From positions 1 through 46,630 of the forward strand of contig JAFLBE010000034.1 of the NCBI GenBank assembly GCA_017303995.1: 46,630 bases of DNA, in the 5' to 3' direction. The stretch is from Bacteroidota bacterium (GTDB lineage: Bacteria > Bacteroidota > JABWAT01). Positions 1-46,630 of this stretch are shown here, piece by piece. The position numbers and the translations under genes are program-made. How positions within the stretch are numbered: position 1 is the stretch's first letter; each line of letters opens with the position of its first letter. The notes below the pieces were generated by a model. It saw only the letters and a list, made by a program, of their open reading frames with translations. It ran no database searches and had not been told where the DNA came from.

Positions 1-66
1 TCCTTCAATATTCCATGGAGATTTTACACCTAGGGCTAGGGCAAATAGTTCTGTTTCTGTTAACAT
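1..66 (-). CDS. ISL3-type transposase, N-terminus only (cut by the window edge)
   Basis: From ATG at 66 the minus strand reads MLTETELFALALGVKSPW and stays open to the window edge. This resembles the opening of ISL3 transposases, which commonly start with a short leader followed by an L-G-[ILV]-x-x-P-W motif. The DDE catalytic domain lies outside the window. The ATG is 60 bp inside the proposed terminal repeat, a normal distance. Only 22 residues are visible, so the family name is likely rather than certain. Confidence 0.55.
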   Translation of the reverse strand, partial: MLTETELFALALGVKSPWNIEG

Positions 67-126
67 TGTAAGACACTTTCCTTTTTCCCCTAATTTAACC
101 CTACCCACTCATTTTCACAAAGAGCC
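1..126 (-). mobile_element. Terminal part of an ISL3-family insertion sequence
   Basis: On the minus strand the element begins at 126 with GGCTCTTTGTGAAAATG, which fits the GGCTCTT-type terminal repeat typical of ISL3-family elements. Sixty bases inside it lies the start codon of a transposase-like reading frame that runs off the left edge. The junction at 126/127 also cuts a beta-propeller gene. ISL3 elements usually make 8-bp target duplications, so bases 127-134 (AGTTTTAC) should recur beyond the far end of the element. The family call rests on the end sequence and 22 residues of protein. Confidence 0.6.
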
Positions 127-326
127 AGTTTTACGAGTCCGATAGTTGTGCCAGCCCAAATTGTGTTTCCGTCAATGCCAAGTGAAGAAATATTGTTTCC
201 ATTTGACCAGGAAAGCCATTCTTGGTTTTGACCGAGAACAGACAATGAGTTGGTAAAAACTAAAAAAGCGAACAAAAAGAGTGTTTTTTTTGCAAAACGA
301 AAGTGATCATTTTGAATTCGTAACAT
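127..326 (-). pseudogene. 5' remnant of an exported beta-propeller protein, truncated by the IS
   Basis: The reading frame opens at 326 with MLRIQNDHF and a hydrophobic stretch (LFLFAFLVFTNSLSVLG) that looks like a signal peptide. It then has WLSWSNGNNISSLGIDGNTIWAGTTIGLVKL. The pattern N-x-I-x-S-[IL]-x-x-D-G-x-x-[IL]-W-x-G-T-x-x-G-L is the repeat of the two-component-regulator propeller family, found in sensor ectodomains and secreted proteins of Bacteroidota. After residue 67 the frame enters the IS and adds 11 foreign residues before a TAG at 90-92. The gene is therefore cut after its first repeat and cannot make a full propeller. Confidence 0.6.
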
Positions 327-777
327 ATTTACTCCGGAATCAGTTGGACTTTAACTTTAAGTTCTTTGGCAAAAAAGCTGACAAATCAGTTGCCTAATTA
401 AAGAGATAAAGATAAGGTAATCATAAAATAGTGGAATCACAATATATATTTATATTTATCAATCTAATGCGGAAAATCCAATTTATCTTTGTGCCAAATA
501 TTTAATTTTGGTATTTAAAACAAGGGTTCCTGGGTCCCAATGCATTGAGTGCCCAAAGACATACTGGTTGGAAATTTTTCAAACAACAGGGAAATGAGTT
601 ATTATTTGGATGTGTTTTGGAAAAGAAGAAATATTACCTCAAATTCTCGATATCATCAATATCCTTTGAACGCCCGGCAGCCTTTATTCATTTTCTATGC
701 ACAATTTCGAAATGGGTTTTATCCATTTTGGGTGGATCGTCGGGATCAAATCCCCAGACTTGAGAAATGAGTATCCA
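327..777. other. Intergenic stretch without a recognised gene
   Basis: This AT-rich 451-bp stretch holds only short overlapping open frames on the plus strand (around 545-930) with no family resemblance and no ribosome-binding site. It is the upstream flank of the disrupted propeller gene and the downstream flank of the AlkD-like gene. I see no RNA gene, terminator or repeat that can be defended. Confidence 0.5.
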
Positions 778-1485
778 TCAGCATCTCACCGTTTTCTTCT
801 TTTTCGTCAGCGTTCCGCGGGCAATGCACTTCTCTATATACTCAGGAGCCAACGGGACTTTACAAGCCGTTCCGCCAAGATCAACCTGAACTTTCCCGAT
901 ATGAAGTCCGGTTTCGATGGCCCGCTTTGAAAGCGGAGTCACATAAGCCCCAACTGAAATCACAAATCCGTTCATGGTGTATTTTACCCGGTTTGGTGAG
1001 GAATGAATTTTCTCCTGAATCAAATCCAGGAGCGCAGATAAAACGTCAAGATCAAGTTCAGAATCCGGTTTCAGGGCAACCCAGTTTGAAAGCGTTGACC
1101 AGCCTGCCGAGGCAATTTTTTCATCTTTTGATTCAATCCATTCCAGACCCAATTCCCAGCCAAACGTGGATTCTGCTGCAACCCAGGGAACCGTATATTC
1201 ACTCAGCATATACCAGTAAGCTCCATCTGCCCAGGTCCGCAAATCGTCCTTTGTCATTTTTTTCTCATCAGCGATGAGTCCGGCCAGGTACATGGCGTCG
1301 GAGATTCCGGTTTTGTACAAATCCAGACTCAGCTGATAATCCTTTTTGATTTTTTTCTGGATTTTTTTCTGATCCTCCACCTTGGTTCCGAAAAACGGTT
1401 CACGGGCTCCGTGATTCATCAGAACTTTTTTAATGGCCGGACTTCCCATTGCCTCAAGTTCAGAAAGGACTTCTTTTACGGTCAT
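778..1485 (-). CDS. AlkD-like DNA alkylation repair protein
   Basis: The 235-aa product matches the DNA alkylation repair (AlkD/DUF4 HEAT-like) family. These all-helical proteins wrap damaged DNA and, in characterised members, excise positively charged alkylated bases such as 3-methyladenine and 7-methylguanine. Family features seen are the N-terminal MNHGAREPFFGTKVED segment (about residues 23-38), AMYLAGLIADE, and the tryptophan- and aromatic-rich segment WADGAYWYMLSEYTVPWV (about residues 85-102). Length is usual for the family and there is no signal peptide, so it is cytosolic. The ATG at 1485 has AGGAG at a good distance. The C-terminus ends in a basic KKKK tail. The gene stands alone. 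Whether it is an active glycosylase or only a DNA-binding paralogue cannot be told here. Confidence 0.82.
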   Translation of the reverse strand: MTVKEVLSELEAMGSPAIKKVLMNHGAREPFFGTKVEDQKKIQKKIKKDYQLSLDLYKTGISDAMYLAGLIADEKKMTKDDLRTWADGAYWYMLSEYTVPWVAAESTFGWELGLEWIESKDEKIASAGWSTLSNWVALKPDSELDLDVLSALLDLIQEKIHSSPNRVKYTMNGFVISVGAYVTPLSKRAIETGLHIGKVQVDLGGTACKVPLAPEYIEKCIARGTLTKKKKTVRC

Positions 1486-1570
1486 GTTTCACTCCTGCTT
1501 TTTACTAAGTTCGCAAATTAGACAAGGATGATGCAAGGCGACAGAATTTTGAAACGAAGTTCTGCGAAGC

Positions 1571-1655
1571 AAATTTGAAATTTTGAATTTTGAATTCTCC
1601 CGTAACCCCCCGAAAGCTTTCGGGGCAGGCTGTCATCCGTGACCCGTAACCATTA
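1571..1655. repeat. Heptamer repeats and a GAAAGC palindrome upstream of pgk
   Basis: Bases 1571-1598 consist of about four 7-bp units of the form AATTTTG/AATTTGA. Bases 1637-1655 carry units CCGTGAC, CCGTAAC, CATTAA. Between them, near 1606-1624, is the palindrome CCCCGAAAGCTTTCGGGG. The same unit types recur elsewhere in this window at gene boundaries. Confidence 0.6.
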
Positions 1656-1765
1656 AAAAATTAGACTTCAGTTAATCCCCTTTTTCAGATGTCGTTGTAT
1701 TTATCTTTTACACTGAATTTCCGTACCTTCACGCCACAATTTTAATCTGAAACAGGAGAAATCTG

Positions 1766-2959
1766 ATGAAACTAACCATTGATGATCTGCAACTCAAAGG
1801 TAAAAAAGTGCTGGTCCGGGTGGATTATAACGTTCCCCTCGATGAAAACCTTGCCATTACCGATGACCGTCGTATCGTTGAATCCCTTCCGACTATTAAA
1901 AAAATCCTGAAAGAAGGCGGATCTGCCATTCTGATGAGCCACCTTGGCCGTCCGAAAGAAAAGAAAGATCTGAAATACAGCCTGAAACCAGTTCAGGTTC
2001 ACCTTTCCAAATTACTGGGTCTGACCGTCAAATTTGCTGAAGACTGTATTGGTGACGATGCAAAAGCTCAGGCTGCTGCTCTGAAACCCGGTGAAGTTCT
2101 GCTGCTCGAAAACCTTCGTTTCTACAAAATGGAAGAAGGAAACGATGCAGAATTTGCAAAAACCCTCGCTTCCTATGGTGATGTGTATGTGAACGATGCA
2201 TTCGGAACTGCCCACCGTGCGCATGCTTCAACAGAAGGCGTAACTCATTATTTCAAACAAAGTGCTTCTGGATATCTGATTGCCAAAGAATTAAAATATC
2301 TGGGTGAAGCTGTTGAAAAACCGGTTCGTCCGTTTGTTGCGATTCTGGGCGGATCGAAAATCTCCGGTAAAATTGATGTGATTCAGAACCTGTTTGATAA
2401 AGTTGAAACCATTTTCGTCGGTGGCGGAATGATTTTCACTTTTTACAAGGCAATGGGACTGAACGTTGGTAAATCTCTCGTTGAAGAAGATAAAATTGAA
2501 CTTGCAAAATCTCTTCTTGCTGAAGCAAAAGCCAAAGGCAAAACGATCATGCTTCCGGTGGATGTGGTTGTTGCCGATGAATTTAAAAATGATGCAAACT
2601 TTAAAGTGGTAAAAGCCACTGAAATTCCTGATGGCTGGATGGGATTGGATATCGGACCTGATACGATCAAACAAATCCAGGATGTGCTGGCAAAAGCCAA
2701 AACAGTGGTCTGGAACGGACCTGCAGGCGTTTTCGAAATGCCGAATTTTGCAAAAGGAACGTTTGCAATTGCTCAGGCGCTTGCTGATATCACCAAAACC
2801 GGTGCAACTACCATTATCGGTGGTGGGGATAGTGCTGCAGCTATTGCTCAGGCCGGACTTGATGATCAGGTTTCGCACGTTTCAACCGGTGGTGGAGCTT
2901 CCCTCGAATTCCTCGAAGGAAAAGTACTTCCGGGTGTTGCTGCCCTAACGGATAAGTGA
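1766..2959 (+). CDS. pgk: Phosphoglycerate kinase
   Basis: Full-length (397 aa) phosphoglycerate kinase, which transfers phosphate between 1,3-bisphosphoglycerate and ADP in glycolysis and gluconeogenesis in the cytosol. The N-terminal domain has RVDYNVPLD (about 18-26), the substrate-binding [10 protein letters not shown] (about 58-67) and [10 protein letters not shown]. The hinge and nucleotide domain carry [21 protein letters not shown] and the C-terminal [10 protein letters not shown] and [17 protein letters not shown] at 1766 follows AGGAG. The codon use looks like that of a well-expressed gene. The TGA stop lies inside the first unit of a downstream heptamer repeat, and the terminator comes about 105 bp later, beyond that repeat. 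Confidence 0.98.
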
Positions 2960-3053
2960 CAAGTTACAAGTTATAAGTTAAAAGTTACAAGTGTTTTGAA
3001 CCTGGTTCCCCTCCTTTTCTAAAGGAGGGGTGTCCCAACGGGACGGGGTGGTT
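2956..3053. repeat. Heptamer array (GTTAYAA) followed by an AAGGAGGGG palindrome
   Basis: 2956-2993 reads as successive 7-mers GTGACAA, GTTACAA, GTTATAA, GTTAAAA, GTTACAA, GTG. The first unit contains the pgk stop codon. At 3007-3053 a palindrome follows in which CCCCTCCTTTT pairs with AAAGGAGGGG, then a second inverted part (GTCCC/GGGAC) and GGGGTGGTTT. Related copies lie at 3176, 8310, 32227, 32301, 38583 and 38651. Confidence 0.8.
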
Positions 3054-3063
3054 TCTGAATTTC

Positions 3064-3109
3064 AAAGGATCGTTTTCATGGCTTTTTGCCGGGGAGACGA
3101 TCCTTTTTT
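3064..3109 (+). terminator. Rho-independent terminator of pgk
   Basis: AAAGGATCGT at 3064-3073 pairs with ACGATCCTTT at 3097-3106, followed by a T run to 3109. The loop is 23 bases. It sits downstream of the repeat that follows the pgk stop codon, suggesting the repeat was gained between gene and terminator. Confidence 0.7.
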
Positions 3110-3175
3110 ATTTGCTAAAATTTCCAGAAAAGGAATGAGAGTCAATGTTGTTGTAGCCGTTTTATTACCAACTAT

Positions 3176-3336
3176 AAACCACCCCGGCTTCGCCACCCCT
3201 CCTTGAAAAGGAGGGGAATTTGAGTCCCTATATTGAAAGTTTGTTTGTCATAAAGTTTTCTCAATAAGAATGATTAACAATTGCTATTTCACCGTTTTTT
3301 TACTTATCACTGACCACTTGTAACTTATCACTTGTT
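3176..3336. repeat. AAGGAGGGG palindrome and heptamer array before the rhomboid gene
   Basis: 3176-3218 is an inverted copy of the palindrome found just after pgk (AACCACCCCGGCTTCGCC, then CCCCTCCTT paired with AAGGAGGGG). 3301-3336 is a heptamer array, CTTATCA, CTGACCA, CTTGTAA, CTTATCA, CTTGT, the reverse-complement flavour of the array at 2956. The two copies bracket the pgk terminator. Confidence 0.75.
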
Positions 3337-3444
3337 TCCCCCCTTTCTTTTCTCAACAAAAACCGGCATTTTTAACAAATTGAATCTTTTTACCCCAATC
3401 TGTTGTTCTGCAGATTAGCAAACCAATTTTATAGTGTTGAATTT

Positions 3445-4305
3445 ATGAGTTTCAAAGACCCCTATAGTCCGTTTGGCGGCGGATTTACCTACATGCCTCC
3501 AATGATCAAAAATCTGCTGATTATAAACGTCATCGTCTTTCTGCTGACTTTTATTCTTTTTGGCGGAAACAGCAATAACTTCCTGACGGTATACTTTGCC
3601 CTCTGGCCCCTGGATTCAGGACTTTTCATGCCCTGGCAATTGGTGACCTACATGTTTATGCATGGCGGATTCATGCACATTCTGTTTAACATGTTTGGTC
3701 TCTGGATGTTTGGTGTTGAACTCGAAAATTACTGGGGAAGCAAACGGTTTCTCACTTATTACATGGTAACTGGCATCGGTGCCGGGGTTCTACATCTCGG
3801 TGTTCAGATGCTTGAAGGATCGGGTGCCCCAACTGTTGGTGCTTCAGGTTCAGTATATGGAATTCTTCTTGCTTTCGGAATGATGTTCCCGAACCGGATC
3901 ATTTTTGTTTCTTTGCTGATTCCGATGCCGGCAAAATATTTCGTCCTGATTTATGGCGGAATTGAACTCTTCAGCGGATTAACCCGTGCAAACTCGGGAA
4001 TTGCTCACTTTGCCCATCTTGGCGGGATGATTTTTGGGTTTATCATGATCAAATACTGGCAAAAAGGTGGTGACTTTGGCCGGTTGTGGAAAAAGTTTAC
4101 GAGTTCACTCAATTCACCTCCGGCAGCAAAAGCACCCCCGGGTGGTGCCAAGGTTTACGATTTTTACGAAGAAACCAAAACCGCAAAACCACAGACTGAG
4201 TCTCAGCGTCTTGATGAAATTCTCGACAAAATTGCCGATAAAGGTTATGCTGGTCTGACTGCTGAAGAAAAAGATTTTCTGTTTACTTACAGCAAGAAAA
4301 AGTAG
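3445..4305 (+). CDS. Rhomboid-family intramembrane serine protease
   Basis: A multi-pass inner-membrane protein of the rhomboid family, which cleaves transmembrane segments of other proteins inside the bilayer. Visible hallmarks are MHGGFMHILFNMFGLWMFG in the second membrane segment, the nucleophile Ser in GASGSVYG, and the catalytic His in GIAHFAHLGG. About six membrane segments fill the first 200 residues. The last 70 residues are soluble, with the acidic/basic tail LDEILDKIADKGYAGLTAEEK that is common to rhomboids of Bacteroidota. I start at ATG 3445 (MSFKDPYSPFGG, 286 aa) because this opening is typical of the family; an in-frame TTG at 3403 would add 14 unrelated residues. No clear ribosome-binding site precedes it. 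Substrates are unknown. Confidence 0.9.
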   Translation: MSFKDPYSPFGGGFTYMPPMIKNLLIINVIVFLLTFILFGGNSNNFLTVYFALWPLDSGLFMPWQLVTYMFMHGGFMHILFNMFGLWMFGVELENYWGSKRFLTYYMVTGIGAGVLHLGVQMLEGSGAPTVGASGSVYGILLAFGMMFPNRIIFVSLLIPMPAKYFVLIYGGIELFSGLTRANSGIAHFAHLGGMIFGFIMIKYWQKGGDFGRLWKKFTSSLNSPPAAKAPPGGAKVYDFYEETKTAKPQTESQRLDEILDKIADKGYAGLTAEEKDFLFTYSKKK

Positions 4306-4638
4306 GGGTTGAAATTGGTTTTTTGGGGTGTCATTCCCGCGAAGGCGGGTTAACGAAGTTCTGCGAAGCTCATCCAGAATTTTATTCAGAGATATTTTTC
4401 CAATTTGAACTATGGTGCCGGGAATCAAGTACCTATAATATTTTGTGGATATTTAAGTTCAGTAAAAATGACCCATATTGGATTTGCTTCACACATTTCA
4501 TGACCCGCCTTCGCGGGAATGACAACCTTAAATATATCCCTAAAACACCATAAAAATACTTCGGATGGATCCCGGATCAAGTCCGGGATGACACCAGTTT
4601 ATTCTAACTTCTATCTCCTAACTTCTACCTTCTTCCCA
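4306..4638. repeat. Composite intergenic repeats: 21-bp inverted pair, CCCGGA palindrome, heptamers
   Basis: 4330-4350 (starting GTCATTCCCGCGAAGG) and 4503-4523 are perfect reverse complements of 21 bp around a 152-bp AT-rich core. 4569-4589 is a second palindrome, ATCCCGGA and TCCGGGAT around TCAAG. Both motif types are familiar as dispersed extragenic palindromes in many bacterial genomes. 4600-4637 is a heptamer array of ACTTCTA/AACTTCT units that runs to within a base of the next start codon. No gene is seen here. Confidence 0.7.
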
Positions 4639-5025
4639 ATGATTCTATTCTATGACGGTGAATGTCCGACCTGCCATTTCTTCGTCAGGTTTGTTCTGCG
4701 GTTTGACAGGAAGAGAAAACTGGTTTTTGCCCCGCTTCAGGGACAAACCGCAGAAAAAATAAAAGGTCATAATCCCGACGTTTTTAAAGCCGATTCGGTG
4801 GTCTGGGCTGAAGGCTCCGAAATTCTTATCCGTTCAAAAGCCGTTTTCAGAATCCTTCGTTATCTGGGTGGATTCTGGCTGATTTTTCTGATTTTTCAAC
4901 TTTTGCCCGGGTTTATAACTGACGGAATTTATAACTTTGTTGCCCGGAACCGGTATCGCTGGTTCGGGAAATATGAATCCTGCATCCTGCCGGATTCCAT
5001 TCACTCAGATCGTTTTCTTGGTTAA
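4639..5025 (+). CDS. DCC-family thiol-disulfide oxidoreductase-like protein (DUF393/YuxK)
   Basis: A 128-aa protein opening MILFYDGECPTCHFFV, the signature of the DCC family (named for the D-x-x-C-x-x-C motif), predicted by fold to be thioredoxin-like. The conserved middle part with LQGQTAEKI and SVVWAEGSEILIRSKAVFRIL is present, as is a hydrophobic helix (FWLIFLIFQLLPGF) and the terminal YNFVARNRYRWFG. The function of the family is not established. Start chosen at ATG 4639 because an upstream extension would be translated from repeat DNA. No ribosome-binding site is visible: the heptamer array ends directly at the ATG. It is 3 bp upstream of priA and probably co-transcribed. Confidence 0.85.
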   Translation: MILFYDGECPTCHFFVRFVLRFDRKRKLVFAPLQGQTAEKIKGHNPDVFKADSVVWAEGSEILIRSKAVFRILRYLGGFWLIFLIFQLLPGFITDGIYNFVARNRYRWFGKYESCILPDSIHSDRFLG

Positions 5026-5028
5026 TTC

Positions 5029-7440
5029 ATGATCATTCAGGTTTCCATTCCCATTCCGGTTCAGTCTGACTATGATTTCCTCCCCGGAACCCATGCCGGA
5101 CATTTGCATCCCGGTCAGCGGGTTGTGGTTCCGTTTGGTCGTCAGACACTGGTCGGCTACGTTACGGGAATCCGTTTGGAAGAACCGGCAACGCCGTTAA
5201 AAATGATTCAATCCGTTTTGGATGAAGAACCCATTTTTACGGATGAACAACTCACTTTTGCCCGGTGGATTTCTGAGTACTATCAGGCCACATTAGGAGA
5301 AGTGCTTCAGGCTTTTTTCCCTGCCGAACTCGTTTCGAAATCCCGCACCAAAATCACCCTGATCAGAGAACCGGAGAGTGAACTGGACTGGTCGCATGCG
5401 ATTCTTCGCCATTTCCGGGATGAAAAAGAGTGGGATAAGGCCAAACTGACCCGGCTGATTAAGGATAAACAGCTTTTTTATAAAGGGTTGAAAGATCTTA
5501 CTTCTCAAGGATTTCTGAAGGAAGAAGAGCTTATCACCGAGAGTCATCAGAAAAAAGTGAAGGCTGAATACTGGAAAGCCGGAGATTTTGAAAAGCTTGA
5601 CCAGATTCAGCTTCGGTCACCCAAGCAAAAGCAATTTAAAACCTGGCTGAACGACCATCAGAGTCAGCTTCAAAAAGGAGTTTTGGCGTCTCCGGTTAGT
5701 GCAGAGTTTGGTTTAAATCCTGGATTTTTGAAAAAATTTATGGATTCAGGTGTTTTGATCAGAGAATTTCATCTGGTTTCAACAACTGACATTCCGTTTT
5801 TACCACCAACTGATTCCATTACCTTCACCGAAGAGCAAAATGTAGCCTGGCGACAAATTCAGGTGAATATCAAGGCAGGTGGATTCCGCCCGATGCTGCT
5901 TTTTGGTGTGACCGGGTCAGGGAAAACCCATCTTTACATCGAAGCATTACGTGAAGTTCTTCAAACCGGGAAAACCGGACTTATCCTCGTTCCAGAAATT
6001 GCACTGACACCCCAAACGGTCTCCCGTTTTGAACGCCATTTCGGAACCAAAATCGGCGTCATCCATTCAAGAAAAAATGATTCCGAACGGTTTCTGACGT
6101 GGAAACGGATTCTCAGCGGTGAATTTAAAATTGTCATCGGACCCCGGTCTGCGCTTTTTGCTCCGCTGAAAAATCTTGGGATCATTATTGTGGACGAGGA
6201 ACATGAATCTTCCTACAAACAATTTGAACCGGCTCCCCGATATTCTGCAAAAGATGCTGCCATTTACCGGGCATGGATGAATAAATGTCCGGTTATTCTG
6301 GGAAGCGCAACACCGTCTTTTGAATCTTTTTACCTGGCGGAGGAAGGAAAATATCAGCTCATCACGCTCAAAGAACGGGCAGATGATGCCACCCTTCCGA
6401 AAGTAAAAATCCTGAATATGCGTGAAGAACGGAAAAACCGGCCGTTTAATGGTCCGGTGGCACCCACGTTGATGGATGCCATCAGAAAACGCCTGGAGGA
6501 CGGACAAGGCGTGATTTTGCTTCAGAACCGCCGTGGATATTCCAATTATGTGGAATGCGGGGATTGCGGATGGCTTCACGAATGCCCTGATTGTTCGATT
6601 TCGCTGACCTGGCATCAGCGCACCCGGAATATGAGGTGTCATTATTGCGGATTTACCGCCCGACCGGTGGATACCTGTCCGAAATGCAGATCGTTTAGTT
6701 TGAAGCCCGTGGGTTATGGTACGCAGCAGGTTGAGGATTTTCTGAAGGAAAATTTCCCCGGAACGCCTGTAATCAGAATGGATCAGGATACAACGTCAAC
6801 AAAATCAGCACACGATAATCTACTGAAGGAATTTAAAAAACATCCGGCTTCGATTCTGCTCGGAACGCAAATGATTGCAAAAGGACTCGATTTCCATCAC
6901 GTGACGCTGGTTGGAGTTGTGAATGCCGACATGGGGATGCTCATGCCGGACTTCCGTGCATCCGAAAGAACATTTCAGCTCATGGCACAGGTTGCCGGCC
7001 GTTCTGGTCGTGGAAAACTCACTGGTGAAGTGATTATTCAAACGTACCACCCGGAATTTCCTTTGTTTCAGCATGTGATCAACCATGATTTTGCAGGGTA
7101 CTACCGTCAGGAAATTGACAGCCGGAAGGAACTCAGTTATCCTCCGTTTCAGAGAATGGTTCAATTTGAAGTGAAAGCAAAAACCGAATCTGAAGCCTTT
7201 GCAAAAGTCGGTGAAGTTGCAATTGCACTTTCTTCCAGATTTAACAGGGATTGGGTCAGAGGTCCGGCAGCACCGGCAGTTGATAAAGTGGGTGGTTGGT
7301 ACCGGCAACAGGTTTTGTTATTTATCCCCAGAGAATTCCCGGTAACGCGGGATCTCACTCCGTTTCTTCATCAGCTTCAGGTTACGGCAAGATCCTGGCC
7401 GAAATCTTCCAGGTTGATCATTGATGTTGAACCAGCTTAA
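5029..7440 (+). CDS. priA: Primosomal protein N' (replication restart helicase PriA)
   Basis: 803-aa 3'-5' superfamily 2 DNA helicase that recognises abandoned replication forks and reloads the replicative helicase. The N-terminal 3'-DNA-binding domain begins VSIPIPVQSDYDF and includes GQRVVVPFG. Walker A is GVTGSGKT (293-300), Walker B is DEEH (389-392), and GSATPSFESF follows. Paired zinc-binding cysteines appear in CGDCGWLHECPDC and CHYCG...CPKC, between the helicase lobes. LLGTQMIAKGLDF and QVAGRSGRG are late helicase motifs. Length and order are normal. It begins 3 bp after the DCC-family gene. Downstream is repeat DNA rather than an obvious terminator. Confidence 0.97.
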   Translation: MIIQVSIPIPVQSDYDFLPGTHAGHLHPGQRVVVPFGRQTLVGYVTGIRLEEPATPLKMIQSVLDEEPIFTDEQLTFARWISEYYQATLGEVLQAFFPAELVSKSRTKITLIREPESELDWSHAILRHFRDEKEWDKAKLTRLIKDKQLFYKGLKDLTSQGFLKEEELITESHQKKVKAEYWKAGDFEKLDQIQLRSPKQKQFKTWLNDHQSQLQKGVLASPVSAEFGLNPGFLKKFMDSGVLIREFHLVSTTDIPFLPPTDSITFTEEQNVAWRQIQVNIKAGGFRPMLLFGVTGSGKTHLYIEALREVLQTGKTGLILVPEIALTPQTVSRFERHFGTKIGVIHSRKNDSERFLTWKRILSGEFKIVIGPRSALFAPLKNLGIIIVDEEHESSYKQFEPAPRYSAKDAAIYRAWMNKCPVILGSATPSFESFYLAEEGKYQLITLKERADDATLPKVKILNMREERKNRPFNGPVAPTLMDAIRKRLEDGQGVILLQNRRGYSNYVECGDCGWLHECPDCSISLTWHQRTRNMRCHYCGFTARPVDTCPKCRSFSLKPVGYGTQQVEDFLKENFPGTPVIRMDQDTTSTKSAHDNLLKEFKKHPASILLGTQMIAKGLDFHHVTLVGVVNADMGMLMPDFRASERTFQLMAQVAGRSGRGKLTGEVIIQTYHPEFPLFQHVINHDFAGYYRQEIDSRKELSYPPFQRMVQFEVKAKTESEAFAKVGEVAIALSSRFNRDWVRGPAAPAVDKVGGWYRQQVLLFIPREFPVTRDLTPFLHQLQVTARSWPKSSRLIIDVEPA

Positions 7441-7452
7441 AGGCCGGGGACA

Positions 7453-7586
7453 TGTGACGGGTGACAAGGGACTTAATTCTGGTTACGGGTCACAGATTAC
7501 GGGTCACGGGGAAAAAGGTACCTGAAAATTATCCGGAAATTTTGTTTTGCATTCATTAACCATTGATCATTAACAATTAACCATTC
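7453..7586. repeat. Two heptamer arrays of different flavour (GTGACGG and CATTAAC)
   Basis: 7453-7510 is a run of 7-mers such as GTGACGG, GTGACAA, GTTACGG, GTCACAG, ATTACGG, GTCACGG, beginning 12 bp after the priA stop. 7554-7586 is a second run, CATTAAC, CATTGAT, CATTAAC, AATTAAC, CATTC. Both have the same 7-bp period as the arrays near pgk although the unit differs. Confidence 0.8.
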
Positions 7587-7640
7587 AAAAGTTGCCTTTC
7601 CTTTAACCGTAGCTTAATGCTTAATTGGCGTAAATTTTAG

Positions 7641-7648
7641 TAACTTTG
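7641..7648 (+). promoter_or_regulatory. Bacteroidota-type -7 promoter box
   Basis: TAACTTTG matches the TAnnTTTG element recognised by the Bacteroidota housekeeping sigma factor. It is 21 bp upstream of the start codon at 7669 and is followed by a good ribosome-binding site (AAAAGGAG). No well-spaced -33 TTTG is seen. Confidence 0.6.
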
Positions 7649-7668
7649 CATCTTTAAAAGGAGAACTT

Positions 7669-8133
7669 ATGTCGGGATTCCTCGATACGCTTAAATCCTG
7701 GTTGCCAGGTTTGCTGGAAAAAAACCGTACGAAAGATTATTTCCGCAATGCATGGCAGATGGAACATGAAAACACGGATATTTACAAACTCCTCATCCCC
7801 ATTATCAAGTATAATTTTCTTCAGGATGTAACCCGGGAACTCTTGAAGGAACAGGAAGCAGACGGATTGCAGCTTGATATTGAACTGGCAAGCAATCAGG
7901 TTGATAAACCGACCTACAAACCTTTTAAAGTTGAAGCAGATCTTCCTTCAGAATATCACCTCAGAACCCACCTCGTGAACATGCTTTTGGAAAATAATAA
8001 AACACTTGGTGCCATTTATCTTCATCTTTCCTACTCAGAAACTATTGCCCAGAGTATTCATTACGAACGGCTGAAAACAAGAAAAGAACAGCAAATCCGC
8101 CGGATTCAGGATTTGATTCTGAAGTTGAACTGA
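7669..8133 (+). CDS. Hypothetical cytosolic protein, 154 aa
   Basis: I do not recognise this family. The protein opens MSGFLDTLKSWLPGLLEKNR, has no signal peptide or membrane segment, and is predicted mostly helical and charged. Notable segments are AWQMEHENTDIYKLLIPIIKYNFLQDV (helix) and a C-terminal RLKTRKEQQIRRIQDLILKLN that could form a coiled coil. It is a real gene by its own promoter box, a strong AAAAGGAG site 6 bp before ATG and coding-like composition. It appears to be monocistronic between two repeat clusters. Confidence 0.75.
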   Translation: MSGFLDTLKSWLPGLLEKNRTKDYFRNAWQMEHENTDIYKLLIPIIKYNFLQDVTRELLKEQEADGLQLDIELASNQVDKPTYKPFKVEADLPSEYHLRTHLVNMLLENNKTLGAIYLHLSYSETIAQSIHYERLKTRKEQQIRRIQDLILKLN

Positions 8134-8138
8134 GGGGA

Positions 8139-8396
8139 AGAAGTCAGAAGTCGAGCGAAGCGAAGATCCCGAACGCTTTCGGGAACAGAAGGTAGAAGGA
8201 AATTGAATCGCCAAATTTAGAACATTTATATAAAATTGGAAAATCTGTTTTGGAAAGATTGGTTGACACACAACTAATCGCTTTCAACCAACAACTTAAA
8301 AGATAAAAACATCCCCCCGGCTTCGCCGTACCCCCTTCAAAGGGGGACTTTTAATGCAAATCTTGCCACGTATCACTTGTAACTTACCACTGACCA
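8139..8396. repeat. Composite repeat region: GAAGCGAAG hairpin unit, CCCCC palindrome, heptamers
   Basis: 8139-8202 combines 7-mers of AGAAGTC/AGAAGGT type with a central unit at 8147-8184 that includes GCGAAGCGAAGATCCCGAAC and the hairpin CCCGAACGCTTTCGGG. The reverse complement of this unit recurs at 35384-35422. 8310-8352 is a short version of the G-rich palindrome (CGGCTTCGCCG, CCCCCTTCAAAGGGGG). 8370-8396 is a heptamer array (GTATCAC, TTGTAAC, TTACCAC, TGACCAA) running into the next start codon. No gene is visible. Confidence 0.75.
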
Positions 8397-8858
8397 ATGG
8401 ACGGACTCTTTTTTTACTCCAAACTGATCACACCAGATACGATTGATGCCAATAAGCACGTCAATAATCTGGTTTATCTGAAATGGATGCAGGATATCGC
8501 CACAATGCATTCCACCACTCAGGGCTGGTCGTTTGAAAAGTATCTTGAAACCCAAACCACCTGGGTGATCCGGTCACATTTTATTGAATACATCCGGCCA
8601 TCTTATGAAGGTGAAATGCTCATCCACGCCACCTGGATTCATGATTTTGGCGTAAATGCTTCAAAACGGAAATATTTTTTTCTCCGGGAATCAGATAAAA
8701 AAGTTGTCGCCAAAGCAGAAACAAACTGGGTTTATCTGAATGCAAAAACCGGAAAGCCTACTCCAATTCCAGATTCTTTCAAATCCTGCTTCACCCTCAT
8801 TCCCGATGATAATGACGTTTTACATTTCTTCATTTCAGGAAAATCAAACCCGTTATGA
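8397..8858 (+). CDS. Acyl-CoA thioesterase (hot-dog fold, 4HBT/YbgC-like)
   Basis: 153-aa hot-dog protein that would hydrolyse an acyl-CoA thioester in the cytosol. The signature is TIDANKHVNNLVYLKWMQDIA (residues about 15-35), where the Asp and the HVNN segment correspond to the active site of the 4-hydroxybenzoyl-CoA thioesterase family. WVIRSHFIEYIRPSYEGE follows as the central beta-strand and turn. Acyl substrate cannot be predicted. The ATG at 8397 is formed at the edge of a heptamer array and has no Shine-Dalgarno site. Its stop overlaps the sfsA start by 4 bp (ATGA), indicating translational coupling. Confidence 0.85.
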   Translation: MDGLFFYSKLITPDTIDANKHVNNLVYLKWMQDIATMHSTTQGWSFEKYLETQTTWVIRSHFIEYIRPSYEGEMLIHATWIHDFGVNASKRKYFFLRESDKKVVAKAETNWVYLNAKTGKPTPIPDSFKSCFTLIPDDNDVLHFFISGKSNPL

Positions 8859-9556
8859 TTTTTCCCCGTCAGCTCGTTACTGGAACACTTCTTAAAAGAT
8901 ATAAACGGTTTTTTGCCGATGTTCTGCTTGATGATGGTAGGGAAGTGACTGCCCATTGTGTGAATACCGGATCAATGAAAACGGTTTTCGAATCGGGACG
9001 ACGGGCTGCCTTGCTTCCCAATGACGATCCGGAAAGAAAACTCAAATTTACGCTTGAACTGATTCATTCAGGTTCATCCTGGATTGGTGTGAATACTTCC
9101 CGGCCCAATTTCCTCGTTGAAGAAGCCATTTCGTCAGGACTTATTCCTGAATTAACCGGTTACGGAACGATGAAACGGGAAGTAAAATACGGCACAAACA
9201 GCCGGATTGATTTGCTCCTTTCTGAACCCGGGAAACCCACTTGTTTTATTGAAGTGAAAAATACAACTTACTCAGCAGAAACCGGGATAGCAGCCTTTCC
9301 CGATTCAGTTACAGACCGTGGCCTGAAGCATCTGGTAGAGCTTCAGGAACAGGTTCGGTTGGGAAATAGAGCAGTAATGTTTTATCTTGTCAACCGGGAA
9401 GATTGCCCTGTCTGGCGCCCTGCGGATGACCTCGATCCGGCTTACGGACGTGAACTCAGGGTTGCTGTAAAAAATGGAGTTGAACTGATGGCCTGGAGCT
9501 GCAACGTTCAACCCGATCAACTAATGATTATTAAACCCGTTTCTATTCAACTATGA
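8855..9556 (+). CDS. sfsA: SfsA family DNA-binding/nuclease-fold protein
   Basis: 233-aa member of the SfsA family. The E. coli protein was described as a sugar-fermentation stimulation, DNA-binding protein; the C-terminal half has a PD-(D/E)xK nuclease-like core. Seen here are the N-terminal OB-like part (LLKRYKRFFADVLLDDGREVTAHCVNTGSM), the acidic core SRIDLLL followed by CFIEVKNTTY (D...E-x-K), and AAFPDSVTDRGLKHLVEL, all family hallmarks. It overlaps both neighbours by 4 bp, forming a tight three-gene unit with the thioesterase and pyrE. Confidence 0.93.
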   Translation: MIFPRQLVTGTLLKRYKRFFADVLLDDGREVTAHCVNTGSMKTVFESGRRAALLPNDDPERKLKFTLELIHSGSSWIGVNTSRPNFLVEEAISSGLIPELTGYGTMKREVKYGTNSRIDLLLSEPGKPTCFIEVKNTTYSAETGIAAFPDSVTDRGLKHLVELQEQVRLGNRAVMFYLVNREDCPVWRPADDLDPAYGRELRVAVKNGVELMAWSCNVQPDQLMIIKPVSIQL

Positions 9557-10134
9557 CACAAACCGAACACTTTCTCGCACTTTTCAAATCGTCTTCAGCC
9601 CTTCTTGACGGACATTTCAGACTCACCAGCGGTAAACACTCGAATCAGTATTTTCAGTGTGCCAGAGTGCTTCAATATCCAAAAAACGCAGAGGTGCTTT
9701 GTTCTGCCATTGCTGAACATTATCAGTCGACTGGCATTACGCTTGTGATTTCACCTGCAATTGGTGGAATTGTTGTTGGTCAGGAAGTTGGAAGATTACT
9801 TGGCGTAAGAACCATCTTTGCTGAAAGAGATAATGGCGAAATGAAAATCCGCCGTGGATTTGAGATTTTCCCGGATGATAAAATTCTGATTTGCGAAGAT
9901 GTGATTACAACCGGCGGATCAGTTCGTGAAGTTTACGATTTGCTGAAAAATGAAGGTCACCAAATTGCAGGAGTTGCATCCATAGTTGACCGGTCAAATG
10001 GGAAAGCTGCTTTTGATGTGCCCTATTTTTCAATTATTCAGCTTGAAGTCAATGCATGGGAACCTGATAACTGTCCGCTTTGTAAAGAGGGTGTTCCGGT
10101 AATCAAGCCGGGATCAAGGGTATTCAAATCCTGA
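9553..10134 (+). CDS. pyrE: Orotate phosphoribosyltransferase
   Basis: 193-aa phosphoribosyltransferase joining orotate and PRPP to orotidine 5'-phosphate in pyrimidine synthesis. The opening FRLTSGKHSNQYFQCARVLQYP is the orotate-site segment. The PRPP-binding loop is ILICEDVITTGGSV. The flexible-loop region RDNGEMKIRRGFEI carries the conserved basic residues. The C-terminal CPLCKEG cysteine pair is a feature of one PyrE subgroup. The pyrimidine phosphorylase downstream makes a loose nucleotide-metabolism neighbourhood. Confidence 0.95.
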   Translation: MTQTEHFLALFKSSSALLDGHFRLTSGKHSNQYFQCARVLQYPKNAEVLCSAIAEHYQSTGITLVISPAIGGIVVGQEVGRLLGVRTIFAERDNGEMKIRRGFEIFPDDKILICEDVITTGGSVREVYDLLKNEGHQIAGVASIVDRSNGKAAFDVPYFSIIQLEVNAWEPDNCPLCKEGVPVIKPGSRVFKS

Positions 10135-10144
10135 GGATCTGGTT

Positions 10145-10825
10145 ATGACCGGTTTTCGAGTTTTTGTTGTTATCGTCGTTTCCGGATTCTTTTTTTCCGT
10201 ACCGCTAAACGCACAAACGGCAAGTGACAGTCTTCGGATTAAAGTTGAAGAATTGATGAACAGATTGAAACCTGAAAATCAGCACACCGGTTTGAAAATC
10301 CGGTTTGACACCGCTCTTGAAGTTCCGATCAGTCAGGATATCCGGATTGAGAAAACAAAAATTTTGCCTGGTTTTGGCTTTAACCTTAGTTTGGGATATG
10401 GTCTGAACGAATTTTTGTCAGGCTACGTGGGGTTTATATCCCTGAGCCATGTTAACGATGAAAATCGCAATATCAAAAGCAAGCAAGTCGGGTTTGACGG
10501 ATTTCATACCGAATTCAGAGTGAAATTTAATCCGAACAGCAAAGATCAGTTTTTTATTGAATCTGGTCTTGGTTTTTATGAACTGGTCGATCAGAAATCG
10601 GACGGATTTACCGGCAGGGGATATTCATTTGCTGTCGGCGTAGATCGGTTCCTCACCAGAGAATTATCACTTTCTATCAATCTTCAGTACCGCTTTACCC
10701 GTTTTACAAACCAAATTCAGAACGGGGAAAAAATAACGCTTAATCCGCTTGTAAATGCAGATATGTTGCTCTTGAACGCATCCTTTATTTACACATTGGC
10801 GGGTGGAAATCAAGGACTTTTTTAA
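10145..10825 (+). CDS. Outer-membrane beta-barrel protein, 226 aa
   Basis: Starts with a signal peptide (MTGFRVFVVIVVSGFFFSVPLNAQ, cleavage probably after NAQ). Then come alternating amphipathic strands such as FGFNLSLGYGLNEFLSGYVGFISLSHV and FHTEFRVKFNPN...FFIESGLGFYELV, ending SFIYTLAG. This is the pattern of an 8-10-strand outer-membrane barrel. I cannot assign a family or ligand. It lies 10 bp after pyrE, and its TAA is directly followed by the ATG of the phosphorylase gene, so it is part of that operon. Confidence 0.7.
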   Translation: MTGFRVFVVIVVSGFFFSVPLNAQTASDSLRIKVEELMNRLKPENQHTGLKIRFDTALEVPISQDIRIEKTKILPGFGFNLSLGYGLNEFLSGYVGFISLSHVNDENRNIKSKQVGFDGFHTEFRVKFNPNSKDQFFIESGLGFYELVDQKSDGFTGRGYSFAVGVDRFLTRELSLSINLQYRFTRFTNQIQNGEKITLNPLVNADMLLLNASFIYTLAGGNQGLF

Positions 10826-12142
10826 ATGAATCCAGTTGAACTGATTTTAAAAAAACGCAACAAGGGAACATTAACCCCCGAAGAATTGAAATGGCTTATC
10901 AACGGCTACCGTGACGGACTTGTGAGAGAATATCAGATGTCTGCTTTTCTCATGGCCGTTTATTTTAACGGAATGACCCGGGAAGAAACGCTAACCCTCA
11001 CACGTTGTATGATGGAGTCGGGTGTCATTCTGGATCTTTCTGATATCCCGGGTTTCAAAGTTGATAAACATTCAACCGGCGGCGTTGGTGATAAAGTATC
11101 TTTGATTCTGGCGCCAATTGTGGCGGCTGCTGGCGTTCCAGTTCCCATGATCAGTGGTCGTGGTTTGGGTCATACCGGCGGAACCCTTGATAAGCTGGAA
11201 TCGATCCCTGGTTTCAGAACCGATCTTGATCTCACGGCATACAGAAAACAGCTTGCAGAAATCGGTGCCGTATTAATCGGACAAACCAAAGAACTTGCTC
11301 CAGTTGATAAAGAAATGTATGGGTTGAGAGACGTTACAGGAACAGTAGAGTCTATTCCGCTGATATCCGGATCCATCATGTCAAAAAAACTTGCAGAAGG
11401 CATTGATGGCCTCGTGCTTGATGTAAAAACCGGATCAGGCGCTTTCATGAAAACACTCGAAGATTCCCGTGCACTGGCAAAATCTCTGGTTGGAATCGGA
11501 CTTGGTTTCGGAAAGGAAACAATTGCATACATTACCAATATGCGTGAACCGATCGGTCATGAAGTCGGGAATTGGCTTGAAGTAAAAGAATGTATTGATT
11601 GCCTGAATGGTGCTGATGTACCTGATTTGATGGAACTGACTCACCATTTGTGCGGAACCATGATTTACATGGGAAAAAAATCCAGTTCAATCGAGGATGG
11701 GATTGCAATTTCAAAAGATATGATTTCAACTGGAAAGGCCATGGCGAAATGGCTTGAAATTGTGAAAGCTCAGGGCGGTGATACCCGTGTTATTCATGAA
11801 CCTGAAAGCCGGGGAAAAGCACCGGTTCAGCTCGACATCAAATCGGAAACCACTGGTTATGTTGCCGCCTTTGATTCCAGGGAAATCGGAATGGTTGGTA
11901 TTTTACTGAAAGCAGGAAGAATGGCAAAAGATGATGTTATTTCTCCCCTGACCGGAATTACCATCCGCAAAAAAATTGGAGATAAAATTCATCCGGGAGA
12001 CATTCTTTTTACTCTTCATGCAGATTCAGAACAACCGGTTGCCGAAGCAGAAAAACGACTCAGATCTTCAGTAGCGGTTGATTCAGTAAAACCAGCTATA
12101 AAACCAATGATTTTGGAAACCATTGATAAAAGATCACTTTAA
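10826..12142 (+). CDS. deoA: Pyrimidine-nucleoside (thymidine) phosphorylase
   Basis: 438-aa nucleoside phosphorylase family II enzyme that splits thymidine, and often uridine, with phosphate into base and (deoxy)ribose 1-phosphate. The family signature VPMISGRGLGHTGGTLDKLESIPGF is present, along with the phosphate-binding KHSTGGVGDKVSLILAP and the catalytic region YGLRDVTGTVESIPLISGSIMSKKLAEG. VKTGSGAFM follows. The C-terminal domain has the usual biotinyl-like KIGDKIHPGDILFTLHA. I cannot separate DeoA from Pdp specificity by eye. The ATG follows the previous TAA without a gap. Confidence 0.95.
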   Translation: MNPVELILKKRNKGTLTPEELKWLINGYRDGLVREYQMSAFLMAVYFNGMTREETLTLTRCMMESGVILDLSDIPGFKVDKHSTGGVGDKVSLILAPIVAAAGVPVPMISGRGLGHTGGTLDKLESIPGFRTDLDLTAYRKQLAEIGAVLIGQTKELAPVDKEMYGLRDVTGTVESIPLISGSIMSKKLAEGIDGLVLDVKTGSGAFMKTLEDSRALAKSLVGIGLGFGKETIAYITNMREPIGHEVGNWLEVKECIDCLNGADVPDLMELTHHLCGTMIYMGKKSSSIEDGIAISKDMISTGKAMAKWLEIVKAQGGDTRVIHEPESRGKAPVQLDIKSETTGYVAAFDSREIGMVGILLKAGRMAKDDVISPLTGITIRKKIGDKIHPGDILFTLHADSEQPVAEAEKRLRSSVAVDSVKPAIKPMILETIDKRSL

Positions 12143-12164
12143 TCTTTCTAAAAGAGCCTTATAA

Positions 12165-12629
12165 ATGATGAAAATAGTGAGAGTGGTTTTGATTCTGATC
12201 CTGTTTCAGGGATTTATTTGTTCCGTCTCATTTGCTCAGAAATCTAAGATTCATGCGGGTGCAGTGATCGGGAACCCAACCGGACTTACTGTGAAATACT
12301 GGTTAACTGCATCCAACGCTCTCGAAGGAACTGTAGCCCTTGAAAAAATAAACAGGGATTACAGTTTCAATCTGAATGTCATGTACCTGATTCACACTTT
12401 TAACTATCTGGATATTCAGGATAGTCCGCTTGCCCTTTATTATGGAGTTGGGGGGAAAGTATTAACAACTCTGGATGTTGCTTTAGGAGTAAGAGGAGTA
12501 GCCGGAGCAGCTTATTTCTTTTCTTCTCTACCGATTGATCTTTCACTTGAACTGTCACCAATTTTTTTCATTATTCCATCCAGTACTGCCGATATTGATG
12601 CTGGGCTCGGGATTCGATACCATTTTTAA
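12165..12629 (+). CDS. Exported beta-barrel-like protein, 154 aa
   Basis: Has a signal peptide (MMKIVRVVLILILFQGFICSVSFAQ) and short alternating beta-strands such as LTVKYWLTASNALEGTVALEK, YSFNLNVMYL, LALYYGVGGKV and the closing ADIDAGLGIRYHF with a C-terminal Phe. This suggests a small outer-membrane barrel of the kind annotated as BAPKO_0422-like in related genomes. Function is unknown. It is 22 bp after the phosphorylase gene and is the last gene before the AT-rich block. Confidence 0.65.
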   Translation: MMKIVRVVLILILFQGFICSVSFAQKSKIHAGAVIGNPTGLTVKYWLTASNALEGTVALEKINRDYSFNLNVMYLIHTFNYLDIQDSPLALYYGVGGKVLTTLDVALGVRGVAGAAYFFSSLPIDLSLELSPIFFIIPSSTADIDAGLGIRYHF

Positions 12630-12718
12630 GGGAAAGTAGTAGGTACGCCCAATTGTATGAATCCCCGAATAAGCTTATTTTTTGAAAAAATAAAATCAAA
12701 TAACAGAGAATAAATTTT

Positions 12719-12733
12719 TATCTTTGCATTGTG
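12719..12733 (+). promoter_or_regulatory. -7 box overlapping a probable leaderless GTG start
   Basis: TATCTTTG (12719-12726) matches TAnnTTTG. Its expected transcription start, about five bases beyond the final G, falls on the GTG start codon at 12731 of the methyltransferase gene. No ribosome-binding site lies upstream of that codon. A well-spaced -33 element is not seen. Confidence 0.5.
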
Positions 12734-15052
12734 AATAATTTAAAAGACATAGATATATGGGAATCAAACTTTGGTTTACTCCCAATTAAGTTAAATCCGC
12801 TTAACCAAGTAGACAAGTTTCTTATGCTCAATGGTGGGCAAGGCGATTTCTGTTTGAAAACATCTGCGAAAGGAGACGAAAATCACAGCACAATATTTGG
12901 GGAATCTTGGTCGACAAACACAAAAAATTTTTTATTTATTGATGTAGATTCTGTTGAAGTGGTTAATTGGTTTGAAGGTAAAACAGAAAACATTCCAAAC
13001 AAAAAGATAGAATTTAACTTAGGACAATTTTACAAGTACCTTTCTTCTAAGTCTCATAAAACACAAAATGATGTAGTCCCCTTCATTCTTGATATTTTCA
13101 GACAACTTAGAAACATAACTTTTGAAAAACAAGATTCATCAGAAGCTATCAATCTACTCTTTACATTGCTAATAAGCCTTGATGAAGACATTTCAAATAT
13201 AGATTATAAAAAATGGAACATATCAGAATCCAAAATTCCTGATAGGTTTGACTACTTTGTTGAGCGTTTAAATCAAGGAGTAAGAAACATTAAGCCTAAT
13301 CTTGATTTAATTCTTCGTCATACAGCAGGCATACTATTTCAAGAAGCTCATCGCGAAGTAATTTACTTTAATCCACAAAGAGACTTATTTGGCGGTGTTT
13401 CAAGTAAATTAGAAACTAGATTAGATGCTTATTCTAGCATTCATTACACTCCTCAATATATTGCTAGGAGTATAGTTGAAAATACAATAAAGAACTTGGA
13501 TTTAACTAAGCCTAATATTACAATTCTTGACCCTTCATGTGGCTCATCTGAGTTTTTAATAGAAGTTTTAAAACAGCTAAAAAATAAAGATTACAAAGGA
13601 AAAATTTCCATAAAAGGTTTTGATTCTTCTGATAGTGCCATAAGAACGTCTAGTTTCCTTTTATCATATGAAAACCGTAAACAATGGAAAAATGAATTGA
13701 CAATTGAAGTAAAACGAGTAGAAGATTCATTAGTAGAAGATTGGGGGGAAAATGATTTAATATTAATGAATCCACCCTTCCTCTCTTGGGAATTATTAAA
13801 GGAGAAAAGTAGTCGAGATAATGTATTAAATATTTTGAATGAAGTTGTTAGAAGAAGTAGACCAAATCAAGCAACGGCATTCTTTTATAAGGCAAGCCAA
13901 TCATTATCAAATAATGGTATTATTGGTTGTGTTTTACCTACCTCAATTTTTTATTCTGAAATTTACTCTGACCTTAGAAATAAAATAGGGGAAGATTTGA
14001 ATTTTAAGATTTTGGCTAAACTAGGAAATTATGTATTTGAAGACGCATTAACAGATGTAAGTTTATTTATTGCAATAAAGAATCATTCAGTTCAACTTCC
14101 AAAAGTTTTATGGACAAAAAATGAAAAAGGAGTTGTTCAAGACGCTTTGAGAGAGTTTAGAAAAATGAATGCCAATAATGAGCTTTCAATAAACAGTAAA
14201 AACTTTAGTATTTACACACCACATTATTTCCCAATTGTTAACAATAGTTGGAAGTTAATTTCATTTGATGAAAATGAATTCATTAAAGAAGTAAGTATTT
14301 ATCATATAGCAGGAAAATTATCAACCATTGGTGATATTTTCGATATTTGGCAGGGAGCTTTATTAGGAGTAAAAAACGTTTTTAAAATAACGTCAGCAGA
14401 ATATGAATTATTATCAGAACCAGATAGAAAATTATTCAGACCAATACTAACGAACAACTCAATAAAGTTAGGAAAAATACTAATAACCGAATATAGTTGG
14501 TTTCCTTATAGAAATGAAGGCTTGATATTCAAAAATGAGCATGAATTGTTATGCTTGGATTTTTACCACACAAGATTGTTACCAAACAAAGATATACTTG
14601 AGAAAAGAAAAGGTGTAAATCAATGGTGGTCATTAACTAGACCAAGGAATTGGCAATTCCCTAAAGAATCAAGACTATATTCAAATAGATTTGGCAACTC
14701 CAATTCCTTTGCATTTGATAAAGAAGGAAATTGCATTATCGAAGAAGGAAATGCTTTTATTCCTAAAAAGGAATTTACCATCAACGATTATTACTTTTAT
14801 TTGGCTTGCTTTAGCAGTAATATTTTTGACTTACTACTCTCTGTATATTCAAAACCAATAATGTCGGGTTTTGATTTGGGTAATATTCAAATTAAAAATA
14901 TTCCAATTCCAAATATTCATAAAGATAATTTGAAATTGAGTGGTGTATATTTAAAATTGGTTGAATTAGGTAAAGAATTAGAAAGTGGAAATTCATTTGT
15001 TAAGCCTGTTATAGATGATATTCTAAAATCCTACTTTTATCCAAATAGATAG
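12731..15052 (+). CDS. N6-adenine DNA methyltransferase with specificity domain
   Basis: 773-aa class I SAM-dependent DNA methyltransferase. The SAM-binding motif is DPSCGSSEFL (from residue 267) and the catalytic motif is NPPF (347-350), diagnostic for N6-adenine modification. IGCVLPTSIFYSE is a later core motif. The last 250 residues (IGDIFDIWQGALLGVKNVFKI onward, with TRPRNWQFP) resemble the target-recognition domain of TaqI/Eco57I-type enzymes, so it should choose its own site. No PD-(D/E)xK nuclease motif is evident in the first 200 residues. It is much richer in A+T than its neighbours, with many AAA, ATT and TTA codons, which points to horizontal transfer. GTG start chosen because the next ATG is 31 codons in. 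The 208-aa gene follows after 4 bp. Confidence 0.82.
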   Translation: MNNLKDIDIWESNFGLLPIKLNPLNQVDKFLMLNGGQGDFCLKTSAKGDENHSTIFGESWSTNTKNFLFIDVDSVEVVNWFEGKTENIPNKKIEFNLGQFYKYLSSKSHKTQNDVVPFILDIFRQLRNITFEKQDSSEAINLLFTLLISLDEDISNIDYKKWNISESKIPDRFDYFVERLNQGVRNIKPNLDLILRHTAGILFQEAHREVIYFNPQRDLFGGVSSKLETRLDAYSSIHYTPQYIARSIVENTIKNLDLTKPNITILDPSCGSSEFLIEVLKQLKNKDYKGKISIKGFDSSDSAIRTSSFLLSYENRKQWKNELTIEVKRVEDSLVEDWGENDLILMNPPFLSWELLKEKSSRDNVLNILNEVVRRSRPNQATAFFYKASQSLSNNGIIGCVLPTSIFYSEIYSDLRNKIGEDLNFKILAKLGNYVFEDALTDVSLFIAIKNHSVQLPKVLWTKNEKGVVQDALREFRKMNANNELSINSKNFSIYTPHYFPIVNNSWKLISFDENEFIKEVSIYHIAGKLSTIGDIFDIWQGALLGVKNVFKITSAEYELLSEPDRKLFRPILTNNSIKLGKILITEYSWFPYRNEGLIFKNEHELLCLDFYHTRLLPNKDILEKRKGVNQWWSLTRPRNWQFPKESRLYSNRFGNSNSFAFDKEGNCIIEEGNAFIPKKEFTINDYYFYLACFSSNIFDLLLSVYSKPIMSGFDLGNIQIKNIPIPNIHKDNLKLSGVYLKLVELGKELESGNSFVKPVIDDILKSYFYPNR

Positions 15053-15056
15053 AATT

Positions 15057-15683
15057 ATGAGTGATTATCTTGGTATCGTTGAAGCAATAAACAAGGATTG
15101 TAGGAATTATGTTGAAAATTTTAAATTAATTGAAGTTCCTGGGTATTATAACATTACATTATTCAAAATTGTAGGTAATTCATTTGCAATAAACAGATAT
15201 AATTCAGAGCCGGTCAAAGTTCAAAGATGGTTTGACAAATATTGGTTGTATATAGAAGTTAAATTTACTGGTCAAGAATCAAAACATGGGCAAAAGCGAA
15301 TTAAAACAATTCATACTAATATTTCAATTTCAGTTTTTGAAGGTGATGATTCAGATGAAGTGAAAATTCAACTCTTTAGAGCTGAATGGGACGATTGGAA
15401 TGACCCTGAACATAATCACTCCCAACCACATTGGCATATTACATCAAGTCAAGCGATTGAGAAAACAATTGAAGAATATTCAATTCATTTTGATAATGGT
15501 GATTTTATTTCACTCTTAGAAGACCAAAAATCAAAGCTATCCGATATCAAAAAAATTCATTTTGCGATGAATGGAAATTGGCAATACGACCAGACCCATA
15601 TTCATTCCATTAAAAGTTCAAACCAAGTATCCAAATGGCTTAAAGGACTATTAAATCACATCAGAGTAGAGCTAGAAAAATAA
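15057..15683 (+). CDS. Unknown 208-aa protein paired with the methyltransferase
   Basis: I do not recognise this family with confidence. The protein is cytosolic (no signal peptide) and acidic. It has a conserved-looking His/Trp-rich core: RAEWDDWNDPEHNHSQPHWHI (about residues 103-123), then IHFAMNGNW and THIHSI. Such clustered His and acidic residues could bind a metal, but no HNH, GIY-YIG or PD-(D/E)xK motif is clear. Its position 4 bp after a solitary methyltransferase, with the same low GC, suggests it is the functional partner, perhaps a restriction or regulatory subunit. That is inference from context only. Confidence 0.7.
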   Translation: MSDYLGIVEAINKDCRNYVENFKLIEVPGYYNITLFKIVGNSFAINRYNSEPVKVQRWFDKYWLYIEVKFTGQESKHGQKRIKTIHTNISISVFEGDDSDEVKIQLFRAEWDDWNDPEHNHSQPHWHITSSQAIEKTIEEYSIHFDNGDFISLLEDQKSKLSDIKKIHFAMNGNWQYDQTHIHSIKSSNQVSKWLKGLLNHIRVELEK

Positions 15684-16048
15684 ACAACTGTTCCCTAAAC
15701 AAGTGGCATAAAACATTGAGGTTTAAGTAGTTATTCGAGCGTTCTGCCTCGCATCAAGTTCGTTATAACGGGACAGGATAGTAGCCCGTAATCCACAACG
15801 ATTTCATCCCGCAAGCCGACAGTAGGTTTAGTCTTAAAAGTTAAAGAATGCCATTAAAAACAAAAAAATTAAATCACAGAACTTCCTTTCAAAATCGCCT
15901 TAAAAGCCCAAAGGGCTGACAGGATTCTAGAAAACAAGAAAACCCCCACATTTAAAAACCCCGAAGGGGTGGTATTATTTTGTTTATTTTATCGGTAACT
16001 AAATCCTAATTTTAATTCAAATCAAAGCCTGTTTGGCCTTTTCCTTTT
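15684..16048. other. Convergent intergenic region with short hairpins
   Basis: This lies between the plus-strand methyltransferase pair and the end of the minus-strand Pel operon. AGCCC-AAA-GGGCT (15905-15917) and ACCCC-GAA-GGGGT (15958-15970, followed on the plus strand by a T-rich stretch) are short hairpins that could end transcription from either side. Around 15765-15795 there is ACGGG...CCCGT. Composition is AT-rich up to about 15.9 kb, suggesting the acquired block ends here. Confidence 0.5.
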
Positions 16049-19000
16049 CTAAAACAACCAGTTCGCCTGAAGGTTTACAAGATTGGACCGGTAAAGCCTG
16101 CTGGTTGAGAGTTCAGTTCCTGCTGAGACAGTAAATCTGGGAAAGGGTTCCCAACCCATTCGTAAGGAAGCTTCTGCAAACGCACCCTGGCGGTTACTGC
16201 CCTTCATGAGTACTTCAGAAAAAACGGACCAATATTCCCATCCCCTTTCAATTCGTAATCCGGCACCCGCAATCAGCCAATTATCAGGCGTCCAGTAAGG
16301 TTGGGCACTTGCGTATATTTTTCCTGAATTCAACCAACCGGCATCCAGAAGCGGGCGCCACGACAGACCAACTAATGTGTCGGGTGAAAAGAGATACCGT
16401 GAGGTTATAGTCGAAACCCAGTTATTGTCTGTGTACCACTCCAGCTTGGAACCGCCTGTTAAAAGGTGAGAAGAAAAAACCTTCAATTCACCGTATCCTT
16501 CAAGATCAGCCACATAAATATTTGACCGGATGGCAGTTTGGATGTATTCAGGTTCAAAATTGGTTTTCAACACATAAAAGAGTGTATCTCCCTTTGCACG
16601 GTTGAAAGACAGGGTAACTTCCGGGTAAACTTTTGAGCCGTTGGTGGCGATTCCACCTTTCATATCCAGCCATTTTCGGTTTTCTTCGATTATCCAGGAA
16701 GGTTGATAGCTCACCCGGTAGTAGGCATCCTGAATGGTTTCGGTGCTGATAACCGATTTCACGCTTATCCAGTCGGCACCAATTCCGTGTACAAAAGTCC
16801 GGCGGTCACCCCAGGTCACTTTACTTTTCCAGAGCCATTCTTCGTTTTTAAAATTGTCGCCAATCCAGGTGAGACCCGCTTCAGCATAAACACCGTTGAT
16901 CTTCAATTCTTCTTCCCTTAATTCACTTCTTTTTTCCGCTGAAAAAACAGAAGCATAGTTGGTTTTTAAAGGAACCAGATTTTTCCAGTAAACCTGATCG
17001 AGTTTCTGGCGGTATTGCAATTGCTGCAGCTGAGTTACACTTTCAGAGGGAATTGCTTGATATCTTTCCAGACTTTGCTTGTAAAATCCAGATTCAAGTA
17101 AGTGGGTGGCAACCCTGTATTCCAGCGAATCATCATCAGGATGGCGTGTGAAATACTGGTCAGCAGTTTTGATGTACTCTGCCATTCGGTTTGATTCACG
17201 CAACCAGTCAAGATAGGTCACAATTTCAAAATTTCTGGCTTTTTCTGCCCAGGCAAGGGCAAGAGTTTTATTGTTTCCGCTCCAGGCATAAAGCAGTGCA
17301 ATTTCTTCTGCAAGCGGAATTAGCTGGGGATGGCTGTGTGCAGGAAAGGATAAAAACCAGCTAAAACTTTCGGTGGGTTTATCATACCAGAACGACCGCT
17401 GAAGTGCATACCGGTACAAACTGTCACTTTTTGGATGATTTGCAATAAGTTCGTTTAAAAAAGCCTTTGTTTTTGGCCAGCTGTCTTCATCCTGGTTTTC
17501 AGCGGAATAGGCACTTTTCAAAGCCAGTGAATCTGGATAAACCGAAAGTTTTCTAAGCAGCCACCGTTTTCTCACAACCGGATCAGTTTGCGGGGATCTG
17601 GAATCAAAATAATCTACCAGTTTAAGAGTAGAATCGGTAGGGAATTGTGCCCAGCGCATTTCAGCCAAAGACCAGAGTTCATCAGTTTTATCTTCCCATT
17701 GGGTATAAGTCGTGTACCGTTCAGCGTCTTTTTCGATCCAGCCGTTCAACGAAAGTAATTTGGTTCTGAGTAAATCGAGAGCATGCTGAAGCTGTCCGAA
17801 TTCAACACTCAAAGAAATGATGTTTTCGGTATTTTTGGGATCATTTTTTCCCCTTTTCAGGGAATTCAGGGCATTGGCAAGGCGGGTATCTTTCCAGGTT
17901 GAGTTAACGGTAAAGTCCTGTGTATACTTTTTAAATTCGGCACTGGCCTGGTTCTGAGCGGCAAGAACAGCCGTTGGGTTGACCTTGTGAATTTTGTGAA
18001 GTTCTGGAAGGTCAAACCTTTTGGTTTCCGTTTTCATCATCACCCAGAATCCATCCCAATGTTTTTCAAAGTGGAATCCGGGAGCAAATTCTCTCAACTT
18101 TTTAAAAATCAGAGAGGTGTCTTCTTTGGTAACGAACATGCCGTAAAAATCTTCTTTGTTTTCACTGAGGATGTGAAAACGGTTTACAGAATCCATCGGT
18201 TGCACGGCAAGTTTCATATTTCGCCAGTTTTTCACGATCGGAGCGGCATCTCTGGCGGGTAAAAACCTGATGAGCGGGAAGCGGGATTTTATATCAACAA
18301 TTCGTTTTCTGAACTCACCGTACAAATTTTTTGGGTTTCCGGGTGTATTTTTCCACCAGAGTCCTTCACTGTTACGGCTTAAAAATTGGTCTTCATCCCG
18401 CTGGAGTTCCTGAAAAACATCATCCGGGTGAACAAAATGTGTCCAGATTCCGGTCAGGATGTACATACCTTCCTGATTGTACCGTGACTCATCTTCGAAC
18501 AAATACCCTGACGTGATACGTGGATAATCAAAAAATTGAGGATGGTAAGGTTCTGGGTCAAATTCCCGGTTTCCGCCTTCTTTCAGATCACCGAGATATA
18601 GTGAACTAAAAACCTTCAGTGAACTCATTTGTCTGGCCAGAATCGGGATGCAAACTGAATCGGCTTCATTGGTTGGCGGAACGAACGTTGATGGCATGAC
18701 GCCCAGTCCGTCGAGAATCCATCTTTTTTCTACGGATTGAATTGCCATGGCCAGGAATTCAGGATTAGGCCAGTCACGCTGCATAAATGAAAAGTGGTTG
18801 TAGCCGTGAAAGCCCAGTTCATGCCGTGACCCTGCAACCTCTTTTGCGAGGTTCACACTTCCGTTTTCGACGGTTCCATTTTCAATGATCTTTCCATTTT
18901 CCCATTCAGAATAGGGAAATGGCGGATTGTTATTGGCATTATAATTCATTGCCATCATAGCTGTATAAGCCAGATCAAACGTATCTGCCATCGCCTTGGT

Positions 19001-19843
19001 ATCTGGCCACCAGATATCATGGACAAAATGGGCGTGATTTTTATTATATTCTTTATCGGCCGGATGCATCATCGTGTTATACAGTGGTGCCGGAAAGTCA
19101 TCCAGAAAAATGGTTGAGGTGTTGGCAATCGGGTAGGGAATGCCGGGCAACCCGCGCAGAACGACAGAGAACAATAATCCACGGGCAACCTTGTCGTTCA
19201 TGGTTGAAGTGTTGAGGTAAAAAACCTGACCTTTACCCACTTTTTTTCGTGTCAGCAACGGAATTGAAGGCTCTTTTAAGGACTTAAGGATGATTTCTGT
19301 TGAGGGTAGGAAGTCACGGCCTGAGAAACCACCATGAATAGGTGCGACAACCTTTCCATATTCAATTTTTTCAATACCTGGGAATACGTTCTCCTTGAAA
19401 ACCCAGCCACTTGTTTTATTATCGAGTGACATATCAGGTTTGGGTTTTAATCCGATCAGATAAAAAAGCCGGGTTTCGTAACTGGTTGCCGCAACCAGAA
19501 TAGTCCCGCCCCGGGCAGCAAAATCCACCAGAATCCTGAAATTGGTATCTTTCAATTTCGACAACTGATCGGTAGTGATCACGATTTCTTTAACTGATTC
19601 GGGGATTTCGATGCCGGTCAGAAGCAGAGACACATCGATGACCTTTACCCGGAATTTGGCATAGTCGGCTGATTTCATCAGGTTTTCGGTAATGCCCCGG
19701 CTGAGTTCATCTTTGCTGTTCATGATGACCATGAGCAAAGTGTTGTCTTTTTCTTCAGCAACGGGCGTAAAATTTTCAGTTCCCTGATCACAGGAAAGAA
19801 AAACAAGGGTTACAATCAGAAGAAAAACGAATCTGAGGGTCAT
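16049..19843 (-). CDS. PelA-type deacetylase (DUF2194) fused to PelB-like TPR and outer-membrane barrel
   Basis: 1264 aa. Residues 1-18 form a signal peptide ending in a lipobox-like VFLSC. Residues 30-235 resemble the glutamine-amidotransferase/reductase-like domain of DUF2194 and PelA proteins. Residues 240-540 are a polysaccharide deacetylase: metal ligands probably D248/D249 (TIFLDDF) and H346/H350 (GFHGYNH), with THFVHPDD (468-475) as a later motif. In Pel systems this domain partly removes acetyl groups from the N-acetyl-galactosamine-rich polymer. Residues 640-950 are helical, TPR-like repeats. Residues 970-1264 alternate as beta-strands and end NLQANWLF, as in an outer-membrane barrel, like PelB. 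In Pseudomonas these are two proteins. It overlaps the upstream gene by 4 bp and ends the operon; GAGGAG precedes the ATG. Domain limits are estimates. Confidence 0.82.
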   Translation of the reverse strand: MTLRFVFLLIVTLVFLSCDQGTENFTPVAEEKDNTLLMVIMNSKDELSRGITENLMKSADYAKFRVKVIDVSLLLTGIEIPESVKEIVITTDQLSKLKDTNFRILVDFAARGGTILVAATSYETRLFYLIGLKPKPDMSLDNKTSGWVFKENVFPGIEKIEYGKVVAPIHGGFSGRDFLPSTEIILKSLKEPSIPLLTRKKVGKGQVFYLNTSTMNDKVARGLLFSVVLRGLPGIPYPIANTSTIFLDDFPAPLYNTMMHPADKEYNKNHAHFVHDIWWPDTKAMADTFDLAYTAMMAMNYNANNNPPFPYSEWENGKIIENGTVENGSVNLAKEVAGSRHELGFHGYNHFSFMQRDWPNPEFLAMAIQSVEKRWILDGLGVMPSTFVPPTNEADSVCIPILARQMSSLKVFSSLYLGDLKEGGNREFDPEPYHPQFFDYPRITSGYLFEDESRYNQEGMYILTGIWTHFVHPDDVFQELQRDEDQFLSRNSEGLWWKNTPGNPKNLYGEFRKRIVDIKSRFPLIRFLPARDAAPIVKNWRNMKLAVQPMDSVNRFHILSENKEDFYGMFVTKEDTSLIFKKLREFAPGFHFEKHWDGFWVMMKTETKRFDLPELHKIHKVNPTAVLAAQNQASAEFKKYTQDFTVNSTWKDTRLANALNSLKRGKNDPKNTENIISLSVEFGQLQHALDLLRTKLLSLNGWIEKDAERYTTYTQWEDKTDELWSLAEMRWAQFPTDSTLKLVDYFDSRSPQTDPVVRKRWLLRKLSVYPDSLALKSAYSAENQDEDSWPKTKAFLNELIANHPKSDSLYRYALQRSFWYDKPTESFSWFLSFPAHSHPQLIPLAEEIALLYAWSGNNKTLALAWAEKARNFEIVTYLDWLRESNRMAEYIKTADQYFTRHPDDDSLEYRVATHLLESGFYKQSLERYQAIPSESVTQLQQLQYRQKLDQVYWKNLVPLKTNYASVFSAEKRSELREEELKINGVYAEAGLTWIGDNFKNEEWLWKSKVTWGDRRTFVHGIGADWISVKSVISTETIQDAYYRVSYQPSWIIEENRKWLDMKGGIATNGSKVYPEVTLSFNRAKGDTLFYVLKTNFEPEYIQTAIRSNIYVADLEGYGELKVFSSHLLTGGSKLEWYTDNNWVSTITSRYLFSPDTLVGLSWRPLLDAGWLNSGKIYASAQPYWTPDNWLIAGAGLRIERGWEYWSVFSEVLMKGSNRQGAFAEASLRMGWEPFPRFTVSAGTELSTSRLYRSNLVNLQANWLF

Positions 19844-21852
19844 GGCTTTTTCTCCTCATCAGTATTAAAGAGAATATCCAGCAGTTTCGATCCGTTTGGT
19901 TTATTAACCAATTCATAAACGATAACTGATTCATCCCGATAAAATTCTTCGATTTTCCGGCCAGGTAAGTTTGCGAAAGATTCAATCCATTGGGTGGTCT
20001 GCTGCATGACCAGAGGGGCATTATAAAGTACGCCATTCCCGATAGAGACAGAGGTTGGCTTTTCAACAAAAATAAAGATACTTGAAGGGGGAACGATAGG
20101 TTCGCGGGAATTGGATTTAGGGGCGTTCAGGTATTGGTGGTAGAGCGAATCCATAGTACCATACTCATTGAGAAAAAACTCGTAGTTCATGAAAAAGTGC
20201 CGGTTAAGTGCGAGATTTCTGTCAATTTCAGGGCTCACAGTGGCGTATGAATAGGCGAGACGACCTGCAATAATCTCATAATAAGCTTCAAAAAAACCAT
20301 TGGGCATGGTCGTGGGCAAGGTTCTCACGAAAGTAATGCCACCCTGAGCAAAAATCAGGACTGAAATAATAAGTACCGGAAGGATTTTTTCTGCATGCCA
20401 CTTAAAAATAGGTACAACATGACGGTTGATCATTGAAAAAATGACATAGAGAAATACAGAAAGCATCACCGGAATCAGGAAAGAATAGAATGCATTCAGT
20501 TGGTCGATGTCAACCCAGAAATACGCAATATTGAAAAAGGGAAGATAGATAAAGGCACCAACGGCAAAAGTGACAAACAGAAAAACATCATTCGACATAA
20601 ACGGCCGTTTTGCCAGGCGATTTCGGAGCATTGAAAGTGCGGCGCCAAGAAGTGCCAATAAAAAATAAACTGCTGAAAGAGATTCCAGCGGGAGAATAAG
20701 ACTGGGTGTATAACTGAACATGCTTGTAGAATAAAGCTGGGCAAGGAAAAAAGGCTCCAATTCCAGGTCATGGATATACAAACCAGTGAGATAAGTAATG
20801 AATACAAGTCCGAGCATGACGGAACTGTAAGTGAGCAGTTTCAATTTTCCTTTCAGGTTGGAAGGAATCAGAACAAGTTCAGTTACCAGAAAGGGAATCA
20901 GAATGATAAAAAGAACAAACAGATTACTGAGTCCGGTTGCAATAAATCCGGCAAGAATAAACGGAAACAGTTCTCTTTGGTTCAACCTGAGAAAACGGGT
21001 AATCCAGATGGCCGTGGGGATGGCAAAACACAGGGCAAAGTCGATGGTATTTGATTCAATCTGAAGTTCAAGTGAAAGCGGGGTGACCAACGTGGGAACG
21101 ATAGCATAAATTGCCGCACCCATCAGAGCAAGCCAGGTTCTGTAAAAGGTAACAAGTGATATCACCCACCAAATTAAAAAAGTGAGCAGCATTGCAACAA
21201 TACTTCCGAAGAGATGGAGCATCATTTCAGGACTTACCTGGGTCATGGCCGAAGCTACATTTATGAGGGAATGCATACCGAGCGGATCAACTGAGTTGAA
21301 AAAATATTCCTGAAGGTTCAGGTGCTTTACTTTTATCAGTTCCTGATACCAAAGCCGGGTGAAAGGAGCCGCATTTTCAATGGAGGGAACAATACGAATG
21401 GCACCTGCTGCGAGAATGATGACCAATAAAACACCAAAATAAAACTTGTCGGTTTGGTTTTCAGACTTTTTAGATGTCAGGCGTTTTTTGAGTTCTGCTT
21501 TGGTGAAAAAGGTTCGGAGTTCAATCAGTTTGATAATCTTGTTTACAAATGAGGTTTCAAGATTCCGGAATGGAATCATGATGCCCTTTTTGCGGTGAGT
21601 CCAGAAATATCTGAACAACGGTGCACCGAGAAGCAAAATGGCCATGCTGAACAAATCGTACATGTGCAGGGAAGTCAGCATGACAATCCCGCCCATAATG
21701 ATGCCGCCGATCCCCACCCAGGAAAGAATAAGCCGGTCAACAAATTTCATTTTTTTCAGTTCTGGAAACAGCAGGGGTGCGATGAATCCGTACAGAACAA
21801 AAAACCAGAGAAAAAGCCGGAAAATAGAAGTAATGGCGAGAAAAGTGTACAT
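19840..21852 (-). CDS. Large multi-pass membrane protein, possibly GT-C-like, of the Pel operon
   Basis: 670-aa integral inner-membrane protein with roughly 12-14 hydrophobic segments through residue about 500 and a soluble C-terminal part of about 150 residues. The segment APFTRLWYQELIKVKHLNLQEYFF...DPLGMHSL after the third or fourth helix looks like the first periplasmic loop of GT-C-fold membrane transferases. This is a resemblance only; no specific family is recognised. It sits where PelD or PelE might be expected but has neither a TPR nor a GAF/GGDEF domain. It could polymerise, decorate or translocate the polymer, or anchor the synthase. It starts 9 bp after the hydrolase gene and overlaps the fusion gene by 4 bp, so it is certainly part of the operon. 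Confidence 0.75.
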   Translation of the reverse strand: MYTFLAITSIFRLFLWFFVLYGFIAPLLFPELKKMKFVDRLILSWVGIGGIIMGGIVMLTSLHMYDLFSMAILLLGAPLFRYFWTHRKKGIMIPFRNLETSFVNKIIKLIELRTFFTKAELKKRLTSKKSENQTDKFYFGVLLVIILAAGAIRIVPSIENAAPFTRLWYQELIKVKHLNLQEYFFNSVDPLGMHSLINVASAMTQVSPEMMLHLFGSIVAMLLTFLIWWVISLVTFYRTWLALMGAAIYAIVPTLVTPLSLELQIESNTIDFALCFAIPTAIWITRFLRLNQRELFPFILAGFIATGLSNLFVLFIILIPFLVTELVLIPSNLKGKLKLLTYSSVMLGLVFITYLTGLYIHDLELEPFFLAQLYSTSMFSYTPSLILPLESLSAVYFLLALLGAALSMLRNRLAKRPFMSNDVFLFVTFAVGAFIYLPFFNIAYFWVDIDQLNAFYSFLIPVMLSVFLYVIFSMINRHVVPIFKWHAEKILPVLIISVLIFAQGGITFVRTLPTTMPNGFFEAYYEIIAGRLAYSYATVSPEIDRNLALNRHFFMNYEFFLNEYGTMDSLYHQYLNAPKSNSREPIVPPSSIFIFVEKPTSVSIGNGVLYNAPLVMQQTTQWIESFANLPGRKIEEFYRDESVIVYELVNKPNGSKLLDILFNTDEEKKP

Positions 21853-21861
21853 GAAGTCCTG

Positions 21862-22686
21862 TTAGTTGGTATCAGGAGGAAGAACCGGAAGTTCGTCCAA
21901 TGATATTTTACCAATAAAGTAGGGAAATGGAAAGTCGTTTAATCTGGATTGCAGACTGTCTGTGAGGTTTTCACGGTCTGAAAAATCAATCAGAAGAAAC
22001 GGCTTTTGATATTTTTCTGAGAGGTCAGTTATATTTTTTATTTTTTCACTGAAATCCTGCTCGTTTTCAAAGCGGTAAGACTGATCGGAAAACCGGTAAT
22101 CACTTGCAATATCTTCGATTGCAACCGCATTGATTGAAGAAGAAGTTTGATCGAGAAGAAAAAGTCCGGCATTTTGAATCAGAATGGCATCCGGATTTTG
22201 TTTCCGGATGGAATTGATCAGATCTGCCATATCTTTTTGTAGATTTTTGCGGGAGGTGTAAGGTGCAACGGCGTCGACCGTATCGAAAAATAATCCGTCA
22301 TACCCCGAAGCCATAATGTTTGGAATGATCCGGTCAAGAAAGAGTTGCCTCACAGACTTGTTTCCAATATTCAGAAAGTGACTGCCCCAATCTTCATTTT
22401 TCCCCAGCAGGTTACCCGTTGAATCTGCAAGCGGAAAGTACCACCGTGACGGATGAACTTCACCCAGACTTACATAGGCGATTACCTTCGCACCGCCTTC
22501 TTTCATTGCATCGATATCCAGTTTGGTGTAATGATCGGGTTCAACCACAACCAGCTTATAGTTCACAATATTTTCAGGGGTTAGTCGTGAATAGCAGATT
22601 CCAAACGGCCCAGGAATCTGGGTTGTGGTGTTGCAACCAGAAAGAAAAACCGACATCAAAATGCCGGCAAGGCCTGATTTATTCAT
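21862..22686 (-). CDS. PelA hydrolase-like lipoprotein (GH114/GH166-type TIM barrel)
   Basis: 274 aa with signal peptide and lipobox FLSGC (C18), so probably anchored in a membrane facing the periplasm. The rest matches the endo-alpha-1,4-polygalactosaminidase-like domain that forms the N-terminus of PelA. Visible motifs are VVVEPDHY (46-53), AYVSLGEV (70-77, E76), YDGLFFDTVD (129-138, with D135 and D138), IQNAG and AIEDIASD, which line the active-site end of the barrel. In Pel systems this domain cuts the galactosamine polymer and affects how much is released. Here it is an independent protein, whereas in Pseudomonas it is joined to the deacetylase. It overlaps the HD-domain gene by 4 bp. 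Confidence 0.85.
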   Translation of the reverse strand: MNKSGLAGILMSVFLSGCNTTTQIPGPFGICYSRLTPENIVNYKLVVVEPDHYTKLDIDAMKEGGAKVIAYVSLGEVHPSRWYFPLADSTGNLLGKNEDWGSHFLNIGNKSVRQLFLDRIIPNIMASGYDGLFFDTVDAVAPYTSRKNLQKDMADLINSIRKQNPDAILIQNAGLFLLDQTSSSINAVAIEDIASDYRFSDQSYRFENEQDFSEKIKNITDLSEKYQKPFLLIDFSDRENLTDSLQSRLNDFPFPYFIGKISLDELPVLPPDTN

Positions 22687-24314
22687 GGTTTCCCCAACTC
22701 AGATATGGATTTCCAGTCAGATTTGTTAATAATTGCAAGTAGTTCACTGACGAGGAATTTTTCGAATTGTTTTCCTGAACGGCGGTTGAGTTCGTTTATA
22801 AGCGACTGAACTTTTTCTGAATCTGAGTTTGAGTCATTTTCGTGATTTTCAACGAATTCTGACAGGAATTCACAGATCGAAACCAGCTTGCCCGTCCAGG
22901 GAATGTCGTCACCTTTCAGACCTTCGGGCATACCGCCACCATTAATCCACTCATGGTGTGATTTTATTCCTGCGGAAATAAGCGGATCAGAGCCCATCAT
23001 CTCTAAAATCAGGCTTCCCAAAACCGGGTGTTCCAGTTCTGCTTCGGTAGACAACTTTCGGTTAAGTGTTGCATAGGCAACCAGACCAATATCATGAAAC
23101 CGGGCAGTTGTAACAGCTATTTGCTTTTCTTCCGGTTTTAATTCCATCCGGTCAGAAAGAAGTGAAACAAGAGCCATCACACGGCGGGTATGGCCCGATT
23201 GGTTTCCTTTTCTGTTTTCCCAGGCAAGAATGAGCCGGAAAAAGAATTCAAGAACCGATTCATTCAGGCTTTTGAGTGATTCCTTAACCTTGATAACCGA
23301 AGAAGCTGCTTCATTGATATCAAAAGAAACCTGAGAATCGAGCAGATTCCGATATTGCAAAACAGACTTTTTCCGGCCAAGAACCAGAAAACTGATTGAA
23401 GAGGTGAAGTGATTAAACCGGATGAAAATATCAGTTAAACCTGCCTCTGAAATAATGGTTTCATCATTTACCTTCCAGCTTTTTGCTGTCGGGTCATAGG
23501 TCATAAGACCCGGATTCAGGATTGATGTACGTGCATTTTTTAGATTAGCAGGTACGCCTGATTCTGCTCTGATGATCCAGTCACCTCCGGTTAATTCGGC
23601 AATAAATCCCAAATCCGCCTGGCTGATTGCCAGATAATAATTGAGAATAAATTCAAGAATATCCTGATTTCCTGCTGTGTTGAAATTGAGTTTGGGAAGG
23701 TCTTTTTTGATTCCCTGAATAAATGACCCTGACTTTTTAATTTCGGAATCAACTATTTCAACCAGCCATTTTGAAAGCAATTTTGACAGAATTCCGGTTT
23801 TGGAAACCAAAACTGCAGGGTGCTGAACAAACGGACCAATCACATAAAAACCCCAAAGTTCACGGTTTTTAAAAAGGGGGATGAGTAAACATTTCCCGAT
23901 CGAAAGATCGGTCTGGTTATCTATCAGATACTTCGGGTCAAACGGGAATTGGCGCTCAAGATTTGAAAGCTGATCTTCGATTCCGGCCATGTATTCATTT
24001 TTTTGTCTGGATGATAAATTCTGAAAAGAATCTTCACTCAATTTACTGAAATGGTCGAGATTTCGGGTCAGAACCTGTTTGTAGGTTAGATCCAGATTCG
24101 GACTGTCGAGTAAATAGAAGGCATGCAGCAGACTTTTGTACGGACCATCAAGCCATTCAACAATCTGAAGAAAGGAAACCGGTTCTGTAAACGCAGCCAT
24201 ATCGGCGGCAGTTGCCCAGAATAAAGCTTCATCTTCAAGAGCAAAATCATCCATGACAAAAGATGATTTTAAGCGGGATGAAACCGTTTGCAGATAGTGA
24301 CTGAAATCTTTCAT
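22683..24314 (-). CDS. GAF-like/HD-GYP-type protein with altered signature, Pel operon
   Basis: 543 aa, no membrane segment seen. Residues about 70-345 look like one or two sensory domains of GAF type (GKCLLIPLFKNRELWGFYVIG at 140-160; DIFIRFNHFTSSISFLVLGRK at 295-315). Residues 355-500 are an HD domain: H375, H407-D408 (FHDIG), H429 and H453-H454-E455. The HD-GYP signature HHE-x-x-D-G-x-G-Y-P is here HHEWINGGGMP, so the Asp is Asn and the Tyr is Met. HD-GYP enzymes break down cyclic-di-GMP; the substitutions leave open whether this one is active, binds without cleaving, or acts on something else. Its location suggests it takes the regulatory role of PelD. Spacing to pelG is 12 bp. Confidence 0.82.
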   Translation of the reverse strand: MKDFSHYLQTVSSRLKSSFVMDDFALEDEALFWATAADMAAFTEPVSFLQIVEWLDGPYKSLLHAFYLLDSPNLDLTYKQVLTRNLDHFSKLSEDSFQNLSSRQKNEYMAGIEDQLSNLERQFPFDPKYLIDNQTDLSIGKCLLIPLFKNRELWGFYVIGPFVQHPAVLVSKTGILSKLLSKWLVEIVDSEIKKSGSFIQGIKKDLPKLNFNTAGNQDILEFILNYYLAISQADLGFIAELTGGDWIIRAESGVPANLKNARTSILNPGLMTYDPTAKSWKVNDETIISEAGLTDIFIRFNHFTSSISFLVLGRKKSVLQYRNLLDSQVSFDINEAASSVIKVKESLKSLNESVLEFFFRLILAWENRKGNQSGHTRRVMALVSLLSDRMELKPEEKQIAVTTARFHDIGLVAYATLNRKLSTEAELEHPVLGSLILEMMGSDPLISAGIKSHHEWINGGGMPEGLKGDDIPWTGKLVSICEFLSEFVENHENDSNSDSEKVQSLINELNRRSGKQFEKFLVSELLAIINKSDWKSISELGKP

Positions 24315-24326
24315 AGATTACCTGAA

Positions 24327-25940
24327 TCAGTATGCGGTGTAGTAGAAATAATCAAGTTTGGAAAAGAAACGGTGAACCCATTTCCAGGTCAGAAAAGCAA
24401 AAACGGCAGAACCAGCAATCAGACCCAGAACTGCATATTCATAAGAAATTGTACGGCTGCAAATGTAACCAACAACAAAATTCACAATGACGCCAATGAT
24501 CATGGCATTCATTGCAAAAGCAGCCCGGTTTAATGTGAAAAAAAACAAAGCGTGTAACAGACCAAAACACAACAGAATATACCCGATGCTTGCCAGCCAG
24601 TAAACCCGTATCGTAACCGGGTTATCAAAAAAGTCTCTCAGTTCCGGAATTCGGTCTTTGAACTGTTCTAGAGACATGACGGCAAAATAAACCAGTACCA
24701 TTGAGACAATACCAATAATGAGCAGAATCAATGCCTGACGGTAATAAAACCGTTTGAAGAATTTATTGAAATCTTCAACCTGATCAAATGAGGTTGCCTG
24801 CTGAACCGGAATAATAATTTTTGAAAAGCTGTGAATCGAATATTCAAGAACCGCAATCGTGAGCAGCAGAGTGATCAGGGCCCAATCCATGCCAAGTTCA
24901 TAAGGTGTGTTGAACCAAATAATATACGGTGGTGGGGGCGGACCCGCAGACCAGGCTAAAATCCGGTCAAGAAAAAGAAAGAAAAAATAAAGCGTTCCAT
25001 ATGCAAAAAAACGATAGGTGTTGAAAAACACAACTTCCGTTTTTGGCATTCTGGAAAGAGAAAAATCCTTTCTCATATTTTTGATTTTAAACCGGTAATA
25101 CGTCCAGCCATAACCAAACATAATGATGATCGAGACAGAAAGTCCGAGCCAGTGAGACAGGTAAATTCCCAGATTAAAAACTTCCATTCCAGTGATGACA
25201 AATGCAGTCCCAATGGCAATGCTCACGCTGATCATGAGCCGTTGTTCAGTGGCATAAAGTACTGCAGAACTTTGAATCAGCAAACTCAGCAGAATCATGT
25301 AAGTCATCGAAAGGAACATCATGGTCTGCGGGTAAAAAGGAATCACCAGATTGACTATAAAGAAAATCAGAGCAACTGAAAGCGTGGTCACAACACCGTT
25401 TCTGATGGTGTTTTTTGCCGCTTTATAAGCAAGCAGATAATTTCCTGACCCATTATAATAAGAGGCAAGTCTGCCCATAAGCTGGGTAAAACCTCCAGTG
25501 ACAACAAAAGCAGTGATCGTGCCCAAAGCCACAATCGTTGCCTGTGCTTCATTGAACCTTAGCCAGGCCCACAAAGAATACGTGAGGAAAATGACTGAAA
25601 GAATCTGAATGGCCATGGGCATGGCAAACAGGATTCCCTGGCTGTAATATTTGAAGAAATATTTGAACTCAGTTAGCGCCGTTACTTTGAAAAAATCCGT
25701 TTTTTTCTTTCCGTTTTTTTCGGTTTCTTCAATAATGAGAAGCCGGATGTCTTCATGAACCTGATCAGCGAGTTTGAAAACATCAGCAAATCCGTAATCG
25801 GCAACGGCATCCATATCTCTGACGCCGAGAGATTCAAGTGTGGCTGCTACTGCATAAACATTGATGGGATTGCCGATCAGAGTCCTGACTTCAAGTACCA
25901 AATTATCGTAAAGTTCCTTTTTCAGAGTTTCAGGCTGCAT
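24327..25940 (-). CDS. pelG: PelG-like polysaccharide transporter
   Basis: About 537 aa, a polytopic inner-membrane protein of the PelG family (MOP/Wzx-like flippases), the Pel component thought to move the nascent polymer across the cytoplasmic membrane with PelF. About 12 membrane segments follow a cytosolic N-terminus of about 100 residues. Family-like stretches are FKYYSQGILFAMPM, ATIVALGTITAFVVTGGFTQLMGRLASYYN and AYKAAKNTIRNG. I start at ATG 25940 (MQPETLKKELYDN), which has GGAG six bases upstream and overlaps pelF by 11 bp. The in-frame ATG at 25970 would add 10 residues from within pelF and lacks such support. Confidence 0.9.
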   Translation of the reverse strand: MQPETLKKELYDNLVLEVRTLIGNPINVYAVAATLESLGVRDMDAVADYGFADVFKLADQVHEDIRLLIIEETEKNGKKKTDFFKVTALTEFKYFFKYYSQGILFAMPMAIQILSVIFLTYSLWAWLRFNEAQATIVALGTITAFVVTGGFTQLMGRLASYYNGSGNYLLAYKAAKNTIRNGVVTTLSVALIFFIVNLVIPFYPQTMMFLSMTYMILLSLLIQSSAVLYATEQRLMISVSIAIGTAFVITGMEVFNLGIYLSHWLGLSVSIIIMFGYGWTYYRFKIKNMRKDFSLSRMPKTEVVFFNTYRFFAYGTLYFFFLFLDRILAWSAGPPPPPYIIWFNTPYELGMDWALITLLLTIAVLEYSIHSFSKIIIPVQQATSFDQVEDFNKFFKRFYYRQALILLIIGIVSMVLVYFAVMSLEQFKDRIPELRDFFDNPVTIRVYWLASIGYILLCFGLLHALFFFTLNRAAFAMNAMIIGVIVNFVVGYICSRTISYEYAVLGLIAGSAVFAFLTWKWVHRFFSKLDYFYYTAY

Positions 25941-27546
25941 CAGTTTCTCCGATTTCACCCAAACTTTCAAGGAATTTTCTCACGGATGGTAGTTTGACAC
26001 CATGCTTCAAAGGTTTGCCATTTACCTTGTGAAATTTCTGATAGCTTGATTTGTAGGCATCAACCGAAACTTCCGTCGTAAAATTAAGAAGCACTTTTTC
26101 ACGGCCTCTTTTTCCCATTTCATATCTGAGATCATCATCCCGTAAAAGCAAAATCACACCTTCAGAAAGTGAGACCGGATCCCGGGGTTTGCAGATGATT
26201 CCGCAATCCTCCAAAGCTTCACGGGTTCCGCCCACATCGGTAGCCACAACCGGCCGGGCACAACTCATCGATTCAATAACCGTGTAAGGAAATCCCTCAG
26301 AAATTGAAGTCAGAATAGAAATGTCACCTTCGTTGTAAATGCCGGGTGGATTGCTGTGAAATCCGCCAAAAGTGAAGTTTTGTTCTAATTTTAGCTCCTG
26401 GATCAGTTTTCTGCAGGTTTCAACGTAAGGTTTGTCGGCGTCAAGACTGCCATAAACCAAAAAGTGAACATCCGGAATTTCTTTCCTCACCAGATCACAG
26501 GTTCTGATCATGGTTTCAATATCTTTCAACGGGAAAACCCGGGCGGCAGCCACAACCGTTGGGCGTTTTGAAGTCGTTTCCGGTTTGGGTTTCGGGACAA
26601 ATACATTCGGGTCGATGCCATTGTAAATCACGGCGATACGATCTTCTGTAGCATCAAATTTCATTTCCCAGCGTCTGTTATAACTGGCAACTGGTGAAAT
26701 CTGATCGGCATGGGCATAAACGGCTCTCGTCATAAGAGTCGACATATCAACGAGAAATTTCTTCGCAAAAAAAGTAAATTCTGCCTGGCTGACAGCAATC
26801 AGTCTTTCGCGGATAAATACGCCGTGATCGGTTACAATCATGGGCGTTCCGTATTCATATTTGGCGACCAGAGACGGAATTCCCGCAAATCCGGCAAGTG
26901 TTGCATGAGAAACACTCGATGGCGGAACCGGAACTGCCAGTGGCATCATGAAGTGATAGAACCAGCGAAGTCCGAAAATCATGTCAAAAATATTGGGAAC
27001 TTCGAAGCCAGGTGTGTTTTTATACTGATTATAATCCTGAGAAACCCGGGTTTTGTAAATCTCCCAGATCATTGGGTGGGTCAGCGTCATTTTATAATCG
27101 TAATGACGGAAAAATTTCCAGAGACCGTAGACAATTTCCCCAATCGTTTCTGCCGGAAGGTACGGGTCGGCAAGTGCATCAAGAAGATCATAAAACATGG
27201 GACAGAATGATTTTTCAATGACCGACCAGGTTGTGGACATTTTCCGGTTGACCTGTTCGGAGAAGGGAGTTTCCGGATCAAAATACTCAGCAGGTTCTTC
27301 AGCGCCCCATAACGGAACGTGAATGGTTCCCTGAATATTTTTTCCAAGTTTGTAACGGCTTTCAACGTTCGGGTCGCCTGTAATGGCATAAAGAATGAAA
27401 TCACAACTTCCGTCCATTTCCTGACAAAGAATATGACTCCACGTCGAAACCCCGCCGCCGACAAACGGGTAAGTTCCCTCTGTTTCAAATAACACAACCG
27501 GTTGGGTGGGCTTGTTTTCCAGCCATTCCTTTTGGGTTCTGATCAA
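25930..27546 (-). CDS. pelF: PelF glycosyltransferase (GT4)
   Basis: 538 aa, cytosolic GT-B enzyme of family GT4; PelF is the polymerising transferase of the Pel pathway. The N-terminal DUF3492-type signature is EGTYPFVGGGVSTW (23-36), followed by DHGVFIRERL. The C-terminal nucleotide-sugar domain has ARVFPLKDIETMI, the E-x7-E motif in SEGFPYTVIES, and VVATDVGGTREAL. Length is near that of characterised PelF proteins (about 500). The start codon is TTG at 27546, overlapping the stop of the upstream gene (TTGA), and has AGGAG at a suitable distance. No alternative ATG exists before the conserved region. Confidence 0.93.
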   Translation of the reverse strand: MIRTQKEWLENKPTQPVVLFETEGTYPFVGGGVSTWSHILCQEMDGSCDFILYAITGDPNVESRYKLGKNIQGTIHVPLWGAEEPAEYFDPETPFSEQVNRKMSTTWSVIEKSFCPMFYDLLDALADPYLPAETIGEIVYGLWKFFRHYDYKMTLTHPMIWEIYKTRVSQDYNQYKNTPGFEVPNIFDMIFGLRWFYHFMMPLAVPVPPSSVSHATLAGFAGIPSLVAKYEYGTPMIVTDHGVFIRERLIAVSQAEFTFFAKKFLVDMSTLMTRAVYAHADQISPVASYNRRWEMKFDATEDRIAVIYNGIDPNVFVPKPKPETTSKRPTVVAAARVFPLKDIETMIRTCDLVRKEIPDVHFLVYGSLDADKPYVETCRKLIQELKLEQNFTFGGFHSNPPGIYNEGDISILTSISEGFPYTVIESMSCARPVVATDVGGTREALEDCGIICKPRDPVSLSEGVILLLRDDDLRYEMGKRGREKVLLNFTTEVSVDAYKSSYQKFHKVNGKPLKHGVKLPSVRKFLESLGEIGETDAA

Positions 27547-28724
27547 TTGGAAAACTCCTGAAATAGGTGCTCATACTGACCAAAAATAACTGGCCAGGTA
27601 TGGGCACGCACAATCTTGTTGTGACAGTCGATTTGCTCAGAAAGCCAACGATCTGAGTCAGAAATGATCGGTAAAATGCCAGCTAAAACATCCTGAACGC
27701 CAGATTCCTTTGGGAACGAAATGCCAAAACTCTCATTGAAATCACCCGCTTCCCATCCGAATGGGACAACTCCCCTTGCCATGGCTTCGAGCATCACCAG
27801 AGGTTGTGCTTCGCTGATGCTTGTCAAACAAAGGGCATCCATTTTGTCAAAATATGAACTGGCCGGTTGATTCCAAATTGCGGTAATAGTAGGAATCTGA
27901 CTAAGCCGTAACCTGACTTCTTCGTTCAGATCAGCCTCTCCGGCATCAGCAAGCAGCATGAGAAAACGCGGGTTCCATCCCTCTGTTTCTGACCACTTTT
28001 CGGCCAGATCAAGAAAACGGTGCGGATTTTTAAGATGAGCACAACGGCCAACCCAGCCAACGACCGGATCGTCGAAAACGGGGTGAAACTCAGGAACTGT
28101 ACTTACCATGCGGAAAGGAACACCATTTGGGATGTAGGTTGAGTTTTGTGCACCAAGTTCACTCTGAAAAACCTGATTGCAGACTGAAACTGAAAAAATC
28201 AGGGAGGATTGTTTATAGACTTCACGGGCAATTGACTGAAAAAACAAAGAAGCCAGATGACGTTCGGTTGGATTTGATGGAATGCGGTAGCCACATTCCA
28301 AAGCATCAGCGCCCAGTTCAATTTCCTTCCAGTAAACGCCGTGCTCGGTCAGAATCAGGGGAATCTCATCCCGTTTCGAAAGTGCGAGTCCTGCGAGTCC
28401 GGCAAGTCCGGTGTTCAAAACGTGGATAAAATTGGCCGGTTGTCTGGGGAGCAGTTCAAGAATGGAATCTGTCCATTTTTTCGGATCGGTTAAATCTTCT
28501 GGCGGATTAATTCTTGTAAAGGACTTCACATTTTCAGGAACCGGGTAAACACCCTCGGTTAATTCATACCCGGCATAATCATCAGTTGAAATCTGAATAA
28601 TATGAAAGTGGGCAGTGCGGAAATAGTCAAGATAATGACAGATCCATTCACTTACGCCACCACGGTACCAGGGAAAAGTTCCTTCAATGACTAAGGAAAT
28701 GGTTAACGGTGCTTGAGACGACAT
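27543..28724 (-). CDS. Short PelF-like glycosyltransferase paralogue (GT4)
   Basis: 393-aa GT-B transferase resembling PelF. It has the same opening signature, EGTFPWYRGGVSEW (14-27), TEHGVYWKEIELG in the N-terminal lobe, VGWVGRCAHLKNP in the linker to the second lobe, and the E-x7-E motif in SEAQPLVMLEA. It is about 145 residues shorter than the adjacent PelF. Both catalytic-type motifs persist, so it may be an active second transferase or a partner of PelF. The start at 28724 has only a weak AAAG upstream. It overlaps pelF by 4 bp. Confidence 0.85.
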   Translation of the reverse strand: MSSQAPLTISLVIEGTFPWYRGGVSEWICHYLDYFRTAHFHIIQISTDDYAGYELTEGVYPVPENVKSFTRINPPEDLTDPKKWTDSILELLPRQPANFIHVLNTGLAGLAGLALSKRDEIPLILTEHGVYWKEIELGADALECGYRIPSNPTERHLASLFFQSIAREVYKQSSLIFSVSVCNQVFQSELGAQNSTYIPNGVPFRMVSTVPEFHPVFDDPVVGWVGRCAHLKNPHRFLDLAEKWSETEGWNPRFLMLLADAGEADLNEEVRLRLSQIPTITAIWNQPASSYFDKMDALCLTSISEAQPLVMLEAMARGVVPFGWEAGDFNESFGISFPKESGVQDVLAGILPIISDSDRWLSEQIDCHNKIVRAHTWPVIFGQYEHLFQEFSN

Positions 28725-28750
28725 TTGGCTTTAAGAATTTAGTGAACAGA

Positions 28751-29596
28751 TCAGGAAACACCCGACGAAAAAACGGGGCCAACCTGACGGAAAATGGCTT
28801 CGATTTCGTTTTGTTGTTCTTTTGAAAAGGGTTGGGTTTTTAAAACAAGTAAAAAGGTTTCGGGGTATGAAGAACTTTCATCTCCGGAAGGCTTTATTAA
28901 TAAGTCCCTGCCCGATTTTAGTGTGACAGGAACAGCGATAACTCCTTCGGTTCCGGTCAGTTTGAGTGAAGGAAAATTGCCGGTTAAAGAAATACCCGAT
29001 AATTGATTTGCTGTGATGCCGATTTTACCCGCAGACGAAATTAACTGGAAAGTAGTCCCACTGCGTTCAATCAAGGCGAGTCCATCAATTTGTAAAGTGT
29101 TTGAAAGATAATCAGCCCAGGCAATCACGGTTTCACGGCGATTTTGGCCGGAACTGAGTTCTGTAAGTTCTGAAGCAACTTTAGAAAGGTTTTCAGCCGG
29201 AAGACTTTGGTCTGAAGATTTCTCTGGCTGGTTATCCAGGATCAAAGAATGGACACGGTTGAGAAGAAGTTGCCTGTTGATGGGTTTCAAGATGAAATCA
29301 GCAACACCGAAAGACTCAGCCTTTTTTTGTTTGTCTGATGAGGGAAGTCCGGTTAAGACCAGTACGGGAATGGATGAAAGTTCACTTTCAGATTTAAGCC
29401 GTTGAACAAATTCAAGGCCCGATTCGCCAGGTAAATTCAAATCGGTAATAACCAGATCAACCGGTTCATTTTTTAACAACTGAAAGGCTTCGGTTGTGTT
29501 AAAAGATTGAATAACCTCAAACTCTTTATCGAGCATAAATTTCAGAATAATCTGAATATTTGCATCATCATCAATGACCAGGATTCGGGCTTTCAT
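28751..29596 (-). CDS. Response regulator with receiver and GAF-like C-terminal domain
   Basis: 281 aa. Residues 1-120 are a complete receiver domain: acidic pocket D9-D10, phosphoacceptor D52 (VITDLNLPG), T82 and K104 (KPI). Residues about 140-281 lack a DNA-binding output; the segment AWADYLSNTLQIDGLALIERSG followed by strands (FQLISSAGKIG, GVIAVPVTLKSGRDLLIK) looks like a GAF-type sensing domain. It therefore probably signals through protein contact, plausibly to the HD-domain protein or Pel enzymes. AAGGA precedes the ATG. It is 26 bp from the glycosyltransferase gene and 234 bp from the first regulator. Confidence 0.82.
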   Translation of the reverse strand: MKARILVIDDDANIQIILKFMLDKEFEVIQSFNTTEAFQLLKNEPVDLVITDLNLPGESGLEFVQRLKSESELSSIPVLVLTGLPSSDKQKKAESFGVADFILKPINRQLLLNRVHSLILDNQPEKSSDQSLPAENLSKVASELTELSSGQNRRETVIAWADYLSNTLQIDGLALIERSGTTFQLISSAGKIGITANQLSGISLTGNFPSLKLTGTEGVIAVPVTLKSGRDLLIKPSGDESSSYPETFLLVLKTQPFSKEQQNEIEAIFRQVGPVFSSGVS

Positions 29597-29830
29597 AATA
29601 ATCCTTAGTTGGTGAGCAGAATAGTTTTAAACTGATTGTTATCTGACCGGATGGATTTTATTTCTGAAACCAAACGGGAAAGCGATACAGATTTTTATTT
29701 CAAACTGAGCAAAAAAACATTTTGGGATTACACTAAATTCTTTAAAGGATTGAAAATACATGGTTTAAAAAGGCCACAAATGAATACAAAAAGTAATAAG
29801 TCAGGAACAAAAGTAAATTTTTCTCCTGCT

Positions 29831-30454
29831 TTATTTTTCATTTTGCTGTCTTAGAAAGTCACCATAAAGTTGTTCTGTACAGGCCGGACAGATCCCGTGA
29901 GTAAAGGTTGCATGAGAATGATGCTCGATATAAGACTCTACCTGCTTCCAGTAACCCTTATCGTCTTTGATTTTTTTACATCCGGCACAGATCGGAAGTA
30001 AACCCCCAAGCGTTTTTTCCCGGGCAAGCGCTTCTCTCAATTCTTCAATTTTTTTCCGGTGAGAATCAATTTCCTGTTTGAGTCTGAGTGCTGATCCGGT
30101 TCGAGCGAGAAGTTCAATTGGCTCTAACGGTTGTCTGATAAAATCATTCACACCAGCTTCAAAAGCCTGCGTTAGAATATCGTCATCGGTGTGTCCGGTA
30201 ATGATCAGAACGGGAATATCTTCAAATGCGGGTGTTGATTTCAGAATCCGGCAGAGTTCAATGCCGTCCATTTCTGGCATTGAAATATCGGTAATGATCA
30301 GGTCAAACTGTTCATCGGGATGTCTGGACCTGATGAGTTTCAGGGCAAGCCGGCCATTTTCTGCTTCAGCTATTTCTGTGAACTTGTGAGGTTCCAGGAT
30401 GGTTTTAAAAATATCCCGGTTTAGCTGAACATCATCAATTATCAGAATCCGCAA
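29831..30454 (-). CDS. Response regulator with C-terminal Cys4 motif
   Basis: 207 aa. The receiver (1-120) has D7-D8 and phosphoacceptor D56 (IITDISMPEMDG), but the conserved Lys-Pro is replaced by Gln-Pro (FIRQP, Q108). A charged coiled-coil-like linker (KQEIDSHRKKIEELREALAREK) leads to LLPICAGCKKIKDDKGYWKQ and HGICPACTEQLY. The cysteines C156, C159, C189 and C192 could bind zinc. This tail is seen on many receiver- and PAS-containing proteins and its role is not established. The start is TTG at 30454 with AAAGGA eight bases upstream. It is the first gene of the Pel-like cluster, though the 234-bp gap downstream may hold another promoter. Confidence 0.82.
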   Translation of the reverse strand: MRILIIDDVQLNRDIFKTILEPHKFTEIAEAENGRLALKLIRSRHPDEQFDLIITDISMPEMDGIELCRILKSTPAFEDIPVLIITGHTDDDILTQAFEAGVNDFIRQPLEPIELLARTGSALRLKQEIDSHRKKIEELREALAREKTLGGLLPICAGCKKIKDDKGYWKQVESYIEHHSHATFTHGICPACTEQLYGDFLRQQNEK

Positions 30455-30581
30455 TCTGGTTTCCTTTGTTGATTTGGAAAGTGATGGTAGTCACATTGCT
30501 GGAACTTTGCAAAAAGCATGCCTTAAAATTGAAAGAACACCTTTTTTTGATTTAAGTAGCTGAAATCCGATATTTATAAAT

Positions 30582-31304
30582 ATGACAAAACTTTGTATCA
30601 ATATCGACCATGTTGCCACACTTCGTGAGGCACGGGCAGCAAATGAGCCCGATCCGGTCCATACGGTTTCAGTATGTGAACTTGCCGGTGCAAGCGGAAT
30701 TGTTTGCCACCTCCGCGAAGACCGCCGGCATATCAATGACCGTGACCTCAGGCTGCTTCGTGAAGTAACCAAAACCAAGCTTGATCTTGAAATGGCTGCC
30801 ACCGAAGAGATGAAAACCATTGCAAGGGAAGTGCTTCCTGAACTGGTTACGCTCGTACCCGAACGCCGTCTTGAACTCACCACTGAAGGCGGACTCGATC
30901 TCACCCGCAGTCACCTGCATCTTCGTGATTACATCCCTGCGTTGCAGGAAAAAGAAATTGAAGTGAGCCTGTTTATCGACCCGGTCAAAACCCAGATTGA
31001 GCTCGCACGTGACCTTGGCGTTGAATACATCGAAATTCATACCGGTGAATATGCCAATGCCATCCGTGAAAAAGATGTGGAACGGGAATGGCAAAGAATT
31101 GCTGAAGCAGCGAGATATGCAACCAGTCTCGGACTGAAAGTCAATGCCGGTCACGGACTCAATTACCTGAACGTTCAGCGGATTCTCGAAATCAAAGAAA
31201 TTGGTGAAATGAGCATCGGACATTCGATTTTGAGCAGGGCCATTTTTGTGGGCCTCGATCGTGCCGTTCGTGATATGCTCGATATTTTCAGGTTGCACGC
31301 CTGA
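30582..31304 (+). CDS. pdxJ: Pyridoxine 5'-phosphate synthase
   Basis: 240-aa PdxJ, which condenses 1-deoxy-xylulose 5-phosphate with 3-amino-2-oxopropyl phosphate to pyridoxine 5'-phosphate. Family segments are CINIDHVATLREAR at the N-terminus, GIVCHLREDRRHINDRD, LVPERRLELTTEGGLDL, IEIHTGEYA and the phosphate-binding VNAGHGLNYLN near the C-terminus, with EMSIGHSILSRAIFVGL. Length is normal. It is divergent from the Pel-like cluster across 127 bp, and its TGA overlaps the era ATG (TGATG). Confidence 0.96.
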   Translation: MTKLCINIDHVATLREARAANEPDPVHTVSVCELAGASGIVCHLREDRRHINDRDLRLLREVTKTKLDLEMAATEEMKTIAREVLPELVTLVPERRLELTTEGGLDLTRSHLHLRDYIPALQEKEIEVSLFIDPVKTQIELARDLGVEYIEIHTGEYANAIREKDVEREWQRIAEAARYATSLGLKVNAGHGLNYLNVQRILEIKEIGEMSIGHSILSRAIFVGLDRAVRDMLDIFRLHA

Positions 31305-32212
31305 TGCCTGAGTCCGGTTCTAAACCATTCCGCTCAGGTTATGTTGCCATTGTCGGCATTCCCAACGTTGGCAAATCTACCCTGATGAACAGCCTTGTCG
31401 GCGAAAAGTTGGCCATTGTTTCTCCCAAACCCCAGACAACCCGAAATAAAATTCTCGGAATTCTTTCAACTGATGACATGCAGGTTGTCTTTCTTGATAC
31501 ACCCGGTTATCTGAATCCCGAATATGAACTTCACAAAAAAATGCTGGAGTTCTCCCGTGGTGCACTTAAAGAATCTGATCTGATTCTTTTTATTGTGGAT
31601 ATGTCACTTTCTGACCTGCAGCCCGTCCATCCTATTTTACTTTCCCATCTCGTTGAAGTTAAAAAGAAACCACTGATTGTCATCTTTAACAAAGTTGATA
31701 AGGTAAGACCCGAGCAGGAAGAAAAATGTGTTGCTTTTTATAAAGCACAATTACCGTTTGCCGCCGACTACTTTTCAGTTTCTGCCAAAACCGGAACCAA
31801 TCTGGAGTTGCTGACGGCCGCCATTCAGCAACGGCTTCCCGAACATGAGCCCTTTTTCCCGCTTGATGATCTAAGTTCTCACCCGGTCCGGTTTTTTATT
31901 GAAGAAATAATCAGGGAAAAAATCTTTTTTCAGTACGATAAGGAAATTCCGTACTCGACTGCAGTTCAGGTCATTCAATATGAGGAAAATGAGGCGGGTG
32001 TTGATAAAATTGAAGCTGAAATCATCGTGGAGCGGTCAACCCAAAAGATGATTTTGATTGGACGGAATGCGTCAAAACTCAAGGAATTGGGACGTACTTC
32101 CCGTGAAGAAATCGAAAAACTCGTTGGGAAACAGGTTTACCTGAAGCTTTTTGTAAAAGTCAGGGAGAAATGGCGCAGGAATGAATCTCATCTGAAGTCG
32201 TTCGGGTATTGA
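31304..32212 (+). CDS. era: GTPase Era
   Basis: 302-aa essential GTPase that binds 16S rRNA during assembly of the 30S subunit. G1 is GIPNVGKST (18-26), G2 region KPQTTRNKILG, G3 DTPG, G4 NKVD and G5 SAK. The C-terminal third is the KH domain (IEAEIIVERSTQKMILIGRNASKLKELGRTSREEIEKLVGKQVYL). Start shares a base with the pdxJ stop, so translation is coupled. The gene is followed by repeat DNA and a convergent msrA. Confidence 0.97.
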   Translation: MPESGSKPFRSGYVAIVGIPNVGKSTLMNSLVGEKLAIVSPKPQTTRNKILGILSTDDMQVVFLDTPGYLNPEYELHKKMLEFSRGALKESDLILFIVDMSLSDLQPVHPILLSHLVEVKKKPLIVIFNKVDKVRPEQEEKCVAFYKAQLPFAADYFSVSAKTGTNLELLTAAIQQRLPEHEPFFPLDDLSSHPVRFFIEEIIREKIFFQYDKEIPYSTAVQVIQYEENEAGVDKIEAEIIVERSTQKMILIGRNASKLKELGRTSREEIEKLVGKQVYLKLFVKVREKWRRNESHLKSFGY

Positions 32213-32226
32213 GAATTTAACCGCAG

Positions 32227-32425
32227 GAAAACCACCCCCAACCCCTCCTTTGAAAAAGGAGGGGAGTAATACTACTAATCCCGTACCCCATACAGCAAAA
32301 AACATCCCCGCGGCTTCGCCGTTCCCCTCCCGAATGCGGTCGAGGAACTTCGTCTTCAAAGGGGGACTTGTTACCGCTCGATTTACCACTTATAACTTAT
32401 AACTTGTAACTTATCACTTGTAACT
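32227..32425. repeat. Two G-rich palindromes and a heptamer array between era and msrA
   Basis: 32227-32266 is a palindrome with CCCCTCCTTT pairing with AAAGGAGGGG. 32301-32369 is a longer relative (CGCGGCTTCGCCG, CCCTTTG-type ends). 32381-32425 is a heptamer array, TTACCAC, TTATAAC, TTATAAC, TTGTAAC, TTATCAC, TTGTAAC, that runs into the stop codon of msrA on the opposite strand. No separate terminator is seen, so the palindromes may serve as one. Confidence 0.78.
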
Positions 32426-33043
32426 CTATTCCTTCACTTTACTGTGAAAGACCTTTTTGAATTTATCAACCTTGGGTTTAACCACAAACTGGCAGTAACC
32501 CTGACCCGGATTCTGGTTGAAATAATTCTGGTGATAATCTTCAGCCGGATAAAATTCTGGAATCGGACTGATTTCAGTCACAATCGGATTTGCGTAAGAT
32601 TTTGACTCATCCAGTTTTTTCTTGAAATACTCAGAAACTTTTCTTTGTTCATCGCTGTGATAATAAATCACCGAACGGTATTGGGTTCCCACATCATTTC
32701 CCTGACGGTTTAATTGTGTCGGGTCGTGAACCATCCAGAAAATTTCAAGAAGTTCTTCAAATTTGACAACAGTCGTGTCAAAGGTGATCTGACAAACTTC
32801 TGCATGACCGGTTGTGCCGGTACAAACCTGCTCATAGGTCGGATTTTTCCTTGCTCCGCCGGTGTAACCCGAAACCACCTTTTCTACGCCTTTAACCCGC
32901 TGAAAAACCGCTTCAACACACCAGAAACATCCCGCACCAAAAGTTGCAGTTTCCATATTACTTTTTTTCCCTTCAATTACAGTAGCCTGAACAATTGCTG
33001 AAGAGAAAAAAGTGCTCAACAGCAGTATAAATAGTGTTTTCAT
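32426..33043 (-). CDS. msrA: Exported peptide methionine sulfoxide reductase MsrA
   Basis: 205 aa with an N-terminal signal peptide (MKTLFILLLSTFFSSAIVQA) in front of a complete MsrA domain. It reduces methionine-S-sulfoxide in oxidised proteins. The active-site motif is GCFWC (38-42, catalytic C39), followed by VSGYTGG, YEQVCTGTTGHAEV and YHQNYFNQNPGQGYC with a resolving Cys. The signal peptide implies action in the periplasm; an internal ATG at residue 30 could give a cytosolic form but lacks support. GAGAGG precedes ATG 33043. The stop codon abuts a heptamer repeat. Confidence 0.94.
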   Translation of the reverse strand: MKTLFILLLSTFFSSAIVQATVIEGKKSNMETATFGAGCFWCVEAVFQRVKGVEKVVSGYTGGARKNPTYEQVCTGTTGHAEVCQITFDTTVVKFEELLEIFWMVHDPTQLNRQGNDVGTQYRSVIYYHSDEQRKVSEYFKKKLDESKSYANPIVTEISPIPEFYPAEDYHQNYFNQNPGQGYCQFVVKPKVDKFKKVFHSKVKE

Positions 33044-33163
33044 GTTAACCTCTCTGTGAAAAACAGTTTTGGAATACTTCTTGTTCCCATCGTCCTTTTT
33101 TACTTTAGTCGTCCTTCAGGATGAAATCCTTACAGATCGTTTATCCGATTGGAAATAAGAAGT

Positions 33164-33192
33164 TTTGTTTGTATTAAAATTTACTATATTTG
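33164..33192 (+). promoter_or_regulatory. Bacteroidota-type promoter of the hybrid kinase gene
   Basis: TTTG at 33164-33167 and TATATTTG at 33185-33192 are separated by 17 bp, close to the -33/-7 arrangement of Bacteroidota promoters (usual spacing somewhat longer). The start codon at 33218 lies 25 bp after the box. Confidence 0.5.
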
Positions 33193-33217
33193 ACAAAAGC
33201 GCTTCAAATGGAAAAAT

Positions 33218-35338
33218 ATGATTGAATGGATAAAGGAATTCAGGTTTCCTGAGTTCGCCGATGATGATAAAACCCGCCTTACCCGGACGGTCTTATTTAT
33301 TTCCTATTGTATCATCATTGCTTGTATTTATCCATTTTTTCATCTGCTGGTAAATGAAAACTGGGGCTCATTTATTTCCGTTAGTGTAATTTTTGGTGCC
33401 GGGCTTTCAGCAATCTTTCTGGTCTCTGTCCGCCATGTAAAATGGGCTGCAAATGTTCTGAGTTTCTCGCTCCTTCCCGCCTGCTTTTATATGCTGATAA
33501 CCGGTGATGGGTCACATGATATTGCAATTCTTACCTACCCGGGAATTCTGGTCATCGGTAGTATTTTGCTTTCAAACCGGGGTTATGGGATTCTTCTTTT
33601 TCTGAATATAGCTTCCATGGGTCTGATTTCCTGGCTCGAGATGGAAAAAATTCTGGTCACCCGGTTAAGTGAGTACGTGAAATTCAGTGATTTTACAGAT
33701 ATTATTTCTCTTTTACTGGTAACCGGTATTGCGCTGAAATTGCTCATCAGGGATTTTCAGAAAAGTCTGGAACGGGTTCGCCGTCAACGATCGGAATTGA
33801 ACCGGAAAAATGCTGAGCTCGAATCTCACACCCGTGATCTCGCAGAATCTGCCGCCCGCTGGAAATCTCTCGTTGAAAATACGCCGGACCTGATTCTTAA
33901 TATCCGCCCTGACGGATTTATTTTATTTTCAAATCACCGGGAATCGGTTCCGGCTTCTTTTACTTCTGCACTTAATTATTTTGATTCTGATGGGGCCGGT
34001 AATCTTGTTAAGGCCATCAGAACCTGTACCAAAACCCGTCAGCCGGTTCAGCTTGAACTTCAGTCTACTGAATCAACAGGGCGAAAATGGTATTCCGTTC
34101 GGCTGAATCCGATTTTCTCAGGAAAAGTTGTTGATTCCCTGACTCTGATTCTGACGGATATAACCCATTCCCGCAAAATGGCTCAGGATCAGAAACTTCT
34201 CGAAGCCAAAATCTATCAAACCCAAAAAATGGAAAGTCTGGGAACGCTTGCCGGCGGAATCGCTCATGATTTCAACAATATTCTGTCAATCATCATGACA
34301 CACGCCGGCGGACTTGAAGCGCAATCTGGCAATCCGGAAAAGTTAAGAAAGAAATCGGAGGCGATTCTTTCTGCTTCAGAACGGGGTGCCGGTTTGGTGA
34401 GACAGATTTTGACTTTTGCCAGAAGGGATGAACCTAAAACCGTACTTACCGATGTGAATGCCGGTATTACCGAAGCCCTTTTGATGCTTGACGGTACCTT
34501 CCCGAAATCTTTGGAAATCAGATGGGAACCTTCAAAGTATCTTCCCAAAGTACTCATTGACCCCGGCCATTTGTACCAGATTATGCTCAATCTGTGCATC
34601 AATGCCCGGGATGCCATGAATGGAAATGGTATTCTTTCTGTGGGGACTTCGCTTGAAAACAGCGAATCTGATGAGTTGAAAAACCTGCAAACGGTTAAAA
34701 TTTCAATTTCTGATACAGGCTCAGGAATTCCGGATGAGATTAAGGACCGAATTTTTGAACCGTTTTTCACCACGAAGGAAGCAGGGAAGGGAACCGGTTT
34801 GGGCCTTTCATTGGTCTATGGTATGGTTCAGTCTGCTGGTGGCAGAATTGAAGTGGAATCTGAACTGGGGAAAGGAACAACTTTTGTTCTTTACCTTCCG
34901 GTTCATGAAGCAGCTGAAAGCAAAATTCCAACGGGAGTTTCTTCAGATCAAAAGCTTGAAAGTTCTGCACAGTTTACCGTTCTGCTTGTTGAAGATGAAC
35001 CTGCGTTTTTATCCCAAATGACCTTTGAACTTGAAAATTCCGGGATCAGAGTACTGACGGCATCTTCGGGGGCTGATGCGCTTGAAAAATTAGGTCATTT
35101 GCCGTATAGATTGTCAGTCATGGTCACCAATCTGGACCTTCCCGGCATTGGCGGACTTGAAGTCTGCAGGGAAGCTAAGTTAAAATATCCCGGACTGCCG
35201 GTTCTGATTTCTTCCGGATATATTTCAGCATTTAGTCAAAACCAGCTCAGGGAAATGGGTATTACCACCTGGCTATTCAAACCGTATCCGCTTAAAAACC
35301 TCACTCAGGCCATTTTCGCAGAACTCGCACATCAGTAA
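33218..35338 (+). CDS. Membrane-bound hybrid sensor histidine kinase with C-terminal receiver
   Basis: 706 aa. Residues about 20-180 hold five or six membrane segments. A coiled-coil linker ([28 protein letters not shown]) leads to a PAS domain (about 205-325, [23 protein letters not shown]). The phosphoacceptor helix has H350 in [15 protein letters not shown]. The ATPase domain has N-box [10 protein letters not shown], then [15 protein letters not shown] and [10 protein letters not shown] receiver follows ([10 protein letters not shown] onward). The position of the phosphorylated Asp is Asn638 (VTNLDLPG), with D640 two residues later, so this receiver probably cannot be phosphorylated normally. 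The kinase may act on one of the stand-alone receivers 3-5 kb away; that is conjecture. Confidence 0.9.
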
Positions 35339-35339
35339 A

Positions 35340-35368
35340 AAAAAGGGCGACCATGGTCGCCCTTTTTT
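35340..35368. terminator. Bidirectional rho-independent terminator
   Basis: GGGCGACCATGGTCGCCC is a perfect 18-bp palindrome with A residues before and T residues after it, two bases past the kinase stop codon. The symmetrical A/T flanks suit termination of both the plus-strand kinase and the minus-strand nuclease gene. Confidence 0.85.
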
Positions 35369-35383
35369 ATCTTCAGTCTCCTA

Positions 35384-35451
35384 TTCCCGAAAGTGTTCGG
35401 GATCTTCGCTTCGCTCGACTTCTCTCTTCTAACTTCTAACTTCTTCCTTCT
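35384..35451. repeat. GAAGCGAAG hairpin unit plus ACTTCTA heptamers
   Basis: 35384-35422 is the reverse complement of the unit at 8147-8184, differing only by an A/G change in the hairpin loop (CCCGAAAGTGTTCGGG) within the shared core. 35417-35451 is a heptamer array, ACTTCTC, TCTTCTA, ACTTCTA, ACTTCTT, CCTTCTG, ending five bases from the stop of the nuclease gene. Confidence 0.78.
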
Positions 35452-35455
35452 GATC

Positions 35456-36790
35456 TTACAAATTATCAACTTTACTTTCAATTGTTGCCTGAATAGTTGT
35501 TGAAACCTGATCCAGAAAATTATATCCGGTTTTGGTTTCGATGGCATCAACAGTGGTTCTGAAGGTTTTCCAGTCGGCTGACCGGCTGATGTTGGCATCA
35601 TAATTTGTCATATCCACAGTGATCACACGGGTTGTGGTGGTAACTCTGCCAAGATCATTGGTGCCGTTATCAAGAACCACAACAATCTTCCAGGTGTTGG
35701 TCGGAACGGAAACTCTGCCGGCGTCAATAGTTTTCATTACGCCATATCCACCCGAATAGATATACATTTCCTTACCGGAAGTTGCGAGCGTTCTGAGGTA
35801 ATTTTCCATACTTGCCCACGGACCCTGATTATTATTCGGTGCCTGCGGAATCATGTTGGTCATGAGGAAAGTGGCACCGTTATCTGTCACGGTTAATGTT
35901 CTGTCAGCAGATGGGCACATGTGTCCGCGATCAAATCCTGATCCTGAGTAACTGTTCGCACCAACCTGGTACCAACCTGAAGGAAGAGTTGCATCCGCAC
36001 GGAAATTATCCTGACGGGCAGTACTTCCCAACCAGGAGGAATTCAAATGCCAGGCAACCCAGTTCGGAGTTCCTTTCGTCTTGTGATAAGACATGGCAAA
36101 CTGTGGTTTCTCGAGAAGATAATTGGTGGTATAAGTTACGTTGGTAACCGCACCGCTTGGATTTCCCAACGTCAGGTGAACACTTCCGGATGGGGGCGGG
36201 GGAGTTACCGTTCCGTTATCGTTAATGATGATGTCATCAATGTTTATTCTGGCCGTTCCGCCGGAGATTTTCCTGATTTCAAGACGTGCTGTTGAAGCAG
36301 TTGTGTTTACAGTAAGGGTTGCTGTTGCGAGAGTTGTTGAGGAAGTAGTTACCGTTGAACCTACTTTCGTCCAGGTTGAACCTGAATTGGTGGAAAGCCA
36401 GAGTTCCCAGGTTGAAGTTGCATCTGTTCCGTACTTGGCGTGTTTAATCGTCACGGTACTGATTCCGCCACTGACATTAAACTTCATCGTCAGTTTACCG
36501 GTATTGCGAATCCGGGCCGAAGCAACACCAGTTTTGGGATCACTTGTTGTATTTCCGATTAAAGCATCATTCAGATTCCAGACTCCGGTTGAAAGCGTAA
36601 CATCAGCAGCAGTGTAAGAGGTCTTGCTGCCGGTTTCAAATCCTTCCTGAGCAGTAATCTTTGCAAAGGAGTAATTTACTGCCGAACGTTCTTTCCCGGA
36701 TTCTGTATCAGTTGGGAGTTGTGTACAGGCAGAAAATGAAAAAATAAGCAGAGTAAAAATGCTGTAAAGCATCAGGCGGGTTTTTTGCAT
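35456..36790 (-). CDS. Lipoprotein DNA/RNA non-specific endonuclease
   Basis: 444 aa. A signal peptide with lipobox SFSAC (C22) implies a lipid-anchored, exported protein. Residues 40-195 form a beta-rich domain (WELWLSTNSGSTWTKVGS, ARINIDDIIIND) like the accessory jelly-roll modules of secreted Bacteroidota proteins, followed by a Pro linker (PPPP, 197-200). Residues 205-444 are a beta-beta-alpha-metal nuclease of the NucA/Serratia type. The motif DRGH (287-290, catalytic H290) is followed by TNMIPQ, whose Asn helps bind the metal, and by E329. It would degrade extracellular DNA or RNA for nutrition or biofilm remodelling. AAAGGA precedes the ATG. Confidence 0.9.
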   Translation of the reverse strand: MQKTRLMLYSIFTLLIFSFSACTQLPTDTESGKERSAVNYSFAKITAQEGFETGSKTSYTAADVTLSTGVWNLNDALIGNTTSDPKTGVASARIRNTGKLTMKFNVSGGISTVTIKHAKYGTDATSTWELWLSTNSGSTWTKVGSTVTTSSTTLATATLTVNTTASTARLEIRKISGGTARINIDDIIINDNGTVTPPPPSGSVHLTLGNPSGAVTNVTYTTNYLLEKPQFAMSYHKTKGTPNWVAWHLNSSWLGSTARQDNFRADATLPSGWYQVGANSYSGSGFDRGHMCPSADRTLTVTDNGATFLMTNMIPQAPNNNQGPWASMENYLRTLATSGKEMYIYSGGYGVMKTIDAGRVSVPTNTWKIVVVLDNGTNDLGRVTTTTRVITVDMTNYDANISRSADWKTFRTTVDAIETKTGYNFLDQVSTTIQATIESKVDNL

Positions 36791-37172
36791 GTCGTTTCCT
36801 TTTGTGGGTTAAGGTCGTTCCATGGCGGAACATGTAAAAGTACGACAAATCAGGTGACCCGACCAGATGTCAACTTTTACGATCAGGTCCGATTGTTAAG
36901 AATATAAAAACGTGGGTGGATTATATGTGGCATTATCTGTAAATGGTAGGATAAGTAACGGATATTATTGAATATACCTACAGAACCCCGCATAAATCAC
37001 ACTTTTAACCAGAGAATTGTTTACAAAAAATTAACATTAAACCGTTATAATTCATGACAATGCCATGATATAGATTAATTATTTGAAAAGGTTCTTGACA
37101 AAATCAGAAATACTCTGCACTTTTGAATCGTTTGAAAGTTTTCAAACATCGCAATCACACAATACATATTCT
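36791..37172. other. Divergent intergenic region between nuclease and regulator genes
   Basis: This AT-rich stretch holds the promoters of the nuclease (minus) and the GbsR/MarR-type gene (plus). No clear TAnnTTTG box was found for either. The only structured element is the inverted repeat at 37130-37147. A TTG-started extension of the regulator frame to 37083 is possible but contains that inverted repeat and has no family support. Confidence 0.5.
37130..37147. promoter_or_regulatory. Perfect inverted repeat, candidate operator
   Basis: GTTTGAAAGTTTTCAAAC has two 8-bp arms around GT and ends 25 bp before the start codon of the MarR-type regulator. Dimeric winged-helix regulators bind such sites, and self-regulation is common. 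A related sequence lies in front of the next gene (37695-37714). Confidence 0.5.
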
Positions 37173-37649
37173 ATGCTTGATCAGGATTCTGTAAAACAGG
37201 AAGTCATCCATTCATTTGGTGATGCCTATAAAGCCTTCGGACTCAACCGTCTGATGGGAAACGTCGTTGGTTTGTTAATTGCAAACAATGAACCCATGTC
37301 GCTTGACGAAATCACCGAAACACTGGGCATGAGCAAAGGCCCCATCAGTCAAATCACCCGCCGGCTGGCAGAACGTGGCTTAATCAGAAAAGCCTGGAAA
37401 CCCGGCAACCGGAAAGATTACTGGGAAGCTTCGGGTGACATATTTGGTGCTGCCTTCAGGAATCATTATTCCATGATCAGAAGCAACACCCGGCTTTCGC
37501 ATCACCTGATTGAACTGGCTGCTGGCAATCCGGACTCAACCGTGAACCGGAACCGGCTGGATGAAATGGAAAAGTTTTACACCTTAATGGAAAAGCACTT
37601 TAAAGCCTTTACCGAAGAATGGGCAGAAGTCAGAAAATCAGAAACCTGA
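37173..37649 (+). CDS. GbsR/MarR-type transcriptional regulator
   Basis: 158-aa winged-helix protein. The region MSLDEITETLGMSKGPISQITRRLAERGLIRKAWKPGNRKDYWEA (about residues 43-88) is a MarR/GbsR-type helix-turn-helix and wing. GbsR relatives share the FGLNRLMGNVVGLL opening helix seen here. The C-terminal helix (DEMEKFYTLMEKHFKAF) would form the dimer interface. Start taken at ATG 37173 (MLDQDSVKQE) because upstream in-frame sequence carries a candidate operator. It likely regulates itself and the ketoreductase gene that follows after 86 bp. Ligand unknown. Confidence 0.82.
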   Translation: MLDQDSVKQEVIHSFGDAYKAFGLNRLMGNVVGLLIANNEPMSLDEITETLGMSKGPISQITRRLAERGLIRKAWKPGNRKDYWEASGDIFGAAFRNHYSMIRSNTRLSHHLIELAAGNPDSTVNRNRLDEMEKFYTLMEKHFKAFTEEWAEVRKSET

Positions 37650-37694
37650 TTTAGGCACTTATCAAACTCGTAAAGCTTTTTTTCACGCTCTGAA

Positions 37695-37714
37695 CGTTTT
37701 GTATTTTTCAAACG
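37695..37714. promoter_or_regulatory. Imperfect operator-like site before the ketoreductase gene
   Basis: CGTTTTGTATTTTTCAAACG has matching CGTTT/AAACG ends and shares TTTTCAAAC with the perfect inverted repeat at 37130-37147. It lies 22 bp upstream of the ketoreductase start. The resemblance suggests the same regulator binds both sites. Confidence 0.4.
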
Positions 37715-37735
37715 ATAAAAACACAGGATTTTAAA

Positions 37736-38479
37736 ATGAAGCGTCTTGAAGGAAAAATTGCCATTATAACCGGTGGCGCACAGGGTATCGGGAAAACCAC
37801 TGCCTTAACATTCGCAAAAGAAGGTGCATCACTGATTATCTGGGATGTGAATGAAGAAAAAGGAAAGGCAATTCTGCTCGAATTGTCGAATCTGGGTACA
37901 CCGGCCATGTTCCACAAGGTTGATGTAACAAAACCAGAATCGGTTGAAGAGGCCGTTGCTGCTGCTCTTTCCCGTTTTGGGAAAATTGATATTCTGGTCA
38001 ACAATGCCGGCATAACAAAAGATGCAACCTTAATGAAAATGACGATGGAGCAATTTCAGGCTGTACTTAACGTGAATCTGACCGGAGTTTTTAACTGTAC
38101 CAAAGCGGTTGCAGCTTCCATGATTGAAAAAGGTTCGGGGCGGATTTTGAACGCTTCTTCTGTGGTCGGGATTTACGGAAATTTTGGTCAATCGAATTAT
38201 GTGGCAACCAAAGCCGGTGTGATCGGGATGACAAAAGTCTGGGCAAGGGAACTTGGCCGGAAGGGAATTACCGTGAATGCGGTTGCACCTGGTTTTATTT
38301 CAACAGATATGATTGCCACTGTTCCAGAAAAAGTAATTGAGACCTTAAAAGAAAAAACGCCGCTGGGTCGCCTTGGAATGCCGGAAGATATCGCCAATGC
38401 GTATTTGTTCCTCGCCAGTGACGAAGCGTCGTTCATCAACGGACATTGTCTTTCTGTTGATGGCGGACTGATCATGTAA
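37736..38479 (+). CDS. fabG: 3-oxoacyl-ACP reductase-like SDR (FabG family)
   Basis: 247-aa short-chain dehydrogenase. The cofactor motif is TGGAQGIGKTTA (about residues 12-23), NNAG follows, the catalytic Ser is in NASSVVGIYG, and Tyr/Lys are in YVATKAG (YxxxK). The ending FINGHCLSVDGGLIM is typical of FabG, which reduces 3-oxoacyl-ACP with NADPH. FabG-like proteins also act on acyl-CoA substrates; the neighbouring acyl-CoA ligase leaves that open. It may not be the only fabG of the genome. Repeat DNA separates it from the next gene, so the two may not share a transcript. Confidence 0.9.
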   Translation: MKRLEGKIAIITGGAQGIGKTTALTFAKEGASLIIWDVNEEKGKAILLELSNLGTPAMFHKVDVTKPESVEEAVAAALSRFGKIDILVNNAGITKDATLMKMTMEQFQAVLNVNLTGVFNCTKAVAASMIEKGSGRILNASSVVGIYGNFGQSNYVATKAGVIGMTKVWARELGRKGITVNAVAPGFISTDMIATVPEKVIETLKEKTPLGRLGMPEDIANAYLFLASDEASFINGHCLSVDGGLIM

Positions 38480-38482
38480 TTG

Positions 38483-38757
38483 CCGGTGACGTGGGACGGG
38501 GGACAAGTGACGGGGAATTACGGGTCACATATTACGGGTAACGGAAAAATGCATGTAATTCTTATAAAAACAGCTATTTAAATTCCCCTCCTTTTCAAGG
38601 AGGGGTGGCGAAGCCGGGGTGGTTTGGCTATTTATCCAAATCTTGAAAATTAAAACCTCCCCTAACCCCTCCTTTGAAAAAGGAGGGGAATTCATTTAAA
38701 ATATAAATTCTAACTTCTGTCTTCTAACTTCTAACTTCTAACTTCTAACTTCTTCAT
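38483..38757. repeat. Composite repeat cluster: GTGACGG heptamers, two G-rich palindromes, TAACTTC heptamers
   Basis: 38483-38548 has 7-mers of GTGACGG/GGGACAA/ATTACGG type, starting 4 bp after the fabG stop. 38583-38627 and 38651-38693 are two G-rich palindromes (CCCCTCCTTTTCAAGGAGGGG-like) in opposite orientation. 38702-38757 is the cleanest array, TCTAACT repeated with few changes, ending 5 bp before the next start codon. No gene is visible in this 280-bp stretch. Confidence 0.82.
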
Positions 38758-38761
38758 CACT

Positions 38762-39754
38762 ATGACCCGAAACGCTTACATCTCAGGAACCGGTTCTTTC
38801 GCACCTGACCGTGTGGTTCCAAATTCTTACTTCAATGAACTGCTCGGTGAAGATGTTGATACCTGGCTGGTTACGAATCTGACCATCAGGGAACGGCGGT
38901 GGTGCGCACCCGATGAATCAACTGCTGATCTCTGTGAAGAAGCAGCTCACCGGGCTCTCGTTTCCGCTGGTTTGAAACCCTCTGATCTTGATCTGATTAT
39001 CGTTTCCACCGATACACCCGAATACATTTCTCCGTCTACCGCTTCGGTGGTTCAGGACCGGATTGGTGCAGAAAATGCCGGAACTTTCGATGTGAACACG
39101 GCCTGTGCAGGATTTGTGACAGTTCTGGATATGGCCGCCAAATACATCAAAGCAGATGACCGGTATCAGCATATTCTGATCATCGGTGCTTACGCCATGT
39201 CAAAATATCTCGACATGACCGACAAAAAAACGGTGACCCTTTTTGCTGATGGTGCCGGTGCTGCCGTGGTTTCTGCAACCACTGAACCTGGGAAAGGATA
39301 TTATTCAAGTGAACTTCATTCTGAAGGAAAGTATAATTCCTGGATGGGAATTTATGCTGGCGGGGCACATCAGCCAACAACCCATGAAGTGATTGACAAT
39401 AAAGATCAGCTGCTGAAATTCGTCAGAAAATTCCCGAAAGAACTGAATCCGCAGGTATGGACGAAAATGGCACAGGATCTCTGCGAACGTGCCGGCATCC
39501 AGCCAAAAGATCTGAACCATTTTTTCATGACTCAGATCAACATCAACAGCATCTGGGAAACCCTCGACAATCTTGGCGTCCCCCGTGAGCGGGCACATAC
39601 CATCATGGATCGTTTTGGCTACACGGGTTCAGCAGCCATCGGAATGGCATTGGATGAAGCCGTGAAAATGGGAAAAGTGAAGTCGGGTGACTGGTGCCTG
39701 TTCATTGGTTCCGGTGGCGGATTGGCCTTTGCTGCAGCCTTATTCAAATGGTGA
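38762..39754 (+). CDS. FabH-like (KAS III) protein lacking catalytic His and Asn
   Basis: 330-aa thiolase-fold protein of the 3-oxoacyl-ACP synthase III family. The nucleophile C115 is in the expected place (DVNTACAGF). The usual PHQAN motif reads FFMTQIN (T257 for His) and the GNTSAAS motif reads GYTGSAA (Y287 for Asn). In standard FabH these two residues drive decarboxylation of malonyl-ACP. Without them an ordinary condensation is unlikely; acyl transfer or another reaction is possible. The C-terminal GSGGGLAFAAALFKW is family-like. No ribosome-binding site precedes the ATG, which follows a heptamer array. The symporter gene begins 7 bp downstream. Confidence 0.85.
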   Translation: MTRNAYISGTGSFAPDRVVPNSYFNELLGEDVDTWLVTNLTIRERRWCAPDESTADLCEEAAHRALVSAGLKPSDLDLIIVSTDTPEYISPSTASVVQDRIGAENAGTFDVNTACAGFVTVLDMAAKYIKADDRYQHILIIGAYAMSKYLDMTDKKTVTLFADGAGAAVVSATTEPGKGYYSSELHSEGKYNSWMGIYAGGAHQPTTHEVIDNKDQLLKFVRKFPKELNPQVWTKMAQDLCERAGIQPKDLNHFFMTQININSIWETLDNLGVPRERAHTIMDRFGYTGSAAIGMALDEAVKMGKVKSGDWCLFIGSGGGLAFAAALFKW

Positions 39755-39761
39755 GGACAAC

Positions 39762-41270
39762 ATGATTCTTGCAACCTGGATTCTGATTCTGATTTATATG
39801 GCGGTAACCGTTTTTCTGGTTATCCGGGGTGCCCGTTCGGTGAAATCCATGTCGGATTATGCCGTCGGAAGTGTGGTTTTTTCTCCAGCTTTCGTGGGAC
39901 TTTCGCTGGCAGCTTCAATGACCAGTGCTGCAACCTTTATTATCAATCCCGGATTTATCGCTTTTTACGGATTCAGTGCCATTATTTCCTATGCGCTGGT
40001 TCTGCCGGCAGCAGCCATGGTTTCACTGTACTTTCTTACCAAAGGGTTTAGAAAACACGGACAGATTACCAAAGCACAGACCATGGCCCAATGGATGCAA
40101 ACCCGTTATCAGAGTAAAGGTTACGGACGGTTTTTTGCTTTTCTGTCGTTGCTGCTGATTACGTTTATCGTTCTGATTGCAGTTGGTTTGACCGTTGTAC
40201 TTTCAAAAGCTCTGGCGGTTGATCCGATCTGGGTTCTGGCCGGAATTGTCATTTTCATTTTCGGATACATGATGTTCGGCGGTGCCAATTCCATGGTTTA
40301 CACCAACACTGTTCAGGCTTTGATTATGCTGGTGGTTGCTGTGATTCTTCTTGGATCAGGATATCAGCACTTTTCGGATGGAATTCACGGGTTTATCGCC
40401 AAACTCGATGCCATCGACCCGAATCTGACTGCAGGATACAATCCTACTTCCTTTCTGTTCCGTGATTTTTTTGAAATTTACATAGCCCAGATTATTGTGG
40501 GTGTTGCCATCGTTTGCCAGCCTCACATCATCACCAAATCGCTGCTTTTGAAATCGGATTCAGATGTGAACAAATACCTGACGACCGGAATCATCGTTCA
40601 AACCTTGTTTTTCCTTGTTGTCATTACCGGACTTTTTGCACGGATTGATTTTCCTGATCTCATGATCAACGGACAGCCACTTAAACTGGATGGCGTGATG
40701 TCTGCATACGTCGTCAAAGAATTCCCCGTTTGGATCGGATTATTTGTCATTCTTGGTTTGATTTCTGCCGGGATTTCAACTTTGGAAGGACTCATCCAAT
40801 CCGTTTCAACAACCATTACCACCGATATCATTAAACCTATTTTTGGTTCACGTTTCCCCACAGACGAACAGGCAAGACATAAAGCCGAAATAACGGTTAA
40901 CAAAGGCGTCATTGTTGGGTTGGCCATTGTCACGTTTTTATTGTCGTGGAACCAATTGGTAAATCCGAATCTTAGCGTTGGGATTTTTGCCCAGAACGGC
41001 GTTTACGCTTATTTCTCAGCAGCTTTTCTGCCCATTTTTATGGGATTATTCCTGAAAAATATTCCAACTGCAGTTCCGGTTGCAGCTTCGCTTGCAGCCA
41101 TCATTGTACACTTTTCAATGTTTTACGGAAAACTATCGGTACCGGGATCACTGGCAACGGGAGCCAATCCGGGTGTAGCAGCGGCGGTGGCGATCTTGGT
41201 CTCTGTAGCCGTGGCCGCAATTGTCTGGCTTTTAAGAACTCACCGCAGAGACGCTGAGAACGCTGGGTGA
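39762..41270 (+). CDS. Sodium/solute symporter (SSF family)
   Basis: About 502 aa with some 13 membrane segments, of the SSS family that couples Na+ entry to uptake of sugars, amino acids or carboxylates. Recognisable parts are AVGSVVFSPAFVGLSLAASMTSAATFI (first core helix), FGGANSMVYTNTVQALIMLVVAVILL, and GLISAGISTLEGLIQSVSTTITTDII, which contains the helix that contributes to the Na+ site. The substrate is unknown; the neighbouring acyl-CoA ligase favours a carboxylate. Start is ATG 39762 (MILATWILIL), since the upstream in-frame part overlaps the preceding gene. The final residues HRRDAENAG are encoded by a short heptamer-like repeat whose inverted copy lies 60 bp further on. Confidence 0.88.
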   Translation: MILATWILILIYMAVTVFLVIRGARSVKSMSDYAVGSVVFSPAFVGLSLAASMTSAATFIINPGFIAFYGFSAIISYALVLPAAAMVSLYFLTKGFRKHGQITKAQTMAQWMQTRYQSKGYGRFFAFLSLLLITFIVLIAVGLTVVLSKALAVDPIWVLAGIVIFIFGYMMFGGANSMVYTNTVQALIMLVVAVILLGSGYQHFSDGIHGFIAKLDAIDPNLTAGYNPTSFLFRDFFEIYIAQIIVGVAIVCQPHIITKSLLLKSDSDVNKYLTTGIIVQTLFFLVVITGLFARIDFPDLMINGQPLKLDGVMSAYVVKEFPVWIGLFVILGLISAGISTLEGLIQSVSTTITTDIIKPIFGSRFPTDEQARHKAEITVNKGVIVGLAIVTFLLSWNQLVNPNLSVGIFAQNGVYAYFSAAFLPIFMGLFLKNIPTAVPVAASLAAIIVHFSMFYGKLSVPGSLATGANPGVAAAVAILVSVAVAAIVWLLRTHRRDAENAG

Positions 41271-41336
41271 ATTCCGTTTTAAAAAAAAAAAACAATTTCT
41301 CAGAAGTTTTCTCTGCGACCTCTGTGCCTCTGCGGT
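41242..41336. repeat. Inverted ACCGCAGAG repeat pair around the symporter stop codon
   Basis: ACCGCAGAG with further 7-bp-phased units (ACGCTGA, GAACGCT) at 41242-41265 lies inside the end of the symporter gene. CTCTGCG, ACCTCTG, TGCCTCT, GCGGT at 41311-41336 is the inverted counterpart. A run of 12 A residues lies between. The CTCTGCG-type unit is also familiar from intergenic repeats in other bacteria. Confidence 0.6.
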
Positions 41337-41369
41337 AAAAAAAATAACCTTTAAACTTGACGAAGAACC

Positions 41370-42887
41370 ATGACTTACAGACTTGACTGGTTTGAAAAAT
41401 GGGCTGATTACTCACCCGAAAAAGTGGCGGTGAAAGAATCTGAATCCGGACGGACGTTAACTTACCGGCAGCTCAATGATCTGGGAAACCGGGTTGCCGG
41501 CGAATGGAAAACCGAAGGGTTACTTCACGGTGACCGGCTGGTTATTCTCGCAGAAAATACCCTCGATTATTTCACACTTTTTTCTGCCGCTGAAAAATCA
41601 GGTGTGATTTTGGTTCCGCTGAACTACCGGTTAAGCCCAAGAGAACTTGATGATCTATTGGCCGATTGTACTCCAAAAGCCATTCTCTACGAAGAGAAAT
41701 TTCGTCAGGTGCTGGATAAAACTTCCCGGTTTTCATCCTTAGAAATGAAAGAAACCATTGAAGCTTTTGGTTCACGGCTGGATGAAGTGAAAGCCCAAAA
41801 ATCAACGCCGGTTTCCTGTCCGGAATTAAGTGAGGACGATCCGCTTTTCATTTTGTACACGTCTGGCACAACGGGAACTCCTAAAGGGTCGCTGTACACG
41901 TACAAAATGCTGACCTGGAACAGTTTCAACACGACGATGAGGCTGGATATAACGTCATCTGACCGGTCAGTAACCTGCATGCCGCTTTTTCATACGGGTG
42001 GATGGAACGTGATTCCGACACCGTTTCTTCACCGGGGTGCTTACATCTGTCTCACCCGGAAATTCGATCCGGAGCAGATTCTGAAACTCCTTCAGGAAGA
42101 AGAAGCGACCATGTTTGTTGCCGTTCCGACGATGCTACAGCTCATGGCCAATTCGCCGGCGTTTCCATCAGCCCGGTTATTTTCGATGAAATATTTTATT
42201 ATCGGCGGTGAACCGATGCCCCTTCCGCTCATAAAAAAATGGCATCAGAAGGGTGTTCCCGTCCGGCAGGGATATGGGTTAACTGAAGCCGGACCGAGTG
42301 TAACGTCCCTCCATCAGGATGACGCCATCCGGAAAATGGGATCCATCGGCAAAATCAACTTTTATCTGGATTACCGGATTGTGGATGAAGGTGGAAATCA
42401 GGTGAAACCCGGTGAAGTCGGTGAATTCCTGCTGAGTGGTCCGTCTGTGACACCCGGTTACTGGAAAAATGAAGAAGCCACCAAATTGACGTTCACAGAA
42501 AACTGGTTTCATACCGGTGATCTGGTGAAGACAGACGAAGAAGGATTCATTTTCGTTATCGACCGGAAGAAAAACATGTATATCTCTGGCGGAGAAAATG
42601 TCTATCCTGGTGAAATCGAAAAATTTCTTTACACCCACGATTCAGTGAAGGAAGTTGCTGTCATTGGCGTTCCTGACGAAAAATGGGGTGAAGCCGGTAA
42701 AGCTTTTATCGTTTTGAAGGAAGGGTTTTCACTTTCCGAAAATCAGATTCTGACCTTTTGCCAGGGCAATCTGGCCAAATATAAAATCCCGAAATCAGTT
42801 CAGTTTTTACCGGAGTTGCCAAAAAGTGATACCGGTAAAATCAACAAAAAGAAACTACTCGAACTTCATCAATCGCAAATCAAATGA
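41370..42887 (+). CDS. Acyl-CoA synthetase (AMP-forming)
   Basis: 505-aa adenylate-forming ligase that would activate a carboxylic acid with ATP and load it onto CoA. The P-loop is LYTSGTTGTPKGS, followed by the MPLFHTGGWN segment, GYGLTEAGPSVT (A5 motif), the hinge region WFHTGDLVKTDEEGFIFVIDRKKNMYISGGENVYPGEIE (A7-A8), and the catalytic Lys near the C-terminus in SDTGKINKKKLLEL. The family covers medium- to long-chain and aromatic acids; chain length is not evident. With the symporter, FabH-like protein and ketoreductase it suggests uptake and processing of a fatty or hydroxy acid. Confidence 0.92.
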   Translation: MTYRLDWFEKWADYSPEKVAVKESESGRTLTYRQLNDLGNRVAGEWKTEGLLHGDRLVILAENTLDYFTLFSAAEKSGVILVPLNYRLSPRELDDLLADCTPKAILYEEKFRQVLDKTSRFSSLEMKETIEAFGSRLDEVKAQKSTPVSCPELSEDDPLFILYTSGTTGTPKGSLYTYKMLTWNSFNTTMRLDITSSDRSVTCMPLFHTGGWNVIPTPFLHRGAYICLTRKFDPEQILKLLQEEEATMFVAVPTMLQLMANSPAFPSARLFSMKYFIIGGEPMPLPLIKKWHQKGVPVRQGYGLTEAGPSVTSLHQDDAIRKMGSIGKINFYLDYRIVDEGGNQVKPGEVGEFLLSGPSVTPGYWKNEEATKLTFTENWFHTGDLVKTDEEGFIFVIDRKKNMYISGGENVYPGEIEKFLYTHDSVKEVAVIGVPDEKWGEAGKAFIVLKEGFSLSENQILTFCQGNLAKYKIPKSVQFLPELPKSDTGKINKKKLLELHQSQIK

Positions 42888-42920
42888 AGACACAAACACA
42901 ACCATAGAAGGAGAGAGACA

Positions 42921-43847
42921 ATGAAAAAGTTATGGATAGGAATTATTGCTCTGGCACTGGGTGCCTGGGTAACCGGCTGCAGCGACTCAGATGATTCATC
43001 AACTGACCCAACACCAAATGCTGATCCGATTGTCGGAACCTGGACATCAGAAGGTTCTGGATATGTTGCACCCGGACTTGCAGCTGCACCTTTCAAAGTG
43101 AAAAAAATTGTTGCAACCTTTAATACAAACGGAAGTTACACGGTTATTTCAACGGATAGTTCAAATGCAAATGTAACTTACAAAGGAACATTTGTTGCCA
43201 CAGAAAATGCCGGTACTACCATCAGAACCATCGTTCTGACCCAAACTGAACCAACAACTGTAACCTCAACAGGTATTTATCAGGTTGACAAAAATCAGTT
43301 TAAATATGAAGTGATTCAAACGACACCAGCTATTGCCGGAATATCTGCCCCGACTGCTGCTGAAGGTTTTGGAAGCACCAAATATAATGGATTCAAACTG
43401 GGTGTTACCTGGGTTCAGACTTTTGTGAAATATGGAAATCTGACTGGATCCTGGATTTCAGAAGGAACTGGCAATGTAGCACCGGGTCTTGCAGCAGCGC
43501 CTTTCAAAGTGAAGAAAATCGCCGCAACCTTCAATACAAACGGAAGTTACACCGTGGTATCAACTGACAGTTCCAATGCAAATGTTACCTATAAAGGTAC
43601 TTATGTTGCAACAGAAAATGCCGGTTCAACCATTAAAACCATTATTTTGACTCAAACCGAACCAACAACAGTAACTTCCACCGGTATTTTTGAAGCAAAA
43701 GGCAACAGCCTGACCTATGAAGTTATTCAGACTACACCGGCAATTGCAGGAATTTCAGCGCCAGTATTTTCTGAAGGATTTGGAAGCACAAAATATAACG
43801 GATTCAAATTAGGCATTACCTGGGTTCAAAAATTTACACTCCAATAA
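42921..43847 (+). CDS. Lipoprotein with two tandem lipocalin-like domains
   Basis: 308 aa. Signal peptide with lipobox WVTGC (C20), then a Ser/Asp-rich linker. Two copies of a domain of about 130 residues follow, at about 37-167 and 172-307. Each begins [IL]-x-G-[TS]-W-x-S-E-G-[ST]-G and includes AAPFKVKKI, ATFNTNGSYTV, TDSSNANVTYKGT, ATENAG, TQTEPTTVTSTGI and EVIQTTPAIAGISAP. The G-x-W opening and all-beta pattern suggest a lipocalin-like barrel, a common module in Bacteroidota lipoproteins. The two copies are nearly identical in protein but differ at many third codon positions. AAGGAG precedes the ATG. A terminator follows. Confidence 0.8.
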   Translation: MKKLWIGIIALALGAWVTGCSDSDDSSTDPTPNADPIVGTWTSEGSGYVAPGLAAAPFKVKKIVATFNTNGSYTVISTDSSNANVTYKGTFVATENAGTTIRTIVLTQTEPTTVTSTGIYQVDKNQFKYEVIQTTPAIAGISAPTAAEGFGSTKYNGFKLGVTWVQTFVKYGNLTGSWISEGTGNVAPGLAAAPFKVKKIAATFNTNGSYTVVSTDSSNANVTYKGTYVATENAGSTIKTIILTQTEPTTVTSTGIFEAKGNSLTYEVIQTTPAIAGISAPVFSEGFGSTKYNGFKLGITWVQKFTLQ

Positions 43848-43862
43848 CCTGATTTTTAAAGT

Positions 43863-43915
43863 AGCCCCGGAAACCAGAATTGAAAAATTCTGATTTCTGC
43901 GGGCTTCTCTTTTTA
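43863..43915 (+). terminator. Rho-independent terminator after the duplicated lipoprotein gene
   Basis: AGCCC (43863) pairs with GGGCT (43901-43905), and within it GAAACCAGAATT pairs closely with AATTCTGATTTC around a short A-rich loop. The stem is followed by TCTCTTTTT. The next gene starts 37 bp later, so the hairpin may also permit partial read-through. Confidence 0.8.
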
Positions 43916-43952
43916 TCAGAAATCCGTTCAGGAAAATAGTCAGGAGTTAACA

Positions 43953-45509
43953 ATGAAATTTGCTTCGTTATTCATTTTCAGTTGCTTATTTATCTCCGGT
44001 TCTGGTTTTGCCCAGACTGAAGAACGGGTAAAGGAACCGGCCCCAAAAGAATTTCAGTTTATCGGGTATTTTTTCACCCGTGCAACAACTACAAACATTA
44101 CCCCAACCAATGAACTGCTTCAGGGTCAGGTCATCGGCCGGTTATTCGGTCCGAATTCAACAACCACTCTGGACCGTCAATCTTTGTATACCGAACAAAG
44201 GTTCGTCCCGCTTTTTGTTTACAAACCCTCAATTTTAGATGGCTATGCCACTTTTCGGTCTTTGTTCAAAATTGATTTTACCTGGGGTGATCAGTCTTAT
44301 GGTGCAGGAAATAACCGGGGTGGAGGTTTATCTGGCGGACAAGTGAACCTGCAAACCCTGATGGCAAACGTTGAACTGAAAGAACCCGGTTCAAACTGGA
44401 ACCTTGTGATTGGTCTTCAACGAATTTTTGACAACGTGAGAGACCCGAATATCAATACCTTAACAATTGCACAAACCAGCGGATACAAACTTTCTTTCTG
44501 GGGAACCCAGGGTGTGGGTATTACAACCTACGGAAAATTTACTCCAGCCACTTTAGCTAAATTTGGAGTTTATCAGCTTTGGGAAAATGAAATCAGCCGT
44601 GATGATGATGTGATTCTGGCAATGGCAGATATTGAACATAAGTTTATGCCCCTGCTTGAAGTGGGCGCCGATTTATGGATGCTGCATGATAAAGCAAAAG
44701 GTGCCGGCGGAATTGGCGGAAGTTTATCTCAGGGAATGACTTCAAATCTGACCGATTATAACGGTACAATGAGACTGCATTTTCCATCCAATATCTCAAA
44801 ATATAATGCCTCTGTTGCCTGGTTGGGTACACGTGTTGCCTGGAACCGGGATTTCCTTGCAGGCAGACTTTGGTTTGATGCCTATGCCATCACAAACTTT
44901 GGAGTGATCGATACCATTGGAGCAACCGGTACAAAAAAAGCAGCTGATATTATTGGCGGACTTGCCCTCAATGCTCAGATTGCCTACAAATATGGAATGA
45001 CTGCAAATGATAAAATTTCAGCAGAAGTTCAGTATACATCCGGCGATAAAAACAATGCTACAGACGGGAAAATTTCCACCGTTTTAACCGGAAACGTCTG
45101 GGGTTCTCCTGTTGGAATTTATTCCTCGCACAAAGCGTATCTGCTTTTCCCGGATGCACAGGTTGTAAACCGGTATTATTCTGCGGTACATGATATTTCA
45201 AACATGGGATATGGCGTAACAGGTTTATTTTTAAATGTTTACAACGATATTATCCCCAATAAATTCAGCGGAAAAGTAGGAATTGCCACTGCCATGTCAA
45301 TGGTTTCACCTCCGGGAGGGAAAAACTATATCGGAACAGAATATAATGCTGAGTTTCGGTACAATCTGAAAGTATTCCTGACGCTCAGCATCAGTGGTGC
45401 GTATTTGAAATTGGGTGATTTTTACAATTCACCACTGGTTTCAAATACCGGGAAAAAACCACTCGATCCGTGGGTTTGCTTCACAACTTTAAACTGGCTG
45501 ATGTTCTGA
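43953..45509 (+). CDS. Outer-membrane beta-barrel (porin-like) protein, 518 aa
   Basis: Begins with a signal peptide (MKFASLFIFSCLFISGSGFAQ). The mature protein alternates strands and Gly/Asn turns throughout, for example ATFRSLFKIDFTWGDQSYG, WNLVIGLQRIF, GVGITTYGKF, LEVGADLWML and KISAEVQYTSGDKN. It ends WVCFTTLNWLMF with a C-terminal Phe, as in outer-membrane barrels. The length would suit 16-18 strands, like alginate-export or phosphate-selective porins, but I cannot name a family. AGGAG precedes the ATG. The alpha/beta-hydrolase gene follows after 10 bp and is probably co-transcribed. Confidence 0.78.
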   Translation: MKFASLFIFSCLFISGSGFAQTEERVKEPAPKEFQFIGYFFTRATTTNITPTNELLQGQVIGRLFGPNSTTTLDRQSLYTEQRFVPLFVYKPSILDGYATFRSLFKIDFTWGDQSYGAGNNRGGGLSGGQVNLQTLMANVELKEPGSNWNLVIGLQRIFDNVRDPNINTLTIAQTSGYKLSFWGTQGVGITTYGKFTPATLAKFGVYQLWENEISRDDDVILAMADIEHKFMPLLEVGADLWMLHDKAKGAGGIGGSLSQGMTSNLTDYNGTMRLHFPSNISKYNASVAWLGTRVAWNRDFLAGRLWFDAYAITNFGVIDTIGATGTKKAADIIGGLALNAQIAYKYGMTANDKISAEVQYTSGDKNNATDGKISTVLTGNVWGSPVGIYSSHKAYLLFPDAQVVNRYYSAVHDISNMGYGVTGLFLNVYNDIIPNKFSGKVGIATAMSMVSPPGGKNYIGTEYNAEFRYNLKVFLTLSISGAYLKLGDFYNSPLVSNTGKKPLDPWVCFTTLNWLMF

Positions 45510-45519
45510 GAGGACTACC

Positions 45520-46473
45520 ATGAAAAATCTTATTAGCATCTTTCTTTCCGTTATCCTTTTTATGGGAGTCACAAGTTGTATGTCTGGATACCGTTATGCA
45601 GATTCACCTGCAATGGAGTTTTCTGACTTTAATTATGGCTTCCCGGTTAAACTGTCAAAAGCCGAACCCAGAATTGCCTACATCGATGAAGGATCAGGAT
45701 CAAAAACAATCATTCTGGTTCACGGACTTGCCAGCAATGCAGGTTTCTGGCGGTACAATATTGCTGAACTGTCAAAAGAATACAGAGTTATTGCCATTGA
45801 CCTCCCAGGTTATGGCCGTTCACAAAAGGCAGACAAGTTCAGTTATTCCATGCCGTTCTTTGCAGATGCAGTCAATCAGCTGATTACCGAACTTAAACTC
45901 GGGAAAGTGGTTTACGTGGGTCATTCTATGGGCGGACAAATCGGACTAACTCTTGCCATGAACCATCCTGAAGTGCTTGACCAGTTGATTCTGGCTGCCC
46001 CGGCCGGTTTTGAACCTTTTGCACGTGGTGAAGGTGACTGGCTAAAAAGTGTTATTACCATTGAAGGTGTAAAAACAACCAACGAAGAAGGTATCCGCCG
46101 GAATCTGGCTTCCAACTTTTACAACTGGCGTGATGATCTGGAATGGATGGTTGAAGAACGGGCAAGAATGGCAAAAGCTGTTGAGTTTGATGACTTTGCG
46201 TACACAGTTACACGTTCAGTTACTGCCATGGTTGACCAGCCAACAGTGAAAAAGCTGGACAAAATTTCGCTGCCGGTAACCATCATTCATGGTGAATTTG
46301 ACGGACTGATTCCGAATCCTTATTTGCATCCCGGAGTCACCCATGATGTTTATCTTAAGGCCGTTGGTCACCTTCCGAACTATAAAATTGTGACCATTCC
46401 GGATGCCGGACACATGATTCAGATTGAAAAGCCGGCAGAATTTGACGCAGCAGTTCTGAATGCACTGAAGTAA
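45520..46473 (+). CDS. Lipoprotein alpha/beta-hydrolase
   Basis: 317 aa. Signal peptide with lipobox GVTSC (C20), so membrane-anchored and exported. The hydrolase fold shows the oxyanion segment ILVHGLASNAGFW, the nucleophile S136 in GHSMGG, the acid D261 (IIHGEFDGLIP) and the base H298 (PDAGHMIQ). It would cleave an ester, lactone or similar bond in the periplasm or at the surface; the substrate is not evident. AGAGGA precedes the ATG. Co-expression with the barrel protein upstream suggests the porin and hydrolase may handle the same compound. Confidence 0.9.
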   Translation: MKNLISIFLSVILFMGVTSCMSGYRYADSPAMEFSDFNYGFPVKLSKAEPRIAYIDEGSGSKTIILVHGLASNAGFWRYNIAELSKEYRVIAIDLPGYGRSQKADKFSYSMPFFADAVNQLITELKLGKVVYVGHSMGGQIGLTLAMNHPEVLDQLILAAPAGFEPFARGEGDWLKSVITIEGVKTTNEEGIRRNLASNFYNWRDDLEWMVEERARMAKAVEFDDFAYTVTRSVTAMVDQPTVKKLDKISLPVTIIHGEFDGLIPNPYLHPGVTHDVYLKAVGHLPNYKIVTIPDAGHMIQIEKPAEFDAAVLNALK

Positions 46474-46506
46474 GTCGTTTTTTCCCGTCCCCATTTTCCC
46501 ACAAAC

Positions 46507-46544
46507 AAAAAGGGGCTGTCTCAAAAGGGGTAGCCCCTTTTTTA
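46507..46544 (+). terminator. Terminator-like hairpin (possibly an IS end)
   Basis: AAAAGGGGCT (46508-46517) pairs with AGCCCCTTTT (46532-46541), followed by more T. This fits a terminator for the hydrolase operon. The contained string GGGGCTGTCTCAAAAGGGG also resembles the ends of some insertion sequences, and no gene is visible in the remaining 86 bases. Confidence 0.6.
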
Positions 46545-46630
46545 TTATAATTTCTAAATACAATATAAACAAATAGTTAGGTATTGAAATACAAGCAAAG
46601 GAGTTGTAAATTTGTAACAAGAGATTGTAA

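Follow-up and report, generated by a model that had tools for sequence, protein, structure and literature searches.

A probable Pel-type exopolysaccharide operon with a predicted deacetylase-exporter fusion in a Bacteroidota bacterium

Synthesis of Pel, a sticky exopolysaccharide of biofilms, is normally switched on by c-di-GMP, for which PelD is the receptor. In Pseudomonas aeruginosa, the part of PelB to which PelA binds lies in the TPR region, and the exporters BcsC and PgaA function without extra lipoproteins such as PelC (PMC12141448). PelADA of Bacillus cereus is an alpha-1,4-GalNAc deacetylase which founded the families CE26 and CBM114 and is essential for Pel; the study that describes it, in which PDB entry 9zau is cited, calls the link of the inner-membrane Pel machinery to PelA, PelB and PelC unclear (PMC13254593). 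Gram-positives are already known to carry a distinct hydrolase gene next to pelADA (PMC7112168), and in Fusobacterium DUF2194 has been published to be down-regulated along with pelF and pelG. For Flavobacteriaceae, Balneolaceae (or Balneola) and Ignavibacteria we found no publication on Pel genes in the literature outside subscription papers and preprints, a scope that does not allow priority to be claimed firmly.

Here, we describe an operon from a Bacteroidota bacterium (assembly GCA_017303995.1), contained in a stretch of 46,630 nucleotides of contig JAFLBE010000034.1 that we refer to as the window. In our view the operon probably encodes a synthase-dependent Pel-type exopolysaccharide system, belonging to a lineage without a description in the literature searched, in which export is fused and two-component/GAF-HD control replaces PelD. 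Nine open reading frames, all on the minus strand and tightly packed, make up the region 16049-30454 (Table 1), in agreement with a preliminary description, made from the sequence alone, of a compact cluster containing PelF, PelG, a PelA-hydrolase-like lipoprotein and a deacetylase together with a large membrane protein and two receivers. Their 5' to 3' order is REC1, REC2, PelF2, PelF1, the PelG-like protein, the GAF/HD protein, the PelA-hydrolase-like lipoprotein, the membrane protein TM670 (670 aa) and the DUF2194-plus-barrel protein. Four of the eight junctions overlap (pelF2/pelF1, GAF-HD/hydrolase and TM670/DUF2194 by 4 bp, pelF1/pelG by 41 bp), and the others are gaps of 9, 12 and 26 bp and, as the widest, 234 bp between REC1 and REC2. 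Profile searches, structure prediction and a survey of gene order had been suggested as checks: Pfam and NCBIfam profiles matched PelF, DUF2194, GH114, HD and both receivers (PF00072), prediction for TM670 and for the C-terminal half of the fused protein gave a GT-C-like fold and a TPR-barrel exporter, and the complete nine-gene order was found to recur in at least seven Balneolaceae genomes, which rules out chance.

The operon adjoins an AT-rich island (window 12731-15683; 31-33% GC against about 43%). The island encodes an N6 DNA methylase (PF02384) as well as an ORF of 208 aa that matches no Pfam family, and it was probably acquired recently, as a module for restriction or defence. A secreted-looking DNA/RNA non-specific endonuclease (PF01223, 2.5e-55) is also encoded close to the operon, at 35456-36790.

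Table 1. Genes and domains of the operon, with positions in the window and the evidence for each assignment.
Feature	Position	Strand	Evidence
REC1, receiver domain and short C-terminal Cys-containing region	29831..30454	-	PF00072 9e-28
REC2, receiver, 281 aa, without recognised output domain	28751..29596	-	PF00072 8.4e-22; conserved in Balneolaceae
PelF2, short second PelF-like GT4 glycosyltransferase, 393 aa	27543..28724	-	NF038011 103.4 bits; motif alignment; tree
PelF1, GT4 glycosyltransferase, 538 aa	25930..27546	-	NF038011 161.6 bits; PF11997 8.9e-44; tree
PelG-like polytopic membrane protein, 547 aa	24327..25970	-	homologues pass PF16933; pelF1 overlap 41 bp
GAF/HD protein, 543 aa, modified HD-GYP domain	22683..24314	-	PF13487 1.8e-9; HD 3e-8; alignment of 26 members
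PelA-hydrolase-like GH114/GH166-type lipoprotein	21862..22686	-	GH114 2.9e-16; PDB PelA 5tcb 3.5e-16; lipobox LSGC
TM670, polytopic membrane protein, 670 aa, GT-C glycosyltransferase-like fold	19840..21852	-	AF2, Foldseek
Fused deacetylase-exporter lipoprotein, 1264 aa	16049..19843	-	DUF2194 1.7e-63; N-terminal lipobox; 62 aligned fused proteins
CBM114-CE26 deacetylase region, residues 36-552	18188..19738	-	PDB 9zau 1.5e-33
TPR-type helical solenoid, residues about 623-983	16895..17977	-	AF2; TPR profile matches
16-stranded outer-membrane beta-barrel, residues about 986-1263	16055..16888	-	AF2 pLDDT 90; Foldseek

The last gene of the operon joins a predicted deacetylase to a predicted outer-membrane exporter. 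The deacetylase region is homologous to Bacillus PelADA (PDB 9zau, 1.5e-33), and the catalytic residues D248, D249, H346, H350, P390, R442, H472 and D475, which correspond to PelADA D262, D263, H350, H354, P405, R458, H488 and D491, are all eight identical in 62 of 62 aligned fused proteins. Judged by this homology, the DUF2194 region is a deacetylase of the Gram-positive/Fusobacterium type (CE26, PelADA family) and not half of Pseudomonas PelA (CE21). The earlier notion that PelA has been split in two is thereby corrected to a PelADA-type deacetylase accompanied by a hydrolase on a separate protein. The proposed fusion of the deacetylase to a PelB-like barrel was borne out: an AlphaFold model of the C-terminal 694 residues, built with a 50-sequence alignment, reached a pLDDT of 90 and consists of about 20 helices followed by 16 main strands, and its top five Foldseek matches were three entries of BcsC, PelBC (9h80) and PgaA (4y25; TM-score 0.77 by target, 3.6 Å). 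A profile search of the same half independently matched TPR proteins. The window's protein carries the lipobox LSC at its N-terminus, and with a loose pattern a lipobox is found in 40 of the 62 fused members. In such a fusion the PelA-PelB contact would become covalent and permanent, and the arrangement is consistent with the absence of PelC.

Both transferases exceed the cut-off of 100 bits for the NCBIfam PelF equivalog NF038011 (161.6 bits for PelF1, 103.4 bits for PelF2), in support of the second PelF-like enzyme that had been postulated. In our tree PelF1 falls into a clade of cluster-bearing lineages, separate from canonical and Fusobacterium PelFs, while PelF2 forms a clade of its own; PelF1 is presumed to be the polymerase. 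The alignment shows that PelF2 retains the E-x7-E motif, and a suspected loss of this motif from Balneolaceae PelF2 was ruled out by its presence there. The PelG-like protein is about 90 aa longer than a canonical 455-aa PelG (locus L038) and has a conserved N-terminal extension. Its own profile search gave no match to Pfam PelG (PF16933, cut-off 29 bits), but Balneolaceae homologues that are about 50% identical to it lie above the cut-off (37.5 bits in genome G138, 32.2 bits in G190), and 17 of 55 family members match PF16933 at E 0.01. When the operon's family alignments were compared by hhalign with single canonical PelB-PelG proteins, only DUF2194 gave a match, and the PelG-like family profile did not align with the one canonical PelG used. 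Since hhalign is too insensitive for PelG, the assignment was made through the homologues that bridge to Pfam, and in the absence of an alignment with the lone canonical PelG we call the protein a divergent PelG and not a proven one.

The best PDB match of the hydrolase is Pseudomonas PelA (5tcb, 3.5e-16), ahead of TM1410. Its catalytic Glu191 aligns with PelA Glu218 and is Glu in 70 of 71 homologues, and D135 and D138 are present in all 71. Maribacter-type clusters encode an additional protein of 330-390 aa before pelF (L070:8819-9838, L073:8814-9881, L020:13352-14347), with a C-terminal match to GH114 that is restricted to the first half of the domain.

A search for PelD (PF16963) in the window's genome and its close relatives, covering genomes G000 and G002, gave no match, although it did match its positive control, a known PelD record. 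For PelC, a single-sequence search of the window's genome with a working positive control was negative, and the operon has no PelC-sized gene; within the operon, no family profile matches canonical or Cetobacterium PelE. The three proteins are thus not recognisable here, as had been claimed, genome-wide for PelC and PelD and at the level of the operon for PelE, and for this reason we place the operon outside the canonical pelABCDEFG type.

The lineage also occurs outside the window's genome. The closest named relative is an uncultured 'Bacteroidetes bacterium' (locus L041) whose PelF1 is 99% identical, and a five-gene core of pelF, pelG, hydrolase, TM670 and DUF2194/barrel is found in Flavobacteriaceae, including Flavobacterium, Maribacter, Aquimarina, Mesonia and Salegentibacter. 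In Ignavibacteria the fused protein has 1342 aa and is accompanied by GAF-phosphatase and GAF/HD genes of their own; an apparently shorter DUF2194 protein in that group (L067) was dismissed because the locus stops within the gene, which in its full length encodes the fused protein. Kryptonia, KSB1, Caldithrix and one Chloroflexota cluster encode a barrel-less deacetylase of 614-776 aa, so that deacetylase and barrel are not fused in every lineage. In the one locus checked, that of Kryptonia, the region downstream of the cluster showed no exporter gene, and a 487-526 aa gene of the KSB1 and Kryptonia clusters, considered as a detached barrel, was rejected as resembling an RsbU-type GAF-phosphatase. 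One KSB1 cluster contains a sugar-nucleotide epimerase gene.

Further observations concern neighbouring and more distant loci. In Aliifodinibius and a relative, a broken partial second copy of the operon lies just upstream of the intact one (L042; G366:C6:85327-86468), with short fragments of PelF, PelG and TM670 and, in L042, an apparently full-length hydrolase. On Deinococcus, Thermus and Streptomyces plasmids (L037, L133, L134, L137), PelF is followed immediately by an unannotated gene and has a gene for an endo-alpha-1,4-polygalactosaminidase in its neighbourhood, sugar-nucleotide genes being present in the Deinococcus and Streptomyces loci as well; these are apparently further unstudied pel-like clusters.

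The AlphaFold model of TM670 (pLDDT 86, pTM 0.88) returned nine Foldseek matches at probability 1.00, all of them GT-C enzymes or complexes containing one, including yeast and human oligosaccharyltransferase (STT3), AftA and AftD, with low global TM-scores (0.33-0.40). The model suggests that a GT-C fold is likely; one family member matches DUF6541. Among 394 genomes sampled from the window's phylum, the window's own relatives included, 26 give strong matches to TM670. The candidate catalytic position in the first periplasmic loop is Asp in 38 of 58 homologues, mainly Flavobacteriaceae, and Asn160 in the window, so TM670 may not be an active transferase. It could instead replace PelD/PelE structurally, serving as a membrane scaffold for PelF and PelG, a reading to which we give somewhat less than an even chance. 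Such a role would suit an operon for which PelC and PelD were not found and from which PelE is missing, and TM670 accompanies PelF-PelG-DUF2194 in diderms and Chloroflexota alike while its putative catalytic Asp is not conserved beyond the mainly flavobacterial group. However, the folds matched are specifically those of GT-C transferases, any other fold among the matches listed having a probability of at most 0.25, and Flavobacteriaceae keep the Asp. The conserved GT-C-fold protein and the two PelF types would also fit Pel-related enzymes whose product is not plain, partly deacetylated alpha-1,4-GalNAc but, for instance, a heteropolymer or a hexosamine polymer decorated by a GT-C enzyme, and the separate PelF1 clade and the divergent PelG point the same way. 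We lean against this possibility, because the enzymes closest to the hydrolase and the deacetylase act specifically on alpha-1,4-GalNAc chains and both proteins retain the active site, and the epimerase-family gene of the KSB1 cluster is compatible with a supply of UDP-GalNAc. From sequence, we infer that the product would be a galactosamine-rich polymer.

A related question is whether c-di-GMP controls the operon as in conventional Pel systems, with the GAF/HD protein substituting for PelD and binding c-di-GMP through its HD-GYP domain. The protein is related to HD-GYP c-di-GMP phosphodiesterases, and an alignment of 26 members shows that HD and most His ligands are kept, but G-x-P replaces GYP and the C-terminal metal Asp is changed to Glu. 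Both alterations are found in the window and in Balneolaceae, while GYP is intact in the Ignavibacteria version and in one from Chloroflexota and reads GFP in KSB1 and Kryptonia; a GAF domain was recognised in the KSB1 homologue. Six GGDEF matches in the window's own genome make c-di-GMP input possible there, and a Chloroflexota cluster includes a REC-GGDEF gene. On the other hand, GGDEF was not detected in 20 cluster-bearing Balneolaceae and Flavobacteriaceae genomes, among them Balneolaceae with the same operon, by a search that finds it in 8 of 14 named controls. This makes c-di-GMP control unlikely in those bacteria, in which the system probably runs without the nucleotide, and we consider a PelD substitute of this kind unlikely on the whole. 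In the preferred reading, the receivers and the GAF/HD protein would exert the control. The first cluster gene in Balneolaceae encodes a protein of 376-384 aa, which in the one tested (locus L018) is a REC-HisKA-HATPase. The KSB1, Kryptonia and Ignavibacteria clusters (L057:7635-13698, L061:8410-20636, L067) encode RsbU-like GAF-phosphatases, a REC protein and a GAF-HD protein, with STAS on the GAF-HD protein tested in L057 and a small HATPase in the Kryptonia cluster, a gene content that we read as a partner-switching type of control.

The fused TPR-barrel exporter, the lack of detectable PelC and PelD in the window's genome, the receivers and GAF/HD protein and the relatives without detectable GGDEF together support the initial proposal that the operon represents a Pel lineage distinct in export design and in regulation. 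We propose that PelF1, perhaps with PelF2, would polymerise UDP-HexNAc (probably UDP-GalNAc) in the cytoplasm, and that the divergent PelG and TM670 could move the chain across the inner membrane. The fused outer-membrane polypeptide may then take the chain directly, its CBM114-CE26 domain partly deacetylating it, its TPR solenoid guiding it and its 16-stranded barrel exporting it; as a single protein would deacetylate, guide and export, PelC and a separate PelA-PelB contact would not be needed. The PelA-hydrolase-like lipoprotein may trim or release chains, and the two receivers and the GAF/HD protein would set the output in place of the c-di-GMP receptor PelD. Only tentatively do we extend this proposal to a c-di-GMP-independent Pel branch, widespread in Bacteroidota, Balneolota and Ignavibacteria, in which a one-protein deacetylase-exporter acts together with a GT-C enzyme that decorates or hands over the chain, yielding a modified Pel polymer. 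A natural deacetylase-TPR-barrel fusion offers a single protein with which the coupling of deacetylation to export could be solved structurally. Moreover, with this lineage the range of Pel-type operons grows to include Flavobacteriaceae, Balneolaceae and Ignavibacteria, with culturable hosts in Flavobacterium and Maribacter, and the occurrence of such systems in genomes where no diguanylate cyclase was detected challenges c-di-GMP as the usual Pel switch in diderms.

Finally, the operon shares features with several described systems. Like P. aeruginosa pelABCDEFG, it encodes a PelF equivalog, a divergent PelG-like membrane protein and a PelA-like hydrolase with the catalytic Glu, and its predicted exporter resembles PelB in combining TPRs with a 16-stranded barrel. 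It differs in that the deacetylase is of the CE26/DUF2194 type and fused to the exporter, that the operon lacks PelE and searches for PelC and PelD gave no match, and that PelF2, TM670, the receivers and the GAF/HD protein are additional. With pelDE-ADA-FG of B. cereus it has in common the DUF2194 deacetylase (PelADA, CBM114-CE26), a separate hydrolase gene, PelF and, in divergent form, PelG (PMC7112168, PMC13254593), whereas that system has PelD and PelE, lacks an outer-membrane exporter and TM670, and its PelADA is a single-pass membrane protein. The pel cluster of Fusobacterium and Cetobacterium likewise unites GH114, DUF2194, PelF and PelG in a diderm (PMC9848294), but includes a PelD-like GAF protein and, at the place of PelE, a protein of 292 aa, and its DUF2194 protein, at 609-621 aa, is without a barrel. 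As in BcsC, PgaA and PelB, a TPR solenoid and a 16-stranded barrel are predicted for the fused protein described here; those exporters, as described, have no polysaccharide deacetylase domain on the same chain, whereas this protein has one.

Follow-up and report, generated by a model that had tools for sequence, protein, structure and literature searches.

Gene content of the locus and integrity of the fused gene

The window, i.e. the whole stretch of 46,630 nucleotides analysed here, carries on its minus strand a Pel-like operon, the final member of which encodes deacetylase-, scaffold- and barrel-like parts in one frame. The genes follow one another in the order given here, with the features of the last gene listed after it.

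28751..29596 (-): response-regulator-domain protein (Pfam), head of the gene row; conserved in families f1 and f16
27543..28724 (-): second, shorter PelF-like protein (NF038011, 103.4 bits, cut-off 100)
25930..27546 (-): PelF glycosyltransferase (NF038011 PelF, 161.6 bits, cut-off 100)
24327..25970 (-): polytopic membrane protein with about 11 TM, called PelG-like from its place (the topology also fits)
22683..24314 (-): HD-domain protein (HD-GYP-like; HD_5, E 1.8e-9), possible regulator in place of PelD
21862..22686 (-): hydrolase of the GH114 (polygalactosaminidase) type, its start lipobox-like (E 2.9e-16)
19840..21852 (-): polytopic membrane protein (670 aa, about 12 TM) of no family, upstream of the fused gene and conserved near the fusion
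16049..19843 (-): fused gene, DUF2194 deacetylase, TPR-like part and outer-membrane barrel, 1264 aa (ORF and Pfam; 25 relatives aligned)
19790..19843 (-): signal sequence (residues 1-18) containing the lipobox VFLSC with Cys18 (pattern match)
18122..19780 (-): CBM114 and CE26 deacetylase (Pfam DUF2194, residues 22-574; E 1.7e-63; solved relative 9zau, E 1.5e-33)
19097..19102 (-): D248/D249, equivalent to D262 (catalytic base) and D263 (metal ligand) in B. cereus PelADA (26/26)
18794..18808 (-): H346 and H350, the metal-binding HxxxH, equivalent to H350/H354 of B. cereus PelADA (26/26)
18518..18520 (-): R442, counterpart of base-coordinating R458 (26/26; alignment to 9zau)
18419..18430 (-): H472-P-D-D475, equivalent to H488 (catalytic acid) and D490/D491 (26/26; alignment to 9zau)
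17924..18121 (-): segment of low conservation, linker or beta-rich (residues 575-640, approximate borders; alignment)
16949..17923 (-): helices of TPR-like type (residues about 641-965, approximate borders; family profile, TPR families in 4/25)
16052..16948 (-): predicted exporter-type barrel at the C-terminus (residues about 966-1264; last residues VNLQANWLF; profile homology, strand periodicity)
16067..16537 (-): barrel stretch (residues 1103-1259) matching stand-alone TPR-barrel proteins, with WYTDNN and PYWTP motifs (E 1.8e-10)
15970-15958 (-): terminator-like hairpin downstream of the fused gene (hairpin scan)

The initial annotation had proposed that deacetylase, TPR scaffold and export barrel are combined here in one polypeptide, and this was confirmed, with the window ORF analysis giving a single intact frame of 1264 residues that begins with ATG and has no internal stops. 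The ATG overlaps by four bases with the stop of the preceding gene, and within the 551 bases scanned we found 4 terminator-like sites, to be compared with 0.6 expected. That two genes had been joined by an assembly or sequencing error, which would undo the fusion, draws no support beyond the fact that the parts are separate genes in families f43 and f63, and it is refuted by independent full-length copies: one, 95% identical, is present in another assembly, 30 copies from independent genomes were aligned, and relatives occur in single-contig genomes (G064, G133 and G190). The joining of enzyme and exporter is not an assembly artefact, the probability of such an error being practically nil, and the data support a predicted chain of three parts (deacetylase, TPR-like scaffold and exporter-type barrel) as a genuine and conserved fusion.

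With regards to the neighbouring genes, the row with PelF and GH114 is kept in families f1, f13, f16 and f24. Comparison of a PelG profile with the PelG-like protein gave a probability of 1.9, and a second sequence comparison gave no match. Neither Pfam nor NCBIfam, libraries that may lack such models, identified a PelC, PelD or PelE among the genes of the operon.

The deacetylase part and its N-terminus

Over residues 22-574 the Pfam scan scored the DUF2194 profile at 215.4 bits (cut-off 30.4), and the only clear solved relative, 9zau, matched already by single sequence, was reached at E 7.1e-76 with a profile of 25 rows. This structure is that of B. cereus PelADA, a metal-dependent and proven de-N-acetylase of alpha-1,4-GalNAc oligomers and the founding member of both CBM114 and CE26, in which D262 acts as the base, D263, H350 and H354 as metal ligands and H488 as the acid, together with R458 and D491 (PMC13254593). 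When the window protein was aligned with 25 relatives, D248, D249, H346, H350, R442, H472, D474 and D475 proved invariant in all 26 proteins, bearing out the earlier proposal of a metal-dependent deacetylase with D248/D249, H346 and H350 and an intact site. Carrying this active site, the enzyme domains would be expected to bind polymer and to deacetylate it.

By its family assignment the enzyme part is of the Gram-positive PelADA/DUF2194 type (CBM114 and CE26) and not a Pseudomonas PelA. Identity as a Pseudomonas-type PelA could be ruled out, as no chain so named appeared among 55 PDB matches up to E 10 in the profile search, and the Pfam scan found no hydrolase domain in the fused chain of the kind that Pseudomonas PelA has, GH114 being a gene of its own. 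The comparison with PelA drawn in the initial annotation was therefore supported with regards to the idea of an enzyme-exporter contact, but not with regards to the enzyme, which is not PelA (CE21) but PelADA/DUF2194, with the GH114 hydrolase separate.

The same annotation had pointed to a lipobox-like VFLSC, and from this to a protein lipidated at one end and inserted as a barrel at the other. Lipidated outer-membrane barrels have precedents (OprM), and the pattern does fit, at the end of a hydrophobic stretch; it is, however, missing from 9 of the 30 fused copies, most of which have an ordinary-looking signal cut site in the alignment, while one of them (L078) has a lipobox-like Cys when read by eye. 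The remaining 21 carry the pattern (19 strict, 2 loose), as do all five of the stand-alone f63 deacetylases whose start was seen. Because these stand-alone enzymes are also lipoprotein-like, the lipobox probably goes back to a lipoprotein enzyme whose start was kept after fusion, and the predicted lipid end looks inherited and dispensable. The alternative is a lipobox that does not work, the chain being cut by signal peptidase I and left without lipid, so that a double membrane anchor would not be real. The copies with ordinary-looking cut sites fit this, and Phe at the -3 position, which in a lipobox is usually Leu, Val or Ile, is less usual; given how widely the pattern is found at the end of the hydrophobic stretch, in fused and stand-alone proteins alike, we consider such a non-working lipobox unlikely.

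The TPR-like scaffold and the predicted C-terminal barrel

About 300 residues of TPR-like helices had been read from the window protein itself, where no Pfam TPR family matched up to E 1. Such families were matched in 4 of the 25 proteins scanned (best E 2.3e-23), and the family profile reached TPR-type proteins, designed TPRs and LapB among them, at about residues 680-968, with E values from 1.2e-6 down to chance. The reading thus held, and by profile the scaffold is a real TPR-like one, albeit divergent in the window protein. According to the family profile and the Pfam matches of relatives it precedes the barrel, as in exporters of the PgaA/PelB type.

For the barrel we used a seven-row profile in which stand-alone TPR-barrels from f63 (three) and f43 (two) were combined with the fused proteins of f28 and f4. 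It matched residues 1103-1259 of the window protein at E 1.8e-10, with 1.3 for the best of 26 reversed decoys, and found 16 of 26 fused proteins at E <= 1e-3, one of these being a profile member; the fused protein L069 scored worse than the best reversed decoy. In the genome of the window, the fused gene was the only match to the barrel profile. Compared with eight PgaA barrels, the seven-row profile gave a probability of 87.6% (E 3.5e-6, score 49.4), the controls reaching 36.0 (best of 60 block-shuffled alignments) and 18.9 (reversed), and the motifs YSDGN/FSDSN and PYWTP/PYYNP lay in register between the two. When 24 barrels, both fused and split, were combined in one profile, it scored 45.0 with PgaA (best of 100 shuffles 39.0), whereas fused rows without L072, L093 and L095, taken from another alignment, scored 37.2 and thereby fell below the best of 100 shuffles (38.3), so that the link to PgaA rests on intermediates. 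That link is, as judged by these profiles, strong only through the stand-alone and the f28/f4 members. The Pfam PgaA_barrel model gave a sub-threshold match only, in one relative (E 0.0064), single-sequence profile comparisons with E. coli PgaA and BcsC were weak, and the C-terminus of BcsC did not match the barrel profile.

Strand periodicity was also seen, with 13 amphipathic nine-residue windows in residues 965-1264 (4.3 per 100), compared with 17 in PgaA (5.8 per 100), and with 2.35 per 100 in the TPR part and 2.9 per 100 in the enzyme part. AlphaFold, given as input only the window protein and the 95% identical L002, modelled residues 560-1264 at pLDDT 37.9 and residues 960-1264 at 31.2. 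The C-terminal barrel ending in Phe that had been proposed thus stood as far as the terminal Phe, homology and strand periodicity are concerned, the structure models, at pLDDT 31-38, being too poor to count as evidence. By profile homology the C-terminal domain is a polysaccharide-exporter barrel of PgaA type, which would form a closed pore.

Read by eye, the barrel may have about 16 strands.

A barrel preceded by an N-terminal passenger is also the layout of surface-display proteins, and one might accordingly propose that it serves as a membrane anchor displaying the deacetylase outside the cell instead of exporting a polymer. We reject this as very improbable, on the grounds that the barrel resembles PgaA exporters, that it follows TPR-like helices as in PgaA and PelB, and that no other candidate exporter was seen in the operon.

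Distribution, proposed function and comparison with known systems

Among 394 genomes of the phylum, 26 had a full-length DUF2194 match, in all cases within ORFs of 1268-1349 aa, and 19 further genomes had short, weak matches only. Class-level searches, which overlap the phylum search and in part each other, covered 244 (the class of G025), 294 (that of G242), 295 (that of G133) and four genomes, the last being the whole class of the window, in which two carry the gene. All searches together gave 41 genomes with 42 gene copies matching DUF2194 at E <= 1e-20. Looking for the same fusion in other genomes had been suggested at the outset, and it recurs: a fusion-length ORF is present in 32 of the 41 genomes (33 copies), in the six families f1, f4, f13, f16, f24 and f28, with 30 copies aligned or compared and three (G394, G395 and G398) judged by length only.

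The nine genomes without a fusion-length ORF comprise two with split genes (G496 and G500, family f43), one on a contig too short to tell (G499), and six of f63. In G496 a DUF2194 gene of 626 aa and, directly behind it, a TPR-barrel gene of 521 aa with its own signal peptide overlap by 4 bases, and the same pair lies adjacent in G500. Family f63 has the deacetylase as a stand-alone lipobox protein, with a TPR-barrel protein of 551-555 aa on another contig in G557, G564 and G590, and a barrel match likewise on a different contig in G594. Neither the stand-alone barrel nor the PelG-like protein had a match when searched against plasmids. In a tree of the enzyme part with 31 rows, from which five near-duplicates and three further copies were left out, f43 fell beside f28 and f4 with weak support (82/53). 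This tree does not reject a single clade of all 24 fused rows (p-AU 0.276) and requires two or more changes between fused and split states, so that one fusion with later fission and two separate fusions both stand.

These split relatives also bear on whether the chain stays whole. A cut after export might release the deacetylase from the TPR-barrel, the fusion then serving only to equalise amounts, and both the poorly conserved stretch at about residues 575-640 and the existence of the two parts as separate proteins in relatives would suit this. Against it speaks the persistence of the joint form in six families, and we regard cleavage as improbable.

We consider it rather probable that one protein, reaching from periplasm to outer membrane, deacetylates and exports a Pel-like (alpha-1,4-GalNAc-type) polysaccharide, and that its gene was born of joined genes. 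In such a pathway PelF (assigned by family) and the PelG-like protein (by place only) would synthesise the polymer and carry it over the inner membrane, the N-terminal CBM114 and CE26 domains would bind it and remove acetyl groups, and the TPR-like superhelix would then hand it to the C-terminal exporter barrel. With enzyme and channel in one chain, the two would always be present 1:1, and the enzyme would stay at the mouth of the channel. We infer that the polymer is Pel-like, that the TPR-like part guides and the barrel exports it, and that the fusion replaces the PelA-PelB contact, standing in for the docking of PelA on PelB in Pseudomonas. As to origin, a DUF2194 gene would have been joined to a TPR-barrel gene, with loss of the barrel's own signal peptide.

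A further, tentative idea is that anchoring in the envelope at both ends, by N-terminal lipid and C-terminal barrel, would make the chain loop round the polymer path so that all polymer passes the deacetylase; this arrangement would take the place of PelA, of PelB and of the lipoprotein ring formed by PelC. Some members have a SPOR domain after the barrel, which under double anchoring would be a third tie, to the cell wall.

In the open-access literature searched we did not find a DUF2194-TPR-barrel fusion named. The main text of PMC7112194, which reports a BcsZ-BcsC fusion and pel rearrangements, has neither 'fused' nor 'Bacteroidetes' in it; PMC7112168 treats Gram-positive pel loci, and PMC9012183 lists pelADEFG in KSB1 with the architecture not given. 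Through the present fusion the PelADA family, Gram-positive in the literature consulted for comparison, reaches into outer-membrane export of Gram-negative bacteria, and many proteins catalogued as DUF2194 acquire a likely role.

Compared with B. cereus PelADA (PDB 9ZAU), the fused protein belongs to the same family over the whole enzyme part, with all catalytic residues and a Pel-type operon with PelF, but the former is Gram-positive, with one TM anchor and without TPR or barrel. Fusobacterial Pel-like operons (Cetobacterium, Fusobacterium) likewise have a stand-alone DUF2194 gene beside PelF and PelG, and a small barrel-like gene ends the row, but the parts are separate, the enzyme is TM-anchored and there is no TPR-barrel fusion. 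E. coli PgaA-PgaB (PNAG) has a barrel related by profile, and its deacetylase and TPR-barrel are neighbouring genes, yet these are separate proteins, and both the polymer and the family of the enzyme differ. As a principle, enzyme-exporter fusion has its nearest precedent in the BcsZ-BcsC fusion of Zymomonas, in which a periplasmic modifying enzyme is fused to an exporter, but that enzyme is a hydrolase rather than a deacetylase and the system is that of cellulose (PMC7112194). In Pseudomonas, deacetylase, TPR scaffold and 16-strand barrel act together as well, but as three separate proteins, PelA-PelB(-PelC), with 19 TPRs in PelB: PelA is a CE21 enzyme with a hydrolase in the same chain, its deacetylation is raised by PelB binding (PMC12022489), and PelB is a 16-strand barrel ringed by PelC (PMC12141448), whereas no PelC was recognised in the operon of the window. 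The PelA-PelB contact changes enzyme activity, yet it links two proteins and may be lost; the existence of a fused form beside unfused relatives in nature allows a test of whether permanent contact suffices and whether PelC is then unneeded. The two jobs joined here, deacetylating a biofilm polymer and probably exporting it, are, in the systems studied so far, done by separate proteins.

Companions of the fused gene in the Pel-like operon

Three further products of the window operon accompany the fused deacetylase-TPR-barrel gene:
19840-21852 (-), 670-aa protein with about 12 transmembrane segments, upstream of the fused gene, a position that is kept
22683-24314 (-), HD-domain protein, HD-GYP-like, with NGGGMP replacing DGxGYP
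27543-28724 (-), additional PelF-like protein, shorter than PelF and encoded next to it

The polytopic protein had no family match in Pfam or NCBIfam. The shorter PelF-like protein was conserved in families f1 and f16 and missing from f13 and f24, two fused families whose operons were also devoid of an HD-domain protein of the window type, which in the window occupies the slot expected for PelD. SpoIIE-phosphatase and HD-GAF parts were found within the Pel-like operons of the fused families f28 and f4 and of f63, where the deacetylase stands alone, with STAS parts in those of f28 and f63 (L072 5862-9798; L119-L124), a set that appears to resemble partner-switch control of polymer synthesis. 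A low-GC island (31-33%) carrying an N6-DNA-methylase gene adjoins the window operon (12731-15683, +).

Extended fusions and the unlinked barrel

Two relatives carried longer fusions:
L096 9369-14129 (+), 1586 aa, SPOR-like domain (E 0.068)
L097 6351-11300 (-), 1649 aa, SPOR-like domain (E 1.6e-4)

In both, the barrel is followed by about 300 extra residues containing the SPOR-like domain, so that, judged from sequence, a single polypeptide would combine enzyme, scaffold, barrel and cell-wall tie. The unlinked f63 TPR-barrel may serve a polymer other than the Pel-like one, because a glycosyltransferase and an O-antigen-ligase-like gene share its gene row (L133 4269-9434, -).

Possible export gene of fusobacterial operons

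Fusobacterial Pel-like operons, in contrast to the fusion, have a different export solution, with a small separate barrel-like gene placed last:
L110 16340-17290 (+), terminal barrel-like gene with a match to OMP_b-brl (E 1.4e-6)
L111 16040-16957 (+), small separate barrel-like gene at the operon end
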